From the NCBI RefSeq assembly GCF_040438885.1, contig NZ_CP159218.1, forward strand, positions 2,232,001 through 2,296,000: a stretch of DNA of 64,000 nt, in the 5' to 3' direction. This document shows, one piece after another, positions 1 to 64,000 of this stretch. The stretch comes from Nakamurella sp. A5-74. Its GTDB lineage: Bacteria > Actinomycetota > Actinomycetes > Mycobacteriales > Nakamurellaceae. The position numbers and the translations under genes were made by a program. Position 1 is the stretch's first letter, and each line of letters begins with the position of its first letter. The notes beneath the pieces were generated by a model. That model ran no database searches and was not told the DNA's origin. It saw nothing but the letters and a program-made list of their open reading frames with translations.

Positions 1-1343
1 CTGGCCAGCAGGATGACCCGCCGACCGGTCCTGGCCAGCTCGCTGACCCGTTCGCGCAGCGGGTCGTGCTCGACCAGCAGCACGTCGGGAGCGCCGAGGA
101 TCCAGGTCCCGCGGCCGGTGAAGCAGGCGGCGCTCCACTTGCGGGCCGAGTTGAAGGCGATGGTCGCGATCCGGTCCCAGCCGTCCGGCGGGTCGATGGA
201 CGCCGCGACCGCCTTGAGCGTGCCGTTGGCGTTGGCATCGTCGGCGAGCGCACCGAGGGCGCAGCGCAGTTCGTCCTCACCGACGCCGTCGTCGTTGCCG
301 CGTGGATCGCCGATCACGTGGATGTCCTCGAAGGCGATGTCGCCGACCGTCAGGGTGCCGGTCTTGTCCAGGCACACCACGTCGACCCTGGCCAGCCCCT
401 CGACAGCCGGGAGTTCTTGCACCAGCACCTGTTTACGGGTCAGCTGGACGGCGGCGAGCAGGAAGGCGACCGAGGTGAGCAGCACCAGACCCTCCGGGAC
501 CAGCCCGACGAGTCCACCGGTGGAGCGGATCACCACCTGTCGCCAGCCCTGGTCACCGACCACCCTGGCCTGGGAGAAGATCTGCAGCGGGAGGGCGATC
601 ACGATCACCCAGGTGATGTATTTGAGCAGGGTGTTGACCGACGACTGGATCTCGGAGTGGGCGCGGGTGAACTTCCTGGCCTCGGCGGCGATCTTGTTGG
701 CGTAGGCGTCCGGTCCGACCTGCGCTGCCTCGAACCGTCCGATCCCGGCCACCACCGACGTACCGGAACGCACCTCGTCGCCCGGACGTTTCCCGACGGC
801 ATCCGACTCTCCGGTGAGGTTCGACTCGTCGAGTTCCAGCCCGTCGCCGGAGCGGACGAAGCCGTCGGCGGGTACCTGGTCGCCGCTGCGCAGCTCGACC
901 AGGTCGTCCTGCACGACCTCGGCGGTGGGGACCTCGACGACGACGCCGTCCCGCACCACCCGGGTGATCGGCGCGTTGAGCAGCGCGAGCCGATCGAGTT
1001 TCCGCTTCGCCAGGACCTCCTGGACGATGCCGATCAGTGAGTTCGCCACCAGGATCAGCCCGAACAGACCGTCGGCGATCGAGCCGGTGATGAGGATGAG
1101 CACGAACAGCGCGCCCAGGATCGCGTTGAAGCGGGTCAGGACGTTCGCCTTGATGATCTCCCAGACGCTGCGTGAGGAGCGGGTGTCGACGGCGTTGGTC
1201 CGTCCGGCGGCCGTGCGTTCGGCCACCTGGTCAGCAGTCAGGCCGGTGTCGGGGGTGTCGGCACCAGAGCTGATCGGGCCGGCGGTCGACGAAGCTGTGG
1301 TCGGCGCGTGCTCGGCGGCCCCTTGAGTCGTCACACCGGACAT
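1..1343 (-). CDS. P-type cation-transporting ATPase (CtpE-like), partial: 3' end outside window
   Basis: This is the N-terminal 447 residues of a P-type ATPase, which pumps cations across the membrane using ATP. The ATG at 1343 opens an unbroken frame to the left edge. Membrane helices lie at about residues 72–112 and 240–300. The actuator loop has TGES at about 177–180, the M4 motif is PEGL (283–286), and the phosphorylation site is DKTGT with Asp326. Near the edge the nucleotide-binding domain shows LGAPDVL, where many relatives have KGAPDVL. The TGES, PEGL and LGAPDVL combination resembles mycobacterial CtpE, a calcium-transporting type, but ion choice cannot be read here. The gene is divergent from lnt. 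The rest of the N domain, the hinge and the last helices lie outside the window. Confidence 0.9.
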   Translation of the reverse strand, partial: MSGVTTQGAAEHAPTTASSTAGPISSGADTPDTGLTADQVAERTAAGRTNAVDTRSSRSVWEIIKANVLTRFNAILGALFVLILITGSIADGLFGLILVANSLIGIVQEVLAKRKLDRLALLNAPITRVVRDGVVVEVPTAEVVQDDLVELRSGDQVPADGFVRSGDGLELDESNLTGESDAVGKRPGDEVRSGTSVVAGIGRFEAAQVGPDAYANKIAAEARKFTRAHSEIQSSVNTLLKYITWVIVIALPLQIFSQARVVGDQGWRQVVIRSTGGLVGLVPEGLVLLTSVAFLLAAVQLTRKQVLVQELPAVEGLARVDVVCLDKTGTLTVGDIAFEDIHVIGDPRGNDDGVGEDELRCALGALADDANANGTLKAVAASIDPPDGWDRIATIAFNSARKWSAACFTGRGTWILGAPDVLLVEHDPLRERVSELARTGRRVILLA

Positions 1344-1454
1344 TCTCCCAGACCGGCTGCCGACCCGTGGCTGCATGGACTCGGAGAGCGCGGCCCCCCG
1401 GGCCGATCACCACCGGCACGGCGACAGGTCTCCGTCGACGGATGCTTCACTGGT

Positions 1455-3236
1455 GTGGTGTCCCGATCGCTGCCGCGCCCCGTACTGACCGGCCTGCCGG
1501 GAAGCCGTCCGATCAGGGTGCTGCTGCGGCTGGTCAGCGCGGTCGCCGGTGGCCTCGCGGTCTACGGTTCCTTCGCCCCGTCGACCCTGTGGTGGCTGGC
1601 GCCCATCGGCATTGCGCTGGCGGGTCTGTCCGTGACGGGGTTGCGCGGCCGATCCGCGTTCTGGATGTTCGGCCTGGCCGGCGCCTCGTTCTACGTCCCA
1701 CTGCTGTCCTGGACCGGGGTCTACGTCGGAGCCGTGCCCTGGCTGGCCCTGGCGATCGTCGTGTCCCTGCTGACTGCGCCCGTCGGGCTGGCTCTGGTGT
1801 GGCTGCGCAGGCTTCCTGCATGGCCGCTGTGGGCCGCGGGGGCCTGGGTGGCGGGGGAGGCGCTGCGCGCCCGTTGGCCGTTCGGTGGGTTCGGCTGGGG
1901 ATCGCTGGCCTTCGGTCAGCCGGACGGCCCGCTGCTGCCACTGGCCTCGTTGTTCGGGTCGACGGCGATCAGCTTCGCCGTGGCTGCCATCGGCTTCTCG
2001 CTGACCGTGCTGCTGCGGTCCGCGATGGCCAGAGTCGCCCTGGCGTGCGCCGAGCGACCCGGACCGACACCGCAGCACCCGGAGCCGGGAGGAGTGCGCC
2101 GACTCTCCTGGCGCCCGCTCGGCGTGATCGCCGGCGTCGTCGTCGTTGTGGCCTGCTCGAACCTCACGACCGTGCACTCCGACGTACTCGATGCCGCCCC
2201 GACCGCTCCGATCGCCGTCATCCAGGGCAACGTGCCGAGGGCCGGGCTCGAGTTCAACGCCCAACGCAGGGCGGTGCTCGACAACCATGCGGCGCGGACC
2301 CACGAGTTGGCGGCCGCGGTACGCGCCGGCGCCCAACCGCGGCCGTCGGTGGTGCTCTGGCCGGAGAACTCCTCGGACATCGATCCGTTCGCCAATCCCG
2401 ACGCGGCCCAGGTGATCCAGTCGGCGGCCGACGACATCGGGGTCCCGATCCTGGTCGGAGCGGTCGTCGCGGCGGACCAGCCCGGCCGCAACTACAACAT
2501 GGGCATCGTCTGGAACCCGGGGACGGGACCGACGGGGGAGACGTACACCAAACGGCATCCGGTGCCCTTCGCCGAGTACATGCCCTACCGGTCGTTCTTC
2601 CGGACCTTCTCCGCCCAGGTCGATCTGCTGCGCTCGGAGTTCCTGCCGGGTCAGCGACCCGGGAATTTCGTCATCAACGGCATCCCGATCGGCGATCTGA
2701 TCTGTTTCGAGATCGTGGAGAACGATCTGACTGCCGACATCGTCCGCGGCGGCGCCCGGGTGCTGGTGGTACAGACCAACAATGCAACTTTCGGCTACAC
2801 CGACGAGACCTACCAGCAGCAGGCGATGAGTCGGGTCCGAGCTGTCGAGTACGGCCGTGAGGTGCTCATCACCGCGACGAGCGGGGTCTCTGCCGTCATC
2901 CGACCCGACGGGTCGGTGGCGGCGACGGTGCCGCTGTTCACTCCCGGATTCCTCGTCCCGACCGTCCCGCTGCTCTCCGGGACGACCCTCGGCGGTGTGC
3001 TGGGGCCGTATTTCGAGTGGACCGTCACCGTGCTGGTGCTGCTGGCCCTCGGCTGGACCTGGTGGCGGCTCCGGCGGCATCGACAACCGCCGGGGGCGCC
3101 CACCGCGACGGGTGACTCCGTCCGGCACGATCCGCCGGCGGCCGACGAGTCGCCCACCGGTCCGCTACCGTCGGTGGGCGCAGCCGTCGCCCCGGCCGAC
3201 GACAGAGCAACCGAGCAGGAGGAACCCCGAACGTGA
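1455..3236 (+). CDS. lnt: Apolipoprotein N-acyltransferase Lnt
   Basis: This enzyme transfers an acyl chain to the N-terminal cysteine of lipoproteins in the plasma membrane. An N-terminal block of about six membrane helices is followed by a nitrilase (CN-hydrolase) domain and a last helix near the C-terminus. The catalytic triad is visible: Glu in LWPENSSD (about residue 304), Lys in [16 protein letters not shown] (about 366) and Cys in IGDLICFE (about 417). The frame is open from 1308, but the divergent ATPase starts at 1343, so I place the start at the GTG at 1455; the GTG at 1458 is equally possible. The stop overlaps the GTG of the mannose synthase by four bases. In mycobacteria the two activities are fused in one Ppm1 protein; here they are separate but coupled. 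Confidence 0.9.
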
Positions 3237-4024
3237 CATCGCAGCAACCGGCCGACGAGCGGGTACTGGTGATCGTGCCGACCTACAACGAGCGGGAGAA
3301 CCTGCCGTTGGTCCTGGACAGGCTGCGTGTTGCCGTGCCGGACGCGGACGTGCTCGTCGTCGACGACGGTTCACCCGACGGTACCGGCGAGATCGCCGAC
3401 CAGCGGGCAGCAGCCGACGATCGCATCTCCGTGATGCACCGCACCGAGAAGAACGGTCTCGGCGCCGCCTACATCGCCGGATTCGGCTGGGGGCTCGATC
3501 GCGGCTACGACATCCTGGTCGAGATGGATGCCGACGGCTCGCACCCACCGGAGCACTTGCCGCGCCTGCTCTCCGCCTCCGCGCACGCCGACCTGGTGAT
3601 CGGGTCCCGCTACGTCCCCGGCGGCAAGATCATGAACTGGCCGGTCTCGCGGCATCTGATCTCCCGAGGCGGCAATCTCTACGTGCGGGCAGCCCTGGGG
3701 CTCGGCGTCAAGGACGTCACCGCCGGGTACCGCGCGTACCGGTCGCAGGTGCTGCGCACGTTGGATCTTCCTACGGTGTCGTCCCGCGGGTACTGCTTCC
3801 AGGTCGAGATGACGATGCGCACGGTCGATGCCGGGTTCGCCGTCGCCGAGGTGCCGATCACGTTCACCGAACGCGAGATCGGTGAGTCGAAGATGAGCGG
3901 CGACATCGTGCAGGAGGCGTACGTCAACGTCACCAAGTGGGGCATCGGTCGCCGCTGGAACCAGTTGCGGCACCTCGGATCCCGGTCGGGAACCAGGAAT
4001 CCGGAGTCGGTCCGCAGCAGCTGA
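3233..4024 (+). CDS. ppm1: Polyprenol-monophosphomannose synthase (GT2)
   Basis: This cytoplasmic glycosyltransferase makes polyprenyl-phosphate mannose from GDP-mannose, the mannose donor for lipomannan, lipoarabinomannan and protein O-mannosylation. It has a single GT2 domain of 263 residues. The nucleotide-binding start is [11 protein letters not shown], followed by [10 protein letters not shown], the metal-binding DAD in EMDADGSHP and the GSRYVPGG motif, all typical of dolichol-phosphate mannose synthases. The GTG start overlaps the lnt stop as GTGA, indicating translational coupling. There are no membrane segments. A hairpin terminator follows the stop codon, and rbpA is convergent beyond it. 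Confidence 0.93.
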
Positions 4025-4040
4025 CGGGCATGAGAACGAG

Positions 4041-4059
4041 ACCGGTCGCATCGACCGGT
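4041..4059. terminator. Bidirectional hairpin between ppm1 and rbpA
   Basis: ACCGGTCG and CGACCGGT form a perfect 8-bp stem with a 3-base loop between the convergent ppm1 and rbpA genes. There is no T-run, which is usual for actinobacterial hairpin terminators. Confidence 0.6.
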
Positions 4060-4100
4060 CCCGTGTCATCACGTGTCGCCGGCTCGTCGCCGGAACAGGG

Positions 4101-4442
4101 TCACTGCAGGGTGCGACGGGCCTTCAGCTCGTCCAGCTTCTCGGTGAGGATCTCGTCGAGTTCCTCGACCGAACGACGCTCCAGCAACATGTCCCAGTGC
4201 GTGCGGGGTGGTTTGACAGCCTTGCCCTCGGGCGCGGATCCGTCCACAAGGGTGGACTCCAGACCATGCATGCGGCAGTCCCAGACACCGGGCAGGTCGG
4301 CGTCGTCGGCCAGCGGCACGGTGAACTTGTGGTCGCGGGGGCAGGCATAGGTCGCGGTGCGACGGGGGGCCAGATCGTGGTTGCGGTCAGCCTCGTAGCT
4401 CGTTGCCCCGAGCCGTGATCCTCGAAGGACGCGGTCAGCCAT
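4101..4442 (-). CDS. rbpA: RNA polymerase-binding protein RbpA
   Basis: RbpA binds the RNA polymerase beta' zipper and sigma and stabilises the open complex; it is found only in actinobacteria. The protein has 113 residues, normal for the family. The N-terminal tail begins MADRVLRGSRLGATSYE. The zinc-ribbon core has YACPRDHKF and VWDCRMHG, the basic linker follows, and the C-terminal sigma-interaction domain contains THWDMLLERRSVEELDEIL. The ATG at 4442 is preceded by GGGAAG at a good distance. Longer upstream translation in this frame runs into unrelated remnants and is not part of the gene. On the minus strand, TAGACT (4583–4588) could be the -10 of its promoter. Confidence 0.95.
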   Translation of the reverse strand: MADRVLRGSRLGATSYEADRNHDLAPRRTATYACPRDHKFTVPLADDADLPGVWDCRMHGLESTLVDGSAPEGKAVKPPRTHWDMLLERRSVEELDEILTEKLDELKARRTLQ

Positions 4443-4677
4443 GGTCTTCCCTTCTGTGCGCCGGATGGATCGGCGCGGATTGTGGAGCAGTGATCGAGCA
4501 CCCATGACAACGCTGCGTCGCCAGGGATTCTTCCGCCCCCGGTGCAACGGCACCAGGACACGGGCACATCGGGGGACACCCCAGTCTAGTCGAAGTCCGT
4601 GGCGATGACGATCGGTGCGTGAGCGTGCCCGTCGAGCACCTCGGCCGGAAACGTGTCCCGCCCGCGCGAAGCCCGGT

Positions 4678-4758
4678 TCAGTCCTCGATGAGCGGGATCG
4701 TGGCGTCTCCCGAGGACGGTCCGAGGTCACCGATCCGGTAGTGCCTGCCGCACAAAAG
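4678..4758 (-). pseudogene. 3' remnant of a native thymidine kinase gene
   Basis: The last 26 codons before the TGA at 4678 read as the C-terminus of thymidine kinase, ending in a near match (HYRIGDLGPSSGDATIP) to the end of the intact kinase at 20059–20694. Similarity stops at about 4758, where an unrelated membrane-protein fragment starts in another frame. The matching 5' remnant lies at 20979–21128 on the same strand. The two pieces together cover only the two ends of the gene; about 155 internal codons are missing from both. Confidence 0.75.
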
Positions 4759-5020
4759 CCACAGGTCATGGTGATCCGGGTGCCCCAGGACTCGCCGTAC
4801 AACTGGACGTCGGCCGTCAACGGGTTCGCCGAGGTCTGGGTCAGCTCGGAGCTGACGGTCGGGCTGTCGCGGTTGGTCAGCACGATCGGCACCACGATCG
4901 CCGCGGCAGCCACCACCGCCGCGGCCACCAGGATCGCCACCCGGCGCCGCACGGTCCGCGGCACCGGCGGCTGGATCAGAAGCCGAATCCGCATCCGGAT
5001 CACCGGCCGGACCAGCAGGT
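4752..5020 (-). pseudogene. Fragment of a membrane anti-sigma-like protein
   Basis: In one frame the minus strand encodes a basic stretch, one hydrophobic helix rich in Ala and Val, and then a Ser/Thr-rich part ending in ESWGTRITMTCGFC. The pattern of SWGT, hydrophobic, TC near the C-terminus is seen in zf-HC2-type anti-sigma proteins, but no zinc-binding HXXXCXXC is present here because the N-terminal half is missing. The frame runs straight into the thymidine kinase remnant. Between 5020 and 5240 another frame reads as protein-like sequence that I do not recognise. I take the region as debris at the island's left junction. Confidence 0.4.
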
Positions 5021-5260
5021 GGCCGTCGCGAGCTGTTGATCCGGGGCGCGATGCTGGCGCTGGCGGCAGCCATCGGCACCGTGCTGGTCGTCTTCCGCGC
5101 CGGTGACGCCGGCGCCCGCGCCGTTGGGGAAGGCGTCGGCGGCCAACAGTCCAGCTTCGGGGCACTGGACGAACTCGACCTGCTGGAGCGACAGGCCATG
5201 GTCATCGCAGGCCGGCCCGTCGGCCGGACCGCGGTTGATGGCGGCCCGGCCGACCGATGG

Positions 5261-6622
5261 TCAGCGCGGGGGGAACTGCGAGTCCGGCAACGGTTGGGCG
5301 AGGTTCGCCGTCGGTGCCTTCGCGGTGAAACCGATGACGGCGCAATTGATGTTGACGCCCACTGAACCGTAAGGTGCGGGCTTGCCCGTCGCCGGGTCGA
5401 CTCCGGTCAGCAGGTCTGGTCGGCTGGCCGCCAGGTTGAATACCTGGTTCTCGTCGATCTGTCGGGTGTTCAGCCCCTGCTCGACGGCCTTCGGTGTCCA
5501 CAGACCTAGTTGGGCGTCCCACAGCGGGCTGTAGGCCTTGGAGTGGCGGGCATCGGTGAGGGTCGGGAAGTCCCCGAACACGTTGAGCAGATCTCCACCG
5601 TTGCGCAGAGCTTGGATCAGCAGGATGTCGTGAGCCGATGCGTCACGCCCGATGAGCCCGTCAGTTGCCAGATGCCCAAACCCCTGCGCCTGCGGATTGT
5701 TGCGGCCGGTTTGCCCGTTGATGAAGCCGAACAGCCGTTCCCGCGCGGAGCCAAGGAAATCGTCGCCGCCGTTGTAGGCGGCCCGGTCCAGCGCCGGGGC
5801 ATAGGTGGCTCGTTCGAGCACCGCGGTCAACGGTTGGCCGGCGTCGGTACTCAGGTAGATGATGGGTTGGCCGGCGTCGAAGCCCTTGATGAACAGCATG
5901 TCCACCCACGACTCGTAGTACTTTCCGGGCGGGGCCGGCGGCGCGATGTGTACGCCGAGGACCCGGTCGGCGGTGTTGGTGTGGTGGTCGACGTCGAACA
6001 TGCCGTCGCCGGTGGCGACGATCGGTGCGCTGTACACCACTTCTGACCCAGCGATCTTGATGAACGGACTGTAGTGCGGGCCACCGACGGCACCGGGCTG
6101 GAAGCTGGTCAGTGGGAAACCGGTAGGGCCGGGAACGGCCATCCGAGTCGGCGAGAAGTCCGGCGCATCCTGGAAGTCGACAACGGCCTGCCCGAACCGG
6201 TTCTGTTGCGGCGTAGGGGATTCCAGCTTGACGGTCTGCACGCAGCTATGGCAGCCGATGGCCAGGTTGGCCAGCTTCGGCGCGTAATTGATGCCGAGAT
6301 CCGCTGCCAGCCCGCTGTCCGATGCGTCGAGCAGCACGAACCATGCAGTCTTGCCGTGTGCCTTGCCCTTGTACAGCGGTAGCCGCACCGTTTCCCGGGA
6401 CAGATCCACCTGCAGAGCGCTTTCCAGGGTGAGATGGTCTCGCGGAAGCTGCCCGTCGAGCTGGCCGAGCCCGGCGTCGCCGCCCGCGCTGGCGCCAGCG
6501 CTGGCGGATCCCGCCGTGGCCTGTGAGGCGGTCAGCAGCCCCCCTGTCATGGTGACCGAAGCCGCGACGGCCAGGGTGATCAGCCGCGATCGGGCGCGGC
6601 CAGCCAACTGAGATTTGCGCAT
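5261..6622 (-). CDS. Secreted protein of unknown function
   Basis: The predicted protein has 453 residues. A signal peptide is clear: a basic start (MRKSQLAGRARSR), a hydrophobic core rich in Ala, Val and Thr, and an ASQATAG-type cleavage region near residue 35. The mature part has no membrane helix. It contains a CHSC pair, a DHHTNTADRV segment and IIYLSTDAGQPL repeats of beta character. I recognise no catalytic motif. The ATG at 6622 is preceded by AGGGAAGG. Upstream in-frame codons lack signal-peptide character. The gene lies at the left end of the island with no operon partner; the IS3 remnant follows upstream. Confidence 0.75.
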   Translation of the reverse strand: MRKSQLAGRARSRLITLAVAASVTMTGGLLTASQATAGSASAGASAGGDAGLGQLDGQLPRDHLTLESALQVDLSRETVRLPLYKGKAHGKTAWFVLLDASDSGLAADLGINYAPKLANLAIGCHSCVQTVKLESPTPQQNRFGQAVVDFQDAPDFSPTRMAVPGPTGFPLTSFQPGAVGGPHYSPFIKIAGSEVVYSAPIVATGDGMFDVDHHTNTADRVLGVHIAPPAPPGKYYESWVDMLFIKGFDAGQPIIYLSTDAGQPLTAVLERATYAPALDRAAYNGGDDFLGSARERLFGFINGQTGRNNPQAQGFGHLATDGLIGRDASAHDILLIQALRNGGDLLNVFGDFPTLTDARHSKAYSPLWDAQLGLWTPKAVEQGLNTRQIDENQVFNLAASRPDLLTGVDPATGKPAPYGSVGVNINCAVIGFTAKAPTANLAQPLPDSQFPPR

Positions 6623-6796
6623 GGTGTTTGCCTTCCCTAGGGATCGACATGTCCAGGGCGGAAACACATTCGCCGCGATGGCGGATGTCATGTCGGTAGA
6701 GCCGACACGACGAAAAGATCCGTCCTGCCCGGAAATCCAGTGGCTCTTCACGATTAACCGTGGCACCGACGAACCGTCGATCACAGAACAGGCGGC

Positions 6797-7135
6797 TTAC
6801 GTAGTTCTTACCGGCGACTGACTGATGGTCGGTACCGCCGGCTCGCCCCGGCTGGGTTCCTGTTTCAGGATCGCCACGTCCTCGCGCAGCCGCCGGTTCT
6901 CAGCCTTGAGCTTCCGGATCTCTTCCAACTCCTGGGTCGTAACACCTTCGCGGCCAGCAGCATCGACATCTGCCTGAATCACCCACCGGCGCACGGATTC
7001 CTGCCCGACGCCCAACTGCTTCGCCACGGCCGCTGACGCGGCCGTCAACGACGGGTACTGCCCTCGGTGCTCTGTCACCAGACGCACCGCACGAGCACAC
7101 AGCTCCGGATCGAATTGCTTCGGCATGCTGCTCAT
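6797..7135 (-). pseudogene. IS3-family OrfA remnant (helix-turn-helix transposase subunit)
   Basis: The frame encodes the DNA-binding OrfA of an IS3-type element: a MPKQFDPELCARAVRLV start, an HTH with VAKQLGVGQESVRRWV, and a leucine-zipper-like helix ending EEIRKLKAENRRLREDVAILK. After ILK, where intact relatives continue with AxxFFAxELDP and frameshift into OrfB, the sequence changes to unrelated residues and stops. No OrfB with a DDE domain follows. The element is therefore truncated and should be unable to move by itself. Confidence 0.75.
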
Positions 7136-7151
7136 CCCTACAACTCACAAG

Positions 7152-7690
7152 GATGCGGCAGGAAACCTGGGGCGCTTCACCCAGGCCCAGTTCGAGATGT
7201 GGCGAGCCGTCATCGAGAGAACCCGAGTCGAGAGAAGACCTGCCGGTGACTACCTCCTCGCCGGGCGGCTGTACCCGACCTGCGGCGTCAAGTTCCGTGG
7301 GCGCTACGGCATGGTCGAAGACCGGACGACGCACTACGAGTGTCAGGAGCGGACGAACCGCAATGTCCTGGCCGCTGACCGGAAGTGCGTGGACGCCAAC
7401 ATCGTTGCTGCTGAGATCGAGGCCGCCGTCTGGAAGACCGTCCGCGACAGTCTCACCACCCCGGAGATGCTGGCGAACGTGGTGGCGACGAGCAGCGTTG
7501 GCAGTGGGGTCGACGGCATGGAGCAGATCAAGGCGATGAGCGTGCAGATCGAGAAACTGGAACTGGAGCTGGTTCAGGAGTTCCGACAACTGTCGAAGAT
7601 GGGATACAACGCTTCGATCTCCGCCAAGATGCTGTCAGAGAAGAAGGCTGGGCTGGATGCTGCGAAAACCGCTTGCGGTCGGCTCAGGCC
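7152..7690 (+). pseudogene. C-terminal remnant of a large serine recombinase
   Basis: About 180 residues match the recombinase zinc-ribbon and coiled-coil part of large serine integrases: FTQAQFEMWRAVIERTR, then LLAGRLYPTCGVKFRGRYG, a second Cys in HYECQER, then a helix VAAEIEAAVWKTVRD and a coiled coil. The zinc ribbon seems degenerate, because the first CXXC has only one Cys. The catalytic N-terminal domain is absent, as the 5' side begins abruptly beside the IS3 remnant. The frame continues to a stop at 7748 over the 3' end of the convergent SDR gene. This may be a trace of the enzyme that integrated part of the island. Confidence 0.6.
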
Positions 7691-8409
7691 ACGAACGATC
7701 CAAGGAGTTCGTCGAGCCAGGGGTAAAACTGGTCGGCCGGATTGCTGAGCCGAGATTTGAGCTCCCTTGTCGACTCATCGGCTAGCACTTCGATCGCACC
7801 ACTTGTGACGCCTTCGTAGGCCTGGGCGACCACGCTCTTGGCGCTGACCTTCGGCACGTCCCATCGTTGCGACATGGGAGTGTCGACCATGCCTACGAGA
7901 AGGCCGATTACCTGGACACCCCGGCCTTGCAGCTCCGTCCGGAGGGCGTTGGTGGCCGACCACATGGCCGCCTTGGACGCTGCGTACCCGGTGGGAATAT
8001 TGATCCAGGCCGCTGCGGACAGGACGTTGAGGATCGTGCCGCCGCCGTTGGCCATCAGTACGGGGCTGAACGCGTTCGCGACACCGAGCGTCCCGAAGAA
8101 ATTCGTCTCGAAGATGCGCCGAAGATCCTGCTCCGGGCCGGAGATGGAGTCGCCGGCGGGTGCGATGCCGGCGTTGTTGACCAGCAGGTCGACGTCCGGT
8201 GCGGCCGCGGCGGCACGAGCAACGTCGTCGGCATCCGTGATGTCGAGGGACAAGGGCTGGATCCGGGGATCGTCCCAGTGTTGCGGCGTGCGCGCTGCGG
8301 CGTAGACCTTCGCGGCTTCACGGGCGAGCGCCTGGTGCACGAACTCCGCTCCGAGGCCGCCGTTGGCGCCCGTGACGAGAACTGTCCGACCATCGAGTGA
8401 TGCGTTCAT
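7684..8409 (-). CDS. SDR-family oxidoreductase
   Basis: This is a short-chain dehydrogenase of 241 residues with a Rossmann fold, acting in the cytoplasm with NAD(P)H. The cofactor motif TGANGGLG lies at about residues 13–20. LLVNNAGIAP is the structural NNAG motif, and the catalytic Tyr-Lys appears as YAASKAA, with the Ser in SAAAWI upstream. The substrate cannot be inferred. It is divergent from a TetR regulator, and the space between them contains two GGGGAC-type palindromes, so it is very probably the regulator's target. Confidence 0.88.
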   Translation of the reverse strand: MNASLDGRTVLVTGANGGLGAEFVHQALAREAAKVYAAARTPQHWDDPRIQPLSLDITDADDVARAAAAAPDVDLLVNNAGIAPAGDSISGPEQDLRRIFETNFFGTLGVANAFSPVLMANGGGTILNVLSAAAWINIPTGYAASKAAMWSATNALRTELQGRGVQVIGLLVGMVDTPMSQRWDVPKVSAKSVVAQAYEGVTSGAIEVLADESTRELKSRLSNPADQFYPWLDELLGSFVA

Positions 8410-8428
8410 TCCAACCCCTTGCTAAATT

Positions 8429-8467
8429 GGGGACTGTCCCCACAAACAGTATGTAGGGACAGTCCCC
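8429..8467. promoter_or_regulatory. Double palindromic operator between SDR and TetR genes
   Basis: GGGGACTGTCCCC (8429–8441) is a 13-bp palindrome. GGGACAGTCCCC (8456–8467) is nearly the same palindrome again, and the two are also inverted copies of each other about an odd spacer. They lie in the 82-bp space between the divergent SDR and TetR genes, the usual place for an autoregulatory TetR operator bound by two dimers. Confidence 0.75.
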
Positions 8468-8491
8468 ACTTAAGCAAGAAGGGTTGCGATC

Positions 8492-9085
8492 ATGCCTGCC
8501 AAGACCCACACCGTGAGACCGTCTCGACCGATGCGGGCCGACGCCCAGCGCAACCGTGACGCGATCCTTCTCGCCGCGAGAGAGACCTTCGACAGCGACG
8601 GCGTGCTTGCCTCGCTCGACGGAATCGCCCTACGCGCGGGTGTCGGGAACGCCACCCTGTACCGCAATTTTCCGACCCGCGATGACCTTCTTGCCGCCGT
8701 CCTAGAGACCAGCGTCGAGCTAGCGCTCAATGAGGCGGACGGCCTCGCGAGTTCACTGCCACCGCGAGAGGCACTCGCTGAGTGGCTCTTCCGGCTGACC
8801 TGGCAGCTGCGTATTTGGCACGACCTGCCGTACTGCATCGCCACCGCCCGGGCCGATCCCGGATCGTCCATGAATTCGGTTTGCAGCAATCCTCTGCTCG
8901 ATCGGACGGGCGCGCTTCTCGACAGGGCGCAGTCCATGGGAGTCGCTGTCCAGACGATCGCCGCGGACGAAGTGTTCGAGCTGGTCACCGCACTGTCATG
9001 GGGCGTTGACCGGTACGGGGACGACAAGGCGGCCGCCCGCCGTCGCGTCGATGTCGCGACAGCAGGCATCTTCACCTCCAGGTAG
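8492..9085 (+). CDS. TetR-family transcriptional regulator
   Basis: The protein has 197 residues. The N-terminal TetR HTH spans about 17–65: RADAQRNRDAILLAARETF, then SLDGIALRAGVGNATLYRNF, which is a textbook recognition helix. The C-terminal ligand-binding domain is not diagnostic for an inducer. The ATG at 8492 has AGAAGGG upstream. The gene is divergent from the SDR gene and should repress both through the palindromes between them. Confidence 0.9.
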   Translation: MPAKTHTVRPSRPMRADAQRNRDAILLAARETFDSDGVLASLDGIALRAGVGNATLYRNFPTRDDLLAAVLETSVELALNEADGLASSLPPREALAEWLFRLTWQLRIWHDLPYCIATARADPGSSMNSVCSNPLLDRTGALLDRAQSMGVAVQTIAADEVFELVTALSWGVDRYGDDKAAARRRVDVATAGIFTSR

Positions 9086-9189
9086 GTCATCTGCGCCCTT
9101 AGCTAAGGCTCTGTCCGTTTCCGTTGCACCCGCGGTGAGGGTTGGGCGGCGACGCGATGACGCTGTTAGTTGGCTGGGTCGGGGTCTGC

Positions 9190-9276
9190 TGGACCTGAGC
9201 TGCCCCGCGCATGACAGAGGTACGACCACCCATCGTGTGCGCGCGGGAGTTCCTGCCGGCGGCCAGTTCGCGGCCA
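9190..9276 (+). pseudogene. 5' part of a GGQFA-type gene cut by IS256-family insertion
   Basis: The frame upstream of the insertion sequence ends VRAGVPAGGQFAA. PAG-x-GGQFA followed by an HPE-like motif is a recurrent start region of small actinobacterial proteins of unknown role. Removing the insertion element and one copy of the 9-bp target duplication gives GGQFAAIAHPEAGADL, restoring the expected motif across the junction. The upstream limit of the gene is unclear. Confidence 0.5.
9268..9276. repeat. Left 9-bp target-site duplication
   Basis: TCGCGGCCA directly precedes the left inverted repeat of the IS256-family element and is repeated exactly at 10698–10706. Confidence 0.85.
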
Positions 9277-10697
9277 GTTGAGTCCCGCATAGTGGTGTAG
9301 CGCGGCGGCTGGCCCTGGTCCGGGTCTGGACATGGGTGCGGTCACCGCGTGATCCTTCGAGTGAACCTCTCACAGCACTCTCGAATGGAGCATCACGATG
9401 ACCGCACCACACATTGTCGACCCTGCTGGTCTGCTTGGCGAGGCCCTCGCGGAAGCGAGCCCGGACCTGATGCGGAGCCTGTTGCAGGCCACGATCAACG
9501 CGTTGCTGTCCGCGGACGCCGACGCGATCGTGGGCGGCGAGTACGGCCGGCCCACCCCGGGGCCGACCGCGCAACGCAACGGTTACCGCACCCGGGAGCT
9601 GGACACCCGGGTCGGCACGATCGATGTCGCCGTGCCGAAGCTGCGGACCGGCACGTACTTCCCGGAATGGTTGCTGGAGCGCCGCAAACGAGCCGAATCG
9701 GCGCTGATCACGGTCGTCGCGGACTGCTACCTCGCCGGGGTGTCGACCCGCCGGATGGACAAACTCGTCAAGACGTTAGGCATCAACTCCTTGTCGAAGT
9801 CGCAGGTGTCCAGGATGGCCGCCGACCTCGATGAGCACGTGGAGCAGTTCCGGCACCGCTCGTTGGCCGATTCCGGTCCGTTCACGTTCGTCGCCGCCGA
9901 TGCGTTGACGATGAAGGTCCGTGAGGGCGGCCGGGTGGTGAACGCGGTCGTGCTGATCGCGACCGGCGTGAACAACGACGGCCGCCGCGAAGTGTTGGGG
10001 CTGCGGGTCGCGACCAGCGAAACAGGGCCGGCATGGAACACGTTCTTCGCCGACCTCGTCGCCCGCAAACTCACCGGCGTGAAACTCGTGACCTCCGACG
10101 CCCATTCGGGGTTGAAGGACGCGATCGCCGCGAACCTGCCCGGCGCGGCGTGGCAACGTTGCCGCACCCACTACGCCGCGAACCTGATGTCCGTGACCCC
10201 GAAAAGCATGTGGCCGGCCGTGAAAGCGATGCTGCACAGCGTCTATGACCAACCCGACGCACAGGCTGTCACCGCGCAGTTCGACCGGCTCATCGACTAC
10301 GTCACCGACCGGCTGCCCGCAGTGAGTGAACACCTCACCGCGGCGCAACACGAGATCCTGGCCTTCACCGGCTTCCCCGAAGGGCTGTGGCAGCAGATCT
10401 GGTCGAACAACCCGAACGAGCGACTGAACCGGGAGATCCGCCGCCGCACCGACAGTGTCGGGATCTTCCCCAACCGCGAAGCCATCGTTCGCCTCGTCGG
10501 CGCCGTCCTAGCCGAACAGACCGACGAATGGGCCGAAGGACGCCGCTACCTCGGCCTCGACATCCTCGCCAAGTCCCGCCTCCACCTCATCACCGCCACC
10601 GAACCCGACAACCACCAGGAGACCGACCTGCCCGCACTCACCGCCTGAACACCAACGAAGAATCACGCACCGCTACACCACCACCAGGGGCTTGACC
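9277..10697 (+). mobile_element. Complete IS256-family insertion sequence (about 1.42 kb)
   Basis: The left terminal repeat (9277–9302) and right terminal repeat (10671–10696) are imperfect inverted repeats. They share the inner 11-mer GTGGTGTAGCG and match at 19 of 26 positions. The element is bounded by identical 9-bp target duplications, TCGCGGCCA, as expected for IS256-family transposition (8–9 bp). It carries one intact transposase gene. The target is a small GGQFA-motif gene. An exact duplication and an intact gene suggest a recent insertion. Confidence 0.88.
9398..10648 (+). CDS. IS256-family transposase
   Basis: This 416-residue mutator-type transposase (Transposase_mut) catalyses copy-out movement of the element. 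The DDE residues can be traced: the first Asp in FVAADALTMKVREGG, the second in TSDAHSGLKDAI, and the Glu in NPNERLNREIRRRTD. The CRTHYAANL segment after the second Asp corresponds to the family's C/H-containing region. The length is normal and there is no frameshift, so the enzyme is probably active. Confidence 0.95.
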   Translation: MTAPHIVDPAGLLGEALAEASPDLMRSLLQATINALLSADADAIVGGEYGRPTPGPTAQRNGYRTRELDTRVGTIDVAVPKLRTGTYFPEWLLERRKRAESALITVVADCYLAGVSTRRMDKLVKTLGINSLSKSQVSRMAADLDEHVEQFRHRSLADSGPFTFVAADALTMKVREGGRVVNAVVLIATGVNNDGRREVLGLRVATSETGPAWNTFFADLVARKLTGVKLVTSDAHSGLKDAIAANLPGAAWQRCRTHYAANLMSVTPKSMWPAVKAMLHSVYDQPDAQAVTAQFDRLIDYVTDRLPAVSEHLTAAQHEILAFTGFPEGLWQQIWSNNPNERLNREIRRRTDSVGIFPNREAIVRLVGAVLAEQTDEWAEGRRYLGLDILAKSRLHLITATEPDNHQETDLPALTA

Positions 10698-10706
10698 TCG
10701 CGGCCA
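10698..10706. repeat. Right 9-bp target-site duplication
   Basis: TCGCGGCCA follows the right end of the IS256-family element and is identical to 9268–9276. Confidence 0.85.
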
Positions 10707-11091
10707 TCGCCCATCCGGAGGCCGGGGCCGATCTGAACGGTTCGAGAACGGCTGGGTGCCGCTGAAGGACCACACGCCGGAAGATCTGGCACACACGATC
10801 ACCCTGGAGATGGCGCAGGTCCACGGCCGCGACTCGCATGCGGCGGACACCGTCGAAAGCGCGATCCTGCTCGCCTGGCACGCCCACGACGGGCCAGCGC
10901 TGGGCGACGCGGCTGGCGACAACCCCGGCGAGATCGAGCTGCTGGAGCGCCGCACCAGCGTCGGTGGACGCCTGTCCCTGGTTGATGGTTTCAGCGAGGG
11001 ATCCCTACCCGAGACGGGCGATTGGAACCAGCGCAGCTGGAGACATGCCGCGGAGCTCGACTCAGGACTTCATGCCAAACTGCAGCTATAG
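10707..11091 (+). pseudogene. 3' part of the GGQFA-type gene, truncated and frame-disrupted
   Basis: Right of the insertion the reading continues IAHPEAGADLNGS and then meets a stop near 10763. From 10756 another frame encodes DHTPEDLAHTITLEMAQVHG and an acidic helical stretch rich in Ala, Asp and Glu up to about 10987. From 10988 the frame crosses the first 28-bp palindrome, and the remaining residues look like read-through. I take this as the remains of one or two small genes interrupted first by a site-specific junction and later by the insertion sequence. Confidence 0.4.
10988..11015 (+). repeat. 28-bp palindromic site S1
   Basis: The left half is GTTTCAGCGAGGGA and the right half is TCCCTACCCGAGAC, whose complement reads GTCTCGGGTAGGGA. 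The site is therefore an imperfect 28-bp palindrome with central dinucleotide AT. It is the leftmost of five related sites in the island and truncates the small gene upstream of it. Confidence 0.7.
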
Positions 11092-11165
11092 CAGGTGACG
11101 TTCGACGGTTCGGGCAGTGCGCCATCCTCGTCGCGCTTCTCCGATACTCGGGCCCAAGGCTCAAG

Positions 11166-11765
11166 TTAAGGATGGCGAGTTCTCTGGGGTGACATCTTCA
11201 GTTCCCTGCGCGGGTTCGCTACGTGGTTCACGGCGATGCTAAGCGCGGCGCCCGCGGCCGATCCCAGGCTGTTGAGTATCAGATCGTCGATGTCCGGTGC
11301 TCCCACGCCCAGCGCGAGCTGCAGCGTCTCCATCACTGCAGACAGAAGCACTCCCGCCAAGAGGCCGCGCCACCAGGTTCCGCCCGCAGCCACGGGAGCA
11401 AACAACCCCAGGGGCAGGTACATCACAATGTTCCCAATGACATTCAGAAGTCCCAGTTCACGGTTCCCGTTCTCGAGCTCGCCGACGATCCCGCGCATCG
11501 GGATCAGATTGGGAGTCGTGGAGTACCCGGACCCGCGCATCAGTGAAATCCAGACGATCGCCGCGACGGTACCGATCAGGAAAACTGCTGCTGCCACCCG
11601 CACTCCGACCTGCCGACCATGTCGAAGACCACGGGCCACCCCTGCAATCGAGCCCGCCGCACACGTCAGGCAAGCTAGCCAGATCAGCGCTCCCCAATCG
11701 GCGTAGGCGCTCATCAAGGCCCCTGTCGTGTCCGAAATTGACCCCGGACCCGGCGACGTTGACAT
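11166..11765 (-). CDS. VanZ-like membrane protein
   Basis: The protein has up to 199 residues and about five hydrophobic helices. The family features are visible: NLIPMRGI after the second helix, GNIVMYLPLG, and the E-x-x-Q motif in SAVMETLQLALG followed by PDIDDLILNSLG. VanZ-family proteins are integral membrane proteins linked to teicoplanin resistance in some operons, but most have no known role. The start could be the ATG at 11765 or the one at 11714 (MSAYADWG), which is the usual position before the first helix. The gene stands alone between sites S1 and S2. Confidence 0.82.
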   Translation of the reverse strand: MSTSPGPGSISDTTGALMSAYADWGALIWLACLTCAAGSIAGVARGLRHGRQVGVRVAAAVFLIGTVAAIVWISLMRGSGYSTTPNLIPMRGIVGELENGNRELGLLNVIGNIVMYLPLGLFAPVAAGGTWWRGLLAGVLLSAVMETLQLALGVGAPDIDDLILNSLGSAAGAALSIAVNHVANPRRELKMSPQRTRHP

Positions 11766-12357
11766 CAGCCGGGTTCGGCCGAACAGCTTGCGGCGGATGG
11801 CCAGCTCGCTCGCAGCGCGCTGTCTGCAGATGGGACGCCAACCGTAACCATCCTCCGGCCGACCGGGCGATGCGACTCGCGCAAGGCCTCTTGCCCAGCC
11901 ACAGACAACCGGCGAGTGAAGCTACCCGCCTGGCCTCCGTTGATGACCGCCCCGAGCCTGCTGACGTCGCGACTACCCGTACAGGTTCACTGCGCCTCGG
12001 ACGACGGGTACGCGTCAGACGGCAAACGCACCAGCTGCCCCCTCAGTGTTCGACCCGGCCCCAGGTGGTCTCATCAGACGATCCCTACCCGAGGCTGTCG
12101 GTTGAACGGGCACGCCCCGTGACCGTTGCCTGGGTGGGCCCACCGGCGTCGTGACAAGGTTGGCCGAAACCGGCTGCAGGCCATCCCTGAGTGCGGACAA
12201 TAGTTCCGTCATGTGGCGGTCCTATGTAATTGTTTGAGTCACTCGAACGTGTCGTTGAGAAGAATTCTCAGCTGATTGCTAGGCGTTTGGGTGTGATCAT
12301 GGTCTCCTGTGGGTGAGCGGGGCGTCGGGTTCAGCTCATCTACTGGGGGGTTTCTGG
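11766..12357. other. Gene-free 590-bp stretch containing site S2
   Basis: I see no convincing coding sequence here on either strand. Frames that stay open have Arg/Pro-rich compositions typical of non-coding high-GC DNA. The 28-bp site S2 lies at 12068–12095. The last 120 bases before the Rhs gene are richer in A+T (for example AATTGTTTGAGTC) and probably hold its promoter. Confidence 0.5.
12068..12095 (+). repeat. 28-bp palindromic site S2
   Basis: The left half is GTCTCATCAGACGA and the right half is TCCCTACCCGAGGC, one base different from the right halves of S1 and S3. The centre is AT and the orientation is the same as S1 and S3. It lies about 260 bp upstream of the Rhs gene start. Confidence 0.7.
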
Positions 12358-15300
12358 ATGTCGCTTCGCCGGGTTCGCGCGCGCCTTCTGATCAGTGTTG
12401 TGGCGGTGTCGAGTCTCGGGGTCAGCATGATCCAGATCGATGCTGCGGCAGCACCTTTCACCGTTTCGTCTCCCGCGGTGGGGGTGCAGGCAGCACCGTC
12501 GGATGAGGGTGTGTGGGATCCGTCGGAGCCGACGGCGCCGCCGTGGACGACGGGCACGTCGAATCAGTCGCCGTCGACGCCTGCGGCGCGGTCCGCTGTG
12601 GTGGAAGCCCCCGCGGGTAATGGTGATGAGGTGGTGTCGCTGCGGACTGCGACGTCGAACACCTATGCCGAGGGGGATCGGCTCCGCACCGAGATCTCGC
12701 CGGTACCGGTGAACTTCAAGGACGCCGGGGGTGCATGGCAGCCCGTCGATGAGGCACTGGTCCCGGTCGGTGGCGTCGCGGGCCGCGGGGTCACCCCGAG
12801 CCTGACGAACGCCGCCGATGCGCATGATGTGGTGCTGCCGCCGACCGCTGGTCTGCCGGTGAGCGTGGTCAAGGGCGCTTTGACCGTCACCTCGCAGCTG
12901 GCGGGTGCGGTTCCGGTCACGGTGTCCGCCGAGGATGACACTGCTGTGTATCGGGGCGTGTTCCCCGGTGTGGATCAGGTGTACGTGTCCCGCTCGGGCG
13001 CTCTGGAGCAGTACTTCCGCCTGTCGGGCAAGGATGCTCGCTCGACGTTCACCCAGTCCCTGACGCTGCCGGCCGGGTACACCCTGGCCGCGGTCGAAGG
13101 CGGTTCCGCTGAGATCCGCGGCGCCGCCGGTGCAGTGGCCGCGATCATTCCGGCGCCGGCGGTGTTCGACGGCTCCAAGGACCCGATCAACTCGTTCTCC
13201 ACGGATGCCGTCAAGCTGCAGATCACCGGTGCCGCACCGACCTGGACCGTGACGACCGTCGTCGACCCGACGTGGTTGCAGGATGCCAAGCGGGTGTTCC
13301 CGGTGCTGGTGGATCCGACGGTCAGTGTCGGCCTGTCCGGTGCGGTGGGCTGCTATGTGTCCGCGGCTTCCACCGGTTCCCGTACGTGTTCGACGAGCAC
13401 GTCTTCGGACCTGCCGTTGACGTACGGCTCCACAGACGCTGCGCGGCGGATCTTCCTGAAGTTCCCCGAGCTGGGCTCGGCGTCTTCGCCGATCCCGGTC
13501 GATGCGCAGATCTCCCGGGCTGATCTGACGATGACGGTGCGGAACGCGACGAACAGCACCCCGATCCCGACGAATGTGAACCAGGTCGCCGGGACGTGGG
13601 ATCAGAGCACGGTCAGCTGGACCAATCAGCCGGCGATCACCACCCCCATTACCCGGCCGGTGGTAACCCCATCCGGGACGATGACGTTCTCGCTGGTCCC
13701 GGTGGTGCAGAAGTGGACGTCCGGCCAGTTGAACTCCTCGAACGCCCCGACCCCGGTTGCGAACAACGGCATCCGCATCGCGGCGACCAGCGAATCGCCC
13801 GCGTCGAACACGATCAGCTTCTACGGTCTGGCCAGCCCGGACCGGCCGACGTTGACGGTGGAGTGGCTGCCCCGGGTTGGGCAGCAGAAGGCCGTTGGCA
13901 TGTACGACCACCGGTTGTCGGACCGGATGGACATGCATGTGTCCTACGGCACCCGCAACCTCGTGATCAATGGCACCGACGTGTCCTGGAAGTCGCCGGG
14001 TATGGCGATGTCGGTGCGACGCACCTACAACAGTCTCCTTGCGAAGAACGGCGTTGCCGGGGCGTTCGGGTTGGGTTGGTCGATGAACGGCGGCTTCGAC
14101 GTCCGACTGGACCTCAGCGGTTCCGGCGCTACGTTCATGCAGCCCGGCGGTGCGCGGGTCTTCTTCCGCCGCAACCCCGACTATCCCCTTCCCACCACCG
14201 CCGGCGCCTACGTCGCGACCGAGAACGGTTTGGACGCGGACCTGGTGCAGAAGACCGGGACCCCGACGCAGTACGAGATGACTTTCCACAAAAGCAAGGT
14301 CGTGTACCTGTTCACCGTGGACCCGGCGCAGCCGAGTACCGCATACCTGTCGCGGATGTTCGACCGGGCCAACGGCAATGCCGTCGAGAACAACACCGCC
14401 ACCTGGGGTGCTCCGGATCGGGTGCCGTCTTCGATCGTGGACACCACCGGTCAGCGGTCGGTGTCCTTCACCAACGTCGATTCGACGCAGGGCCGGGTCA
14501 CCGCCATCGCCGAGAACCTCGCTTACGGCGCGTCGGGTGCCCGTACCTACGGCTACGCCTACGACACCGACAAGCACCTCACCACGTTCACTGACCCGGC
14601 GGGGAAGGTCACCCGCTTCTGCTACACCGGTGACCTGATCACCCGCATCATCACCCCCCGCGGGTCTGATGCCGGCGTCGTCTGTGCCACCACCGGGTCC
14701 AGTGCCAGCAACACCACGGACATCGCCTACGACACCGGCGGCAAGGTCACCACCGTGACCTACCGCAACGGGGCCTCCCCGGCGATCACGGTCGCGTTCG
14801 CGCAGACCAGCACCCTGGACACCACCCCGAACGGCAACAAGGCGATCACCACGTTCACCGACCCGTACGGCACCCCTACCGAGTACACCTATGACGCCCG
14901 CGACCGGGTCATCCAGACCCGCCTCAACCGTGACGGCCTGGAAGTCATCTCCAAGACGGCCTTCAACACCAACGGTGACGTCACCTCCTCCACCTCCCCG
15001 GTCAACGCCGCCACTACCGGCGACGGCTCCGCAACCACCAACACCTACGACCCGATCGGCAACAACCTCACCGGGTCAGCCACACCCACCGGTGCGTCGG
15101 TGGCGTTGGAGTACAACGATCCGCAGCAGGGCTACCAGCCCTCTGCGATCAGCGACGACCGGGACAGCGGCGTCACCGGGCAAGCCAAGACCACCATCGA
15201 CTACGGCGACGGCGGCACGATCAGCTCCACCAGCAAGGGCAGCCGCACCCTGCGGTCCTACTACCAGGGAGACTCAGGCATCGCGAACTGCGGCCCGAGC

Positions 15301-17202
15301 GGAACCGCGGCCTACCCGAAGGCGCTCTGCGAGGAACGCGACGGGGAATACGGCAGCACCGCGAGCACCCAGCACCGCACCCTGTATCGCTACAACTCCC
15401 TGGGTGAGCTCGTCACGGTGGTTCCGCCGGTCCCGGCGAACGGTCGCGCCACCCAGGCGAACCGCACATTCACCTACGACGGGTTCTCCCGGACGAAGAC
15501 GTCCACGAATTCGCGCGGTCAGACCACCAGCTTCGACTACGACGCGATGGATCGCCTGACCCGGCAGACCTACGCCGGCGGCAGCTACACCGAGTTTGCT
15601 TACGACCCCGACGGCAACCTGCTCTCCCGTACCGACAAGAACAGCAGCGGCACCGTCACTGCGAGCCAGACCAACGGCTACGACGCTCTCAACCGACAGA
15701 CCTCCGAGAAGCCTGACAACGGGAACACCAACACCGTCACCTGGGATGCGAACTCACGGATGGCGACGTTCACCGATGATTCGGGGACCACCACCTACGG
15801 GTATCGGTGGGACGGTGCGCTCACGAGCATCACCCAGCCCGGGGGTAACTGCATCAACTTCAACATCATCAACCGGCCCACCCAGGGTTCCAACTGCATC
15901 CTGTTGCAGGTGGACTACTCCGGACAGCGCCTCACCGAGATGTACCCCGGAGGCATCCAGCTGCGCCGCGAACGGGACAAGTCCGCCCGCGTCGCCCGCA
16001 TGATCGGCACCATCAAGGATCCCAGCAGCTCCACCACCGATGTGGTGATGGACCAGCTCTACAAGTACGACACCGCCACCAAGGCCGATACCTCCCGCAT
16101 GACAAGCCGCATCGACACCGTCAACAACCGCAACACCACCTACGACTACACCAGCGAAGGCTGGCTCAAGACGGTGTTCAACACCGTCCAGTCCACCGGA
16201 GCCACCGCCGGCAAGAACACCTTCTGCTACGACAACAACGGCAACCGCACCTTCTTCTCCACCAGCACCGCCGCCACCGTCTCCTGCGGCACCAACTCCA
16301 CGTGGGACGGCGCCAACCAGCAACTCACCGGACCCACCGGGACCGCCGCCGACTACACCTTCGACGACGACGGCAACGAAACCGCATCCGGCACCTCACT
16401 CGCCGGCGCACTCACCCGCACCAGCGGATGGGGAGACCGCGGCCAGAACACCAGCAACACCCTCGGCACCGGAACCACCCTGCTCAACACCTACATCGGA
16501 TCCGGCAACGCCAGCCCCCGCTCCAAGACCATCAGCAGCACCGACACGCAATCCTTCCGGGTGTCGATGCTTGGGATCACTGAAGTCAGCAATTCAGCCG
16601 GTCAGAAAACGTTCGTCCAGCGGGACCCGTCGGGCATGATCCTGGGCTTCACCACCCAAAGCGGCGAGCACTACTACCCCATGTACGACAACCTCGGCTC
16701 CATCTGGCGGGTCTACCGCTTCGACCGCACCACCGCCCAAGTCGTCAGCCTCTACCAGCCCTGGGGACAGCCCACCACCAGCCAAGCGCCCACGTTCCTG
16801 CAGCCCTTCGGCTACACCGGCGCCTACACCAACCCCACCACCGGACTCGTCCACCTCCAGAACCGCTACTACGACCCCACGCTTGGCCGATTCACCCAAA
16901 CCGACCCATCCGGGCAAGAAGACAACCCGTACACCTACACCGACAACGATCCCATCAATCGCACTGATCCCAATGGGTTGGATTGGTTCGAGGCAGCAGC
17001 CATCGGTATCGTGGCCGGACTCGTTGGCATTGCAACCGGTGGGCTCGCGCTGGGAGCGGCGGCAGTCGTCACGGCCGTGGACGTAGGTGCTGCCGCTGTG
17101 GTCGGCGGTGGCGCAGCCGTTGGCGCGGGAGGAGTTACTGCCGCAGTGATCGATGGCGGTCAAGATGATTGGGAGCAGCCAGCCGCGGACTACTACAGCT
17201 GA
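12358..17202 (+). CDS. Secreted Rhs/YD-repeat protein (polymorphic-toxin type)
   Basis: The protein has 1,614 residues from the ATG at 12358, which follows a GGGGGG ribosome site and opens a signal peptide (MSLRRVRARLLISVVAV, AAAAPF). Next is a beta-rich region with a DNRLRE-type domain (YGSTDAARRIFLKF, GTWDQSTVSWTNQP). From about residue 560 it has the Rhs shell start (SVRRTYNSLLAKNGVAGAFGLGWS), followed by many YD repeats (YDPDGNLLSRTD and similar). The Rhs core-associated end is NRYYDPTLGRFTQTDP, then INRTDPNGL. Such shells enclose a C-terminal effector. Here only about 72 residues follow DPNGL: a Gly/Ala-rich hydrophobic stretch ending EQPAADYYS. No nuclease or deaminase motif is visible, so the effector is missing, very small, or membrane-active. 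A hairpin terminator follows. Confidence 0.93.
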   Translation: MSLRRVRARLLISVVAVSSLGVSMIQIDAAAAPFTVSSPAVGVQAAPSDEGVWDPSEPTAPPWTTGTSNQSPSTPAARSAVVEAPAGNGDEVVSLRTATSNTYAEGDRLRTEISPVPVNFKDAGGAWQPVDEALVPVGGVAGRGVTPSLTNAADAHDVVLPPTAGLPVSVVKGALTVTSQLAGAVPVTVSAEDDTAVYRGVFPGVDQVYVSRSGALEQYFRLSGKDARSTFTQSLTLPAGYTLAAVEGGSAEIRGAAGAVAAIIPAPAVFDGSKDPINSFSTDAVKLQITGAAPTWTVTTVVDPTWLQDAKRVFPVLVDPTVSVGLSGAVGCYVSAASTGSRTCSTSTSSDLPLTYGSTDAARRIFLKFPELGSASSPIPVDAQISRADLTMTVRNATNSTPIPTNVNQVAGTWDQSTVSWTNQPAITTPITRPVVTPSGTMTFSLVPVVQKWTSGQLNSSNAPTPVANNGIRIAATSESPASNTISFYGLASPDRPTLTVEWLPRVGQQKAVGMYDHRLSDRMDMHVSYGTRNLVINGTDVSWKSPGMAMSVRRTYNSLLAKNGVAGAFGLGWSMNGGFDVRLDLSGSGATFMQPGGARVFFRRNPDYPLPTTAGAYVATENGLDADLVQKTGTPTQYEMTFHKSKVVYLFTVDPAQPSTAYLSRMFDRANGNAVENNTATWGAPDRVPSSIVDTTGQRSVSFTNVDSTQGRVTAIAENLAYGASGARTYGYAYDTDKHLTTFTDPAGKVTRFCYTGDLITRIITPRGSDAGVVCATTGSSASNTTDIAYDTGGKVTTVTYRNGASPAITVAFAQTSTLDTTPNGNKAITTFTDPYGTPTEYTYDARDRVIQTRLNRDGLEVISKTAFNTNGDVTSSTSPVNAATTGDGSATTNTYDPIGNNLTGSATPTGASVALEYNDPQQGYQPSAISDDRDSGVTGQAKTTIDYGDGGTISSTSKGSRTLRSYYQGDSGIANCGPSGTAAYPKALCEERDGEYGSTASTQHRTLYRYNSLGELVTVVPPVPANGRATQANRTFTYDGFSRTKTSTNSRGQTTSFDYDAMDRLTRQTYAGGSYTEFAYDPDGNLLSRTDKNSSGTVTASQTNGYDALNRQTSEKPDNGNTNTVTWDANSRMATFTDDSGTTTYGYRWDGALTSITQPGGNCINFNIINRPTQGSNCILLQVDYSGQRLTEMYPGGIQLRRERDKSARVARMIGTIKDPSSSTTDVVMDQLYKYDTATKADTSRMTSRIDTVNNRNTTYDYTSEGWLKTVFNTVQSTGATAGKNTFCYDNNGNRTFFSTSTAATVSCGTNSTWDGANQQLTGPTGTAADYTFDDDGNETASGTSLAGALTRTSGWGDRGQNTSNTLGTGTTLLNTYIGSGNASPRSKTISSTDTQSFRVSMLGITEVSNSAGQKTFVQRDPSGMILGFTTQSGEHYYPMYDNLGSIWRVYRFDRTTAQVVSLYQPWGQPTTSQAPTFLQPFGYTGAYTNPTTGLVHLQNRYYDPTLGRFTQTDPSGQEDNPYTYTDNDPINRTDPNGLDWFEAAAIGIVAGLVGIATGGLALGAAAVVTAVDVGAAAVVGGGAAVGAGGVTAAVIDGGQDDWEQPAADYYS

Positions 17203-17219
17203 CGGAGCGCGTCTGATTC

Positions 17220-17258
17220 GATGGCCGCCACTGCCTCGACCGGTGCTTGGCGGCCATC
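17220..17258 (+). terminator. Hairpin terminator after the Rhs gene
   Basis: GATGGCCGCCA and TGGCGGCCATC form a perfect 11-bp stem with a 17-base loop, starting 17 bases after the Rhs stop codon. Confidence 0.7.
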
Positions 17259-17352
17259 GATGAGGCCGCCCATTCAGAATCAAGGTGGCATACTTAGGCT
17301 CGATTAGTCCACATGAGACGGATCGCCCTCCTAGAGATGAGATACTGAAGCG

Positions 17353-17556
17353 ATGACAGATGCAAGCGAGCAGCGACTACACCGCAACGCGGGGCGCCGG
17401 AGCGTAATCATCGGTCTCGTCGTTGCAGTGTTGGGAGCCGCCTTCTTAATCTTTGGTTCCGCTCGGCTAGTGTGGGTGGGATGGATCCCTCTTGTATTGG
17501 GACTATCGGGTGCGGTGTTTGGAGCCCTGAACTATCGAAGGTATGGATCGGGATGA
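17353..17556 (+). CDS. Small two-helix membrane protein downstream of Rhs
   Basis: The predicted protein has 67 residues: a polar, basic N-terminus (MTDASEQRLHRNAGRRS), one hydrophobic helix (about 19–36), a short turn with RLVW, a second helix (about 42–58), and a short basic tail. The local G+C is lower than in the flanking core genes. Its position directly behind an Rhs gene is where immunity genes are found, and a membrane immunity protein would match a hydrophobic effector tail, but this is only inference from location. A GAGATGAGATAC stretch upstream gives a weak ribosome site. Confidence 0.6.
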   Translation: MTDASEQRLHRNAGRRSVIIGLVVAVLGAAFLIFGSARLVWVGWIPLVLGLSGAVFGALNYRRYGSG

Positions 17557-17628
17557 GTCAGCGGTGATGGATCAACGAAGCACAGCGTTCGAAGCCAACG
17601 TGTGCGACTGCCATTGTGAGCTAATCGT

Positions 17629-17976
17629 ATGTCCTCCGTGTTGAGCGTAGGCATCCAACGAATTGGTCGACTATTACTACCTTGCCTATTTTGGAATGGC
17701 GCCGGGAAAGTAGTTCGCAAGGTTCACGTTAAGCCGTCGGATTCGGCTGGTTACGTCGTTGTCGGCAGGGTCCAGCAAGGGTTTGTCACTGGCCGCACTC
17801 TCGAGCGGTGGGTATTAGTAGTCGCCGAGGGTGAGTTTTGCCATTATGTAGCAGTAGACAGCGCCGTGTGGGCCGAAGTAGAACAAGGGCAGCAGATAAC
17901 CGCGGATTCCCCCTTGTTTGCCGATTTTGGACGCGATATGTTCAAGAACCCTCCCACTCGAGCCCGCCTTTTCTAG
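17629..17976 (+). CDS. Hypothetical small protein (possible DUF7489-like)
   Basis: The predicted protein has 115 residues. After a short hydrophobic start (IGRLLLPCLFW) it has a beta-rich domain: KVVRKVHVKPSDSAGYVVVGRV, then RWVLVVAEGEFCHYVAVDSAVWAEVEQGQQI, then a polar tail. The arrangement of a strand pair followed by VAVDSAVW, a turn, and G-x-x-I resembles small actinobacterial proteins of the DUF7489 type, but I am not certain. It sits in the A+T-richer tail of the Rhs segment, and codon use is less GC-biased than in core genes. There is no clear ribosome site, so the exact start is doubtful. Confidence 0.5.
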   Translation: MSSVLSVGIQRIGRLLLPCLFWNGAGKVVRKVHVKPSDSAGYVVVGRVQQGFVTGRTLERWVLVVAEGEFCHYVAVDSAVWAEVEQGQQITADSPLFADFGRDMFKNPPTRARLF

Positions 17977-18087
17977 GTTGTTTAATTGATGAACGATAGG
18001 TTCCGACGACGGTTGGCGGCTTGCCCGTCTATACACCGCGATTTACCACGCCTTTTCATCGCAATCCGGGGATTGGTGGCATGCCCA

Positions 18088-18117
18088 GGGAGTGGGCACC
18101 GGATCGTGCCCACTCCC
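18088..18117. terminator. Strong stem-loop in gene-free region
   Basis: GGGAGTGGGCAC and GTGCCCACTCCC form a perfect 12-bp stem around a 6-base loop (CGGATC). It lies 112 bp behind the 115-residue small gene and may end its transcript. There is no T-tract on either side. Confidence 0.55.
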
Positions 18118-18398
18118 CGAGCGGGTCTAGCCGTTCTCGGTGACGGTGGTGTTGGGATGGCGTGCTGCTGTTGCTCTGGTGACGAATTTGCCGCTGATGG
18201 CGGAGCGTCCCGGTGCTGTTTTTGCCACCGCGTTCGGTGACGGTGGTGCGCGGGTGACGGGCGGCGGTCGCGTTCGTGACGTGCTGACCGGTGATTGGCA
18301 CTGCGTGCGTGACCTCGTGAACTGCTACGTGCCATGGGGACCTTCAGGTCCGTTATCGAGGTGCCGGTGGCCTTTCGGTCATCTTCCCGTGTTGGAGC

Positions 18399-18426
18399 GT
18401 CTCAGCAGACGATCCCTACCCGAGAC
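18399..18426 (+). repeat. 28-bp palindromic site S3
   Basis: The left half is GTCTCAGCAGACGA and the right half is TCCCTACCCGAGAC. The centre is AT. The right half is identical to that of S1, and the left half differs from S2 at one base. It separates the Rhs segment from the cluster of small membrane genes. Confidence 0.72.
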
Positions 18427-18772
18427 GATGCCGTCGTAGCTCTGCCTCGGCCGCAGGCATCGCCCTTGTTACGGTCCGTCCACGGAGGGAGCGCTAGTTC
18501 CAGTGCTGGAAGATCCTGACTGTGTCGTTCGGTCACCTTGATGCCTCGCTGAACCAACGTGATGACCCCTGACGGGCGGCGTTGACCTTCCGCCGCTCGA
18601 CCTCGATCTTTACCGGAATCGGAGTGGCAATGCCACCCGATCGTGTACCACTGCAGACCTCGTGCTCGCCCCCCGCCACCGGCGCCAACCTGTGTGTTCT
18701 ACTGGGGTCCATCAGAGGCGCAGTTGGCCCAAATTTGACCTCGAAACACCTACGACCAGGAGGAATGCCAAC

Positions 18773-18925
18773 GTGTCATCCACACTTGCCGTCGTGTTCA
18801 TGGCGGAGACTAAGGGCTTCTCGGTCACTGGCCTCCCCGCGATCTTGATCATTCTAGCCATCATCGCGATCTTCGTCGGCATCGGCGTGTTTATTGGCAG
18901 AAGGGCGAAGCGTCGGAAGGGCTGA
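18773..18925 (+). CDS. Single-pass small membrane protein (50 aa)
   Basis: A GTG at 18773 follows AGGAGGAATGCCAAC, an excellent ribosome site, and opens a 50-codon frame. After about 20 residues (MAETKGFSVTG) comes one long hydrophobic helix (LPAILIILAIIAIFVGIGVFI), then a strongly basic tail GRRAKRRKG. This predicts an inner-membrane helix with its C-terminus in the cytoplasm. It is the first of three very small membrane genes between sites S3 and S4. I do not recognise the family. Confidence 0.6.
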   Translation: MSSTLAVVFMAETKGFSVTGLPAILIILAIIAIFVGIGVFIGRRAKRRKG

Positions 18926-19001
18926 CTCAACCCGCTAGCGATACGTCCTGCATTCAAATCCGCAGCCGCGAGCTACTCCGCTGCACCGAGAAGGGCCCGG
19001 C

Positions 19002-19274
19002 ATGATTCTCGAGCTGTTGGCGGTCCGTTCGAGTGGCGGAGGTGACGGAAACGGCTCCCCGTGGCTAGTTTTCATCGTCGCACCGCTGTTCATTATTCTG
19101 GGAATAGCACTTGCGATCAAGCCAGAACTCCAATGGAAGATGAACCGCTGGGCCTATAAAAACCCTAAAGCGATGGAACCTAGTGCCAAAGGTCTTGTTG
19201 TGACCAGGGTATCGGGAGCAGGCATGGTTATCGTTGCCACTATCGCGATCATCGTCGCCGCGACCCAAGGGTGA
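19002..19274 (+). CDS. Small two-helix membrane protein (DUF6199-like)
   Basis: The protein has 90 residues: a Gly-rich polar start, a helix (WLVFIVAPLFIILGIALAI), a polar hairpin KPELQWKMNRWAYKNPKAME, PSAKGLVVTRVSGAG, and a second helix (MVIVATIAIIVAATQ). The KPEL-W-x-x-x-RW-x-YKNP-x-A-x-EPS arrangement matches small proteins annotated DUF6199 in actinobacteria and firmicutes, whose role is unknown. AGAAGGG precedes the ATG. It follows the 50-residue membrane gene by 76 bases. Confidence 0.7.
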   Translation: MILELLAVRSSGGGDGNGSPWLVFIVAPLFIILGIALAIKPELQWKMNRWAYKNPKAMEPSAKGLVVTRVSGAGMVIVATIAIIVAATQG

Positions 19275-19382
19275 CCCGCAACGTGTACTGGTTCCCACGC
19301 AGTCGTTGCATCTCGGCCGTGGTCGTCGTTTGACTCACTGGCAGAGCTCATCAAACAACACACTCCAAACGGAAGGTTTCGC

Positions 19383-19514
19383 ATGAACGAACTTCTGAGT
19401 TATGCAGCTGCACCGCGGACTGCGGTCAGCTTTCCGGTGTGGCTGATCTTCCTCGCAGTTTTCATCGTTATTGTGGTTCTGGTTCTCCTGCGATGGCGCA
19501 AGAAGATGAAATAA
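19383..19514 (+). CDS. Single-pass microprotein (43 aa)
   Basis: The ATG at 19383 follows GGAAGGTTTCGC, a good ribosome site. The 43 codons encode MNELLSYAAAPRTAVSFPVW, one hydrophobic helix (LIFLAVFIVIVVLVLL) and the basic end RWRKKMK before TAA. The layout of one helix and a basic cytoplasmic tail is like that of the 50-residue protein upstream, suggesting related membrane-active microproteins. No family is recognised. Confidence 0.55.
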   Translation: MNELLSYAAAPRTAVSFPVWLIFLAVFIVIVVLVLLRWRKKMK

Positions 19515-19629
19515 CGGTCATGGTTCCGCCCGTCTTCATAGTGTGCAGGTCGTTATTCGTTTTGTGCGAAAGGTCAGCGGCCGGCGGTGCCGCTCCGCAG
19601 AACACGTCGACCTGAGCTGGATCGAGACA

Positions 19630-19657
19630 GTCTCAACTGACGTTCCCTCGCCGAGAC
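19630..19657 (+). repeat. 28-bp palindromic site S4
   Basis: The left half is GTCTCAACTGACGT and the right half is TCCCTCGCCGAGAC, with centre TT. It is more diverged than S1–S3 but has the same length, GTCTC/GAGAC ends and orientation. A further lone half-site, GTCTCAG, is at 19702. Confidence 0.6.
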
Positions 19658-19726
19658 CGCGCCGGGCCAACAGCGACGCTGGCGAGCCCCTGATCAGCGC
19701 AGTCTCAGATGAGTGGTCCGGGGCTT

Positions 19727-19754
19727 GTCTCAGTGAGGGGTGCCTATCTGAGAC
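19727..19754 (+). repeat. 28-bp palindromic site S5
   Basis: The left half is GTCTCAGTGAGGGG and the right half is TGCCTATCTGAGAC. It is the most symmetrical copy at its ends (GTCTCAG/CTGAGAC), with centre GT. It overlaps the 3' end of the resolvase remnant. S4, the half-site at 19702 and S5 together span about 125 bp, similar in extent to a three-subsite res locus. Confidence 0.65.
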
Positions 19755-20050
19755 GGGTCGTCAGGGGCGGGGAGTGCTGGTCGAGGTGGCGATAGATGGT
19801 GGGTCGGGTGACGGAGAAGTCGGCTGCGATCTGGGTGACGGTATGGTGGCGCCGGCCTCTTCCTCGATCTGGCCGTAGATTGTCTGGCCATTCGAGTCTG
19901 CCGGGCGCCGAGCTTGGGTTTCTGGCCGCCGGTGGTGCCGCGTGCTCGGGCGGTCGCGTGGCCATCTCGGGTGCAGCCCGTGTGATGAGCGGGGGAGTGC
20001 GGGTCGAGCGGATCTGCGTGTGCGCGGGGTTGGTTCTCTGACGGTGAAGA
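19755..20050 (-). pseudogene. Frameshifted C-terminal remnant of a serine resolvase/invertase
   Basis: Read across two or three frames, the minus strand gives RARGTTGGQKPKLGARQ, then IYGQIEEEAG, then HTVTQIAADFSVTRPTIYRHL. This is the linker and Hin-type helix-turn-helix of a small serine recombinase. The catalytic N-terminal domain is absent, because the thymidine kinase stop codon lies immediately upstream at 20059. Its 3' end runs into the 28-bp site S5. As it stands it can produce no active enzyme. Confidence 0.7.
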
Positions 20051-20058
20051 GGTGGGTG

Positions 20059-20694
20059 TCAGGTGTCGATGAGGGGGATGGTGGCGTCTCCTGAGGATGG
20101 TCCGAGGTCGCCGGTGCGGTAGTGCTGTCGGCACAGCACCTGGTAGTGCACCTGCGTCGTTCCGGCGGCTGTGACTGTGTCGGCCACGACGACCTGTTCA
20201 CCTGCCCTGGCGACCTGTCCGTCGATGATGCGGGAGTTGAACCGGCCGGGGCGGCCGCACCAGCAGAGCACCTCGACTTGCAGGGGTGTTGCTTCGTCGG
20301 CGAGTTCGAACAGGCGTCGGGATCCGGGGAACATGCGGCCGAGGAAGTCGGTGGCGATGCCGAAGGCGTAGACGTCGATCTGGGTGTCGTCGACGAGTTG
20401 GGCCATCTGTTCGATCTGTTGCTCGGTGAAGAACTGGGCTTCGTCGACGATCAGGTAGTCCACGCGTGTCCCGTCGGCCCATGACTGCCGGACGAGGTCT
20501 CCCAGGTTGGTGCCTTCCGCGACCTCGACTGCTGCTTTGGTGACCCCGATGCGGGAGCTGATGCGCGGCTCGTGGGATCGGTCCATCTTGGTGAGCAGTA
20601 GACCGTGTTGTCCTCGGCGTGATCTGTTGTAGTCCAGTTGGAGCGCAAGAAGTGACTTGCCGCAGTCCATCGGGCCGTAGAAGAACTTGAGCAT
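20059..20694 (-). CDS. tdk: Thymidine kinase, type II (island-borne, intact)
   Basis: This enzyme phosphorylates thymidine with ATP in the pyrimidine salvage pathway. The ATG at 20694 follows CCGGAGGG and gives 211 residues, normal for type II enzymes; a longer frame begins at 20763. The P-loop is GPMDCGKS at residues 7–14. The Walker B/catalytic motif is DEAQFF, and the zinc Cys pairs are CWCG and CRQHY. The lasso-type C-terminal half is complete. Compared with the chromosomal remnants at 4678–4758 and 20979–21128, the protein is near identical but many codons differ synonymously, so this is a diverged copy and not a recent duplication. It probably compensates for loss of the native gene. 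Confidence 0.92.
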   Translation of the reverse strand: MLKFFYGPMDCGKSLLALQLDYNRSRRGQHGLLLTKMDRSHEPRISSRIGVTKAAVEVAEGTNLGDLVRQSWADGTRVDYLIVDEAQFFTEQQIEQMAQLVDDTQIDVYAFGIATDFLGRMFPGSRRLFELADEATPLQVEVLCWCGRPGRFNSRIIDGQVARAGEQVVVADTVTAAGTTQVHYQVLCRQHYRTGDLGPSSGDATIPLIDT

Positions 20695-20978
20695 CCCGGA
20701 CCCTCCGGGAAAGCGGTGATGACCGGTCGTCTGCTCGGTGTGCTCGGCTTGGGGCTGCGTCACCGTTCGGCCGCTTCCCGGGAGTGAGTGCCAGGCGAAA
20801 ATCGCATCTCCTGGTCTAGATTCTCAGGCATGCAACAGACCGGTGGTGGGATGCGCCCGGGTGAGACCTGTGGCGATACTGGCGAGATCGGGCCGGGCTG
20901 TGGTTGAGCAAGGGCCTGGGGCCTCCACCGCTGTGAAAAGGATTTCACGCCGTTTGCGCAGGTCACCGTGCTGGCACC

Positions 20979-21128
20979 CCACTCGGAGCGGCTGTAATCC
21001 AGCTGCAGCGCAAGGAGGGACTTACCGCAGTCCATCGGGCCGTAGAAGAACTTGAGGACTGCTGATGCGCCCAGCGAGCGGCGGTGGCCGGCGGCCGGAA
21101 CGGCGTCGACGCCGAGGAGGTCCGTCAC
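20979..21128 (-). pseudogene. 5' remnant of the native thymidine kinase gene
   Basis: The GTG at 21128 overlaps the stop of the glycerophosphodiesterase gene (GTGA). About 50 codons follow, including KFFYGPMDCGKSLLALQLDY, the P-loop segment of thymidine kinase. After SRS the similarity ends and unrelated sequence begins. The translational coupling to the upstream gene shows that this was the original chromosomal locus. The matching 3' end is at 4678–4758, about 16 kb away and beside rbpA. Confidence 0.8.
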
Positions 21129-21892
21129 CGCCAGAGCCCTCGCTCCCGGTAGACCGACCTGAGCACGTCAGGTCGGTCGGTGATGATGCCGTCCACACCC
21201 AGATCGAGCAGGCGCCGCATCTCGGTGGCCTCGTTGACCGTCCATACGTGCACCTCGATGGAGCGGGTGTGAGCGGCCTCGATGAAGCGGCGGGTGACCA
21301 ACGGGACTCCGCGGGCGCTGACCGGCACCTGAGCCGCCACCACGCCGGCCTCCGGTAGCCGAGCACGGTCGAACAGTCGCGGCGCACGCAGCAGCCGCAG
21401 CACCTCGGACGGGGCCAGCGAGGTCGCGACCGCGGGTCCCAGGATGCTGCGCAGGCTGGTGAGTCGTCTGCCGGAGAACGAACCGATGCAGACCCGGTCG
21501 TGGGCGCCGGTGGCCAGCAGTGCATCCAGCAGCGGACCGGTCACGGCATCGGACTTGGGATCGACATTGAGGTAGGTGTCCGGGAATGCCTCGAGCACCT
21601 CGACGAGTGTCGGGATGTGTTCGCGGCCACCGATCAGGATGTCGGACAGCTGGGCGAGGGTGTGAGCGGCAATCGCTCCACGCCCGGTGGTGACGCGGTC
21701 GAGCCGCACGTCGTGGAACGCCACCGCAACACCGTCGGCGGTGGCGTGGACATCGGTCTCGAGGTAGTGGAATCCTTCGTCGACCGCGCGCCTGAAGGCG
21801 GCCATGCTGTTCTCCAGACCCGCCATCTCGCCGAGGTGCCACCCCCGGTGCGCCAGCCCCCGGGGGGCCGCCGGGTCGAGGTAGCGGGTCAT
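21125..21892 (-). CDS. Glycerophosphodiester phosphodiesterase
   Basis: This enzyme cleaves glycerophosphodiesters to glycerol-3-phosphate and an alcohol. The 255-residue single-domain protein has the GDPD catalytic elements: AHRG with the catalytic His-Arg near residue 15, LETDVHATADG with the metal-binding Glu and Asp, and FHDVRLDR with the second His. Later motifs are LNVDPKSD, VWTVNE and ITDRPD, as in the family. There is no signal peptide, so it is cytoplasmic. Its stop overlaps the start of the native thymidine kinase remnant, so the two formed an operon. Confidence 0.93.
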   Translation of the reverse strand: MTRYLDPAAPRGLAHRGWHLGEMAGLENSMAAFRRAVDEGFHYLETDVHATADGVAVAFHDVRLDRVTTGRGAIAAHTLAQLSDILIGGREHIPTLVEVLEAFPDTYLNVDPKSDAVTGPLLDALLATGAHDRVCIGSFSGRRLTSLRSILGPAVATSLAPSEVLRLLRAPRLFDRARLPEAGVVAAQVPVSARGVPLVTRRFIEAAHTRSIEVHVWTVNEATEMRRLLDLGVDGIITDRPDVLRSVYRERGLWR

Positions 21893-21933
21893 CGGGTGAG
21901 TCTTTCACTTCTCCGACCCCGCGAGGTCCTACG

Positions 21934-22341
21934 GTGGCTGTCATGGTGCGCAGCGCTTCCCGGACCGGACCTGCCGGGCCCGATCTCGAGCAGACCTCTA
22001 CGGTGTCGACGATCCGACGCCAGGGTCCGCAACGGTGCCTGTGGTGCGGTCGCGAGGTGGCCGCCGGCAGCAGCGTCGGCAGGCGGCGGCGCTACTGCGG
22101 GCAGTCCTGTCGGCAACGCGCCTACGAGAACCGGTCCGCAATGCAGCGCACGGGCATCCCCGAGGATGCGGTGATGTTGAGCGCCGATGAGCGGGACTCG
22201 TTGAGCGACAGGCTGTTCCAGGTGCGGTGCGCCGCTGAGGACGTAGCTACAGCGCTGGCCGAGCGGGCAGGTCCGGATGAGCTGTCGGCTCTGGTCGAGG
22301 TTCTGCTGACCGCTGCCAGGGAAGCCGAGGTCTTGCGCTGA
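21934..22341 (+). CDS. Small zinc-finger protein of unknown role
   Basis: The protein has up to 135 residues (GTG at 21934, or 132 from the ATG at 21943). A zinc-binding module, CLWCGREV then YCGQSCRQRAYENR, has four Cys and a basic helix, a pattern seen in short actinobacterial proteins that start with CxxCG and end with CRQRAYR. The C-terminal half is helical (SDRLFQVRCAAEDVATALAE). It could bind DNA or RNA. It is divergent from the GDPD gene and convergent with the broken MFS gene. Confidence 0.75.
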   Translation: MAVMVRSASRTGPAGPDLEQTSTVSTIRRQGPQRCLWCGREVAAGSSVGRRRRYCGQSCRQRAYENRSAMQRTGIPEDAVMLSADERDSLSDRLFQVRCAAEDVATALAERAGPDELSALVEVLLTAAREAEVLR

Positions 22342-23745
22342 ACCTCGGCCCCGCCTGCTCGCACTGCGGCGGCGCCACCCGGTCGGTATCGGGGGGTGTC
22401 GCGAGTGCGTCGGTGGTGGGACCGGCGGGCACAGGGTCTGCGGCCGCCGCGCGGGCGGGCTCGGCGGCGCGATCGCCCGTCGGAGCGGTGTCCCGAACTC
22501 CGACTTGTGCCAACCCGCGAAACACCGGAACGACCACCGGCGTCAGGGCGAGTGCGGTGTAGCCGACAGCGCAGACCAGCAGCGTCGCGGTGACGCCGAT
22601 GAGACTGAGCAGGACCCCACCGAGCAGTGGTCCGACCGCGACCCGACCCATGCCGTGGCGCGGATCGTGCCCAGTACGCGAGCCAGCAGAGGGACCGGGA
22701 TGCGTTCGTAGTAGACCGCGCCCAGCACCGGGTTCACCATTCCCAGCGCCACGCCGCCGAGCAGAACGATGGCTCCCACCACCAACGGCATCCCGGACAG
22801 CGCCGGAGCCAGGAACATCGGCGGGCCCCCGACGAGAAACCCGATGACGAACATCCGGAAGCGCGGCAACCGCGATCCCCAGGTCGCGGTGATGATGCTC
22901 CCGGCGACCTGACCCAGACCGAGCGCGGCGAAGATGACTCCGAGGGCGCCGGCAGCCACCCCCCGGTCCAGCGACCACGCCTGCAGCAGGACGCCGCTCA
23001 ACGCCGCGGCGAACAGATTGGTGCTCGCGCTGACGAGCACCAACGCTCGGACGAGACGGTCCCCACCGATGAACGCGAAGCCGGCTCGCAGTCGAGTGCG
23101 ATAGTTCTCCCCGTCGTCGGCGCGGCCGCGGGTGCCGGAAGAGTCGCGGACACCGATCGAGCGGATCGAGGCGAACATCGCGGCGGCCGCGAGGAAGCTG
23201 ATGCCGTCCCCGAGGATCACCACGGACGGACTGGCAACCGTCAGCAGCAGTCCACCGAGCAGGCCGCCCACGACCAGAGCAGCTCGTTGGGCGGTGTTGT
23301 TCCAACCGGACGCCCTGGACATCGTCACCGCGCCGGCAGCAGCCAGCACCGGGACGAGGGCACCGCTCCCGAGGTCGGCGAGCCCCCGCGCGAGGCCGGC
23401 GAGCGCCAACAGCACGCACAGCACCCAGAGCTGGGGAACGGCGCCGAGGAACAGCCAGGGGACCAGGCACACGACCGCACCGGCGACCGCGTTGCCGACC
23501 GTCGAGACCCGGCGGAATCCGAGCCGATCGGCCCAGGGCCCGCCGAAGAACTGCGCCAACAGGTAGGGCGCGAGCTCGAAGAACGCGACCACACCCGCGT
23601 CCCGGCCGCTGCCGGTCACACCCAGCACGAGCAACGGGACGGCGATGGCCGTCATCGCGGTACCCGTGACCGACACGAATGAGGCAGCCACAGCGGTCCC
23701 CAGCGGCAGAGCCGTGCGGGAAACATTCTTGGTAATGCTGTCCAT
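22247..23745 (-). pseudogene. MFS exporter with a frameshift near its 3' end
   Basis: The ATG at 23745 has GGGAGGG upstream. It begins a major facilitator protein with about ten visible helices and the GPWADRLGFRRV loop between helices 2 and 3. It resembles MFS_3-type drug or siderophore exporters. At about 22655 the homology moves to another frame: RVLGTIRATA in the first frame is continued by MGRVAVGPLLGGVLL and the last helices in the second. The second frame ends at 22247 after a Pro/Ala-rich tail of about 90 residues. A single-base deletion or a sequencing error would explain it. If real, the product lacks its last two helices. Confidence 0.75.
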
Positions 23746-23931
23746 GCCGCGCCCTCCCGCCGGGATCATCGTAGGGTCGTCGGACCCGTTCGGCGTGCGG
23801 CGACCGGCCTGTTCACCCGGATCTCCAAAGGTATGCCCCGTCGGCCCCCCATCCGTGGGTCCGACCGTACGTTCAGTCACCGACACCCGCCACCCGGACG
23901 GTGCACCGTCCGATTTCGCGGAGGAAGCCCG

Positions 23932-24957
23932 TCACTCCGAGTGACTCCACTCGAGGAGGGAGTCCATCGGCCAGGTGGTCACGATGCGCTCCGGGGTGAC
24001 GCCGTGCTGGACCGCGCGGTCGGCGCCGTAGTTCAGGAACTCCAGCTGTCCGGGGGCGTGCGAGTCGGTGTCGATCGAGAACAGGCAGCCCAGCTCGACG
24101 GCGCGGGTGAGCAGATCGTCCGGCGGATCCTGGCGCTCCGGACGGCAATTGATCTCCACGGCCGTACCGGACTCCGTGCAGGCGGTGAACACCGCGTCCG
24201 CATCGAACTCCGACTGCGGTCGGATCACCCGGGGACCGAGCGCCATCGGCTCGACCCGGCGCCCGGTGCAGTGGCCGAGGACATCCACCAGCGGGTTGCT
24301 GACGGCAGCGATCATCCGTCGCGTCATGGCCCGGGACTCCATCCGCAGCTTGCTGTGCACCGATGCGACAACGACATCGAGGCGGGCCAGCAGATCGTCG
24401 TCCTGGTCGACGGTGCCGTCGATGTTGATGTCGACCTCGATCCCGGTCAGGATCCGGAACGGGGCGAAGTGTTCGTTCAGCGCTGCGATCTCGTCGAGCT
24501 GCGCTTCCAGGCGGTCGCGGGTGAGCCCGTGGGCGACGGTGAGCCTGGGGGAGTGGTCGGTGATCACCAGGAACTCGTGCCCGAGGGCCCGCGCCGACGA
24601 GGCCATGGTGGCGATGTCGGCGCCGCCGTCACTGGCGACGGTGTGGCTGTGGCAGTCGCCGCGCAGCTGCTGCCTGAGCTCGGCGCCATCGCCGAGCGGC
24701 ACCCGGGTCTGCTCCTCGAGTTCGACGATCCGGTCCGGCACCCGGCCGGCGGCGGCCTGCTCGATGACGCTGGCCGTGCTGGGCCCGATCCCGGGGACGT
24801 AGGTGATGGTCCGGTTGTCGATCCTGGTCCGCAGTTCCTGCGGATCCAACGCCTCCAGCGCCGTGGCCGCCTTGAGAAACGCCTCGGAGCGTCGGGAGTC
24901 GAGTCGCCCCCGGTCCATCAGGTACGACACCCGGCGGAGCGCTTCGATCGGATCCAT
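23932..24957 (-). CDS. PHP-domain phosphoesterase with N-terminal helix-hairpin-helix
   Basis: The 341-residue protein is related to the non-polymerase part of bacterial PolX and to YcdX-like PHP proteins. The N-terminal 95 residues have a pol-beta-like helical region with a HhH motif (TYVPGIGPSTASVIEQ). The PHP metal-binding motifs follow in order: DCHSHTVASDGG, ITDHSPRL, GIEVDI, ASVHS, DVLGHCTGR, EINCRPER and SIDTDSHAP. All expected His and Asp ligands are present, so it is probably an active metal-dependent phosphatase or nuclease, perhaps in DNA repair. It is divergent from soxR; the SoxR box lies between them. Confidence 0.88.
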   Translation of the reverse strand: MDPIEALRRVSYLMDRGRLDSRRSEAFLKAATALEALDPQELRTRIDNRTITYVPGIGPSTASVIEQAAAGRVPDRIVELEEQTRVPLGDGAELRQQLRGDCHSHTVASDGGADIATMASSARALGHEFLVITDHSPRLTVAHGLTRDRLEAQLDEIAALNEHFAPFRILTGIEVDINIDGTVDQDDDLLARLDVVVASVHSKLRMESRAMTRRMIAAVSNPLVDVLGHCTGRRVEPMALGPRVIRPQSEFDADAVFTACTESGTAVEINCRPERQDPPDDLLTRAVELGCLFSIDTDSHAPGQLEFLNYGADRAVQHGVTPERIVTTWPMDSLLEWSHSE

Positions 24958-24989
24958 GGACAGATCCTAGCGAGCCGCCCACCCGCGTC

Positions 24990-25007
24990 GTTCAAGTCGA
25001 CTTGAAC
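24990..25007. promoter_or_regulatory. SoxR box overlapping the soxR promoter
   Basis: GTTCAAGTCGACTTGAAC is a perfect 18-bp palindrome with the CAAG-N4-CTTG core of SoxR operators. TATGCT follows at 25008–25013 and can serve as -10. The ATG of soxR is at 25020, six bases after it, so the transcript is probably leaderless and autoregulated. Confidence 0.8.
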
Positions 25008-25019
25008 TATGCTGCTGCG

Positions 25020-25481
25020 ATGGAATCGTCCTTGACGATGGGCGAGGTGTCGAGCCGCAGCGGGCACGCACCTTCTGCGCTCCGGTTCTACGAGAGCCGG
25101 GGGTTGATCGAGGCCGATCGGACCTCCGGAGGTCAACGGCGTTACCGCCGGGATGTGCTGCGCCGCTTGGCGTTCATCCGTGCTGCCCGTCATGTGGGTC
25201 TGACGCTCGGGGAGATCGGGGTCGAGTTGGGGCGCCTACCCGGCGGACGTCCGCCGAGCGCGCAGGACTGGGCGCAGATCTCGCGGAGTTGGTCCGCCAG
25301 GATCGACGAGCAGATCGTCGCGCTGCAATCGCTGCGGGAACGGCTCACCTCGTGCATCGGTTGCGGCTGCCTGTCGCTCAAGGCGTGTGTGCTGTCCAAC
25401 CCCGACGACGCGCTGGCACGGACCCCGGGAGCTAACGGCGCGATCCTGCTCCCGGCCCTGCTGCGGGCGCCGACAGACTGA
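25020..25481 (+). CDS. soxR: Redox-sensitive MerR-family activator SoxR
   Basis: SoxR senses redox-cycling compounds or superoxide through a [2Fe-2S] cluster and activates promoters with long spacers. The protein has 153 residues. The N-terminal MerR HTH contains SALRFYESRGLIEADRTSGGQRRY, then a dimerisation helix, then the cluster motif CIGCGCLSLKAC with Cys112, 115, 117 and 123, complete in spacing. I choose the ATG at 25020; an in-frame TTG at 25002 lies inside the operator. A SoxR box precedes the gene. In actinobacteria SoxR usually controls a few oxidoreductase genes; no such gene adjoins it here. Confidence 0.95.
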   Translation: MESSLTMGEVSSRSGHAPSALRFYESRGLIEADRTSGGQRRYRRDVLRRLAFIRAARHVGLTLGEIGVELGRLPGGRPPSAQDWAQISRSWSARIDEQIVALQSLRERLTSCIGCGCLSLKACVLSNPDDALARTPGANGAILLPALLRAPTD

Positions 25482-25575
25482 GCGGGCCGTTCGACACAGG
25501 ACGGGATCTCGACTCCTGCGTCGCTCGATGAGCGAGAACTCCGGTGATCGAGTGCCCTGTGTCTACCTCTGGTTG

Positions 25576-26820
25576 TCAGGCGGCTTGTTGTTGGGTGAGT
25601 TTCTGTAGCGCGCCGTGCTTTGTGGGGTTGTAGGCCTCGTGGTTTTGCCAGCATCGCCAGATCACTTTGGTCCAGGCTCGGGCGAGGACGCGGATGGCGT
25701 GTGGGTGGTCGTGGCCGCGGGCGATGGCCCGGCGGTAGGTGTCTTCGGCCCAGGGATTGGCGTGGCGGGATCCGTCGGCGAAGTCGCACAGTGCGTCGCG
25801 TAGTTCGCGGTTGCAGGCGAATCGGAAGCTGATGGTGGTGACTTTCCCGGATTGGCGGGTCGATGGGACGACGCCGGCGAGGGCGGCCAATGCGTCGGGG
25901 GTGGGGAAGCGGCCGCGGGCGTCGCCGATCTCGCCGATCAGGCGGGCGATGCGCAGTGTCTTCACTCGTGGGAGGGACGCGAAGACCGCGGTGTCGGGGT
26001 GCAGGGTGAGCTGTTGGGCGAGGTCGGTTTCGAGGGCGGCGATCTGGGTGATCAGCGCTTGCAGGATCGCGACGTAGGCGCGGGTCGTGGCGGCATGGGT
26101 GGCGGCTTGCGGTCCGGTGACACCGCGGGCCGCGGTGGTGAGGCGCTCGTGCAGTACTGCGACATCGGTGCCGCCGCTGTAGGACATGTGTTTCAGCCAG
26201 CTCGCGAGGCGTCGTTCGGTGAGCTTGTCCGCGTCGGTTTGGGTCGTGAACTTGGTGAGGAACTGCAGGCTGATCGGTGAGTCCAGCTTGCTGAAAAGAC
26301 CTGCGGCGCCGGGAAACACGAGGTGCAGGTGCGCGGCGAGTTGGTTGCACACCGCGATGCGGTGCGCGACGAGGTTGCGGCGGGCACGGGTCGTGGTGCG
26401 CATCGCGCCGGTCGCTGCGCTGTCCCGCTGCAGGGGTGTGAGCCTGGCCCGGTCGGTGCGGATCGTGTCGGCCAACACGAACGCGTCGTACCGGTCGTCC
26501 TTGTTCCCGGCGGAGCGGTAGCGGGAACGCAGGTTCTTCACCTGCGACGGCGGGATCACCAGCACCGTCAGTTCAGCTTGCAGCAGCGCTTCGACCACTG
26601 GTCCGTCACCTCGTTCGATACCGACCTCTTCCACGCCGGCGGCGAGCAGGACTTTGATCAGCTTCCGCAGGCCGGGGGCATCGTGGGTGATCACCACCTG
26701 GTCGATCGCGGTGCCGGCCTCATCGATGATGCACACCGCGTGGTCGGTGCTGGACCAGTCGATCCCGGCCCATCGGCGGTCCTGGACCCCTTCGGTCGAG
26801 GGATGCGAAGTGGTAGTCAT
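25576..26820 (-). CDS. IS110-family transposase (DEDD recombinase)
   Basis: The 414-residue protein has an N-terminal RuvC-like DEDD domain: GIDWSSTDHAV (Asp), EVGIERGDG (Glu), and NKDDRYDAFVLADTIR (Asp pair). The C-terminal Transposase_20 domain reads LPRVKTLRIARLIGEIGD then LAALAGVVPSTRQSGK, where the family's active Ser is expected. IS110 enzymes act with a structured bridge RNA from the element's non-coding end. The ATG at 26820 is chosen because the deduced protein then begins directly before the RuvC fold. No frameshift is seen. Confidence 0.92.
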   Translation of the reverse strand: MTTTSHPSTEGVQDRRWAGIDWSSTDHAVCIIDEAGTAIDQVVITHDAPGLRKLIKVLLAAGVEEVGIERGDGPVVEALLQAELTVLVIPPSQVKNLRSRYRSAGNKDDRYDAFVLADTIRTDRARLTPLQRDSAATGAMRTTTRARRNLVAHRIAVCNQLAAHLHLVFPGAAGLFSKLDSPISLQFLTKFTTQTDADKLTERRLASWLKHMSYSGGTDVAVLHERLTTAARGVTGPQAATHAATTRAYVAILQALITQIAALETDLAQQLTLHPDTAVFASLPRVKTLRIARLIGEIGDARGRFPTPDALAALAGVVPSTRQSGKVTTISFRFACNRELRDALCDFADGSRHANPWAEDTYRRAIARGHDHPHAIRVLARAWTKVIWRCWQNHEAYNPTKHGALQKLTQQQAA

Positions 26821-27065
26821 GTGTGGTTCCTCGCTGTTCGTAGCAGTGAGCAACACCCGGTGGTCCCGGGACGCCATAGCCGGTGGCTCATTGGTTGGCG
26901 CTCGCGGCGCATAGCCCTGTAGCCGGTCTGGGCGTCCTGGGCCACCGGACCTCGCAACACTCGATCGGGACCTCGAACAACGGGTCTTGCAAGCAACGGC
27001 GATGATCCGGTGGTACCAGGAGCTATCGACACCATCCGGGTATCGACACCCACCATGGTGGATCA
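26821..27065 (-). ncRNA. Candidate bridge-RNA region upstream of IS110 transposase
   Basis: In the IS110 subgroup the non-coding DNA upstream of the transposase encodes the bridge RNA that pairs with donor and target. Here 245 bp without a convincing gene lies in that position, with a 12-bp palindrome and a 10-bp direct repeat at its far end. I infer the RNA from family knowledge and position. I did not derive a folded structure or loop pairing. Confidence 0.4.
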
Positions 27066-27117
27066 ATGAGCAAGCGACGAAGGAGCGCGACGAGATCCCA
27101 TCCGATCTCGATCGGTG

Positions 27118-28098
27118 TCAGAACAGCGACTGCCCGCTGATCGGTCCTTGCTGGTTGAACAACGCGCTGACCGACTCGCCGTCGTGGATGCGGCGCATCG
27201 CCTCGGCGACCGCCGGTGCGATGGACAGGATGGTGAGCAGCCCGTTCCCTGCGGCCACCTCGGTCGCCGCCAGCGGCACGGTGTTAGTGCAGACGACCTC
27301 TGCGACCTCGGGATGCTGGGCGATCCTGCCGAGTGCTCCGGCGGCGAACAGTCCGTGGGTGCAGGCGATCCGGATGGCACCCGCGCCCTGTGCCTTGAGC
27401 ACCCGCAGCAGCTCGATCACCGTGCTGCCCTTGGCGATCTCGTCGTCCAGCACGATGACGTCCCGACCGTCGATGTCGCCGATGACGGAGGTGATCGCCA
27501 CCTTGTCGTCGGCGAAGCGCTGTTTGGCGCCGGCAGCCACCGGGCACCCCAGCATGCGGGCAAAGCTGGCCGCCTCCTTGGCATTTCCCAGATCCGGGGA
27601 CACCACGATGGTGTTGCGGAGGTCGTACTGGACGAAGTGCGCGGCCAACTCGCGCAGCGCATGCAGGTGATCCACCGGGATGGAGAAGAATCCGTGCACC
27701 TGGGGGGAGTGCAGCGTCATGGTCAGCACCCGGTCCGCACCTGCGGTGGTCATCAGGTCGGCCATCAGCCGGCCGCCGATCGAGATGCGCGGCGCATCCT
27801 TCTTGTCCGATCGCGCGTAGGCGTAGTGCGGCATGACGACGGTGACCCTGGCCGCGGAAGCTCCGCGGGCGGCGTCGATCATCAGCAGCAGCTCGACCAG
27901 GTGCTCCTGGACCGGAGCGACCAGCGGCTGGATCAGGAACACGTCCCGTTCCCGGCAGTTGGCGTTCAGCTGCACTTCGAGGCAGTCGTTCGCGAACCGG
28001 GTCAGGGTGGACGGCTGGAGCGGGATGCCGAGTTCGGCGCAGATCTCGGCGGCGAGTTCACGGTGGGCGCTGCCGGAGAACACGGCGATGTCGCGCAT
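27118..28098 (-). CDS. Ribose-phosphate pyrophosphokinase-like protein with atypical PRPP loop
   Basis: The 326-residue protein has the fold order of PRPP synthetase: MRDIAVFSGSAHRELA, LEVQLNANCRERDVFLIQ, VVMPHYAYARSDKKDAPRISIGGRLMAD and LHSPQVHGFF. All are good matches to the N-terminal half, including the ATP-site region. In the C-terminal half the ribose-phosphate loop, usually VDDxxxTGGT, reads VLDDEIAKGST, and the KRR catalytic loop is not evident (AGAKQRFADDK). It may be a diverged paralogue, possibly with altered activity. The ATG at 28098 begins the conserved N-terminus. It is divergent from an MFS gene. Confidence 0.8.
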   Translation of the reverse strand: MRDIAVFSGSAHRELAAEICAELGIPLQPSTLTRFANDCLEVQLNANCRERDVFLIQPLVAPVQEHLVELLLMIDAARGASAARVTVVMPHYAYARSDKKDAPRISIGGRLMADLMTTAGADRVLTMTLHSPQVHGFFSIPVDHLHALRELAAHFVQYDLRNTIVVSPDLGNAKEAASFARMLGCPVAAGAKQRFADDKVAITSVIGDIDGRDVIVLDDEIAKGSTVIELLRVLKAQGAGAIRIACTHGLFAAGALGRIAQHPEVAEVVCTNTVPLAATEVAAGNGLLTILSIAPAVAEAMRRIHDGESVSALFNQQGPISGQSLF

Positions 28099-28272
28099 GG
28101 GGTGAACGCTAGCGCATCGCCGGCAGGAGCTCACCGGGAGACCGCTGCGGGTGGGAAGACCGACCGCACAGGGGTATCTTCCCAACCGGCCCACGTTGTC
28201 GGAACCCCAGTTCTGTCCCTCGACGGTGCGGGCGATCACCGGCGATCGATCGACTCGAAGGAGCACCCGGAC

Positions 28273-29616
28273 GTGAGCGAACAGAGAATCAGCGCTGATC
28301 CACAGATCGGCGACCGCGTCTACCGCAAGGTGACCCGTCGTTTGCTGCCGGTGATGGGGCTCTGCTACTTCCTGTCCTACCTGGACAGGACGAATGTGGC
28401 GATCGCCAAGATCGGCGAAGGGTTTCCGCCCGAGATCACCGACGCGGTGTTCGGGCTGGGATCAGGGCTGTTCTTCATCGGCTATCTGGTCTTCGAGGTC
28501 CCGTCGAACATGGCGATGCACCGCTTCGGTGCGCGGATCTGGATGACGCGGATCATGGTCACCTGGGGAATCGTCGCCTGCTGTCAGGCGTTCATCTCCG
28601 GCGCCACCAGCTTCTACGTCATTCGCATCCTGCTCGGCGTCGCCGAAGCAGGATTCTTCCCGGGCATGTTGCTGTACATGACGTACTGGTTCACCCAGCA
28701 GCAGCGGGCGAAGATCGTCGGGTTGTTCATGGCCATGGTGCCGCTGTCGACGGCGCTGGGTGCACCGATCGGCGGACTGCTGTTGAAGATGCACGACTTC
28801 CTCGGGTTGGACGGCTGGCGCTGGCTGTTCCTGATCGAGGGGATCCCGACAATCATCCTGGGCGCGATGCTGTGGAAGCTGCTCACCGACAGACCGGAGC
28901 AGGCCGACTGGCTCGAGCCGGAGGAGAAGCGTTGGCTCACAACAACTCTCGACGAGCAGAACCGGCGCACGGAGAGCACCTTCAAATACACTGTGCGGCA
29001 GGCCTTGGTGCAGCCGCGCATCCTGCTCCTGTCGCTGGTCTACTTCGGGCTGGTGACCGGTCTCTACGGGATCGGGTTCTGGTTGCCGACGATCATCAAG
29101 GGGCACCTGTCGAACGACAACTTCGTCATCTCGCTGTACACCGCCATCCCGTACGTCATCGGCACCGCCGCCATCATCTGGTGGGGGAAGGTGGTCGACC
29201 GCAGCAATGAGTACGTCTGGCGCACCGCAATCCCGTGCGGCGTCGGGGGTCTGGCGCTCATGCTGACTGCACTGTTGTCCTCGAACCCCTGGGTCGGGTA
29301 CGTCGGCATGTGCATCTGCGCGATCGCCGTGGTGATGACGTTCCCCGGCTTCTGGCGGCTGCCGTCGGCATTCCTCACCGGGGCCGCGGCGGCGGCGGGG
29401 CTGGCGATGATCAACTCGCTGGGCAACCTGTCGGGCTGGGCGGCACCGACGTTGGTGGGCAAGGTGAAGCAGGCCACCGGCGATCCGAAGTGGGGGCTGA
29501 TCGCGATCGGGATCAGCATGGTGGTCGCCGCGGTGATCGTGGTGTTCCTCAAGTCCGCACCGACACCGCGCGGGGGCGAGACCATCGAGGCCGGGTCCGA
29601 GGACACCGTCAGCTGA
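28273..29616 (+). CDS. MFS transporter, anion:cation symporter (ACS) type
   Basis: The protein has 447 residues and 12 helices. The GTG at 28273 follows GAAGGAGC. The N-terminal signature LSYLDRTNVAIAKI and later EVPSNMAMHRFGARIWMTRIM are typical of the ACS family (sugar acids, tartrate, phthalate, pantothenate). The central loop is polar with RPEQADWLEPEEKRWL, another family mark. The substrate is unknown. The frame is open far upstream, but that part lies antisense to the PRPP-synthetase-like gene and is not coding. It is divergent from that gene and followed by a gap of 190 bp. Confidence 0.9.
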   Translation: MSEQRISADPQIGDRVYRKVTRRLLPVMGLCYFLSYLDRTNVAIAKIGEGFPPEITDAVFGLGSGLFFIGYLVFEVPSNMAMHRFGARIWMTRIMVTWGIVACCQAFISGATSFYVIRILLGVAEAGFFPGMLLYMTYWFTQQQRAKIVGLFMAMVPLSTALGAPIGGLLLKMHDFLGLDGWRWLFLIEGIPTIILGAMLWKLLTDRPEQADWLEPEEKRWLTTTLDEQNRRTESTFKYTVRQALVQPRILLLSLVYFGLVTGLYGIGFWLPTIIKGHLSNDNFVISLYTAIPYVIGTAAIIWWGKVVDRSNEYVWRTAIPCGVGGLALMLTALLSSNPWVGYVGMCICAIAVVMTFPGFWRLPSAFLTGAAAAAGLAMINSLGNLSGWAAPTLVGKVKQATGDPKWGLIAIGISMVVAAVIVVFLKSAPTPRGGETIEAGSEDTVS

Positions 29617-29805
29617 TCGGTGCCCCGCACGCCTCGAGCTGCCGCGCAGACGAACCCCGCGGCCCGCGCAACTCATGACCCAGACTGCAACGAGTCTTCG
29701 TGACTGGGCACGCGCCCGCAGCGGCGGCGGTACCGTGTCTGTCCGGAGAGGCGCAGGATCTCACTCGTCCGTGCATCGCGCTCCAATGACGGAACGAGAG
29801 GGGCA

Positions 29806-31356
29806 GTGGACGGAAACGATGCCTGGGACGTGCTGCTCGCAGCAGACACCACTGGGTCCTACGAGGCAGCCCTGCTGAGAGCTGATCGCTCACTGGCGGC
29901 GTCCCGTCCGGGCGGTGATCCCGCGGCGGACCTGGGGTGGATGCTCGTACGCATCTCGAGCCTGCACCTGTTGCAGCGCCATGGTGAGGCGACTGCCGAG
30001 GTCGAACGGATGATCACAGCAGCGACATCACCGCACTGGCGGGCCCTTGGTCTGTCCTGGCGAGCTCTCGTGAACCATTTCGCTTCGCTCGGGCAGGTGG
30101 AGATCGCCACCTCGGGGCGAGCGGACTCGGCCCTGGACGACCTTGCCAGGGCCACGCAACTCATGCTCGCGTCGTCCGGTGCAACGGACGCTCGGGTGGT
30201 GGCGTCCGCACACAACGCTCTGGGCAACGGGTTCTGGTTGCTCCGATTGTTCGAGTTCGCCGAACCGCACTTCGCGGACGCAGCCGCCGTCGCAGGACAG
30301 CAGCACCAACCGAACTTGTCGGTGAAGGCGCTGCTGAACCATTCGATGATGCAGTTGGAATGGGCCAACGAACACAAGCAGATGAACGACGAGGCAGCGG
30401 CCCTGCCACGGTACGAGGTCGCCGCCGGGCTGGCGCGCCGCAGCCACGTGATCGCACAGGAGCACGGGCTGCACCAGATGCAGCGCCGGGGCCGACTGTT
30501 CGAGGCGGCTGCAGCTGTCCGGTACGCCCCGACGAGCAGCATCCTGGAAGAGCTCACCGACCTCGCGCGTCACGAATGGGTGCCGACGGCGCACCTGGCC
30601 GTTCTGCAGGTAGCGATGTCCCATGCGCATCTTCGGCGCGGCGATCACGAGGCCGCGCTGCGGTGGGCCCGCGAGGCTGTGGCCCTCACCGGCGACAAGG
30701 TCGGCGGACCGGCGTCCATCCAGGCCTATGAGGCCCTTGCCTCAGCAGTCCCGCCGTCGCAGAGGTCCGCTGATCTGCTCAGCTACGCCTTCGCGATCGC
30801 TCGCCACCGCTGGCGGGACCGCCAACAGCTGGTCAGTGCGGCGCGGGCCTCGATGGACTACGAGCGGGTGGCCATGCAGGTGCACATCTCCGACCAGCTG
30901 TCCAGATCCGATCCACTGACGGGATTGGGCAACAGACGCGCGCTCGAGCAACACATCTCGGCCTGGTCGTCCGATCCGGCTGGACCACGTACCGCACTGA
31001 TCCTGGTAGCCGATGTCGACGGTCTGAAGCTCATCAACGACACCCACGGCCACGCGGCCGGCGATCGGGCGATCACCACCATCGCCGACCACCTCCAGCA
31101 GCAGTGCGGCCCCGAAGCGGTCATCGTGCGCTGGGGCGGAGACGAGTTCGTGGTGGTGGTACCCGACACCGCTGACGCGCAGGCAGAGGAGGGACTCCTG
31201 GAGCGCTTGATCGATGGCGTCGAGCCCGAGCGTCCGGGGTCTGCGAGCATGTCGGTGGGATGTGCAACCGGGCTGCTGTCGGCATGGGAGACCGTCCTGA
31301 AAGCGGCCGACGCCGACATGTATCGCCGCAGGATGAAGCTCCGTCGCAACCGGTGA
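29806..31356 (+). CDS. Diguanylate cyclase with helical (TPR-like) N-terminus
   Basis: This cytoplasmic protein of 516 residues is predicted to make cyclic di-GMP. Residues 1–340 are helical repeats of TPR character (Ala-, Leu- and Trp-rich, with no membrane helix). The C-terminal GGDEF domain starts with RSDPLTGLGNRRALEQH. The active loop is WGGDEF at about residue 443–448, intact. No RxxD inhibitory site is obvious before it. No EAL domain is present. The GTG at 29806 follows AGAGGGGCA. It is followed closely by kynA but seems unrelated in function. Confidence 0.9.
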   Translation: MDGNDAWDVLLAADTTGSYEAALLRADRSLAASRPGGDPAADLGWMLVRISSLHLLQRHGEATAEVERMITAATSPHWRALGLSWRALVNHFASLGQVEIATSGRADSALDDLARATQLMLASSGATDARVVASAHNALGNGFWLLRLFEFAEPHFADAAAVAGQQHQPNLSVKALLNHSMMQLEWANEHKQMNDEAAALPRYEVAAGLARRSHVIAQEHGLHQMQRRGRLFEAAAAVRYAPTSSILEELTDLARHEWVPTAHLAVLQVAMSHAHLRRGDHEAALRWAREAVALTGDKVGGPASIQAYEALASAVPPSQRSADLLSYAFAIARHRWRDRQQLVSAARASMDYERVAMQVHISDQLSRSDPLTGLGNRRALEQHISAWSSDPAGPRTALILVADVDGLKLINDTHGHAAGDRAITTIADHLQQQCGPEAVIVRWGGDEFVVVVPDTADAQAEEGLLERLIDGVEPERPGSASMSVGCATGLLSAWETVLKAADADMYRRRMKLRRNR

Positions 31357-31386
31357 GGGAGTTTGTCCTCGACGTCCCTCCGTGAC

Positions 31387-32253
31387 ATGGTGCGGTCCAT
31401 GGATTCCGGCGCCGGCACCCGTCCGATGGAGGACGGCGTCGTCACCGACCTGTCCGGCTCGATGAGCTACGCGGAGTACCTGGCACTGCCCACGCTGCTG
31501 AGCGCGCAGCGTCCGGTGAGCCACCCCGAGCACCACGACGAGATGCTGTTCATCGTCCAGCACCAGACCACCGAGCTGTGGTTCAAGCTGGTGCTGCACG
31601 AGTTGCGCGCCGCCGTCGAGGCGCTCGACGCCGACGACCTGGGGCGCGCGCTCAAGGGCGTGGCACGGGTCAAGCACATCCAACGCACGCTGGCCGAGGC
31701 CTGGACCGTGCTCGCCACGCTGACCCCGAGCGAATATCTCGAGTTCCGCGACTCGCTCGGCGCGTCATCGGGGTTCCAGTCCGCGCAGTACCGGGCGGTG
31801 GAGTTCATCCTCGGCAACAAGGACCCGCGGGCGATGACCGTGTTCGAGGACGATCCGACGGCGCACGCGCACCTGACGCACCTCATCGGGGCGCCGACCT
31901 TGTACGACGCGTTCTGGCGTCACCTGGCCAGGGCCGGACTGGCTGTTCCGGCGTCCGTGCTCGGACGCGATGTCCGTGAGCCCTGGACGCTCCGGCCCGA
32001 ACTGCTCCCGCTCGTCATCGATGTCTACGAACGACCCGGTGATCATTGGGAGACCTATGAGGCGTTCGAGGAGCTGGTCGATCTCGAGGAGAACTTCCAG
32101 CTCTGGCGGTTCCGTCACGTGCGGACCGTCACCCGCATCATCGGCGGCAAGCGCGGTACCGGTGGGTCCAGTGGCGTCGGATACCTCAACAAGGCATTGG
32201 AGCTCACCTTCTTCCCGGAGCTGTTCGCCGCGCGGACCGAACTCGGGCGATGA
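31387..32253 (+). CDS. kynA: Tryptophan 2,3-dioxygenase
   Basis: This haem enzyme opens the indole ring of L-tryptophan to N-formylkynurenine, the first step of the kynurenine pathway. The protein has 288 residues and is cytoplasmic. Family motifs are MSYAEYLALPTLLSAQRP, HHDEMLFIVQHQTTELWFKL (contains the distal His), SGFQSAQYR with the substrate Arg, and WRFRHVRTVTRIIGGKRGTGGSSG with the proximal haem His. All are complete. The ATG at 31387 is the likely start; 31399 is an alternative. No other kynurenine-pathway gene adjoins. Confidence 0.95.
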   Translation: MVRSMDSGAGTRPMEDGVVTDLSGSMSYAEYLALPTLLSAQRPVSHPEHHDEMLFIVQHQTTELWFKLVLHELRAAVEALDADDLGRALKGVARVKHIQRTLAEAWTVLATLTPSEYLEFRDSLGASSGFQSAQYRAVEFILGNKDPRAMTVFEDDPTAHAHLTHLIGAPTLYDAFWRHLARAGLAVPASVLGRDVREPWTLRPELLPLVIDVYERPGDHWETYEAFEELVDLEENFQLWRFRHVRTVTRIIGGKRGTGGSSGVGYLNKALELTFFPELFAARTELGR

Positions 32254-32486
32254 CAGGTCTGCAGTGGTGAACGGACGATAACCGCTGAGATCTGCTGCAG
32301 GGCAACAAGAGTCACGTCGGTACCGTCCGGACGATGGCGCCGCTACCCACCCTAGTTCCGTCACTGTGACGTAATGTAGGAGGATGACGGGGATCGGCTG
32401 TTCCAGTAGTGGCACGCTTCGGGTCGACACAGATTCACCGCGGGTGCAGGATCCTGGGTCAAGAGCCGTCGAACCGAGAGGTACCG

Positions 32487-32840
32487 ATGAAAGCACTCCG
32501 AGTCATCCCCAACATTCCGGTCCATGACGCGGCGCAGGCCCAGGAGTTCTTCGGGGAGTTCCTGGGTCTGAGCAACGTCGAGTTTGACCTGGGTTGGGTG
32601 ACCCGGCTGACATCGCCGGATTCCGACTCCGAGGTCCAACTGGTGACGCGCGATCTCACGTCACCCGAGGACTCGGTGATCTCGGTGATGACCGACGACG
32701 TCGACGCAGCCTACGCGGAGGCGCAGACCCGCGGCTACGACATCGTGCATCCGTTGACCGACGAGGCATGGGGTGTGCGGCGGTTCCTCGTGAGGTCGCC
32801 GGACGGATGTGTGGTCAACATCGTGCGTCACCACACCTGA
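32487..32840 (+). CDS. Glyoxalase/VOC-fold protein
   Basis: The 117-residue protein has the paired beta-alpha-beta3 layout of the vicinal oxygen chelate fold: KALRVIPNIPVHDAAQAQEF, then VQLVTRD, ISVMTDDVDAAYAEAQ, and FLVRSPDGCVVNIVRHH. It resembles bleomycin-resistance or DUF-type VOC proteins. The metal ligands of true glyoxalase I are incomplete (no clear Glu at the end of strand 4; Asn instead), so a binding role is as likely as catalysis. The ATG at 32487 has GAGAGG upstream. It stands alone. Confidence 0.82.
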   Translation: MKALRVIPNIPVHDAAQAQEFFGEFLGLSNVEFDLGWVTRLTSPDSDSEVQLVTRDLTSPEDSVISVMTDDVDAAYAEAQTRGYDIVHPLTDEAWGVRRFLVRSPDGCVVNIVRHHT

Positions 32841-33032
32841 GCCCATCGCCGATAATGTACATTATGTCAACCAAAGCTCTGCGTATTGCATCTGATGCAA
32901 CTTGATGGACTCTGCTGCGCCTCTCCCCGCGTCACGGTCCAGCTGCTCGACGTTGTCCTCGTGGCCCTGACCGACGAGGCGATCTCTTTACGATGTCTCA
33001 TACGTGGGCGGAATCGGAACAATCCTGTCCGA

Positions 33033-33317
33033 TCAGCCGGCTAAGTGAACATTGAGTTCGTTCAGCTCGTCCCACGCCACTTGATACGCCGCATACCTCG
33101 TTGTTGTATAGCAATCGTCTCCATGATTCCTGGCGACGTGAGTTCCGAACGCATATCCGCGTATGAACACTGGCCCACCACTGTCTCCAGCAACCTGACG
33201 GACAACTGATATGGGGTGGCCTGCTGTCAAGTAGCAGGGTGAGGCGCCTGCCGTCTCCCCGATCAATTCCAGCACCTGGAGATTCGACATGGTCTGACAG
33301 TGACGGCGGAGTGTCAA
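33033..33317 (-). pseudogene. C-terminal fragment of a trypsin-like serine protease
   Basis: The frame contains VAGDSGGPVF, the active-site Ser loop of S1 proteases, and FGTHVARN after it. Before it is a Cys-containing strand CYLTAGHP. The His and Asp parts of the catalytic triad and any signal peptide are missing, because the 5' side abuts the VapC gene. Its G+C is clearly lower than in neighbouring genes. It probably is the 3' remnant of a secreted streptogrisin-like protease. Confidence 0.65.
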
Positions 33318-33724
33318 CGGTCCGGATGAGGCACCACCCGGACCTCGAGGCCCTCGATCCCCGAGAAGTCGTTCGGGTTGCAGGTGTGGATCGGAAGGTT
33401 CTCCGCCAGAGCCGAGGCCGCAATCAATGCGTCATACGCACGCGCTGCGGGCTTCCGACCTGCGGAGCGCAATGACGCTGCCACCCGGCCGAATGCACGC
33501 GCCGCCTCGGGTCCGAAAGGCACGGTGTCGAAGTCGGATTCGGCCTGCTGGAGATGTGCTTGACGGGCAGCGCGTTCGCTGGACGTACGGGCGACGTGAG
33601 GGCCGACTGACAGTTCTGCCAAGGTGATCGCGCTGATGACCGAGTCGTCCGGCAGGGCGGACGCATCGGTGAGCCGTCCGAGGAGAATCACCGTCGACGT
33701 GTCCAACATGCCTCGGCCGGTCAC
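33314..33724 (-). CDS. vapC: PIN-domain toxin VapC
   Basis: This is the ribonuclease part of a type II toxin–antitoxin module. The 136-residue protein has the PIN acidic set: MLDTSTVI (Asp), ITLAELSVG (Glu), and RAYDALIAASALA (Asp), with a later Asp in NPNDFSGI. All four are present, so the toxin is probably active. The start overlaps the antitoxin stop by four bases. Substrates of VapC toxins are usually tRNA or rRNA, but the target cannot be read here. The 3' end runs to the protease remnant. Confidence 0.9.
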   Translation of the reverse strand: MTGRGMLDTSTVILLGRLTDASALPDDSVISAITLAELSVGPHVARTSSERAARQAHLQQAESDFDTVPFGPEAARAFGRVAASLRSAGRKPAARAYDALIAASALAENLPIHTCNPNDFSGIEGLEVRVVPHPDR

Positions 33725-33957
33725 AGCGTCGCGTCCAGCACTTCGTCGAGATCGGCCCGCAGGGCGTCGGGATCCACGACCGGCAGGTGACGTCGCCGAG
33801 CGATGAGGTCTGCCGGCGATGGGCTGCGGCGGGTACGTGGCCGCAACTCAGCAACCTCGGCGCCATCGCGCGTCACCACCATGGCCTCGCCGCGGACGAC
33901 GCGGTCGAGGACCTCTCCCCCGTGATTGCGCAGGTCTCGGACACTCACTGACTCCAT
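33721..33957 (-). CDS. vapB: Phd/YefM-type antitoxin
   Basis: The 78-residue protein begins MESVSVRDLRNHGGEVLDRV, the Phd/YefM DNA-binding fold with VRDLR and GEAMVVTRDGAEVAEL. The C-terminal part (DALRADLDEVLD) is a helix suited to wrapping the toxin. It precedes vapC with an ATGA overlap, the normal order for such modules. It should neutralise VapC and repress its own promoter. Confidence 0.9.
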   Translation of the reverse strand: MESVSVRDLRNHGGEVLDRVVRGEAMVVTRDGAEVAELRPRTRRSPSPADLIARRRHLPVVDPDALRADLDEVLDATL

Positions 33958-34523
33958 CTGCCCGAGTGTATCACCGGTGAGACGCAGGGGCGCTGGGAGC
34001 CTTTCTGCACGTCCGCCCAGCTGCGGCGCCGATGGTCAGCGTGAATCCAGGATTCGGATCGTGCTCGGCGCCGGAGCGGGGCTCTGGGTTGCGCTCGCGA
34101 TCGCCAACGCGCTCGTCGCCACCGGACAAGGCCCCGCTTTCCGCAGCCCGCAAGCCGAATCAGATCGACCCGACCCGCAGCCGTTCCGTGGTCGAGTCGA
34201 CGAATCCCTGCTGGCAACCGGCAATGTTCGAGGTCGCACTGTCGCTCGAGGCCAGTTCAGGGACTCATGGAAGGCATCCGAAAGCTCTGGTCGGACTGTC
34301 AGGCGAGCCCCAGCAGTCCGATCCCGGTCACGAGGGCGTGGACGATGGCGCTGCAGGCGGAAGCGTCACAGTTGAGGCATCACCGATTGTGTCGGGTGGC
34401 GCCTGAAATCTGCCTGGGTGGCACGCCCTTCAGCGCGGAGCGGTACCACTGACGCCTCGGATTCTGCCGGAGCGACAGGTCCTGGGGTTGGCGAGCCGCC
34501 GCTGCGGATGCACACTGTGCCTC
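33958..34523. other. Gene-free stretch between antitoxin and LOV gene
   Basis: No recognisable gene is present in these 560 bases. One plus-strand frame near 34060–34140 encodes a hydrophobic segment (GAGLWVALAIANALVATG) that might be a decayed membrane-protein end, without start or stop context. Otherwise frames are Arg/Ser-rich. The antitoxin promoter should lie at its left end and the LOV gene's promoter at its right end. Confidence 0.4.
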
Positions 34524-35162
34524 GTGACCGAACTTGCAGGATGGTCGACCATCCCGCCCGACGCCTTGCCGTTGGTGCTGATGCGCGCGGTCGCCGCGGC
34601 TCAGAGCATCACCATTGCCGACGCCGGCTCACCGGACGCCCCGCTGGTGTACACCAACAAGGCGTTCTTGGAGCTGACGGGATACGACTCCTCCGCGGTA
34701 CTCGGGCGCAATTGCCGGTTCCTGCAGGGTCCGGACACCGACCCAGCCGCGGTGGCCGAGCTTTCCGAGGCGGTGCACGCCGGGCGGGAGGTGTGCACTG
34801 TCCTGCTCAACTACAGACGCGACGGCACGCCGTTCTGGAACGAGGTGACTGTGACTCCGGTGCAGGACGCCGATGGCCGCATCAGCCATCTCATCGGCTA
34901 CCAGGTGGATGTCACCGAACGAGTCGAGCACGACGCGCACGTGTGGAAAGCCGTGGACGCACGGCACCTCATCGGCCAGGCCCAGGGCATCATCATGAGA
35001 GCCCACGGTGTCGATTCCAGCACGTCTTTCGACGTGCTCCGCCGCCTGTCTCAACAGTCGAACACCAAACTCAGCGCCGTCGCCGCCGAGATCGTCAGCA
35101 CTCACAAGCTCCCGACCAGCGCGGACCCGACCTGGCCAGGCGACAGCACCGGGCTGTTGTGA
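34524..35162 (+). CDS. LOV–ANTAR protein: predicted blue-light-controlled RNA-binding regulator
   Basis: The protein has 212 residues from the GTG at 34524. Residues about 22–132 form a LOV-type PAS domain. GRNCRFLQGP carries the flavin-adduct Cys64, followed by LLNYRRDGTPFWNEV and HLIGYQVDVTE, all canonical for FMN-binding LOV photoreceptors. Residues about 145–192 form an ANTAR domain (ARHLIGQAQGIIMRAHGVDSS, RRLSQQSNTKLSAVAAEIV). ANTAR domains bind twin-hairpin RNAs and act in transcription antitermination or translation. In the Nakamurella PAL photoreceptor, a PAS–ANTAR–LOV protein, light controls RNA binding. Here the order is LOV then ANTAR without the additional PAS. There is no operon partner. 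The 3' end overlaps the convergent SnoaL-like gene by 61 bases. Confidence 0.9.
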   Translation: MTELAGWSTIPPDALPLVLMRAVAAAQSITIADAGSPDAPLVYTNKAFLELTGYDSSAVLGRNCRFLQGPDTDPAAVAELSEAVHAGREVCTVLLNYRRDGTPFWNEVTVTPVQDADGRISHLIGYQVDVTERVEHDAHVWKAVDARHLIGQAQGIIMRAHGVDSSTSFDVLRRLSQQSNTKLSAVAAEIVSTHKLPTSADPTWPGDSTGLL

Positions 35163-35539
35163 TAGGCGGCAATCATCCACCGGCGATCCCGCTTCTCGAG
35201 AACCCAGGTGCAGTTCACCTTGCCCGCGTCCGGGACCTCGGTTTGGCCCGCGAACAGGATGCCGGACTCGCTGACCACAATCGCGCCGTCGCGGCCGACG
35301 AATCGGATGCTGAGCAGATCGTTGGAGATCGAGCTGCCTTTCAGGGGCCCTGCGAAGCCGAGGGCCATGTTCTCGCGGATGGAGTCACGGCTGTTGCGAA
35401 GCGATCCGGTCACGATGGCGGTCGCATCGGCGGTGTACCTGGCGACCATCCCGTCGGCGTCCCCGGCCTCCCATGCCTTGTAGGAGTCGACCATCACGGC
35501 CTTGATCGCGGCCCGGTCTTCTGCACGACTGTCTGACAT
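35102..35539 (-). CDS. SnoaL/NTF2-like protein (SgcJ/EcaC family)
   Basis: The 145-residue protein has a single alpha+beta cone fold. The N-terminal helix AAIKAVMVDSYKAWEAGDADGMVARYTADATAI is the family's characteristic start, and CTWVLEKRDRRWMIAAYHNSP is its end. These proteins bind small molecules; catalysis is unproved for most. The ATG at 35539 has GGGAGA upstream. It lies downstream of a broken sigma factor gene that ends in a SnoaL-like domain, in the same direction and 111 bases away, so the two may have been co-transcribed. Confidence 0.85.
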   Translation of the reverse strand: MSDSRAEDRAAIKAVMVDSYKAWEAGDADGMVARYTADATAIVTGSLRNSRDSIRENMALGFAGPLKGSSISNDLLSIRFVGRDGAIVVSESGILFAGQTEVPDAGKVNCTWVLEKRDRRWMIAAYHNSPVLSPGQVGSALVGSL

Positions 35540-35650
35540 CGAATTCTCCCTGGTGAGCGGCTCGCCCGAGGTGTCCGGCGAACTCACCAATACGTACCGG
35601 CCGTGCAGTCGGAATTCATCGCGTCGGCGGAAAGAGATGTTGAGCGTGGA

Positions 35651-36638
35651 CTACCTGCCGTCCCCGAGGTGGACGTCGCCTGGGGCGTCGAGTCGGGGCG
35701 CCAGACCGAACGATGCGAAGACCTCGGGCTCCTGGAACACCGAGTTCCGGCTGATGCCCTGGGTGGTGACGGTGAAGATCTGGAGCGTGTGCAGCTCGTA
35801 CCCGGCCCCGACGCGTCGGTAGGCGGCGAATCCGGGTTGGCCATTGGCCGCGACGGCCTCCAGGTGCCAGTCCGTCCCGGCCTTCTCGAAGACCCACTCC
35901 ATGAACAGTCCGTAGTTGCTGCGGCCGACGAACCAGTTGAGCACCGGCGGCATCTCCATGAGAACGTCCTCGGTGAGCAGCCGCTTGAGACCCTCGATAT
36001 CGGCGTGCTCGAACGCTTTCATGTAGCGATCGACCCAGGCGCGCTGCTCGGCCGCGGAAGGTTCGCTGAGAGATTGCTGCCGAACCTCGAGCCCCCGGAG
36101 CCGGGTGCGCGCCCGTTGCAGGGAGCTGTTCACCGACACGGCCGTCGTGCCGAGGATCTCCGCTGTCTCGGAGGCGGAGAAGCTGAGCACGTCACGCAGG
36201 ATCAGCGCCCCGCGCTGCCGCGCCGACAGGTGCTGCAAGGCGGCGGCGAATGCCAGGCGCAGGCCGCTGCGGTCGATCACCACCCCGGCCGGATCGCCCG
36301 CTTCCAGCATCGCGTCAGGTAAGGGCTGAAGCCACGCGGCGTTCTCTCCAGGGACGAGCGGACCGAGCGGGTCCGACGCCGCCACCAGCCCCGAAGGCAG
36401 GGGCCGGCGGCCGCGGGCCTCCAGGGCGGTCAGGCAGGCGTTCGTCGCGATCCGGTAGAGCCAGGTGCGCAGTGAGCTGCGGGTGTCGTCGTACTGCTCA
36501 CGCGCCCGCCATGCCCGCAGGTAGGTCTCCTGGACCAGGTCCTCGGCGTCATGAGCCGAGCATTCGATAGCAGTACGCCAGCAGCTCCCGGCGGAACGGT
36601 TCGGCCAGACGATCGAAGCCCTGTTCTCTCACCGTCAC
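35651..36638 (-). pseudogene. ECF sigma factor (SigG type, SnoaL-like C-terminus) with frameshift
   Basis: The GTG at 36638 follows GAGGAGGGG. It opens REQGFDRLAEPFRRELLAYCYRMLGS, the start of sigma region 2, but then meets TGA at about 36554. The next frame continues HDAEDLVQETYLRAW, TWLYRIATNACL, region 4 (LSARQRGALILRDVL, TAEILGTTAVSVNSSLQRAR) and a C-terminal SnoaL-like domain of about 120 residues, ending at 35651. The expected LGS-V-HDAED joint lacks 2 or 5 bases. Either the gene is inactivated or there is a sequencing error. Sigma factors of this group use the C-terminal domain for self-control. Confidence 0.8.
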
Positions 36639-36707
36639 GCCCACTCCCCTCCTCATCTCCTACCGAGCCCGCCACAGACGCATCCGCCCTGCTGCGGGCG
36701 TGTGCAC

Positions 36708-37367
36708 CTATGGCTGAGGGTCGAACTCGAGGCCCGCTTGCGATTCAGCGTGATGGCGAGCGGCTGCGGCGGCTGCAGTGCCGTCCCCGGCTCTGACCGC
36801 GTCCAGGATGATCTCGTGCTCTCGCACCACGCGGGCCCAGTTGTCCGTGGTGAGCGGATCAATGACCCGGTAGCGACGCACTGCCAGCAACAGCGCTTCA
36901 TCGATCTCGCCGAGGATCGCGTATCCGGTCATGGCCGCGAGCCCGGCGTGGAACTCGGAGTTGAGATCTGCCAGAAGTTGGTGTCGGCCGTTGGCGAGCG
37001 CCGCACTCATGTGTTTGTGTACGACCGCAAGGCTCCGGACGCTCGCGACCGACGCGTTCTGAGCGGCAAGTCTGGCGATGAGCGGCTCCAGCTCGGCGCG
37101 GGCGAGGTAGGCACCGTTGAGCTGACGGATGTCCACCGCCGCCACGGCGGGGCCGGCGTGCTGTTTGTTGGTGACGAAGCCGAGCGCTTCCAGTCGACCG
37201 ATTGCTTCGCGGACCGGAATCTTGCTGACTCCGAGCTCGCGGGACAGTTCGTCCATGCTGATGCGCTGATCCGGCTGCAGGCGCCCGTCCAGGATCCTGG
37301 CGCGGATCAGGTCGAAGACCTGATCGGTCTTGCTCGGAAGCACCGGTAGTGCTGAAGATGACGCCAT
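36708..37367 (-). CDS. GntR/FadR-type transcriptional regulator
   Basis: The 219-residue protein has an N-terminal winged helix (KTDQVFDLIRARILDGRLQP, ISMDELSRELGVSKIPVREAIGRLEALGFV) and a C-terminal FCD-type helical domain (RAELEPLIARLAAQ, DLNSEFHAGLAAM, REHEIILDAVRAGD), whose His and Asp residues commonly hold a metal and a carboxylic ligand. It is divergent from the MHS permease gene and probably controls the permease–SDR–dehydratase–glycosidase cluster. A 14-bp element occurs in the permease promoter and again before the glycosidase gene. Confidence 0.92.
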   Translation of the reverse strand: MASSSALPVLPSKTDQVFDLIRARILDGRLQPDQRISMDELSRELGVSKIPVREAIGRLEALGFVTNKQHAGPAVAAVDIRQLNGAYLARAELEPLIARLAAQNASVASVRSLAVVHKHMSAALANGRHQLLADLNSEFHAGLAAMTGYAILGEIDEALLLAVRRYRVIDPLTTDNWARVVREHEIILDAVRAGDGTAAAAAARHHAESQAGLEFDPQP

Positions 37368-37393
37368 GCGATCAATATACGATGCGCTGCGGC

Positions 37394-37421
37394 TTGACCC
37401 GAGACGTATATCGGATACTAT
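37394..37421 (+). promoter_or_regulatory. Permease promoter with shared 14-bp element
   Basis: TTGACC (37394–37399) and TACTAT (37416–37421) are spaced by 16 bases and form a good sigma-70-type promoter. The 14-mer ATATCGGATACTAT (37408–37421) covers the -10 and is repeated exactly at 40916–40929. A divergent GntR gene begins at 37367, so this is a probable GntR operator. Confidence 0.65.
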
Positions 37422-37468
37422 CGTCCGAGACGTGAGGGCTCACGTCAGTCTGCAAGGAGGTAGACGGT

Positions 37469-38809
37469 ATGACGGCAGCAGCGCAGCGCTCGGCAGGAAA
37501 GGGGACCACTCCCCCGCGCCCGGACCGACGAACCATGGTCGCCAGCACGATCGGCACTGTCATGGAGTGGTACGACTTCAACCTTTATGGTCTGGCCTCT
37601 GCGCTCATCTTCGGGCCGCTGATCTTCGGCACGTCCTCGGTCGGAGGCACTCTGGCCTCCTTCGCCACCTACGCCGTTGGCTTCGCTGCTCGGCCCATCG
37701 GCGGCGTCATCCTCGGCCACCTGGGCGATCGCGTCGGACGCAAACGCGTCCTCATCCTCACGATGTATGGCATGGGCATCAGCACCGCACTTCTGGGACT
37801 GCTGCCCACACATGCCCAGGTCGGAGTGCTCGCTCCGATCCTGTTGGTGGTGCTGCGGATCGGGCAGGGCATCGCAGTCGGCGGCGAGTTCGCCGGCGCC
37901 ACCCTGCTGACGATCGAGAACGCGCCTCCCGGACGCCGTGGTCTGTTCGGATCGATCCCCGCCATGGGCACCGGAGCCGGTTTCGTACTGGCGAGCGCGG
38001 TGTTCGGACTGGTGTCGCTCCTGCCCGATGATGTGTTCCTGACCTGGGGCTGGCGGATTCCGTTCTTCGTCAGCATCGGATTGGTCGTGTTCGGTCTGTG
38101 GTTGCGGCGCGGCATCGAGGAGACCGCAGCCTTCTCGGAGGTACGGGAGACGGACACCCGCGAGCGTTTCCCACTGCTCACCATCATCCGCACCCAGCCT
38201 TCAGCCGTACTCCGCACGATGGGTATCACAGTGTCCGGGTTCGTGTTCGGCTACAGCGTGCAGGCCTTTGCGGTCAACTACGCGGTGAAGACCGTCGGCG
38301 TCAGTCGCAGCCTGATGCTGTGGGGTATCGCGCTGGCCTCCGCGCTGGAGATCATCGCCATCCCGTTCTGGGGCTGGCTCTCGGACAAGATCGGCCGCAA
38401 GGTGATGGTCTCGATCGGCCTGGTGTTCACCGTTGCCTACATCTTGCCGTTCTTCGCCCTGCTCGAAACTGGCAAACCGGGCCTGATCATCCTCGCGCTG
38501 ATCATCGCCCTGCCCATAGCCAAGGACATGGTCTTCGGACCGCAAGCAGCCCTGGTGGCGGAGCAGTTCGATTCCCAGGTGCGCTTCAGTGGAGTCAGCG
38601 CCGGCCGCGAGGTCGGAGGCGCGATCTTCGGCGGCACGGCACCTTTCATCGCCACCGCCCTGGTCGCCGCCACCGGCAGCACCGACTCCATCGCTTTCTA
38701 CATCATGGCGGCCTGCGTGGTGACCCTGGTGGCCGTGCTCCTGGGTAGGGAGACGTCGCGGGGGTCCCTGCGTGGCGCAGCCCGTGAGGCTCTCGACACT
38801 GCCCGCTGA
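37469..38809 (+). CDS. MFS permease, metabolite:H+ symporter (MHS) type
   Basis: The 446-residue membrane protein has 12 predicted helices. Family marks are MEWYDFNLYGLASALIF in helix 1, GHLGDRVGRKRVL in loop 2–3, RIGQGIAVGGEFAGA in helix 4, and GWLSDKIGRKVM in loop 8–9. MHS permeases import organic acids and osmolytes, such as citrate, ketoglutarate, shikimate and proline. The neighbours suggest a sugar acid or related hydroxy acid. The ATG at 37469 follows the strong ribosome site AAGGAGG. It heads an operon with the SDR and dehydratase genes. Confidence 0.92.
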   Translation: MTAAAQRSAGKGTTPPRPDRRTMVASTIGTVMEWYDFNLYGLASALIFGPLIFGTSSVGGTLASFATYAVGFAARPIGGVILGHLGDRVGRKRVLILTMYGMGISTALLGLLPTHAQVGVLAPILLVVLRIGQGIAVGGEFAGATLLTIENAPPGRRGLFGSIPAMGTGAGFVLASAVFGLVSLLPDDVFLTWGWRIPFFVSIGLVVFGLWLRRGIEETAAFSEVRETDTRERFPLLTIIRTQPSAVLRTMGITVSGFVFGYSVQAFAVNYAVKTVGVSRSLMLWGIALASALEIIAIPFWGWLSDKIGRKVMVSIGLVFTVAYILPFFALLETGKPGLIILALIIALPIAKDMVFGPQAALVAEQFDSQVRFSGVSAGREVGGAIFGGTAPFIATALVAATGSTDSIAFYIMAACVVTLVAVLLGRETSRGSLRGAAREALDTAR

Positions 38810-38841
38810 AGAACGACGACCGCGTTCCGGGAGGACACATC

Positions 38842-39594
38842 ATGAACCGACCGCACCAGCGGGTGGCACTGGTGACAGGAGCGGCCCGCGGCATCGGGCT
38901 GGAGATCGCAGCCGAACTGGCCCGTTCCGGAATGCTGGTTGCGCTGGCTGATCTCGGCGACTCCGCGGCGGAAGCGGCACAGGCGCTGCAGCACAGCGGG
39001 TTCGAGGTCATGTCTGTGACCATGGACGTCACTGACGAACCATCCGTTGCCCACGCGGTCGCCACCGTCACCCGACGATGGGCAGCACCCGCCGTGCTGG
39101 TGAACAACGCGGGTATCAGTCGGCCGGCAGCCACTCTGGACACCGGCCTCGATGACTGGAACCAGGTGCTGGCAGTGAACCTCACCGGACCGTTCCTGTG
39201 CTCGCGAGCGTGCCTGCCGGCCATGCAGGACGCGGGCTGGGGCAGGGTGGTGATGATCTCCTCCTTCAACGCCAAGTCCGCACCGGTCAACGGTGACAAC
39301 GCCTCCTACGCCGCTTCCAAAGCAGGGCTGACCGGACTGATCCACAATCTCGCGGTCGAGTTCGGACCCTCCGGCATCACGGTGAACGGCATCGCCCCCG
39401 GAATCGTCGACACCGCATTGCTCCGACAGGCCCACACCCCTGAGCGACGGGCCGAACTGGTCCGCCGGCTGCCGGTCGGCCGATTCACCACCCCCGCCGA
39501 GATCGCCGCGACCGCAGCGTTCCTGGTGTCCGACGGGGCAGCATCCATCACCGGCGAGATCGTCAACGTCAACGGCGGGCTCTATTTCGACTGA
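38842..39594 (+). CDS. SDR-family dehydrogenase (FabG-like)
   Basis: The 250-residue classical SDR has TGAARGIG near residue 13, LVNNAGIS, the catalytic Ser in VVMISSFNAK, and YAASKAGL with Tyr and Lys. NGIAPGIVDTALL and ITGEIVNVNGGLYF complete the class. It probably oxidises a sugar or hydroxy acid in the pathway with the dehydratase; the cofactor loop LADLGDS with an acidic residue after strand 2 suggests NAD+. The start at 38842 has GGGAGGACACATC upstream. It is 32 bases behind the permease. Confidence 0.9.
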   Translation: MNRPHQRVALVTGAARGIGLEIAAELARSGMLVALADLGDSAAEAAQALQHSGFEVMSVTMDVTDEPSVAHAVATVTRRWAAPAVLVNNAGISRPAATLDTGLDDWNQVLAVNLTGPFLCSRACLPAMQDAGWGRVVMISSFNAKSAPVNGDNASYAASKAGLTGLIHNLAVEFGPSGITVNGIAPGIVDTALLRQAHTPERRAELVRRLPVGRFTTPAEIAATAAFLVSDGAASITGEIVNVNGGLYFD

Positions 39595-39624
39595 CCGGGC
39601 ACGCCACCCGGACGAGAGGACACC

Positions 39625-40800
39625 ATGACCATCGACCCGGTGCGCATCGCCAAGATCGAGGCGATCGCACTCACGGCCACCTTCGACGACATGTACTCCG
39701 GCGGCGGTGAGGTTCCGTCCTGGCTGAGGTATCCGGCGGCGAGCCACAAGGTATTGCCGCGCCGCGGTCAGTTCGCCACCCTGGTCAAGGTGCACGCCGA
39801 CGACGGCACCGTCGGAATTGGCGAGTGCTACGGCCTGCCCTCACCACAGGTCACCGCGACGATCGTCGCGGAGGTGCTCACCCCGTTGCTGCTCGATCAG
39901 GATGTGCTCGCGACCACCGCTGTCTGGGAGCGGATGTACCAGGGGCAGGCGGCCGGTGGTCACACCCGCGGCTTCTACCTCGAGGCGATGGCCGGGGTCG
40001 ACATCGCCCTGTGGGACCTCAAGGGCAAACTGCTCGGCGAGCCCGTCCACCGGTTGCTGGGAGGCCCGGTGCGGGAACGGATCCCGTGCTACGCCAGTCC
40101 CGTTGCACTGCACGAGGATCCCGACGTCACGGCTGAACAGGCTCGCGGATACGTGAGCGACGGGTTCCGGGCGATCAAGGTCAAGATCGGTCGGGGTGCC
40201 CGCGAGGACGGCCGTCATCTGCGCGCTGTCCGCGCCGCTGTCGGCGAGGACATCGAGATTCTGGTCGATGCGAACTGCGCCTACACCTTGGATGCGGCCA
40301 CCGCTGTCGGCCGAGTGCTGCGGGAGAACGGGATCAGCTGGTTCGAGGAACCGCTTCCGGTCGACGACCTGGCAGGGCTGGCCGAACTCAGACGCCGGAC
40401 GGGCCTGTCAATGGTGAACGGCGAGACCAATTTTACCCGGTTCGATCTCCGAGAGTGTTTGGCGCACAATGCCATCGACGTGTACATGCCCAACATCGCA
40501 CGCTGCGGAGGGTTCACCGAGGCCCAGCGCATTGTTGCGCTCGCCTCGGCGCATCACGTCGACATCGCACCCCACGGTGTGGGTTCGGGCGTCAGTCTGG
40601 CCGCGGCATTACAACTGTGCGCGGCCACCCCGAACCTGCGGACCTACGAGTACAACCGGCTGCCCAACGCGCTGCGCGAGGCCCTGCTGGTGAACCCGCC
40701 GACCTTCGCCGACGGTCAGCTGCACGTCCCGACCGGTCCTGGCCTGGGCATCGAACTCGACGAGAACGTCGTCGACCGATACACGGTGTACCGACGATGA
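39625..40800 (+). CDS. Enolase-superfamily sugar-acid dehydratase (MR/MLE family)
   Basis: The 391-residue protein has the capping domain followed by a modified TIM barrel. The catalytic Lys pair is in FRAIKVKIGRG. Metal ligands are Asp in VDANCAY, Glu in FEEPL, and Glu in NGETNFTRFD, followed by the His of APHGVGSGVSLAA. This set is that of mandelate-racemase-type dehydratases acting on aldonic or aldaric acids. Exact substrate is not readable. It follows the SDR by 30 bases and overlaps a 44-codon frame by ATGA. Confidence 0.9.
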   Translation: MTIDPVRIAKIEAIALTATFDDMYSGGGEVPSWLRYPAASHKVLPRRGQFATLVKVHADDGTVGIGECYGLPSPQVTATIVAEVLTPLLLDQDVLATTAVWERMYQGQAAGGHTRGFYLEAMAGVDIALWDLKGKLLGEPVHRLLGGPVRERIPCYASPVALHEDPDVTAEQARGYVSDGFRAIKVKIGRGAREDGRHLRAVRAAVGEDIEILVDANCAYTLDAATAVGRVLRENGISWFEEPLPVDDLAGLAELRRRTGLSMVNGETNFTRFDLRECLAHNAIDVYMPNIARCGGFTEAQRIVALASAHHVDIAPHGVGSGVSLAAALQLCAATPNLRTYEYNRLPNALREALLVNPPTFADGQLHVPTGPGLGIELDENVVDRYTVYRR

Positions 40801-40931
40801 CCATCACCCTGCTGCAGGCTCTCGAGGCCATGGGACCCTCGACGGTGGTCGTCACGATGGGATCCGGCGGCTCTACGCAGCCGTCCGGCCCCTCGAGCGA
40901 TAGCCGGTCAGTCAGATATCGGATACTATGA
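40797..40931 (+). pseudogene. Truncated 44-codon frame coupled to the dehydratase
   Basis: An ATG at 40797 overlaps the dehydratase stop (ATGA) and opens MTITLLQALEAMGPSTVVVTMG, then a Gly/Ser-rich run to TGA at 40931. The start looks like the beginning of a longer protein whose body was lost when the glycosidase gene and its promoter came to lie here. The family of the lost gene cannot be told. Confidence 0.35.
40916..40929 (+). promoter_or_regulatory. Second copy of the 14-bp promoter element; likely leaderless start
   Basis: ATATCGGATACTAT is identical to 37408–37421. Its TACTAT end (40924–40929) can be a -10 box only six bases before the ATG at 40936, which suggests a leaderless transcript. 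The regulator may be the GntR protein at 36708–37367. Confidence 0.6.
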
Positions 40932-40935
40932 ATCG

Positions 40936-42378
40936 ATGACCGATGACCAGCGTGGATTGTCCCGTCGTTCCGTCCTGCGAGGTGCGGCCGTAGGTGGGCT
41001 CGCTACCGCGACCTCCCTCGGCGGCGTCGGCGTGGCTGCCGCGGCCGACATGTACCGGATACGACTCGACCAGCCGCGACAAACTCTGTGGGGCTTGGGA
41101 TTCGAGATCCAGTCCGACTCCATCGGGTCCGGTAGCAGTGGTCTGCCCGCTTCGACCAGCTCGGTTCCTTTCGACCTGACGGCGGCCGAGCGGGACCGTC
41201 TGGTCGAGCAGATGCTCAAGGTGCGCCCCGACCGGGGATTTCGCTATTGCCGCCTGGCCCTGGGCCTGTACTTGCGGGGCACCAACGCCGCCGGCACCCA
41301 GATGACCGAGCGGTTCTCCGGTCAGGCAGCAGGACTTGCCTCGTTGATCGCCGATGCGAACATCGAAGGGGTCTCGGCCGAGTACTGGTCTCCCGCCCCC
41401 GCCTGGAAGAGCAACAACTCATTCATCGGCGGAACCCTGCGAGCTACCGACGGCACGTTCCTGGATCAGTTCACCTCCGCGCTGGCCACTGACGTCCGCT
41501 ACCTCCGCGACCACGGCATTCCCGTTCGCATGTGGGGCCTGCAGAACGAACCGGAGTACTCCACGTCCTACAGCAGCTGCACCTACACCGACGAGCTCTA
41601 TCATCAGACGTTCCGCCGGGCGGCCCCGAAGATTCACGCGATCGACCCGAGCATCATCGTCACGGCCGACAGCTCGAACGGGTGGTCCGGGAAAGGATCC
41701 GCCCAGATCCTCGCCGACCCGACCACGCTCGCGCAGGTCGACGCTTGGACCTATCACCGCATCGGCTATGACAGCAACTACCAGATCGACCACGACTTCG
41801 TCGGCCCTGCCCGCGGTAAGACGGTGTTCAACAACGAGTTCGAGTACTTGGACAACAACCTTCGCTGCGTCAATACGGCCCAGTCGATCATGAACTGGAT
41901 GACCTTCCAGAGCGCACCGACCTGGTTCTGGTTGCACGCCCTCAAACCCACGACCAACAGCGAGTCACCCGGCTACGGACTCGGTTACTGGCGTCCACCT
42001 TCGGACACCGACTTCAGCCGTTTCCCCGACATTGCTCCCGGTCATTGGGTCTTCAACGATGCCAACTGGAACGCCGTCGCAGGCTTCGTGCGCTTCATGC
42101 CCTGGGACTCACGGCGCATCCAGGTCGACGAACCGGCCGTCCTCAAGGACCAGCGGATCATGGCCTGGACCACCCCGCAGGGCAAACCTGTGTTCGCCGT
42201 GACGAATCGCAGCACCACGCAGTCCTTCAGCTACACCGTCGACACGTCCACCTCGAGCGGATTCTCTGGATTCCGCTACGGCCCGACCACCAACACGCAG
42301 CCACTGGGCAGCAAGCCGGGCCCGGTACTCAACATCACGGTGCCGGCTGACTCCATCGAGTTCTGGGTTCGTAACTGA
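40936..42378 (+). CDS. Tat-exported GH30-like glycoside hydrolase
   Basis: The 480-residue protein has a twin-arginine signal (SRRSVLRGAAVGG, then an Ala-rich stretch ending AAAADM). A TIM-barrel hydrolase domain of clan A type follows, with FRYCRLALG, VSAEYWSPAPAWK, the acid/base Glu in WGLQNEPEYS and the nucleophile Glu in VFNNEFEY. A C-terminal beta domain ends SIEFWVRN. GH30 relatives attack glucosylceramide, xylan or beta-1,6-galactan and fungal glucans. The substrate here is unknown. It shares its promoter element with the permease gene, so secreted hydrolysis, uptake and breakdown of the product may be linked. Confidence 0.85.
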   Translation: MTDDQRGLSRRSVLRGAAVGGLATATSLGGVGVAAAADMYRIRLDQPRQTLWGLGFEIQSDSIGSGSSGLPASTSSVPFDLTAAERDRLVEQMLKVRPDRGFRYCRLALGLYLRGTNAAGTQMTERFSGQAAGLASLIADANIEGVSAEYWSPAPAWKSNNSFIGGTLRATDGTFLDQFTSALATDVRYLRDHGIPVRMWGLQNEPEYSTSYSSCTYTDELYHQTFRRAAPKIHAIDPSIIVTADSSNGWSGKGSAQILADPTTLAQVDAWTYHRIGYDSNYQIDHDFVGPARGKTVFNNEFEYLDNNLRCVNTAQSIMNWMTFQSAPTWFWLHALKPTTNSESPGYGLGYWRPPSDTDFSRFPDIAPGHWVFNDANWNAVAGFVRFMPWDSRRIQVDEPAVLKDQRIMAWTTPQGKPVFAVTNRSTTQSFSYTVDTSTSSGFSGFRYGPTTNTQPLGSKPGPVLNITVPADSIEFWVRN

Positions 42379-42616
42379 CTGCAGAACGGGAGCCGGCGCT
42401 GGGCAGCAACGTGCCGGTCCGCAACCGGTCGTCGGAGCACCACGATGCACCGGGTACCCGAGGGGTGGGAATGCTGGATGTCGTGCTGATCGTGGTGCTG
42501 GCCGTCGCCGGCAGCTTCGCGTCCAACGTCCTGCCTGATCGGGGACGAGCCCCGGCTCTCCCCCACCTCCTCGCCGACTGTGCGTGTTCCTGGGGACCTG
42601 CCGTCAGAATGATGCG

Positions 42617-43693
42617 ATGACGCCCTGGGTGTTGCACGTCGACATGGACCAGTTCCTGGCGGCGGTGGAGATTCTGCGCCACCCCGAGCTGGCCGGTCTG
42701 CCGGTGGTGGTCGGTGGGCGGGGTGATCCGACCGAGCGAGCGGTGGTGTCGACCGCGTCGTACGAGGCACGGGCATTCGGGGTGCATTCCGGGATGCCGC
42801 TCAAACTCGCCGTCCGGAAGTGTCCGGACGCGGTGTTCCTACCGGTGGACTTCCCCGTCTACGAGGCTGCATCCGCCGTCGTGATGAGCACCCTGAAAGC
42901 CTTTCCCGGCGCCGTCGTCGAACTGCTGGGCTGGGACGAGGCGTTCGTCGGTATCGATTCCGACCATCCGGAGGCGACGGCCCGCGGCCTGCAGGCAGCG
43001 GTGTTCGAGGCGAGCGGGCTGCACTGCTCGATCGGAATCGGCGACACCAAGGTGCGGGCGAAGATCGCGACCGAGTTCGGCAAACCGCGCGGGATGTACC
43101 GACTCACCCGCGACAACTGGATGGAGGTGATGGGCGACCGGCCGACCTCCGCACTGTGGGGCGTCGGCAACCGGATCGCCCAGCGAATGGCCGGTCTGGG
43201 GCTGACCACCGTGCGCCAGCTCGCCGGGTCGCCGGACCTTCCGCTGGCCGCCGAGTTCGGACCCAACACCGGGCCGCACCTCGGCCGTCTCGGCCGCGGC
43301 GAGGGCAGCGCCGTCGTCGACGACACCCCGTGGATCGCGAGGGCCCACGGTCGAGAGACGACCTACCAGCAGAACCTCCGGTCCCCCGACCAGATCGCAG
43401 TGGCCATCAGGACTCTCGCCGACCAGGTCGCCGGCGACATCGGTGCCGAGGGTCGAGCCGGTAGGAGGGTGCACCTCAAGGTGCGGTTCGCGCCGTTCTT
43501 CACCGTCACCAGGGTGCGCAAGCTCGCCGAGCCCACCTTCGACGCATCGGTGTTGGCCGCGACGGCGCTCGAACTGTTGCGGGAACTGGCCGACGACCGA
43601 CCGATCCGGCTGCTCGGGGTGCGGGCGGAGATGGTGCCACCACCCGGCGGTTACGACCCACCCCGGACGCACGGCCGCCGGGGTGGGCCTTGA
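42617..43693 (+). CDS. dinB: DNA polymerase IV (Y family)
   Basis: This translesion polymerase has 358 residues. The palm motif HVDMDQF carries metal-binding Asp residues (9 and 11), and the second set is in GWDEAFVGID, where the family more often has SxDEA. STASYEARAFGVHSGMP is the fingers motif. The helix-hairpin-helix region is LWGVGNRIAQRMAGLGLTTVRQLA, and the little-finger domain contains RETTYQQNL. No beta-clamp binding peptide of the QLxLF kind is clear at the C-terminus. The ATG at 42617 is the likely start. The upstream 240 bp holds no gene. Confidence 0.93.
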   Translation: MTPWVLHVDMDQFLAAVEILRHPELAGLPVVVGGRGDPTERAVVSTASYEARAFGVHSGMPLKLAVRKCPDAVFLPVDFPVYEAASAVVMSTLKAFPGAVVELLGWDEAFVGIDSDHPEATARGLQAAVFEASGLHCSIGIGDTKVRAKIATEFGKPRGMYRLTRDNWMEVMGDRPTSALWGVGNRIAQRMAGLGLTTVRQLAGSPDLPLAAEFGPNTGPHLGRLGRGEGSAVVDDTPWIARAHGRETTYQQNLRSPDQIAVAIRTLADQVAGDIGAEGRAGRRVHLKVRFAPFFTVTRVRKLAEPTFDASVLAATALELLRELADDRPIRLLGVRAEMVPPPGGYDPPRTHGRRGGP

Positions 43694-43715
43694 GTCGCGC
43701 TGGCGGGCACGGGCC

Positions 43716-43940
43716 TCAGGTGCAGCTCAGCGTCGGCATGGCCCAGTCCGCATGGTCCTGACCGTTGCCGTCGCCGCCGTCGCCGACCACCAGGCTGATC
43801 ACCTGTGCGCCAGTGACATCGAAGTCCAGCGCGGTCGCTGCCTGGCGCCCCTTGACCACCGGAGTGGTGGTGAGCACCCGACCGTCCGCCACCACGCTGA
43901 ACGTCACCGTCCCTGCTCCGCCGGTCTGGTCGTCGACGCC
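43716..43940 (-). pseudogene. C-terminal fragment of a secreted glycosidase (NPCBM domain)
   Basis: About 73 residues read VDDQTGGAGTVTFSVVADG, TTTPVVKG, then LVVGDGGDGNGQDHADWAMP and a final CT. This is the end of an NPCBM carbohydrate-binding module, which normally closes large secreted glycosidases. Upstream of it the frame loses protein character, so the rest of the gene is missing. It could be a remnant of an enzyme related to the glycan-degrading cluster. Confidence 0.65.
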
Positions 43941-44050
43941 TGGCACCGGGTCGCACAGCTGGCAACAGGAACACCCATCGACGCACAGATTTCCTGAGCG
44001 AACCATCTGGGGCTTGACCTGGTGCGCGCTCCAGGTCGCAGGGTGGTCAC

Positions 44051-45070
44051 ATGATGACTTCGCCCACCGATCCCACGTCCACCACCATCCGCCGGCTGGG
44101 CCGGTCCGAGCTCTCCTCGTCGGCCATCGGGTTGGGTACCTGGCCGATCGCCGGCGCCATGGGCCTCGATGGGCAGGCCCTGGGGTACACCGGCGTCGAT
44201 GACGAGGAGTCATTGCGCGCGATCGCCACCGCAGTCGAGCTCGGGGTCACGCTGTTCGACACGGCTGACGTGTACGGCGCCGGACACAGCGAACGCTTGT
44301 TGGGACAGGCGCTCGCATGCCACCCCGAGGTGCTGGTGGCCACAAAGTTCGGCAACACCTTCGACGAATCCACCCGGCGGCTGCTCGGGTCCGACACCTC
44401 CCCCGAGTACGTCAGAGCGGCCGTGCACGCGTCGTTGCGCCGGCTCGATCGCGATCATGTCGACCTCTACCAACTGCACGCCCCGGACATCCCAGCGGTG
44501 TAGGCCGCGGAGCTCGTTGCGGTGCTCGAAGACCTGGTGGCACAGGGAACGGTGCGCTGGTACGGCGTCAGCACGGACTCGCCCGTGCAGCTCGAGCCCT
44601 TCCTCGACGGTCCGCACTGCGCGATCCTGCAAGCACAGTGCAACGTGCTGGACGGGCCTTCTGCTTCCGTTGCGCTGGCGCACGAGCGCGACCTCGGCGT
44701 CTTGTGCAGGTCGCCGCTGGCCATGGGCCTGCTGGGCGGCCGGCACACCCCGAACACCCAGCTGCCGACAGGTGACGTCCGCCGAACCCAACCGGAGTGG
44801 CTGACCTGGTTCGTCGACGGTGTTCCGGCGCCCGCGGCGTGGCGCCGGCTGTCCGAGGTCCGCGACATCCTCATGGGCAGCGGCCGATCGCTGGCGCAGG
44901 GTGCGATCGCCTGGGTGCTCGCGACGGATCCGGATGCCGTCGTCGTTCCGGGCTTCCGCACGGTCGGTCAGGTCATCGACACGGTGGGAACGCTCACCGC
45001 CGCGCCGCTGACGCCGGGTGAACTCGACGATGTCGATCGGGTGCTCGGTCGTGCCACGATCGACGTATGA
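44051..45070 (+). pseudogene. Aldo/keto reductase interrupted by an in-frame TAG
   Basis: The frame starts at ATG 44051 and encodes TTIRRLGRSELSSSAIGLGTWPI, LFDTADVYGAGHSERLLGQAL (catalytic Asp and Tyr), and DHVDLYQLHAPD. A TAG at 44501–44503 interrupts it. The same frame resumes directly with AAELVAVLEDLVAQGTVRWYGVST and continues through the barrel to 45070. CAG to TAG would be one transition, restoring Gln in a helix. All other residues look normal. It is either a young nonsense mutation or a base error. The stop at 45070 overlaps the following MerR–kinase gene. Confidence 0.85.
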
Positions 45071-46104
45071 ACCCATCCGATCCACACCACGAGAACGTGT
45101 TCGAGCCGCACGAGGCCGCCGAGCGCACCGGGTTGAGTCTCGACACTTTGCGGTACTACGAGCGGGAGGGCCTCATCGGCCCGGTCGACCGCACCGTCAA
45201 CGGCCGCCGCCGGTACACCGAGGGTGACCTGTCGTGGATCGGGCTGCTCACGTGCTTGCGGGACGCCGGCCTGGGGATCGCCGACCTGCGCGGCTTCACG
45301 CAGCTGTTGCGGACGAGTGGGTCGGAGCCCACCGACCCCGTCGAATTCCTGCGGCGGCACCGGGCAGCGCTGCTCGAGCGCCAGGAGGCAACGCTTCGTG
45401 CGCTGACGGTGCTGGGGGACAAGATCGCCTACTACGACGCCAGCGTCGACAGTCATTCTCGCGCAACGGAATCCGCGCCGGCGGAGCCTGCGTTGCCGGC
45501 GTCCGATGGTGCGGTCACCGATCCGACCACAGCGCGGCCGAAGGTGGCCGACGAACCGGGCACGATCGTGATCGTGTCAGGCCCGCCGGGTGCCGGAAAG
45601 TCCACAGTGGCAACACTTCTGGCCACCGATGGGGCGCGGCCGACGATCCTGCTGGACACCGATGAGTTCTACCGAGCGATCCGCACCGGGTATGTCGCGC
45701 CGTATCTGCCGGAATCGGCATCGCAGAACGTCGTGGTCACCGGGGTGTGCGCGGAGGCCGCGATCGGCTACGCCCGTGGCGGGTACGACGTGGTGGTGGA
45801 CGGTGTCGTCGGGCCTTGGTTCCTTCCCTCCTACCGCACACCGATCCACCGTGCCGGGCTGCGGGTGGTCTATGTGGTGCTGCTTCCTGATCTGTCGACG
45901 ACGGTGGCCAGGGCCCGCGGCCGTGGCGAGGACCAACTGCGCGACTCCGGACCCGTCTCCGAGCTGCACCGCGCTTTCGAGTCCCACCGGGCGCTGCTCT
46001 CTCGACACATCGTCGACTCGACGGGTACTGATCCGGTCGGCACCGCCGCTGGTCTGCGTCGCCGGATTGCGGCCGGCGAGTTCGTGCTGGAAGGCCCAGC
46101 TTGA
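45067..46104 (+). CDS. MerR regulator fused to a P-loop kinase-like domain
   Basis: The protein has 345 residues. Residues about 12–80 form a MerR winged HTH (PHEAAERTGLSLDTLRYYEREGL, NGRRRYTEGDL), followed by the dimer helix (FLRRHRAALLERQEATLRAL, about 94–113). An Ala/Pro-rich linker (about 130–163) leads to a P-loop domain: IVIVSGPPGAGKST with Walker A at 172–180, LLDTDEFYRAI, and ARGRGEDQLRDSG, like chloramphenicol phosphotransferase or zeta-type small-molecule kinases. There is no stop between the parts. The ATG overlaps the aldo/keto reductase stop, a usual MerR–AKR pairing. The kinase part may sense or modify an effector. Confidence 0.85.
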   Translation: MNPSDPHHENVFEPHEAAERTGLSLDTLRYYEREGLIGPVDRTVNGRRRYTEGDLSWIGLLTCLRDAGLGIADLRGFTQLLRTSGSEPTDPVEFLRRHRAALLERQEATLRALTVLGDKIAYYDASVDSHSRATESAPAEPALPASDGAVTDPTTARPKVADEPGTIVIVSGPPGAGKSTVATLLATDGARPTILLDTDEFYRAIRTGYVAPYLPESASQNVVVTGVCAEAAIGYARGGYDVVVDGVVGPWFLPSYRTPIHRAGLRVVYVVLLPDLSTTVARARGRGEDQLRDSGPVSELHRAFESHRALLSRHIVDSTGTDPVGTAAGLRRRIAAGEFVLEGPA

Positions 46105-46238
46105 CGGCCAGAGTTCGGCGGTCGGATGCAGGCACTGCTGGGCTCTGCACTGAGCTCGCTCGATCGGCGGTTCAGGGTGGTTTGTTCTTCACTCATCCGG
46201 CGGTGCAAACGGACGCACATACGTTCGATGATGGATCC

Positions 46239-46575
46239 ATGTCAGCAACGATTCCGCCTCCGTGGCTTGAGGAGAACCTCGTCGACGCCGCAGACATGGA
46301 CGAGCTGCAGCAGGTCGATGAGTTCCTGGAGGACCGGTGGATCCGCCTCGTCACCGACGACCTGCAAGGCCAACTTCTCGACCTGGGGCCGGCGTCCACC
46401 CAGGCCGAGAGCATCGACCGGATCGCCTCCCTGCAGCGACTGATCGCGACCGCCTCCTCCGTCCTGGCCGCGGAAGAGGTCGCGTTCGCCTCCGCCGAGC
46501 AGCAGCGTCAACTCGACGCCGGGGTGAAACCGCGGGATCTGGGTCGCGGGACCGCGGAACAGCTCGGTAGGCCGA
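46239..46575 (+). pseudogene. N-terminal remnant of a 13E12-repeat (DUF222/HNH) gene
   Basis: From ATG 46239 the frame gives PWLEENLVDAADMDELQQ, then IDRIASLQRLIATASSVLAAEE and QRQLDAGVKPRDLGRGTAEQLG. The last part matches the start of DUF222 proteins (AGVPxxRRGRGxAxQ), which normally continue for 300–400 residues to an HNH nuclease. Here similarity ends near 46575 and the frame reads on into the start of the TerB gene. It is a truncated copy of this repeated actinobacterial family. Confidence 0.55.
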
Positions 46576-46723
46576 CTCCGCTGGTCAGGACATCACCATC
46601 GCCGATGATCGGTCTCATGGCCGGAGGGGAACGTCTCCGGCCGCTCGTTCGTTCTGCTGAGGCACGTGTCCGGATCTCGGACCCGCAGTCACCGCACCAG
46701 CACCGCACACGAAAGAGGACATC

Positions 46724-47179
46724 ATGCCGATCTGGAACCAGCTCCGTCAGGCCGCACAGGGTATGCAGACGCAACTCGTCGCCAAGAAGAACGACCTCAA
46801 GAGCGGCGCCTTCCGTGACGCCAGCATGGCGATGTGCGCCCTGGTCGCCGCCGCCGATGGCTCCATCGACGTCGACGAACGTCGCAAGGTCGCCGGCCTG
46901 GTCACCACGAACGAAGTCCTGTCCAATTTCGCCGCCGATGATCTGCGGGCGAAGTTCGACGACTACTGCAACAAGCTGACGGCCGACTTCGACTTCGGCA
47001 AGGTCTCCTTGATCCAGGAGATCTCCAAGACGAAGAAGAAGCCGACCGAAGCCCGCGCCGTCATCCAGATCGGCATCATCATCGGTGGCGCCGACGGCAA
47101 CTTCGACGCCGACGAGAAGAAGGTCGTCAAGGAGGCTTGCTTCGCACTCGGCATCGACCCGACCGAGTTCGAGCTCTGA
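46724..47179 (+). CDS. terB: TerB-family tellurite resistance protein
   Basis: The 151-residue protein is a single helical TerB domain. DASMAMCALVAAADGSIDVDERRKV and IGIIIGGADGNFDADEKKVV are the two symmetrical acidic motifs that bind metal in TerB. It is usually found in stress operons with TerD/TerZ proteins, none of which is present here, so a stand-alone role is probable. AAAGAGGACATC precedes the ATG. No signal or membrane helix is present. Confidence 0.92.
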   Translation: MPIWNQLRQAAQGMQTQLVAKKNDLKSGAFRDASMAMCALVAAADGSIDVDERRKVAGLVTTNEVLSNFAADDLRAKFDDYCNKLTADFDFGKVSLIQEISKTKKKPTEARAVIQIGIIIGGADGNFDADEKKVVKEACFALGIDPTEFEL

Positions 47180-47227
47180 GGCATTCGTGCAAGAGAACGA
47201 CAGATGGGATCCACCTACGCTGGGTCG

Positions 47228-47620
47228 ATGCAGCTCGATCTGATCAGCGTGGTGGTGTCGGAGTACGACGAGGCGATCGCCTTCTACACGGAGGTCCTCG
47301 GATTTGAACTGACCGAGGATGCAGCGTCGTTGACCAACGACGGCAGACCGAAGCGCTGGGTGGTGCTGCGCCCACCGGGCGGCGGTACCGGCCTGCTGCT
47401 CGCACGGGCGGACGGCCCGACCCAGGAAGCGGTGGTGGGCAGCCAGTTCGCCGGCCGGGTCGGGCTGTTCCTCCGCGTCGACGACTTCGATGCGCAGCTC
47501 CGGCGGATGCAGGATGCCGGCGTGCACTTCGTCGGGGAACCCCGGACCGAGCCGTACGGCCGGGTGGCGGTGTTCGTCGACATCGCGGGCAACCGGTGGG
47601 ATCTGCTGTCGAGGCTCTGA
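47228..47620 (+). CDS. VOC-fold protein (glyoxalase-like)
   Basis: The 130-residue protein has LDLISVVVSEYDEAIAFYTEVLGFELTED, then RWVVLRPPGGGTGLLLA, VGLFLRVDDFDAQLRRMQ, and PYGRVAVFVDIAGNRWDLL. It has the order of glyoxalase/bleomycin-resistance folds with the final PYG-xxxFxDxxGNxW-x-L motif seen in many VOC enzymes of unknown substrate. The ATG at 47228 fits the family start. It has no evident partner. Confidence 0.88.
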   Translation: MQLDLISVVVSEYDEAIAFYTEVLGFELTEDAASLTNDGRPKRWVVLRPPGGGTGLLLARADGPTQEAVVGSQFAGRVGLFLRVDDFDAQLRRMQDAGVHFVGEPRTEPYGRVAVFVDIAGNRWDLLSRL

Positions 47621-47754
47621 CGCAATGAGGGCTGGGACGCGATTGCTGCTGTCGCGCCATCGATCAGGATTCGAGAAGCTCCCCAGCAGCGGCAGCCATA
47701 CCGTTCTGGGCGGGAAGGCACCCCATGCCGACCATGATCGGGAGGAGCACGCAG

Positions 47755-48204
47755 ATGCCCACGAACAAGACCGAGACGGTGTCCGACGGATTCAGCGCCG
47801 CAGAGCGAGCCGCGATGAAGGAGCGCGCCGCCGAGCTCCGTGCCGAAGGGAAGAAGGGCGCGAAACGTGCTGACGGTCTCCAGGCGGTGCTCGATCAGAT
47901 CCAGAAGATGGCTCCGGGCGACCGGGCGCTCGCCGAACGCATACACGCGACGGTCACCGCGCACGCACCCGAGCTGCAGCCGAGAACCTGGTACGGCATG
48001 CCCGCCTACGCGAACGAGGACGGCAAGGTCGTGCTGTTCTTCCAGGACTCGGGCAAGTTCAGCTACCGATATTCGACCCTCGGGTTCCAGGATGCGGCGA
48101 ACCTCGACGAAGGCGACATCTGGCCGTGCTCGTTCGCCCTCCTGAAGTGGAGCCCGGCGGTGCAGAAGAGGGTCATCGAACTCGTCAAGAAGGCCGCGTC
48201 CTGA
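47755..48204 (+). CDS. DUF1801-like protein
   Basis: The 149-residue protein has a charged helical N-terminus (SAAERAAMKERAAELRAEGKKG), then PELQPRTWYGMPAYANEDGKVVLFFQDSGKFSYRYSTLGF and an ending FALLKWSPAVQKRVIELVKKA. The TWYGMPAY segment and the final helix are those of DUF1801/YdhG-like proteins, a small fold related to frataxin-like iron chaperones. The ATG at 47755 follows GGGAGGAGC. The function is not known. Confidence 0.85.
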   Translation: MPTNKTETVSDGFSAAERAAMKERAAELRAEGKKGAKRADGLQAVLDQIQKMAPGDRALAERIHATVTAHAPELQPRTWYGMPAYANEDGKVVLFFQDSGKFSYRYSTLGFQDAANLDEGDIWPCSFALLKWSPAVQKRVIELVKKAAS

Positions 48205-48243
48205 CTCGGATTGCGGCAGTGACGGGAGGTGAGCGCCGTGCGC

Positions 48244-48654
48244 TCAGCGTGCCCGCATGCGGTTGTTGCGCGGGAGGTGCTCCAACTCGGCCAGTCCGAG
48301 TGCCTCGAGGAGTGGCGGCAGGTACATGCCGAATCGGCCGCGGTAGCCCTTCCGCAGTCCGTACCAGCCGCCGATGGGGTTCGACCCGGATCGCCCGAAG
48401 GCTTCGACGGTGCCGTCCTTCGCCGGCTTGTTCTCATCGGCGCTGCCCAACGGGACCCAGTCGCCGGACTGGACCAGCATGGCGTGCAGGTCCTCGATGG
48501 CACGCAGGTCGTAGTGCAGGGTCGTGGAGCCGACCGTGCAGACGAGCCGCGGTGGGTCGGTGCTCTCGTCCCGGTACATCGTGTAGCCGGCCGTGCCGGG
48601 TGGTGTCGTGAGCTGCCACGGTTCGTCCGGGGTTCCGTTGCCGGTCGCCGTCAT
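48244..48654 (-). CDS. Hypothetical protein (DUF6855-like)
   Basis: The 136-residue protein has WQLTTPPGTAGYTMYRDES, LVCTVGSTTLHYDLRAIEDLHAML, then GDWVPLGSADE, GTVEAFGRSGSNPIGGWYGLRKGYRGRFG and MYLPPLLEALGLAELEH. The combination is found in small actinobacterial proteins of DUF6855 type; no activity is known. The ATG at 48654 has GGAGAAC upstream. The gene follows the DUF427 gene in the same direction with 57 bases between them, so an operon is likely. Confidence 0.75.
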   Translation of the reverse strand: MTATGNGTPDEPWQLTTPPGTAGYTMYRDESTDPPRLVCTVGSTTLHYDLRAIEDLHAMLVQSGDWVPLGSADENKPAKDGTVEAFGRSGSNPIGGWYGLRKGYRGRFGMYLPPLLEALGLAELEHLPRNNRMRAR

Positions 48655-48710
48655 CCGAGTTCTCCTCAACCAGCGGGGGAAAGCCCATCCTGCACCCGCG
48701 AGGGGCCGGT

Positions 48711-49217
48711 TCACCAGAAACGGGTCCCGGTACTCCCCTTGAAGGGCCCGGCGATGCGATCGGTGATCCAGCCGCCGTAGAACTCCCCCGGCTGCGGACG
48801 GACCAGCTCACCATCCACCGTGCAGCGGTCGACCCGTCCCGGATAGAGCGCGATGTGGTCGGCCAGGCTCTCGTAACCAGGGGACGGCTGCGGATAGAAC
48901 CACGCGATCCGGGGCGCCACCGTGTCGCCGGCGAGCACATCCAGGTACGACGCGTCGCCTTTGAACTCGCAGAACGAGCTCCCGGTGGCCGGCCGCAGGC
49001 TGCCGTCGAGGAAGGCCGCTCGCGGCAGGTAGTAGGTGGGCGGGTGGCTGGTCTCCAGGACCCGGATCGGATCATCGGTCGCAGCGATGATCCGCCCCCC
49101 GAGGAACACCTCGACGTGTTCCCCCGAGGCGTCGAGAGCCGGTGGCCGTGGATAGTCCCACACCGACTCCTGCCCTGGCCGGAGTGGATCCGGCTGCGGT
49201 CGCGTTGCTGAGCTCAT
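48711..49217 (-). CDS. DUF427-domain protein
   Basis: The 168-residue protein has VWDYPRPP near the start, then VFLGGRIIAATDDPIRVLETSHPPTYYLPR, CEFKGDASYLDV, IAWFYPQPSPGYESLADHIALYPGRVDRCTVDGE and FYGGWITDRI. These are the hallmarks of DUF427, a beta-rich domain with conserved WxYP and FYGGW motifs. No biochemical role is established. The ATG at 49217 fits the usual family N-terminus. It is the first gene of a pair with the DUF6855-like gene. Confidence 0.92.
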   Translation of the reverse strand: MSSATRPQPDPLRPGQESVWDYPRPPALDASGEHVEVFLGGRIIAATDDPIRVLETSHPPTYYLPRAAFLDGSLRPATGSSFCEFKGDASYLDVLAGDTVAPRIAWFYPQPSPGYESLADHIALYPGRVDRCTVDGELVRPQPGEFYGGWITDRIAGPFKGSTGTRFW

Positions 49218-49242
49218 CTGTCCATGGTGCGCCTCTTCCGGC

Positions 49243-49794
49243 TCACCAGGACGCGGGGTGGATGTAGGCCGACGGGGTGTGCCCCGTCCACTGGGCAGCG
49301 CGCATCGCAAGGTCGAGGTCACATTCCCGAGCAGACCGCAGGTTCGTCAAACGGTTCGGAGTACACCCGAGAATCCGTCCCAACTCGGTCCAGGTCAACC
49401 CCTGTGCGCAGCGTCGGGTGTCCACGGCGCCGTGCAGCTCAGCCAGATCCCAGCGGAGTCGGTGCGCAGGATCCGCCGGCGGCAGTGCCGCGGCCGCATC
49501 AGTCCCCCCGCCCTCGAGGAACTCCTCGGGAGCGCGGTCCAGCCAGCGCAGCATGAACATCGCGTACTGGCAGGAGGTCTTCCCCCGCCGGCCCAGTCTG
49601 GATACTGCTCCACCGCAGAGCGGGTGGTCTTCGCGCACGGCGTTGAGGTCCGACGACTGGTCCCACAGTTGGTCGGCCAGCTCGTACCAGTTCAGATCGT
49701 GGTGCCGGCGCTGCTGGTCGAGTGCGGCGAAGAAGGCATCGAAGTCGAAGCCGCGGATCGCTTCGTCCGCCACCGTGGAAGTGCTGTGGTTCAT
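49243..49794 (-). CDS. Hypothetical protein with two helix-turn-helix-like regions
   Basis: The 183-residue protein has two similar halves. The first reads ALDQQRRHHDLNWYELADQLWDQSSDLNAVR; the second reads ELHGAVDTRRCAQGLTWTELGRILGCTPNRLTNLRSARECDLDLAMRAAQWTG. Each has the alternation of an XRE-type helix-turn-helix (LTWxELGRxLGCTPNRLTNLR). The last is the more convincing. It may be a DNA-binding protein of cytoplasmic location. The start at ATG 49794 is followed by a polar stretch; a longer start at 49908 is possible but poor. Confidence 0.65.
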   Translation of the reverse strand: MNHSTSTVADEAIRGFDFDAFFAALDQQRRHHDLNWYELADQLWDQSSDLNAVREDHPLCGGAVSRLGRRGKTSCQYAMFMLRWLDRAPEEFLEGGGTDAAAALPPADPAHRLRWDLAELHGAVDTRRCAQGLTWTELGRILGCTPNRLTNLRSARECDLDLAMRAAQWTGHTPSAYIHPASW

Positions 49795-49871
49795 GGCCGG
49801 CCCGTTCTCTCGGAGGTTGTCCCGGAAAAGTAGGCGGCAATGCGGACGGAACTCCTCCGGAACCCCTCGAC

Positions 49872-50183
49872 TCATCGCCAGGGGCCGTGGTTCACACAGT
49901 CCAGACAACGGGCCCGTGCGACGAGGGCGAGATCCGCACCATCGGTCGCCGGCAGGCTCTCACCGTTCGCCAGCTTCAGCCAGGCGTTCTCATCCCTGAT
50001 CTCTGCCCACCTGCTCAGGTCAGGGTCATCGCCCTTGTGTGGGCAACCCCCGAAGTGCGCCAGTCCGGTCGGTGAGATGAGCAGCTTCTCGGCACCCGCG
50101 CCGGCGGTCTTCGCGGTCCTGTCCCGGAGACCGTGCTCGCACATCGACAGGGGTAGCTCGCAGCGAGTGCAGTCGGTTTCCAT
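49872..50183 (-). CDS. Small Cys-rich protein of unknown role
   Basis: The 103-residue protein begins METDCTRCELPLSMCEHG, with two Cys pairs that could hold zinc, and ends with ARCLDCVNHG, which has another pair. Between them is a segment FGGCPHKGDDPDLSRWAEI. This type, with an N-terminal zinc-knuckle and a C-terminal CxxC, is seen in uncharacterised actinobacterial proteins. The ATG at 50183 is the first codon that includes the Cys motif. It is divergent from an XRE regulator. Confidence 0.65.
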   Translation of the reverse strand: METDCTRCELPLSMCEHGLRDRTAKTAGAGAEKLLISPTGLAHFGGCPHKGDDPDLSRWAEIRDENAWLKLANGESLPATDGADLALVARARCLDCVNHGPWR

Positions 50184-50273
50184 CGACCGATCGTTGCACG
50201 GTCCCGGAAGCACGGGCCGCCCTCGCCCCCTACTCCTGACAGGGACAGGCAGGTCGCGCTGTGCTGGAGCACG

Positions 50274-51152
50274 ATGAACCACATGGCGCCCCACACCGCA
50301 CGAACCCAGCAGCTGCTCACCGAACTCGGACTGAGCGGTTTCCTGCGATCCCGCAGGGCAGCGGTCAGCGCCGACGACCTGGAACTGCCCAGCTACGGCG
50401 CGCGACGGGTACCGGGATTGCGGCGCGAAGAGCTGGCCGAGCTGGCCGGCGTCTCCCTGACGTACTACACCCGACTCGAGCAGGGCCTCGCGACCAATCC
50501 CTCCTCGCAGGTGCTGGATGCGATCGCCCGCGCCCTGCGCCTCGACCAGGATGAGCGCTCACACCTCCACCGGCTCGCCGGGGCCGAACCAGATGTCCGC
50601 CGCTCGCCGGAGCCACCGGCGGCATCGCTCACCGCGCTGCTGGACCGGATGCCCGATGTTCCCGCGGTGATGCTCTCGCCGGTCCAGGACATCATCGGCT
50701 GGAACCGGTTGGGGCACGCACTGCTCGCCGGCCACCTGGACTTCTCGGCACCCTCCAGGACACCCCGACCCAACAAGGTCGAGATGATCTTCACCGACGC
50801 GCATTCTCGTTCGCTGCACCGCGAATGGGAGTACGAGGCAACTCTGGCCGTCGCGTCGCTGCGATATGTGAACGGGCGGCGAGCCGAGGACCCAGCACTC
50901 ACCGACCTGGTCGGCGGGTTGTCGTTGTGCAGCAACGACTTCGCGCGGATCTGGGCTGATCAGCCAGTTCAGCTCTGCACGCGAGGGGTCAAACGATTCC
51001 ACCATCCCGTCGTCGGCCGGCTCGACCTGACCTTCGAGGTGTTCCACGCCCCCGAGAACGACGGACATCGGCTGCTCGTCCACTACGCGGAGCCCGGCTC
51101 CACCGATGACGCGGCGCTGAAACTGCTCGCCAGTTCCACCCTCACTTCCTGA
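50274..51152 (+). CDS. XRE-family regulator with MmyB-like ligand domain
   Basis: The 292-residue protein has an N-terminal HTH (VPGLRREELAELAGVSLTYYTRLEQGL) and a C-terminal MmyB-like domain (MLSPVQDIIGWNRLGHAL, FTDAHSRSLHREWEYEA, then GVKRFHHPVVGRLDLTFEVFHAPENDGHRLLVHYAEPGS). This is a very common actinobacterial regulator class; members often control an adjacent oxidoreductase or exporter. It precedes an MFS exporter and an esterase in the same direction, the latter two overlapping, so these may be its targets. Confidence 0.93.
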   Translation: MNHMAPHTARTQQLLTELGLSGFLRSRRAAVSADDLELPSYGARRVPGLRREELAELAGVSLTYYTRLEQGLATNPSSQVLDAIARALRLDQDERSHLHRLAGAEPDVRRSPEPPAASLTALLDRMPDVPAVMLSPVQDIIGWNRLGHALLAGHLDFSAPSRTPRPNKVEMIFTDAHSRSLHREWEYEATLAVASLRYVNGRRAEDPALTDLVGGLSLCSNDFARIWADQPVQLCTRGVKRFHHPVVGRLDLTFEVFHAPENDGHRLLVHYAEPGSTDDAALKLLASSTLTS

Positions 51153-51198
51153 CCGACCAGTCAACCCCACCCACCCCACATCCTCCAGGAGACCTCCC

Positions 51199-52461
51199 TT
51201 GGACAGCTTTGCCATGCCCTCATCCGCTCCCGACGCCCCGGCTGCCGGGCGCCGGGGACTCCCCCACCCCGGACTCATCGCACTGGCCCTCGGCGGCTTC
51301 GGGATCGGCCTGACCGAGTTCGTCATCGCCGGCCTGCTCACTGACGTCGCCACCGACCTCGGGGTCACCGTGCCGACGGCCGGAGCCCTGATCTGGGGCT
51401 ATGCCCTGGCGGTGGCCGTCGGCGCCTTCACCGTCACTGCCGCACTCAGCCGCCGCCCACCCAAGGGTGCGCTGCTGGTCCTGGTGGCCCTGTTCGTGCT
51501 CGGCAACGTCCTCACCGCGCTGTCGCCGACGTTCGCGCTCGCCGTCCTCGGGCGAGCGGTGACGGCCCTGTGTCACGGCGGCTTCTTCGGAATCGGCGCC
51601 GTGCTGGCCGCCGACCTGGTCCCGGCCGACCGCAGAGCGGGCGCGATCGCCGTGATGTTCGGCGGGCTGACCCTGTCGAACGTTCTCGGCGTCCCGTTCG
51701 GCACGTTCGTCGGTCAGCACCTGGGCTGGCGGGCAGCGTTCTGGATCATCAGCGGGATCGGAATCGTTGCAGCGCTGGGCATCGCAGCGGCGGTGCCGCG
51801 ACGTCCCGCTCCCCCACTGCCCGCAGGTTCGCAGTACGCAGTGCTCCGCCGACCGCAGGTGCGGGTGTCGGTGTTGCTGACGCTGACGCTCTTCGGCGGA
51901 CTGTTCGGAGCGTTCATCTATGTTGAGCCGCTGGTCACCCGGGTCACCGGCTTCGGCGCCGGCGCAGTGCCGTGGCTGCTCGTCGTCTTCGGCCTCGGCC
52001 TGTTCTTCGGGAACATCGTGGGCGGGCGCGCCGCCGACCGGAACCTCACCCGTACGTTGCGGGTGCTGGCCGTCCTGCTGCCGTTGGTACTGCTGGTCTA
52101 CGGGGCGACAGCCCAGTGGAGGATCCCGGTGATCATCTCTTTGTTCGTCATCGGATTCGTCGGCTTCGCGGCGACGCCTCCCCTGCAACTGCGGGTGATG
52201 CGCTTCGCGGGTGACGCGCCGACCATGGCGTCTGCCGCCAACATCGCGGCGTTCAACGTCGGCAATGCGATCGGGTCGGCGCTGGGCGGTCTGGCGATCT
52301 CGCTGGGCTGGGGTTGGCGTTCCCCCATCTGGGTCGGCGTCGGGATGGCGATGATCGGCACCTGCCTGGCACTGGCCAACCGACACGAGAACGCCGGTGC
52401 TGCCCCGGGCAACGACGCTGCAGATGCGGTCGGCAGCATGGCGAACGGTGACGGACGATGA
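51199..52461 (+). CDS. MFS drug-efflux-type transporter (AraJ/Cmx class)
   Basis: The protein has up to 420 residues and 12 helices. GFGIGLTEFVIAGLLTDVATDLGVTVPTAG marks helix 1 and the following loop of DHA1-type exporters, and GRAVTALCHGGFFGIGAV marks helix 4. The TTG at 51199 follows AGGAGACC at correct distance and is the probable start; the ATG at 51214 is an alternative. The stop overlaps the start of the alpha/beta hydrolase gene (ATGA). Export of a small toxic compound is likely, but the substrate is unknown. Confidence 0.9.
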   Translation: MDSFAMPSSAPDAPAAGRRGLPHPGLIALALGGFGIGLTEFVIAGLLTDVATDLGVTVPTAGALIWGYALAVAVGAFTVTAALSRRPPKGALLVLVALFVLGNVLTALSPTFALAVLGRAVTALCHGGFFGIGAVLAADLVPADRRAGAIAVMFGGLTLSNVLGVPFGTFVGQHLGWRAAFWIISGIGIVAALGIAAAVPRRPAPPLPAGSQYAVLRRPQVRVSVLLTLTLFGGLFGAFIYVEPLVTRVTGFGAGAVPWLLVVFGLGLFFGNIVGGRAADRNLTRTLRVLAVLLPLVLLVYGATAQWRIPVIISLFVIGFVGFAATPPLQLRVMRFAGDAPTMASAANIAAFNVGNAIGSALGGLAISLGWGWRSPIWVGVGMAMIGTCLALANRHENAGAAPGNDAADAVGSMANGDGR

Positions 52462-53453
52462 CCCTCCATCCGCAGGCGGCCACACATCTGCGAGCTTCGG
52501 CCGGAGCTCAGACGATCGCCGGATCGACCGTCCCCGAAGCGCGCCTCGCGACGCTCGGATACCTGGCACTGCAACGGGAAAGCGTCGATCTGCCGGTGCA
52601 GCACCGCTTCATCCCCGGGCCGACTGCTGATCTGCCGATCAGGATCATCAGACCTGATGGCGAGCCAGGGCCGCACCCGGCGATCGTCGTACTGCACGGC
52701 AGCGGCTGGGTGGCGTGCAACCTGGACGTCGTCGATGAGCCGGCTCGTCGATTGGCAGCCGACACCGGATTCACCGTGATCACCGTCAATTACCAGAAGG
52801 CGCCGGAACATCCCTTCCCGGTTCCGCTCGACGACTGCATCGCCACCATCGAGTGGGTCCGTGAGCACGCTGCGGAGCTCGGAGTGGAAGCAGACCGGAT
52901 CGGAGTCGTCGGCGACAGCGCCGGCGGCAATCTGGCAGCGGCGGCCACCGCGGTGCTGACCGACCGTTGGTCCGCACCAGGTGGGACGGGGTCCGTCGCC
53001 GAGCGACCCGTCGCTGCTCTGGCGCTCCTCTACCCGGCCTTGGATGCGGTGGCCGACAGCGGGTCCTACCGCGAATTCGCCGAGGGCCACGGGTTGGACG
53101 CCGCCGACATGGCCTGGTTCTGGGGGCACTACCTGGGTCCGGGCGCTGACGACGAACTCCGGCGCGACCCACGGGTCTCGCCGCTGCGAGCGCCGTCGCT
53201 CGCCGCTCTGCCGCCGACCTACGTCGCCACCGCCGGCCACGACGTGCTGCGTGACGAGGGTGAGGCCTACGCCGACCGACTGCGCGCAGCAGCGGTTCCG
53301 GTGACGGCACAACGGTTCCCAGGCATGATCCACGGCTTCTGGTGGATGGACGCAGTGCTCGACGAGGCGCGCACACTGCAACTGGCGGTGGCTGGGTTCT
53401 TCCGTACGCAGCTCGGGGATGCCCGCGTCGAGGGTCGAGATGAGCCCAGGTAG
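52458..53453 (+). CDS. Alpha/beta hydrolase, HSL-type esterase
   Basis: The 331-residue esterase belongs to the hormone-sensitive lipase group. The oxyanion-hole motif is VLHGSGWV (HGSG instead of the usual HGGG), the nucleophile elbow is GDSAGGNLA, and the acid and His are in HDVLRDEGEAYADRL and PGMIHGFWWMD. The HGSGW variant is found in some family members and should keep backbone contacts. It is cytoplasmic, with no signal peptide. It is translationally coupled to the MFS exporter, so it may act on an exported or incoming ester. Confidence 0.92.
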   Translation: MTLHPQAATHLRASAGAQTIAGSTVPEARLATLGYLALQRESVDLPVQHRFIPGPTADLPIRIIRPDGEPGPHPAIVVLHGSGWVACNLDVVDEPARRLAADTGFTVITVNYQKAPEHPFPVPLDDCIATIEWVREHAAELGVEADRIGVVGDSAGGNLAAAATAVLTDRWSAPGGTGSVAERPVAALALLYPALDAVADSGSYREFAEGHGLDAADMAWFWGHYLGPGADDELRRDPRVSPLRAPSLAALPPTYVATAGHDVLRDEGEAYADRLRAAAVPVTAQRFPGMIHGFWWMDAVLDEARTLQLAVAGFFRTQLGDARVEGRDEPR

Positions 53454-53704
53454 TCAGGTCAGCGGGCTGGCACCCTGTCGGCTCGGCTGGGTCGACCGGG
53501 CTCGACCCCGGGCCCGTGTGCACATCAGCCTGTGCCCGCTGTCTGTCCACCGGTGCCAGAGGGCTCCCGCGTTCGGCGGACGACCTCCCAGCGACCCACC
53601 GCAGTGGATGGAGCCCGAACATCTGCGGTCCAGGATGTCCCGACCCGATTGCCGGGCCGCTCCACTGGACGTCACCGGACCAGAATCGCGGTTACGCTCG
53701 CGCC

Positions 53705-55117
53705 GTGTCCACCAAGACCGGCTCGACCGAGTTCGCGCGGCGCCGCCGCCGGGACATCGTGATCGCGGCGGCGATCGCACTGGTGGCCGGTGTGGTCGCC
53801 GGCACGATCTATCTGACGAGTGACATCCGCGCGGTCACCTCGACCGAAGCTCCCAAGACCGCGCTGCCGAAGAACGCTGCGAGCGCACCGACTTCCCTGA
53901 AGCCGCTCTGGACGCAGCCCACCGACGGCACGCTCGGCGCCGTGGCCTCCGCCCGGGGTGTGGTGGTGACGACGGACGAGCACGGTCTGATCGGCCGGGA
54001 TCCGGCCACCGGTGTCCAGCGCTGGGTCTACTCCCGCTCGAACCGCGACCTGTGCGCGGTGTACTCCAGCGACGTCACCGCCGGGACCCAGAGTTCGGCC
54101 GGTCCGGGCGTGCGCGGGATCATCGCGATCTACCGGCACGGCAACCTGTGCCAGGAAATGGTCACCCTCGACCCCCGCACCGGTGCCCGCCTCTACCAGC
54201 GCACCTTTTCCGGCCAACTTGACGGGACTCTCATCAGCGGCGGCCCCTACGCCGGTTGGCTCGGCCACGACCTGTTCGATGTCTGGCGCAACCCACTGAT
54301 CCGCACCCGGCAGTACGGCAACCAGCCGGCGTCCAACGAGCCCAACTCCGCGCGGACCGGTTGCACCTTCCTGGATGCGGCGATCACCGACAGACAGTTC
54401 GCCACCGTCGAGAACTGCCCGCAGCTCAGCTTCACGTTGCGGCTGGTGCTGAATTGGCCCGATCCAGGTGACCCCTCGCAGGACAAAGACAACGGTGGCA
54501 CGGTCTACACCAGCAAACCTCGCACTGACATCGACACCGGTGCCACCGCTGCCAGGATCCTCGGGATCACCCCGGACAGGGTCGCCGTGCTGGTCAACGC
54601 CCCCGTCACCGCACTGGTCGTCTACGACGCCGACGGAACCGTCGTCTCCCGCACCCCCACGGCCGCCCCCGCAGGCGCCTTCGACACCACCGGACCCACC
54701 CCCCGCACCACCCTCGACGACGTCCAGTACGCCCTGCTCGGCACCACCCTGATGGCCCTCACCACCGCAAACCGCACCGTCAAGGTGACCACCACCCCAA
54801 CCACAACGACCACCGCCGAGCTGCTGCCCACCGGCTCCAGCAGCGCCGCACCCACCGTCACCGACGAAGAACGCGACACCCCCGCGCTGGCCTGGCAACG
54901 CAACGGCGTCATCGGCCTGCCCGGCACGGTCAGCGGGAACGTGCTGATCCCCACCGCGACCGGCATCGACGTCGCCAACCGCATCGAAGGAACCACCGTG
55001 CGCAACCTGACAGTGTCCCGACCGAACGAGCCGACGCGGGTGGACCTGCGAGTCATCGGCAGCAACCTCGTCGAACTGCGTGGCGGCCAGGTCGCCGTCT
55101 ACGGCATCGTCCGATGA
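53705..55117 (+). CDS. Membrane-anchored PQQ-propeller-like protein
   Basis: The 470-residue protein has a basic N-terminus and one membrane helix (IVIAAAIALVAGVVAGTIYL), placing the rest outside the cell. The outer part is beta-rich, with blades of PQQ-like type (LKPLWTQPTDGTLGAVAS, GVVVTTDEHGLIGRDPATGVQRWVYS, IAIYRHGNL, LAWQRNGVIGLPGT). A Thr-rich stretch at about residues 360–385 lies between blades. Similar proteins occur widely in actinobacteria as uncharacterised cell-surface proteins. The GTG at 53705 opens the frame; the 250 bp upstream holds no gene. Confidence 0.82.
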   Translation: MSTKTGSTEFARRRRRDIVIAAAIALVAGVVAGTIYLTSDIRAVTSTEAPKTALPKNAASAPTSLKPLWTQPTDGTLGAVASARGVVVTTDEHGLIGRDPATGVQRWVYSRSNRDLCAVYSSDVTAGTQSSAGPGVRGIIAIYRHGNLCQEMVTLDPRTGARLYQRTFSGQLDGTLISGGPYAGWLGHDLFDVWRNPLIRTRQYGNQPASNEPNSARTGCTFLDAAITDRQFATVENCPQLSFTLRLVLNWPDPGDPSQDKDNGGTVYTSKPRTDIDTGATAARILGITPDRVAVLVNAPVTALVVYDADGTVVSRTPTAAPAGAFDTTGPTPRTTLDDVQYALLGTTLMALTTANRTVKVTTTPTTTTTAELLPTGSSSAAPTVTDEERDTPALAWQRNGVIGLPGTVSGNVLIPTATGIDVANRIEGTTVRNLTVSRPNEPTRVDLRVIGSNLVELRGGQVAVYGIVR

Positions 55118-55238
55118 CCGGGCATCACCCCGCACGGTTCGGTCGATCACATCGGGAACCATGTCGAGAACGGGCGGACGGCGTCGTCCTGGTAGTGAAC
55201 GCGGCCGACGACGGCGGCGACGAGAGAAGGAGAACATC

Positions 55239-55646
55239 ATGGCGAAGTACCTGTTCCTCAAGCACTACCGCGGAGCTCCGGCGGGGGTCAACGACGTCCC
55301 GATGGACCAGTGGACCCAGGACGAGATCTCGGCCCACCTGCAGTACATGGACGATTTCGCCGACCGGCTCAGGGCCACCGGCGAGTTCGTCGACGGGCAG
55401 GCGCTCTCGCCGGAGGGTGCGTTCGTGCGTTACGACGGCGAGGGCCGGCCGCCGATCACCGACGGACCCTTCGCCGAGACCAAGGACCTGATCGCCGGCT
55501 GGATGGCGATCGACGTCGACAGTTGGGATCGGGCAGTCGAACTCGCCGGGGAACTGTCCGCCGCCCCCGGTGCAGGCGGGAAGCCGATCCACGAATGGCT
55601 CGGGGTGCGCCCGTTCCTGACCGCTCCTCCGACCGTCACGGAGTAG
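55239..55646 (+). CDS. YCII-related protein
   Basis: The 135-residue protein has the YCII fold: YLFLKHYRGAP, MDQWTQDEISAHLQYMDDFADRLRATGEFVDGQAL, and GPFAETKDLIAGWMAIDVDSWDRAVELAGEL, which carries the conserved His/Asp positions. In actinobacteria such a gene is often beside an ECF sigma factor, as here: the sigma gene starts six bases after the stop. The pairing suggests a shared regulatory unit, perhaps sensing a small molecule. GAGAAGGAG precedes the ATG. Confidence 0.92.
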   Translation: MAKYLFLKHYRGAPAGVNDVPMDQWTQDEISAHLQYMDDFADRLRATGEFVDGQALSPEGAFVRYDGEGRPPITDGPFAETKDLIAGWMAIDVDSWDRAVELAGELSAAPGAGGKPIHEWLGVRPFLTAPPTVTE

Positions 55647-55651
55647 CGGCG

Positions 55652-56791
55652 GTGGATGAGCTCCTGCTCAGGACCCTCGTGCCCAGGGTGATCGGTGTCC
55701 TCGTCCGCCGTGGCGCGGATTTCGCGTCGGCCGAGGATGCCGTCCAGGACGCTCTCGTCGAGGCCGTACGCAGCTGGCCGGCCGAACCACCCCGGGATCC
55801 CCAGGCCTGGCTGATCACTGCGGCCTGGCGCAAGTACCTCGATGCCGTGCGCGCCGCCGCGGCTCGGCGGCGGCGGGAGGACACCGTCGACACCGAACCG
55901 GCGCCGGGTCCGGTGGCGAGCACCGACGACACGCTGCAGCTGTACTTCCTCTGCACAAATCCGGCGCTCTCGGCCGCATCGTCGATCGCTCTCACTCTCC
56001 GCGCTGTCGGCGGCCTGACCACCCGGCAGATCGCCGAGGCGTACCTGGTCCCGGAATCGACGATGGCGCAACGGATCAGCCGCGCGAAGAAGACCATCAG
56101 CGACGTCCCGCTCGACACCGTCGGTGAGATCGCCACCGTCGTCCGGGTGCTGTACCTGGTGTTCAACGAGGGTTACTCCGGAGAGCTGGATCTGGCGGCC
56201 GAGGCCATCCGGTTGACCCGGCAGTTGGCTGCCGCCGTCGACCATCCCGAGGTGGCCGGACTGCTGGCATTGATGCTGCTGCACCACGCGCGGCGTCCGG
56301 CCAGGATCGCCGCCGACGGCAGGCTGGTGACCTTGGCCGATCAGGACCGTTCCCGTTGGGACACTGCACTGATCGCCGAAGGGGTGCAGATACTGCAGGG
56401 AGCCCTGGCCCGTGATCGGTTGGGAGAGTTCCAGGCCCAGGCAGCAATCGCGGCGCTCCATGCGGACGCCGCCGACGTCCGGGAGACCGATTGGGTGCAG
56501 ATCGTCGGGTGGTACGACGAACTGATCCGCATCGTCGACAGCCCCATCGCCCGCCTGAACCGTGCCGTTGCCGTCGGTGAAGCGGACGGAGCACGCGCGG
56601 GCCTCGCCGCGCTGGCGCAGCTCGATCCGGCGCTGCCCCGCTGGACGGCGGTGTCGGCGTACCTGCACGAGCGTGACGGAGCGCGAGCCAAGGCCGCCGA
56701 GTTGTACGCCGAGGCCGCACGACGGGCGTCGAGCGCCCTGGAGCGGGACCATCTCGTCCGCCAGGCGGCGCGGCTGAATGCCCAGCCGTGA
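55652..56791 (+). CDS. ECF sigma factor with C-terminal extension (ECF42-like)
   Basis: The 379-residue protein has sigma region 2 (ADFASAEDAVQDALVEAVRSWPAEPPRDPQAWLITAAWRKYLDAVR) and region 4 (LTTRQIAEAYLVPESTMAQRISRAKKTI). The remaining 200 residues form a helical, TPR-like extension (FNEGYSGELDLAAEAIRLTRQLA, LALMLLHHARRPARIAADGRLVTL, PIARLNRAVAVGEADGARAGL). This and the YCII partner are the marks of the ECF42 group, in which the extension replaces an anti-sigma factor. The GTG at 55652 is six bases behind the YCII stop. Targets usually include the YCII gene itself. Confidence 0.92.
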   Translation: MDELLLRTLVPRVIGVLVRRGADFASAEDAVQDALVEAVRSWPAEPPRDPQAWLITAAWRKYLDAVRAAAARRRREDTVDTEPAPGPVASTDDTLQLYFLCTNPALSAASSIALTLRAVGGLTTRQIAEAYLVPESTMAQRISRAKKTISDVPLDTVGEIATVVRVLYLVFNEGYSGELDLAAEAIRLTRQLAAAVDHPEVAGLLALMLLHHARRPARIAADGRLVTLADQDRSRWDTALIAEGVQILQGALARDRLGEFQAQAAIAALHADAADVRETDWVQIVGWYDELIRIVDSPIARLNRAVAVGEADGARAGLAALAQLDPALPRWTAVSAYLHERDGARAKAAELYAEAARRASSALERDHLVRQAARLNAQP

Positions 56792-56810
56792 CAGCGAACC
56801 GGACGAGCAC

Positions 56811-57308
56811 TCAGTGGCGCGCGGCGGTGAACGACCAGCAGCCGGCCAGCACGTTGAACGACTGCACGAGCTCGACCCGGGGATCGGCGAAGATCGCGTC
56901 CAATGCCGCGCCGAGTCCGTCACCGGGCTCGACCAGTACGGCGAGGTCGTAGATCTGCAGGTGGCTGCCGTCGTAGCAGCGCAGGATCTGGCGACGTTCC
57001 TGGAAGGCCGGCGGGAGAGCGCCGTTCGGTGCGGTCGGACACCCGTCCGCGTGGATCACGACAGGTCCGGACATCCGGTATGCGCCGTTCCACGGGAAGG
57101 GCGACCAGCCGATGATCGCCAGCATCTCGCCGGGCCGGGAGTCGGCCAGACAACACCGGAGCGGCCAATCTCCCGCAGCGTCCTTGAACGGCTGCACCGG
57201 CAAGCCGTGATGATCGATCCTGCTGCGCCGCAACGTCTCCAGCTGATCGGGATCGGTCCCGTGAACCAGGTAGGTGGATCGCAGTGTCGACGGATGTGGG
57301 GTTGTCAT
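56811..57308 (-). CDS. DUF1203-domain protein
   Basis: The 165-residue protein shows the DUF1203 pattern: a short N-terminal strand pair, PLRCCLADSRPGEMLAIIGWSPF, YRMSGPVVIHADGC, then FQERRQILRCYDGSHLQIYDLAVLVEPGD, and VELVQSFNVLAGCWSF at the end. Two Cys residues occur in the CCL motif. The role is unknown. The ATG at 57308 is chosen because the family begins shortly afterwards. It is convergent with the sigma factor gene and divergent from the methyltransferase gene. Confidence 0.85.
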   Translation of the reverse strand: MTTPHPSTLRSTYLVHGTDPDQLETLRRSRIDHHGLPVQPFKDAAGDWPLRCCLADSRPGEMLAIIGWSPFPWNGAYRMSGPVVIHADGCPTAPNGALPPAFQERRQILRCYDGSHLQIYDLAVLVEPGDGLGAALDAIFADPRVELVQSFNVLAGCWSFTAARH

Positions 57309-57467
57309 GTCCCCAGCCTGCCCGCGGCTCGCGGCGAGCACCGGCGGAAATCGGACCCCGCATGTGGGTCGAGTGCGGGCCGCCGTGCGGCACGGCGGGC
57401 GGCGGCCTCAGCAGGGCTCGGGCCGGTACTGCGGCCTGAGCGCCGTCGCCCGCCTAGTCTGAGTGGT

Positions 57468-58592
57468 GTGCAGTGCCACTACTTCGACTCCGGCGCGTGC
57501 CGCTCGTGTCGGCTGATGGGGGTCCCGTATCGCCGGCAGGTCGCCGACAAGCAGGCCGCTGCCGAGCAGACGTTGCACGAGGTCACGCCAGGGGTGCAGT
57601 GGTTGGCGCCCTTCGCGGGGCCCGAATCCGGCTATCGGAACAAGGCGAAGTGGGTCGTCGGCGGCAGCTCCGACTCCCCGACCATTGGCATCCTCGACGA
57701 GTTCCGCGAAGGGATCGATCTGAGAGAGTGCGGGATCTGCGAGCCCTCGCTCGTCGCCGCATTCCCGGTACTGGCCGCGTTCATCTCCTCGTGTGGCCTC
57801 GTCCCGTACGACGTGCGCAGACGGACCGGTGAGCTCAAGTACCTGATCGTCACCGCCTCCCCCGACGGCGAGCTGATGGTCCGCTTCGTACTCCGCTCGC
57901 GCCACCAGCTGCCGGTCATCAGGCGCGCACTGCCCGAACTGCTGGCCGTGCTGCCCCGAGCGGCGGTGGTGTCGGTCAACCTCCACCCGGAACACAAGGC
58001 GGTGCTCGAGGGTGAGGAGGAAGTGGTGCTCACCGATCGTCGAACGCTCCCGATGCGCCTCGACGACGTGACGCTGCACCTCGGCCCGCAGGGCTTCTTC
58101 CAGACGAACTCCACGGTCGCCACCGCTCTGTACCGGCAGGCCGCCGACTGGGCGGCCGCTGTGAGGCCCAGCTCTGTGCTCGACATGTACTGCGGCGTCG
58201 GTGGTTTCGCCCTGTTCGCCGCCCCTGCTTCCGCGCGCTCGATCCGCGGCGTCGAACTGTCCGAGGACGCCGTGGTCGCCGCCCGCGCCAGCGCACTGCA
58301 GGCAGCCGCCCCTGAGCGATTCACCTTCGAAGCAGGCGACGCCGCAACGGATCTGGCCCCGGAGGCCGACCTGGTGATCGTGAATCCACCGCGGCGAGGG
58401 ATCGGGGTAGGTCTGGCACACCGATTGGAGACCTCGCCGTCGGAGCACGTGCTGTATTCCAGCTGCAATCCTGTGACCCTCGCGCAGGATCTGGCCCGGA
58501 TGCCGTCCCTGCGACCCAGGCAGGCGCGGTTGTTCGACATGTTCCCGCAGACCACCCATGTCGAGGTCGCGGTCCTGCTGGACCGGGTCTGA
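57468..58592 (+). CDS. rlmC: 23S rRNA uracil-C5-methyltransferase RlmC
   Basis: This SAM-dependent enzyme methylates a uracil in 23S rRNA (U747 in E. coli). The 374-residue protein has a Cys cluster for a [4Fe-4S] centre: QCHYFDSGACRSC and, later, ECGICEP. The SAM-binding motif is VLDMYCGVGGFALF, the catalytic Cys-containing loop is YSSCNPVTLAQDL, and VIVNPPRRGIG precedes it. There is no N-terminal TRAM domain, as expected for RlmC and unlike RlmD. The GTG at 57468 directly precedes the first Cys. It is a single gene. Confidence 0.92.
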   Translation: MQCHYFDSGACRSCRLMGVPYRRQVADKQAAAEQTLHEVTPGVQWLAPFAGPESGYRNKAKWVVGGSSDSPTIGILDEFREGIDLRECGICEPSLVAAFPVLAAFISSCGLVPYDVRRRTGELKYLIVTASPDGELMVRFVLRSRHQLPVIRRALPELLAVLPRAAVVSVNLHPEHKAVLEGEEEVVLTDRRTLPMRLDDVTLHLGPQGFFQTNSTVATALYRQAADWAAAVRPSSVLDMYCGVGGFALFAAPASARSIRGVELSEDAVVAARASALQAAAPERFTFEAGDAATDLAPEADLVIVNPPRRGIGVGLAHRLETSPSEHVLYSSCNPVTLAQDLARMPSLRPRQARLFDMFPQTTHVEVAVLLDRV

Positions 58593-58773
58593 TCAGACAG
58601 GTCCCGTCGGTAACTGCTGCAGCGTCAGGTTTCCAGTGTGTGAACTCCTCATGTGAGAGGGCGCAGGTGCGGCGCGCATGTTGCACAGTGGCACCAGTGG
58701 AAGGTTGTCCGGGGCGATCCACTCTCCCCGGTGACCGGCGCCCCCCGACCGATGATCGCCCAGGAGGTGTCCG

Positions 58774-60144
58774 ATGGACAGCACCCCGCCCACCGAAACC
58801 CTGTTCCCGCCCATCGAAACCCTGCTCCCGCCCACCGTTGCCTTCCCCGGGCTCGCGGAACGTACGGGCAGAGCACGCCGCCGGCTGGTCATCGTCGTCC
58901 GCGCCGATCCCGTCATCTGTGGTCATTCCGGAGAGGCCCGATGCCTGGCTGAGGTGGCGCTCACCCGGGGGTATGACGACGTGCGGATCGTCAGTTGGCC
59001 GATCGACCGTCTGCAGGAGAGCGGATTGCCCCTGAAGCCGTTGGCCACCGTGCAGCCGTACTCCCCCGGCATCACCGTGGAGCGCCCGGATCCGGTCGGC
59101 GACTACCGGGTCATCGACGGGCGGTACCTCGCCGGTCTGACCGGACGCCTCATCGAACTGTTCACCGACGGCGTACCGACGGTGGCCATGTCGCTGTACC
59201 TCAGCCCGCACACCACTGCGGTCCAGGACGCCGCTCGGATCGCCAGGTCGATGGGGGCGCGCGATCTGGTGACCGTAGCCGAGGCGGTCGGCTCGGACAT
59301 CACCAACGTCGTCCGGAACTGCTTGGACGACAACCGGTTCGGTGCTGCAGTGCACATCATGACCACCTACCTGGAGGCCGACCACTGCGTCGCGGTGTCC
59401 CAGTTCACCAAGGACCTCATCGAGGAGTCGGCGCTGCTGCTCGACGAGCGGCTGGGAACGCACTTCGCGCAGGAATGTCGGCAGCGCATCGGGATCAGCT
59501 TCCCCGCGGTCCATACCGCCCCGTACCTGGAGCAGGATCGGGATCAGGTCGCGCGGGTGCTGCAGCGCCGTGGCCTGGAACCCGGCAAGTACCTGCTGTT
59601 CCTGTCGAGGTTGGCCGCGGCGAAGGGTGTCGACGATCTGATCGAGGCCTACCGCGGCAGCACCGCGCGGCGCGAGTTGAAGCTGGTGCTGGTGGGTCGC
59701 GGTCCACGTGAGGCCGAGATCCGTTCCTGGGCAGCTGCTTCCGGAGTGGCGGACCGGATCGAGATCCTCACCGACGTCGATGACGACGAGAAGCCGGCGC
59801 TGATGGCGGGCAGCGCAGCGTTCGTGCTGCCCAGCCGTCCGCAGCCGGAGTTCGTGGAGACCTTCGGGATCGCCCTCGTGGAGGCGATGCTGTCCGGTGG
59901 CGGCCCGGTGATCACCTGTCCGACAGGCGGGATCACCGAGGCGGTCGGCGACACCGCGGTGCTGGTACCGCCGTTCGCACCGGAGTCGCTGCGGGACGCC
60001 ATCGACATGGTTGCCACCATGTCTCCGGAGATGGACGCGGCCTGGCGGACTCGGGCCCGTGAGTACGCGTTGCAGTTCGATCGGGCCCAGGTGTTCGACC
60101 GACTGGCGCGACGGATCGCGACTGCGGACGAGGACGTCGCCTGA
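58774..60144 (+). CDS. Glycosyltransferase, family 1/4 type
   Basis: The 456-residue protein begins with a short repeated segment (TETLFPPIETLLPPT). It has the GT-B layout: an N-terminal domain with RRLVIVVRADPVICGHSG, TVAMSLYLSPHTTAV and VAVSQFTKDLIEES, then the donor domain with KYLLFLSRLAAAKGVDDLI, LVLVGRGPRE and EFVETFGIALVEAMLSGGGPVITCPTGGITEAV. The EX7E-like motif E-TFGIALVE is present. Acceptor and donor are not evident. There is no membrane helix. The ATG at 58774 follows GGAGGTGTCC, a good ribosome site. Confidence 0.88.
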   Translation: MDSTPPTETLFPPIETLLPPTVAFPGLAERTGRARRRLVIVVRADPVICGHSGEARCLAEVALTRGYDDVRIVSWPIDRLQESGLPLKPLATVQPYSPGITVERPDPVGDYRVIDGRYLAGLTGRLIELFTDGVPTVAMSLYLSPHTTAVQDAARIARSMGARDLVTVAEAVGSDITNVVRNCLDDNRFGAAVHIMTTYLEADHCVAVSQFTKDLIEESALLLDERLGTHFAQECRQRIGISFPAVHTAPYLEQDRDQVARVLQRRGLEPGKYLLFLSRLAAAKGVDDLIEAYRGSTARRELKLVLVGRGPREAEIRSWAAASGVADRIEILTDVDDDEKPALMAGSAAFVLPSRPQPEFVETFGIALVEAMLSGGGPVITCPTGGITEAVGDTAVLVPPFAPESLRDAIDMVATMSPEMDAAWRTRAREYALQFDRAQVFDRLARRIATADEDVA

Positions 60145-60208
60145 CCGGCACGCCACCCCAGGACTCGTGCGCCACACGACGGTCACACACGCGTGGTTCA
60201 GTGATCCG

Positions 60209-61618
60209 ATGATGACGCGCTTCACCGACGGGCGGGTACCCGACCCCGGCATCCGACGGTTGTTCGCCCCGGCCAATCGCTGGCAGCGGTGGCTCGACGT
60301 CGAAGCCGCGCTCGCCCTGAGCGAGTCGGACCTGGGCGTCATCCCCCCGGGGGCCGGTGCGGTGATCGCCGAGGCCGCGACCTTCGACCGCATCGACCTG
60401 GACAAGGTTGCGCGCGGCATCCTGGCCACCTCGCATCCGGTGATGGCTCTCGTCCGGGAGCTCAGCCAGGAGGCCGGCCGCGAGTACGGCGGCTGGGTGC
60501 ATTGGGGTGCCACCAGCCAGAACATCACCCAGACCGGCGACGTGCTGGTGATCAGGGACGCCCACGTACTGCTGCTCGGGGTGCTCAGCGATGTCCTGCG
60601 CGCGGCCGGCGAGCTCGCCGAACGCGGCGCCGAGATGGTGGCCGCCGGGCGCACTCATGGTCAGCACGCGGTGCCGATCACCTTCGGCTTCAAGGTCGCG
60701 GCGTGGATCGACGAACTCTGCCGCAGCGCCGACCGGCTCCGCCAGACCGAACCCCGCCTGTTCACCGCGATGCTCGGTGGTGCGGTCGGCAACTTCGCGT
60801 CCCTGGGCGACGTGGGCCCGGCCGTCCAGGCGCAGCTCGCCGCCCGCCTGGATCTGCTGCCGATGACGGTGCCGATGCGGGCCACCGCGGATGCGTTTGC
60901 CGAGTACGTCTGCGTGCTCGGGGTGTTGGCGGGCACCATCGGGCGCATCGCGCGGGACGTGTTCGCGATGATGTCGACCGAACTGGCCGAGGCTGCGGAG
61001 CCGACCCCGACGGCGACGGTCGGCTCGTCCACGATGCCGCACAAGAAGAACCCGCAGCTGACCGACGACTGCATCGCCATCTCAGCGCAGGTGCGCGCTC
61101 TCGTGCCGTTGGCCCTCGAGGCGATGCTGCAGGACCATGAAGTGTCCGGCGCGTACACGGAGATGATGGACGACGCGCTCGAACGCGGCTGTGTGCTCTC
61201 GGGCGACCTGCTCACCAGGATGCGGATGATCCTGGCCGGGCTGGAACTGGATCGCCGACGGATGCGCCACAACCTGGAGCTGACCAACGGTCTGATCTCC
61301 TCGGAGGCCGTGATGCTGGCCCTGGGTGCGGTGATCGGTCGACAACAGGCACACGAGGTGGTGCGGCAGGCTGCCCGCCAGGTGCATCCCGGTCTGAGCT
61401 TCGCCGACACCCTCCGCCGGGACCGCCGGGTGACCGACCACCTGACGGACGACGAACTGGACGCCCTGCTCGATCCGTTGGGGCACATCGGCCGGTCGGC
61501 CGAGATCGCCCGTGAGGCAGCTGAGCGCGCGGGCACGGTGGCCACCCAGATCGACCGTCGCATCCGGGACCTGCCGACCCCGCCGATCTTCCCTGCCGAG
61601 ACCGAGCGCGGGCTCTAG
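60209..61618 (+). CDS. Adenylosuccinate lyase/carboxymuconate cycloisomerase-family enzyme
   Basis: The 469-residue protein belongs to the fumarase/aspartase superfamily. The three conserved regions are visible: WVHWGATSQNITQTGDVL (C1), AGRTHGQHAVPITFGFKVA with the catalytic His (C2), and GSSTMPHKKNPQLTDD with the catalytic Ser loop (C3). The C-terminal cap RRMRHNLELTNGLISSEAVML is closer to PcaB-type 3-carboxy-cis,cis-muconate cycloisomerases and their relatives than to PurB. No beta-ketoadipate genes adjoin, so the reaction is not certain. ATG 60209 or 60212 starts it. Confidence 0.88.
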   Translation: MMTRFTDGRVPDPGIRRLFAPANRWQRWLDVEAALALSESDLGVIPPGAGAVIAEAATFDRIDLDKVARGILATSHPVMALVRELSQEAGREYGGWVHWGATSQNITQTGDVLVIRDAHVLLLGVLSDVLRAAGELAERGAEMVAAGRTHGQHAVPITFGFKVAAWIDELCRSADRLRQTEPRLFTAMLGGAVGNFASLGDVGPAVQAQLAARLDLLPMTVPMRATADAFAEYVCVLGVLAGTIGRIARDVFAMMSTELAEAAEPTPTATVGSSTMPHKKNPQLTDDCIAISAQVRALVPLALEAMLQDHEVSGAYTEMMDDALERGCVLSGDLLTRMRMILAGLELDRRRMRHNLELTNGLISSEAVMLALGAVIGRQQAHEVVRQAARQVHPGLSFADTLRRDRRVTDHLTDDELDALLDPLGHIGRSAEIAREAAERAGTVATQIDRRIRDLPTPPIFPAETERGL

Positions 61619-61627
61619 TCTGGACCG

Positions 61628-62146
61628 ATGCCGCAATCCGTCCACCTCGTCCCGATGACCGAGTGGATGGTCCAGGAACGGCTCTCCCAGGACGATTCCT
61701 TCCAGCAGGCAATCCCGGTCGCCGGCCAGTCGATTCTCGTCCACTTCGGCGCCGAATGGCCGGGAGTGGCCGTCGAGCTCTTCCCCCGATTCCTGACGAT
61801 GCTGCAGGCCGGCGAAGACCTGGACACCCACCTCGTGGTGCACGTCGACAGCGCCGAAGCGGTCGGCATGATCGGGGTGGTGGACGTGGACCTCGACGCC
61901 GGCGCCGTGGAGATCGGCTACGGCATCAACCCGTCGGCGTGGGGGTGTGGGTTCGCGACCGAGGCGGTGCGGCAGACGGTGGAGATGTTGTCCGCCCGCC
62001 CCGACGTCGAGACCGTCATTGCCTCCACCGGTGTCGACAACGCAGCCAGCGGCCGAGTGCTGAGCAAGAACCACTTCCAGCGGGTCGGCTCCGGCTGGTC
62101 GGAAGAAGACGGCACCCTGATCAACTGGTCCCGCGCCGTGCGCTGA
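61628..62146 (+). CDS. GNAT-family acetyltransferase
   Basis: The 172-residue protein has a GNAT fold of the RimJ/YdaF type: AVGMIGVVDVDLDAGAVEIGYGINPSAWGCGFATEAVRQTVEML, in which GCGFATEAV is the acetyl-CoA pyrophosphate loop. It is followed by VIASTGVDNAASGRVLSKNHFQRVGSG. The substrate is unknown; amino groups of proteins or small molecules are usual. It starts ten bases behind the lyase stop, so the two are probably co-transcribed. Confidence 0.88.
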   Translation: MPQSVHLVPMTEWMVQERLSQDDSFQQAIPVAGQSILVHFGAEWPGVAVELFPRFLTMLQAGEDLDTHLVVHVDSAEAVGMIGVVDVDLDAGAVEIGYGINPSAWGCGFATEAVRQTVEMLSARPDVETVIASTGVDNAASGRVLSKNHFQRVGSGWSEEDGTLINWSRAVR

Positions 62147-62167
62147 GTTCGATCACTGGGTGCAGCG

Positions 62168-62297
62168 TGACCGTCGGAGCCGTGGCGGTCGCCCGTGGGT
62201 CGCTCCGCAAGCCTGCGGAGATTGCCGGTGGCGTCATCCTCATCCTGATCGGCGTCCGAATCCTGTGCGACCATCTCGGCCTCTGTGATCGACCTGA
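62168..62297 (+). pseudogene. Possible C-terminal remnant of an MntP-type manganese exporter
   Basis: A short frame encodes SLRKPAEIAGGVILILIGVRILCDHLG, which resembles the final helix of MntP/YtaF manganese efflux pumps (AE-x-x-GG-x-xL-x-x-IG-x-RIL-x-x-H). Nothing upstream encodes the other helices, since the GNAT gene ends at 62146. It is probably the remaining end of a deleted gene. Confidence 0.4.
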
Positions 62298-62398
62298 TCG
62301 ACGTCACCCGTGGTGGCAGTCGGGGAACACCAGGCATGATCGGGTTGTTCGCCCCAGGGACTCTCCCCCGCGACCGGACCGAACAGGAGCACCCAGCG

Positions 62399-62890
62399 AT
62401 GCCCGCAGAGGACGTCACCGACGAGGCAGCGGACGACCGCGTCGTTCTGGACAAGCGTTACGGGGATCGCAACATCACCCTCGACACCGACGAGGACGAC
62501 TGGGCCTGGCGCGCCAAGATCAAGAGCAACCCGACCACCAAGCTGATCTATCGCATCGTGGTGGGGGTAGTCGGAGTCGGCGTCGTGGCGCTCGGCATCG
62601 TGCTGCTCCCGGCGCCCGGTCCCGGCTGGTTGATCATCTTCGCGGGCCTCGGTGTGCTGGCCTCGGAGTTCGAGTGGGCGCAGCGGGTTCTGGAGTTCGC
62701 CAAGGGCCACGTCCGCCGCTGGACCTCGTGGGTGGGCAAGCAGTCCTGGTGGGTCAAGGGCCTGGTGGGCCTGGGAACGCTGCTCGTCGTGCTGCTCGCC
62801 TTCTACCTGCTGTTCTGGATCTCGGGGGTGCCGACCTGGCTGCCGGATTTCCTGGAACGTCCGCTGAGGTCGTTGCCCGGTCTGGGCTGA
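62399..62890 (+). CDS. TIGR02611-family (PGPGW) membrane protein
   Basis: The 163-residue protein has an acidic N-terminus (EDVTDEAADDR), a basic loop, then two helices joined by LLPAPGPGWLIIFAGLGVLASEFEWAQ. The PGPGW motif with the following GL-x-x-LA-x-EF is that of the TIGR02611/PGPGW family of unknown function. A third helix (GLGTLLVVLLAFYLLFW) is near the end. ACAGGAGC precedes the ATG at 62399. A strong terminator follows. Confidence 0.9.
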   Translation: MPAEDVTDEAADDRVVLDKRYGDRNITLDTDEDDWAWRAKIKSNPTTKLIYRIVVGVVGVGVVALGIVLLPAPGPGWLIIFAGLGVLASEFEWAQRVLEFAKGHVRRWTSWVGKQSWWVKGLVGLGTLLVVLLAFYLLFWISGVPTWLPDFLERPLRSLPGLG

Positions 62891-62910
62891 TTCGACCCGG
62901 ACAACGACTG

Positions 62911-62942
62911 GGCCCCCTCCGCAGGAGTGTGCGGAGGGGGCC
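62911..62942. terminator. Strong bidirectional hairpin terminator
   Basis: GGCCCCCTCCGCA and TGCGGAGGGGGCC form a perfect 13-bp stem with a 6-base loop between the convergent PGPGW and subtilase genes. Confidence 0.85.
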
Positions 62943-62982
62943 TCGTCCGGGCGTCGTCAGCCGATGGACGTGGTGCGATCGA

Positions 62983-64000
62983 TCACGGCTTGGAGTACTT
63001 CAGGGTGTAGCTGCCCGAGCCGCTGTAGGCGTAGACCCGGAACCGGTACGAACCGGTCGCTGCGGTGTAGGTGATGTTCTCGGTCGCGGTGTTGCCCTCA
63101 CTCGAGGCCACGGTGCTCCAGGTACTGCCGTTGAGCTTCTGCAGGTAGAGGTCGAAGTCGGTCGAGGACGGCCCGGTCAGACATCCGGTGATCGTTCCCG
63201 AATTCGTCGTGGTGAAGCTGGTGGCGACCGCGTAGGTGCGGGACGAGACCGAGCCCGTCACCGTGGTGGCGCAGGTGGTCGGCGTCGGGTCGGTGCCGCC
63301 ACCGCTGGTGAGTGGCGAGTACAGGAACTTGTTCGGCGAGCCCGAGCCCGGGTTGGTGATCACGCCTGCGGTGCTGCTCCCCAGGATGGCGCTGGTCACC
63401 GCGGACGGAGAGGCGGACGGGTTGCCCTGCAGGTACAGCGCCGCGACGCCCGCGACGTGTGGCGTGGCCATCGAGGTACCGGAGATGGTGTTCGTGGCGG
63501 AGTCCGAGGTGTTCCAGGACGAGGTGATGTTGGAACCCGGCGCGAACAGGTCGAGGCAGCTGCCGTAGTTGGAGAACGACGAGCGGGCGTCGGTGTTGGT
63601 GGTCGAACCGACGGTGATGGCCGAGGCCGCTCGAGCGGGAGAGCTGTTGCAGGCGTCGGTGTTGTCGTTGCCGGCGGCAACCGCGACCGTCACTCCGGAG
63701 GACGTGAGTCGGGTGATCGCGTCGTCGGTGGCCGTGGAGGCGCCGCCGCCGAGTGACATGTTCGCGACCGAGGCCCCCGAGTGGTTCTGCGCCACCCAGT
63801 CGATGCCGGCGATGACGCCGGAATTGGAGCCGGAGCCGTCGCAGCCGAGCACCCGGACCGGAACCAGCGTGACAGCCTTCGCGACGCCGTAGGTGGTGCC
63901 GCCGACGGTGCCGGACACATGGGTGCCGTGACCGTTGCAGTCGTTGGTGCCGTTGCCGTCGCTCACCGCGGTGTAGCCGGCAGCGGTGCGGCCGGTGAAC
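62983..64000 (-). CDS. Secreted subtilisin-like (S8) protease, partial: 5' end outside window
   Basis: About 339 residues of a secreted subtilase are present. NDCNGHGTHVSGTVGG holds the catalytic His; ANMSLGG and VAVAAGN form the substrate strand and oxyanion Asn; GTSMATPHVAGVAAL holds the catalytic Ser. The catalytic Asp and signal/propeptide lie beyond the right edge. After the catalytic domain a Thr/Gly/Pro linker leads to a C-terminal beta domain (about 100 residues, DFDLYLQKLNGSTWSTVASSE, SGSYTLKYSKP) of the PPC pre-peptidase type. It is closest to the aqualysin/proteinase K branch in appearance. The stop at 62983 is followed by the shared terminator. Confidence 0.93.
   Translation of the reverse strand, partial: FTGRTAAGYTAVSDGNGTNDCNGHGTHVSGTVGGTTYGVAKAVTLVPVRVLGCDGSGSNSGVIAGIDWVAQNHSGASVANMSLGGGASTATDDAITRLTSSGVTVAVAAGNDNTDACNSSPARAASAITVGSTTNTDARSSFSNYGSCLDLFAPGSNITSSWNTSDSATNTISGTSMATPHVAGVAALYLQGNPSASPSAVTSAILGSSTAGVITNPGSGSPNKFLYSPLTSGGGTDPTPTTCATTVTGSVSSRTYAVATSFTTTNSGTITGCLTGPSSTDFDLYLQKLNGSTWSTVASSEGNTATENITYTAATGSYRFRVYAYSGSGSYTLKYSKP

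Follow-up and report, generated by a model that had tools for sequence, protein, structure and literature searches.

The 64,000-nt window analysed here, a stretch of the Nakamurella sp. A5-74 genome (NZ_CP159218.1, positions 2,232,001 to 2,296,000; its own numbering is used below), probably contains a decayed, integron-like cassette array that was built on a small serine resolvase, a reading to which we assign a probability of about 0.64. The structure appears real and well defined, and its organization points to a new use, or a variant, of resolvase and res sites; from this organization we infer that recombination at the sites built the array, which enzyme did so, and that segments moved. In the proposed mechanism, binding of a GYARCSTDEQDLTAQR-type resolvase to the GTCTC ends of each site would be followed by a cut at the 2-bp centre and by rejoining of the half-sites, and the segment between two sites could then leave as a circle, enter, or flip. 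The array is probably idle in this genome, because the cognate enzyme, a GYARCSTDEQDLTAQR-type resolvase, was not found in it.

The sequence-only reading had proposed one array of five co-oriented 28-bp sites, and all five were found at the starts it gave, on the forward strand at 10988..11015 (S1), 12068..12095 (S2), 18399..18426 (S3), 19630..19657 (S4) and 19727..19754 (S5). The sequence TCCCTACCCGAGAC is indeed common to S1, S2 and S3, with one mismatch in S2, and the ends vary slightly (GTTTC at one end of S1, GAGGC at one end of S2). The analysis confirmed that the five 28-mers are real and not products of chance, but that they have different roles: S1 to S3 have the centre AT, S4 has the centre TT, and S5 lacks a GATC-type core, so that the five are not equivalent. 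A matrix made from the genome's own sites, in which conservation is highest in the outer five bases and at the centre, finds exactly S1 to S5 in the 64 kb, compared to 0.2 matches per shuffled window (5 shuffles), with four of the five window sites belonging to its training set.

Across the 4.75-Mb genome, the pattern GTCTC-N18-GAGAC has 18 matches and its backwards control has none. Thirteen of the 18 matches fall in four clusters, contrary to a random scatter; the remaining five, which are scattered, are taken as chance. An asymmetric version of the pattern, allowing up to 3 mismatches, has 12 matches in the genome (control 0), all of them on the forward strand, with 11 inside the arrays called A, B and W (the window) and one elsewhere. 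The shared orientation that had been described therefore holds, within A, B and W, for the 11 sites that have a direction, and does not extend to those array sites that are made of two like halves and have no direction. Moreover, the mean pairwise identity among 18 sites is 0.64, as against 0.28 and 0.30 in their 30-bp flanks and 0.28 in random stretches (S5-type sites and D_11307 were excluded from this set, and D_10017 entered it 2 bp off). The likeness between sites thus ends at 28 bp. Hairpin terminators and transposon ends were considered as identities for the sites and rejected without a dedicated test.

Instead of the single array first described, the genome has three arrays of solo sites, each preceding a platform (in A, B and W), and a fourth platform in cluster D. 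The S4/S5 pairs lie 97 bp apart in the window, 96 bp apart in A (86283/86379) and 97 bp apart in B (1772499/1772596); in D, where the platform is accompanied by one or two more sites, both weak at best, it is on the other strand, with S5 at 3889920 and a weaker S4 95 bp away. A fifth platform occurs in the congener G014, a sister species (L042, 9972/10069, 97 bp), so that the S4-S5 spacing is 95-97 bp across all five. A small serine recombinase gene of the GYARCSTDEQDLTAQR type begins 50 bp after the G014 platform; it is truncated and runs into an rve-type transposase.

The regions upstream of GYARCSTDEQDLTAQR-type resolvase genes looked unrelated when judged by counts of GTCTC ends; aligning a selection of them gave a common layout. 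In particular, the five platforms were aligned with 15 foreign upstream regions, and site I and the accessory half-sites h1, h2 and h3 are in register in most of them, in the order of a 28-bp site at the place of S4, h1, h2, h3 and then the gene. Seven of these regions came from a scan of 296 genomes of the class and eight from plasmids of named actinobacteria, the latter being 8 of the 40 matches listed among at least 5,000 matching records. The aligned set is a selection: 18 loci were examined, 11 upstream regions were viewed, and four loci (L046, L052, L053 and L058) were excluded, three of which had no such motif by eye. With h1 as the anchor, which was picked from the same alignment, the 28-mer located 72 bp before h1 has, averaged over 14 foreign loci, 6.8 of 14 palindromic pairs (6.7 once one of each of two near-duplicate pairs is removed), compared to 3.7 over offsets from -130 to -30. 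Seven of these 14 loci are longer stretches selected by searching for a motif; that search covered 14 stretches, 6 of them had no res candidate, and the candidate L126 was set aside; L108 was omitted because it has no anchor. Site I lies 72 bp before h1 in W and B and in 11 of the 14 foreign loci (at least 5 of 14 palindromic pairs), and A, D and G014 deviate from this distance by 1-2 bp; the res layout is not matched by L109 or L112 and is weakly matched by L127.

Because most of the 15 foreign upstream regions align in register and palindromy 72 bp before h1 exceeds the mean over the offsets, S4 is, on this comparative evidence, the predicted site I of a res site, and h1 and S5 are its predicted accessory half-sites. 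In the window, h1 is the half-site GTCTCAGATGAG at 19702..19713 of the forward strand, and S5, which begins 25 bp after h1, comprises h2 and h3. S4 and S5 are accordingly not further cassette sites, as had been supposed, but together with the half-site at 19702 form one res platform. As in a res site, site I and the accessory half-sites stand at a fixed spacing; a resolvase gene adjoining res is missing here, as no GYARCSTDEQDLTAQR-type gene was found anywhere in the genome.

The remaining sites were scored with a matrix whose 14 training sequences were all copies of site I from outside the genus; positions at which one half scored below -2 were excluded. In the window, S1 ranks 2nd, S3 5th and S2 14th of 63,973 positions; the top match lies inside the rhs gene, non-sites hold other ranks, and S4 is outside the top 14. 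Within the 35,973 positions of the array A stretch, site 27512 ranks 1st, S4 (28283) 4th, 21310 5th, 3784 6th, 15570 7th, 26638 11th and 23145 13th; 13812, which had been overlooked earlier, ranks next after 27512, and 24679 is outside the top 14. In array B, 17682 ranks 1st, S4 (20499) 4th and 11616 7th of 29,973 positions, with 13904 outside the top 14. A second, family matrix, which combined the foreign sites with S4 of W and the G014 site and whose thresholds were set by the analyst, finds exactly S1 to S4 in the window and nothing in 3 shuffles; it also has one match each in 2 of 17 control stretches (L098 and L102) and single matches elsewhere in the foreign stretches L110, L114, L125 and L126. 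Taken together, these scores indicate that S1 to S3 are solo copies of site I, each at a segment boundary, and by the analyst's count there are 15 candidate solo sites across the genome beside four S4 sites. The proposal of crossover sites in a cassette array thus gains independent foreign site data, and it loses ground on the roles of S4 and S5 and on the subfamily of the adjoining enzyme.

The two halves of the sites tend to differ. When positions 6-13 of 34 half-sites from 17 sites were clustered, each of three methods gave two classes, with 15 of 17 left halves in one class and 13 of 17 right halves in the other (14 of 17 with complete linkage); these positions and sites were chosen after a two-way cut of all 14 positions of 22 sites had failed to separate left from right halves, and the choice dropped A 13812, A 24679, two sites of G016 and one of G005. 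By likeness to two consensus halves chosen by the analyst, the 22 sites comprise 12 L|R, 6 L|L, 2 R|R and 2 unclear ones; in the window, S1 is R|R, and S2 and S3 are L|R. Two neighbouring sites of array A, the L|L site 26638 and the R|R site 27512 that follows it, show the pattern that one inverted cassette would leave. The centre is AT in the solo sites, TT in the S4 sites of this genome and AT in the S4 site of G014. An AT centre is self-complementary and allows either direction of joining. Since the centres differ (TT versus AT), S4 should not recombine with the solo sites if simple base pairing governs the exchange. No cassette was seen in two places with different neighbours.

In the window, segment 1 carries a VanZ-like protein (11166..11765, reverse strand; Pfam VanZ, E 1.5e-19). 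Segment 2 carries, all on the forward strand, a 1629-aa RHS-repeat protein (12313..17202; Pfam RHS_repeat and DUF6531) and two small ORFs without a Pfam match, one of 67 aa that looks membrane-like by eye (17353..17556) and one of 115 aa (17629..17976). Segment 3 carries three small forward-strand ORFs, namely one that looks membrane-like by eye, has an uncertain start and has no Pfam match (18662..18925), a DUF6199 protein (19002..19274; Pfam E 3.5e-13) and a 43-aa ORF read by eye (19383..19514). The window array therefore has genes on both strands, and some of its segments have several genes.

In arrays A, B and D, the genes were called by the analyst's own ORF picker. The region 21310-28283 of array A has five consecutive segments with one gene or operon each. 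The first encodes a 485-aa protein that has no Pfam match; in the second, a sigma factor is paired with a protein of 304 aa, and in the third, a sigma-like protein with one of 406 aa; the fourth encodes a mycothiol-S-transferase/DinB protein, and the fifth a protein of 193 aa whose DUF3040 match is sub-threshold. Elsewhere in A, and throughout B, the segments have several ORFs each, which include GNAT, HAD and DUF4037 genes and what the analyst read as transposases; cluster D has a methyltransferase gene. A sigma factor gene followed by a Pfam-less gene whose product, judged by eye, looks membrane-anchored recurs in two array A segments (L017, 6145-9638), and the same kind of pair is found beside the G014 platform (L042, 10129-11449) and in G016 (L093, 6086-7431).

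The window array lies in an island of about 15.6 kb (4460..20059, edges approximate) between a conserved gene block and tk. The block (1-4484) and tk (20059-20763) are neighbours in relatives, of which nine loci were compared. The gap between them is about 0.1-0.7 kb in five of the nine (G007, G008, G001, G006 and G004) and larger in three others, at 2.1 kb in G005, 2.8 kb in G014 and 3.7 kb in G016, the last two gaps holding other ORFs; in G015, the left block has no match. No sites of this kind were found in the nine relatives' stretches. From the close spacing of the flanks, it follows that the eight relatives with both flanks lack the block with the array at this place. Within the genus, the window array's DNA is matched only in patches (for example, by a 65-66% identical rhs in G008), and no cassette was seen whose neighbours had been swapped; matches to the DNA beyond platform A are likewise only patchy, and no empty site could be read there.

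Several repeats accompany the island. Positions 4685-4754, near its far end, are a 70-bp copy of the 3′ end of tk, and 20986-21130 is a partial second copy of the start of tk; the island may have come with, or caused, these two copies. Further downstream, an element at about 25491-27111 has a 90% copy at 3,442,120, and its short ends (about 30-45 bp) recur widely in the genome, some in tight groups.

In the suggested search of related genomes for the site, multiple copies are, among the genomes sampled, nearly confined to the genus, and only singletons appear elsewhere. The GTCTC form with at most 1 mismatch occurs in 4 of 17 genus genomes (11 sites in the present genome, 2 in G016, 1 in G014 and 1 in G005). 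Outside the genus, singletons occur in 4 of 395 genomes in a scan of 396 genomes of the phylum and in 12 of 380 in a scan of 397 genomes of the order; a rough estimate of chance matches is about the same size as these counts, and some of the singletons may be real. The backwards control of the order scan has no match outside the genus and one in G014, and is unfair in that the reversed pattern has a CTAG core. CTAG is rare in genomes of this kind. An exact pattern scan of the genome collection has no match to the platform linker. The same kind of scan for the site returned three isolated stretches (L043, L044 and L045), all attributed to chance with the possible exception of L043, a contig from the Microbacteriaceae; its site, at 1371-1398, looks good but is single and may itself be chance. 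A single stretch among the viral contigs, packed with short GTCTCA repeats, was judged unrelated. Within the genus, G016 has two good and two weak sites among TIR, sigma and NUDIX genes (L093, 2170-15415), possibly a decayed array in a second species.

Each of the 14 foreign res loci was also scanned with its own site I, and 11 had no second match at 20 of 28 positions. The second matches in L129 (20 of 28) and L127 (21 of 28) were judged to be chance, neither being an AT-centred palindrome; shuffles gave one match each in 2 of 4 for L127 and none for L129. In L116 (20 of 28), an AT-centred palindromic site lies 1.3 kb before its res, with APH-like and GNAT genes between; in L117, the res is preceded at 2.3 kb by a palindromic AT site, and a gene for a pyridine nucleotide-disulphide oxidoreductase lies between the two. 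These two possible solo sites are leads, not proof. In L126, the stop of a GNAT gene overlaps a possible solo site. A stretch of Variovorax PBS-H4 plasmid 2 (L035, 2486-4485) was rejected as a parallel array, its repeats being of another kind; in it, a 76-bp element recurs near a resolvase gene, and small ORFs separate its copies.

The broken resolvase noted at S5 is present, but it belongs to another subfamily than the platform's. Its HTH remnant (19744..19965, reverse strand) overlaps S5 with its last codons, and its nearest relative in the genome is an intact 219-aa resolvase at 4,500,859, to which two pieces of the remnant are 77% identical over 31 aa (E 5e-13) and 59% identical over 27 aa (E 8e-8). 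The remnant's DNA matches plasmid recombinase genes (best E 4e-12), and Pfam gives only a sub-threshold ArsR-type HTH. Altogether, the genome has four resolvase-domain matches, in three places, all of the non-GYARCSTDEQDLTAQR subfamily, and broken copies lie at 2,813 kb and at the far end of array A, the latter ending at site 3784; pieces of these two are 88-92% identical to the intact gene. Beside S5 of array A, there is a weak match (E 0.008 to a Variovorax relative, 0.05 to the genome's own gene), and in B and D, BLAST finds no resolvase remnant in the right place. Seven plasmid stretches with resolvase genes of the remnant's subfamily have no clear site of this kind beside the gene; four weak matches occur in two of them (L036 and L041).

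This second resolvase could nonetheless be the enzyme of the array, with the intact copy at 4,500,859 acting in trans. A remnant of its type abuts S5 in W (clearly) and in A (weakly), a broken copy ends at site 3784 of A, and one 219-aa copy is intact; yet genes of this type, in this genome and in several plasmid copies, carry a different res upstream, with TGTAACG-like and ACGATCGTT-like motifs by eye, and the platform layout matches the GYARCSTDEQDLTAQR type, to whose compared members the intact protein is only 38-42% identical. We consider the trans explanation improbable. Tyrosine recombinase modules of the Xer/dif type, like the pdif modules of Acinetobacter, would share the modular look and the site length (PMC6449649, in the part available), but the sequences to which the platform aligns lie upstream of serine resolvase genes. 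Further, the strong conservation of the outer five bases and of the centre in the present sites fits a serine resolvase site better, and the Xer/dif explanation has very little probability. The same small weight falls on regulator operators or chance palindromes: GTCTC-ended palindromes could bind a regulator and scattered matches exist, and against this stand the clustering, the single direction, the 95-97 bp spacing of S4 and S5 and the ranks under the foreign matrix.

The explanation that the solo sites are scars, left by repeated landings of res-bearing transposons that then decayed, with segments that never were cassettes, is unlikely, though less so than those above. It accords with a Mutator-type transposase to the left of S1 (by Pfam), with IS21-type and IS256-type transposases in A and B (by ORF reading), and with L116, where a resolvase of the GYARCSTDEQDLTAQR type has a transposase and an ATPase for neighbours (Pfam Mu-transpos_C, rve and AAA_22), as it does by likeness in L117. 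Against it, the sites have no homology past 28 bp; the 11 directional sites of A, B and W share one direction; and array A at 21310-28283 has one gene or operon per segment, with no transposase recognised in the seven proteins scanned. The cassette array reading meets objections of its own. Besides the missing enzyme and the mismatch of centres between S4 and the solo sites, wild-type resolvases, according to the accessible portion of PMC2764113, use regulatory sites, and mutants are needed for bypass at site I; this need counts against cassette movement at solo sites. A stronger form of that reading, in which the locus would be a natural serine-recombinase counterpart of an integron, with the res site acting as platform, solo copies of site I marking the cassette ends, and the AT centre, being non-polar, letting cassettes leave, enter or flip, is put forward tentatively, as a possibility with about half the weight of the array reading itself.

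Site I of Tn3, gamma-delta and Sin is 28 bp long. The platform resembles the res sites of these systems, so far as the available text of PMC9943657 and PMC2764113 describes them, in having a crossover site I followed by accessory binding sites, and the direct repeat of h1 and h2 is like the half-sites of Sin site II in the same partial sources. Unlike those systems, the present genome has extra solo copies of site I with an AT centre and has no resolvase gene of the same type beside the platform. Among the papers listed by literature searches, covering mostly titles and abstract openings, no serine-resolvase cassette array was seen, either in general or for Nakamurella.

The pdif modules use 28-bp sites that alternate in direction. 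Here, such alternation is not seen: 12 of 12 asymmetric matches are on the forward strand, with D on the other strand. We know of no res-like platform in pdif modules. The likeness to them lies in adaptive genes flanked by short recombination sites (PMC6449649, as far as its available part goes); the difference is that an Xer system, with XerC and XerD binding arms, acts there, whereas here A, B and W have their directional sites in a single orientation. The locus resembles integrons, as partly described in PMC3053210, in that its platform stands next to a series of segments delimited by recombination sites. In contrast, integrons have an IntI tyrosine integrase beside the array and palindromic attC sites that fold as single strands, whereas the present sites are of the serine resolvase type and the genes lie on both strands. 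To our knowledge, the known gene-capture arrays, both integrons and pdif modules, all rest on tyrosine recombinases. If the serine-resolvase version is true, this mode of gene collection would have arisen more than once, and it would raise the question of how an enzyme class that depends on regulatory sites acts on solo crossover sites, for which four platforms and 15 candidate solo sites in one genome provide material for comparison.
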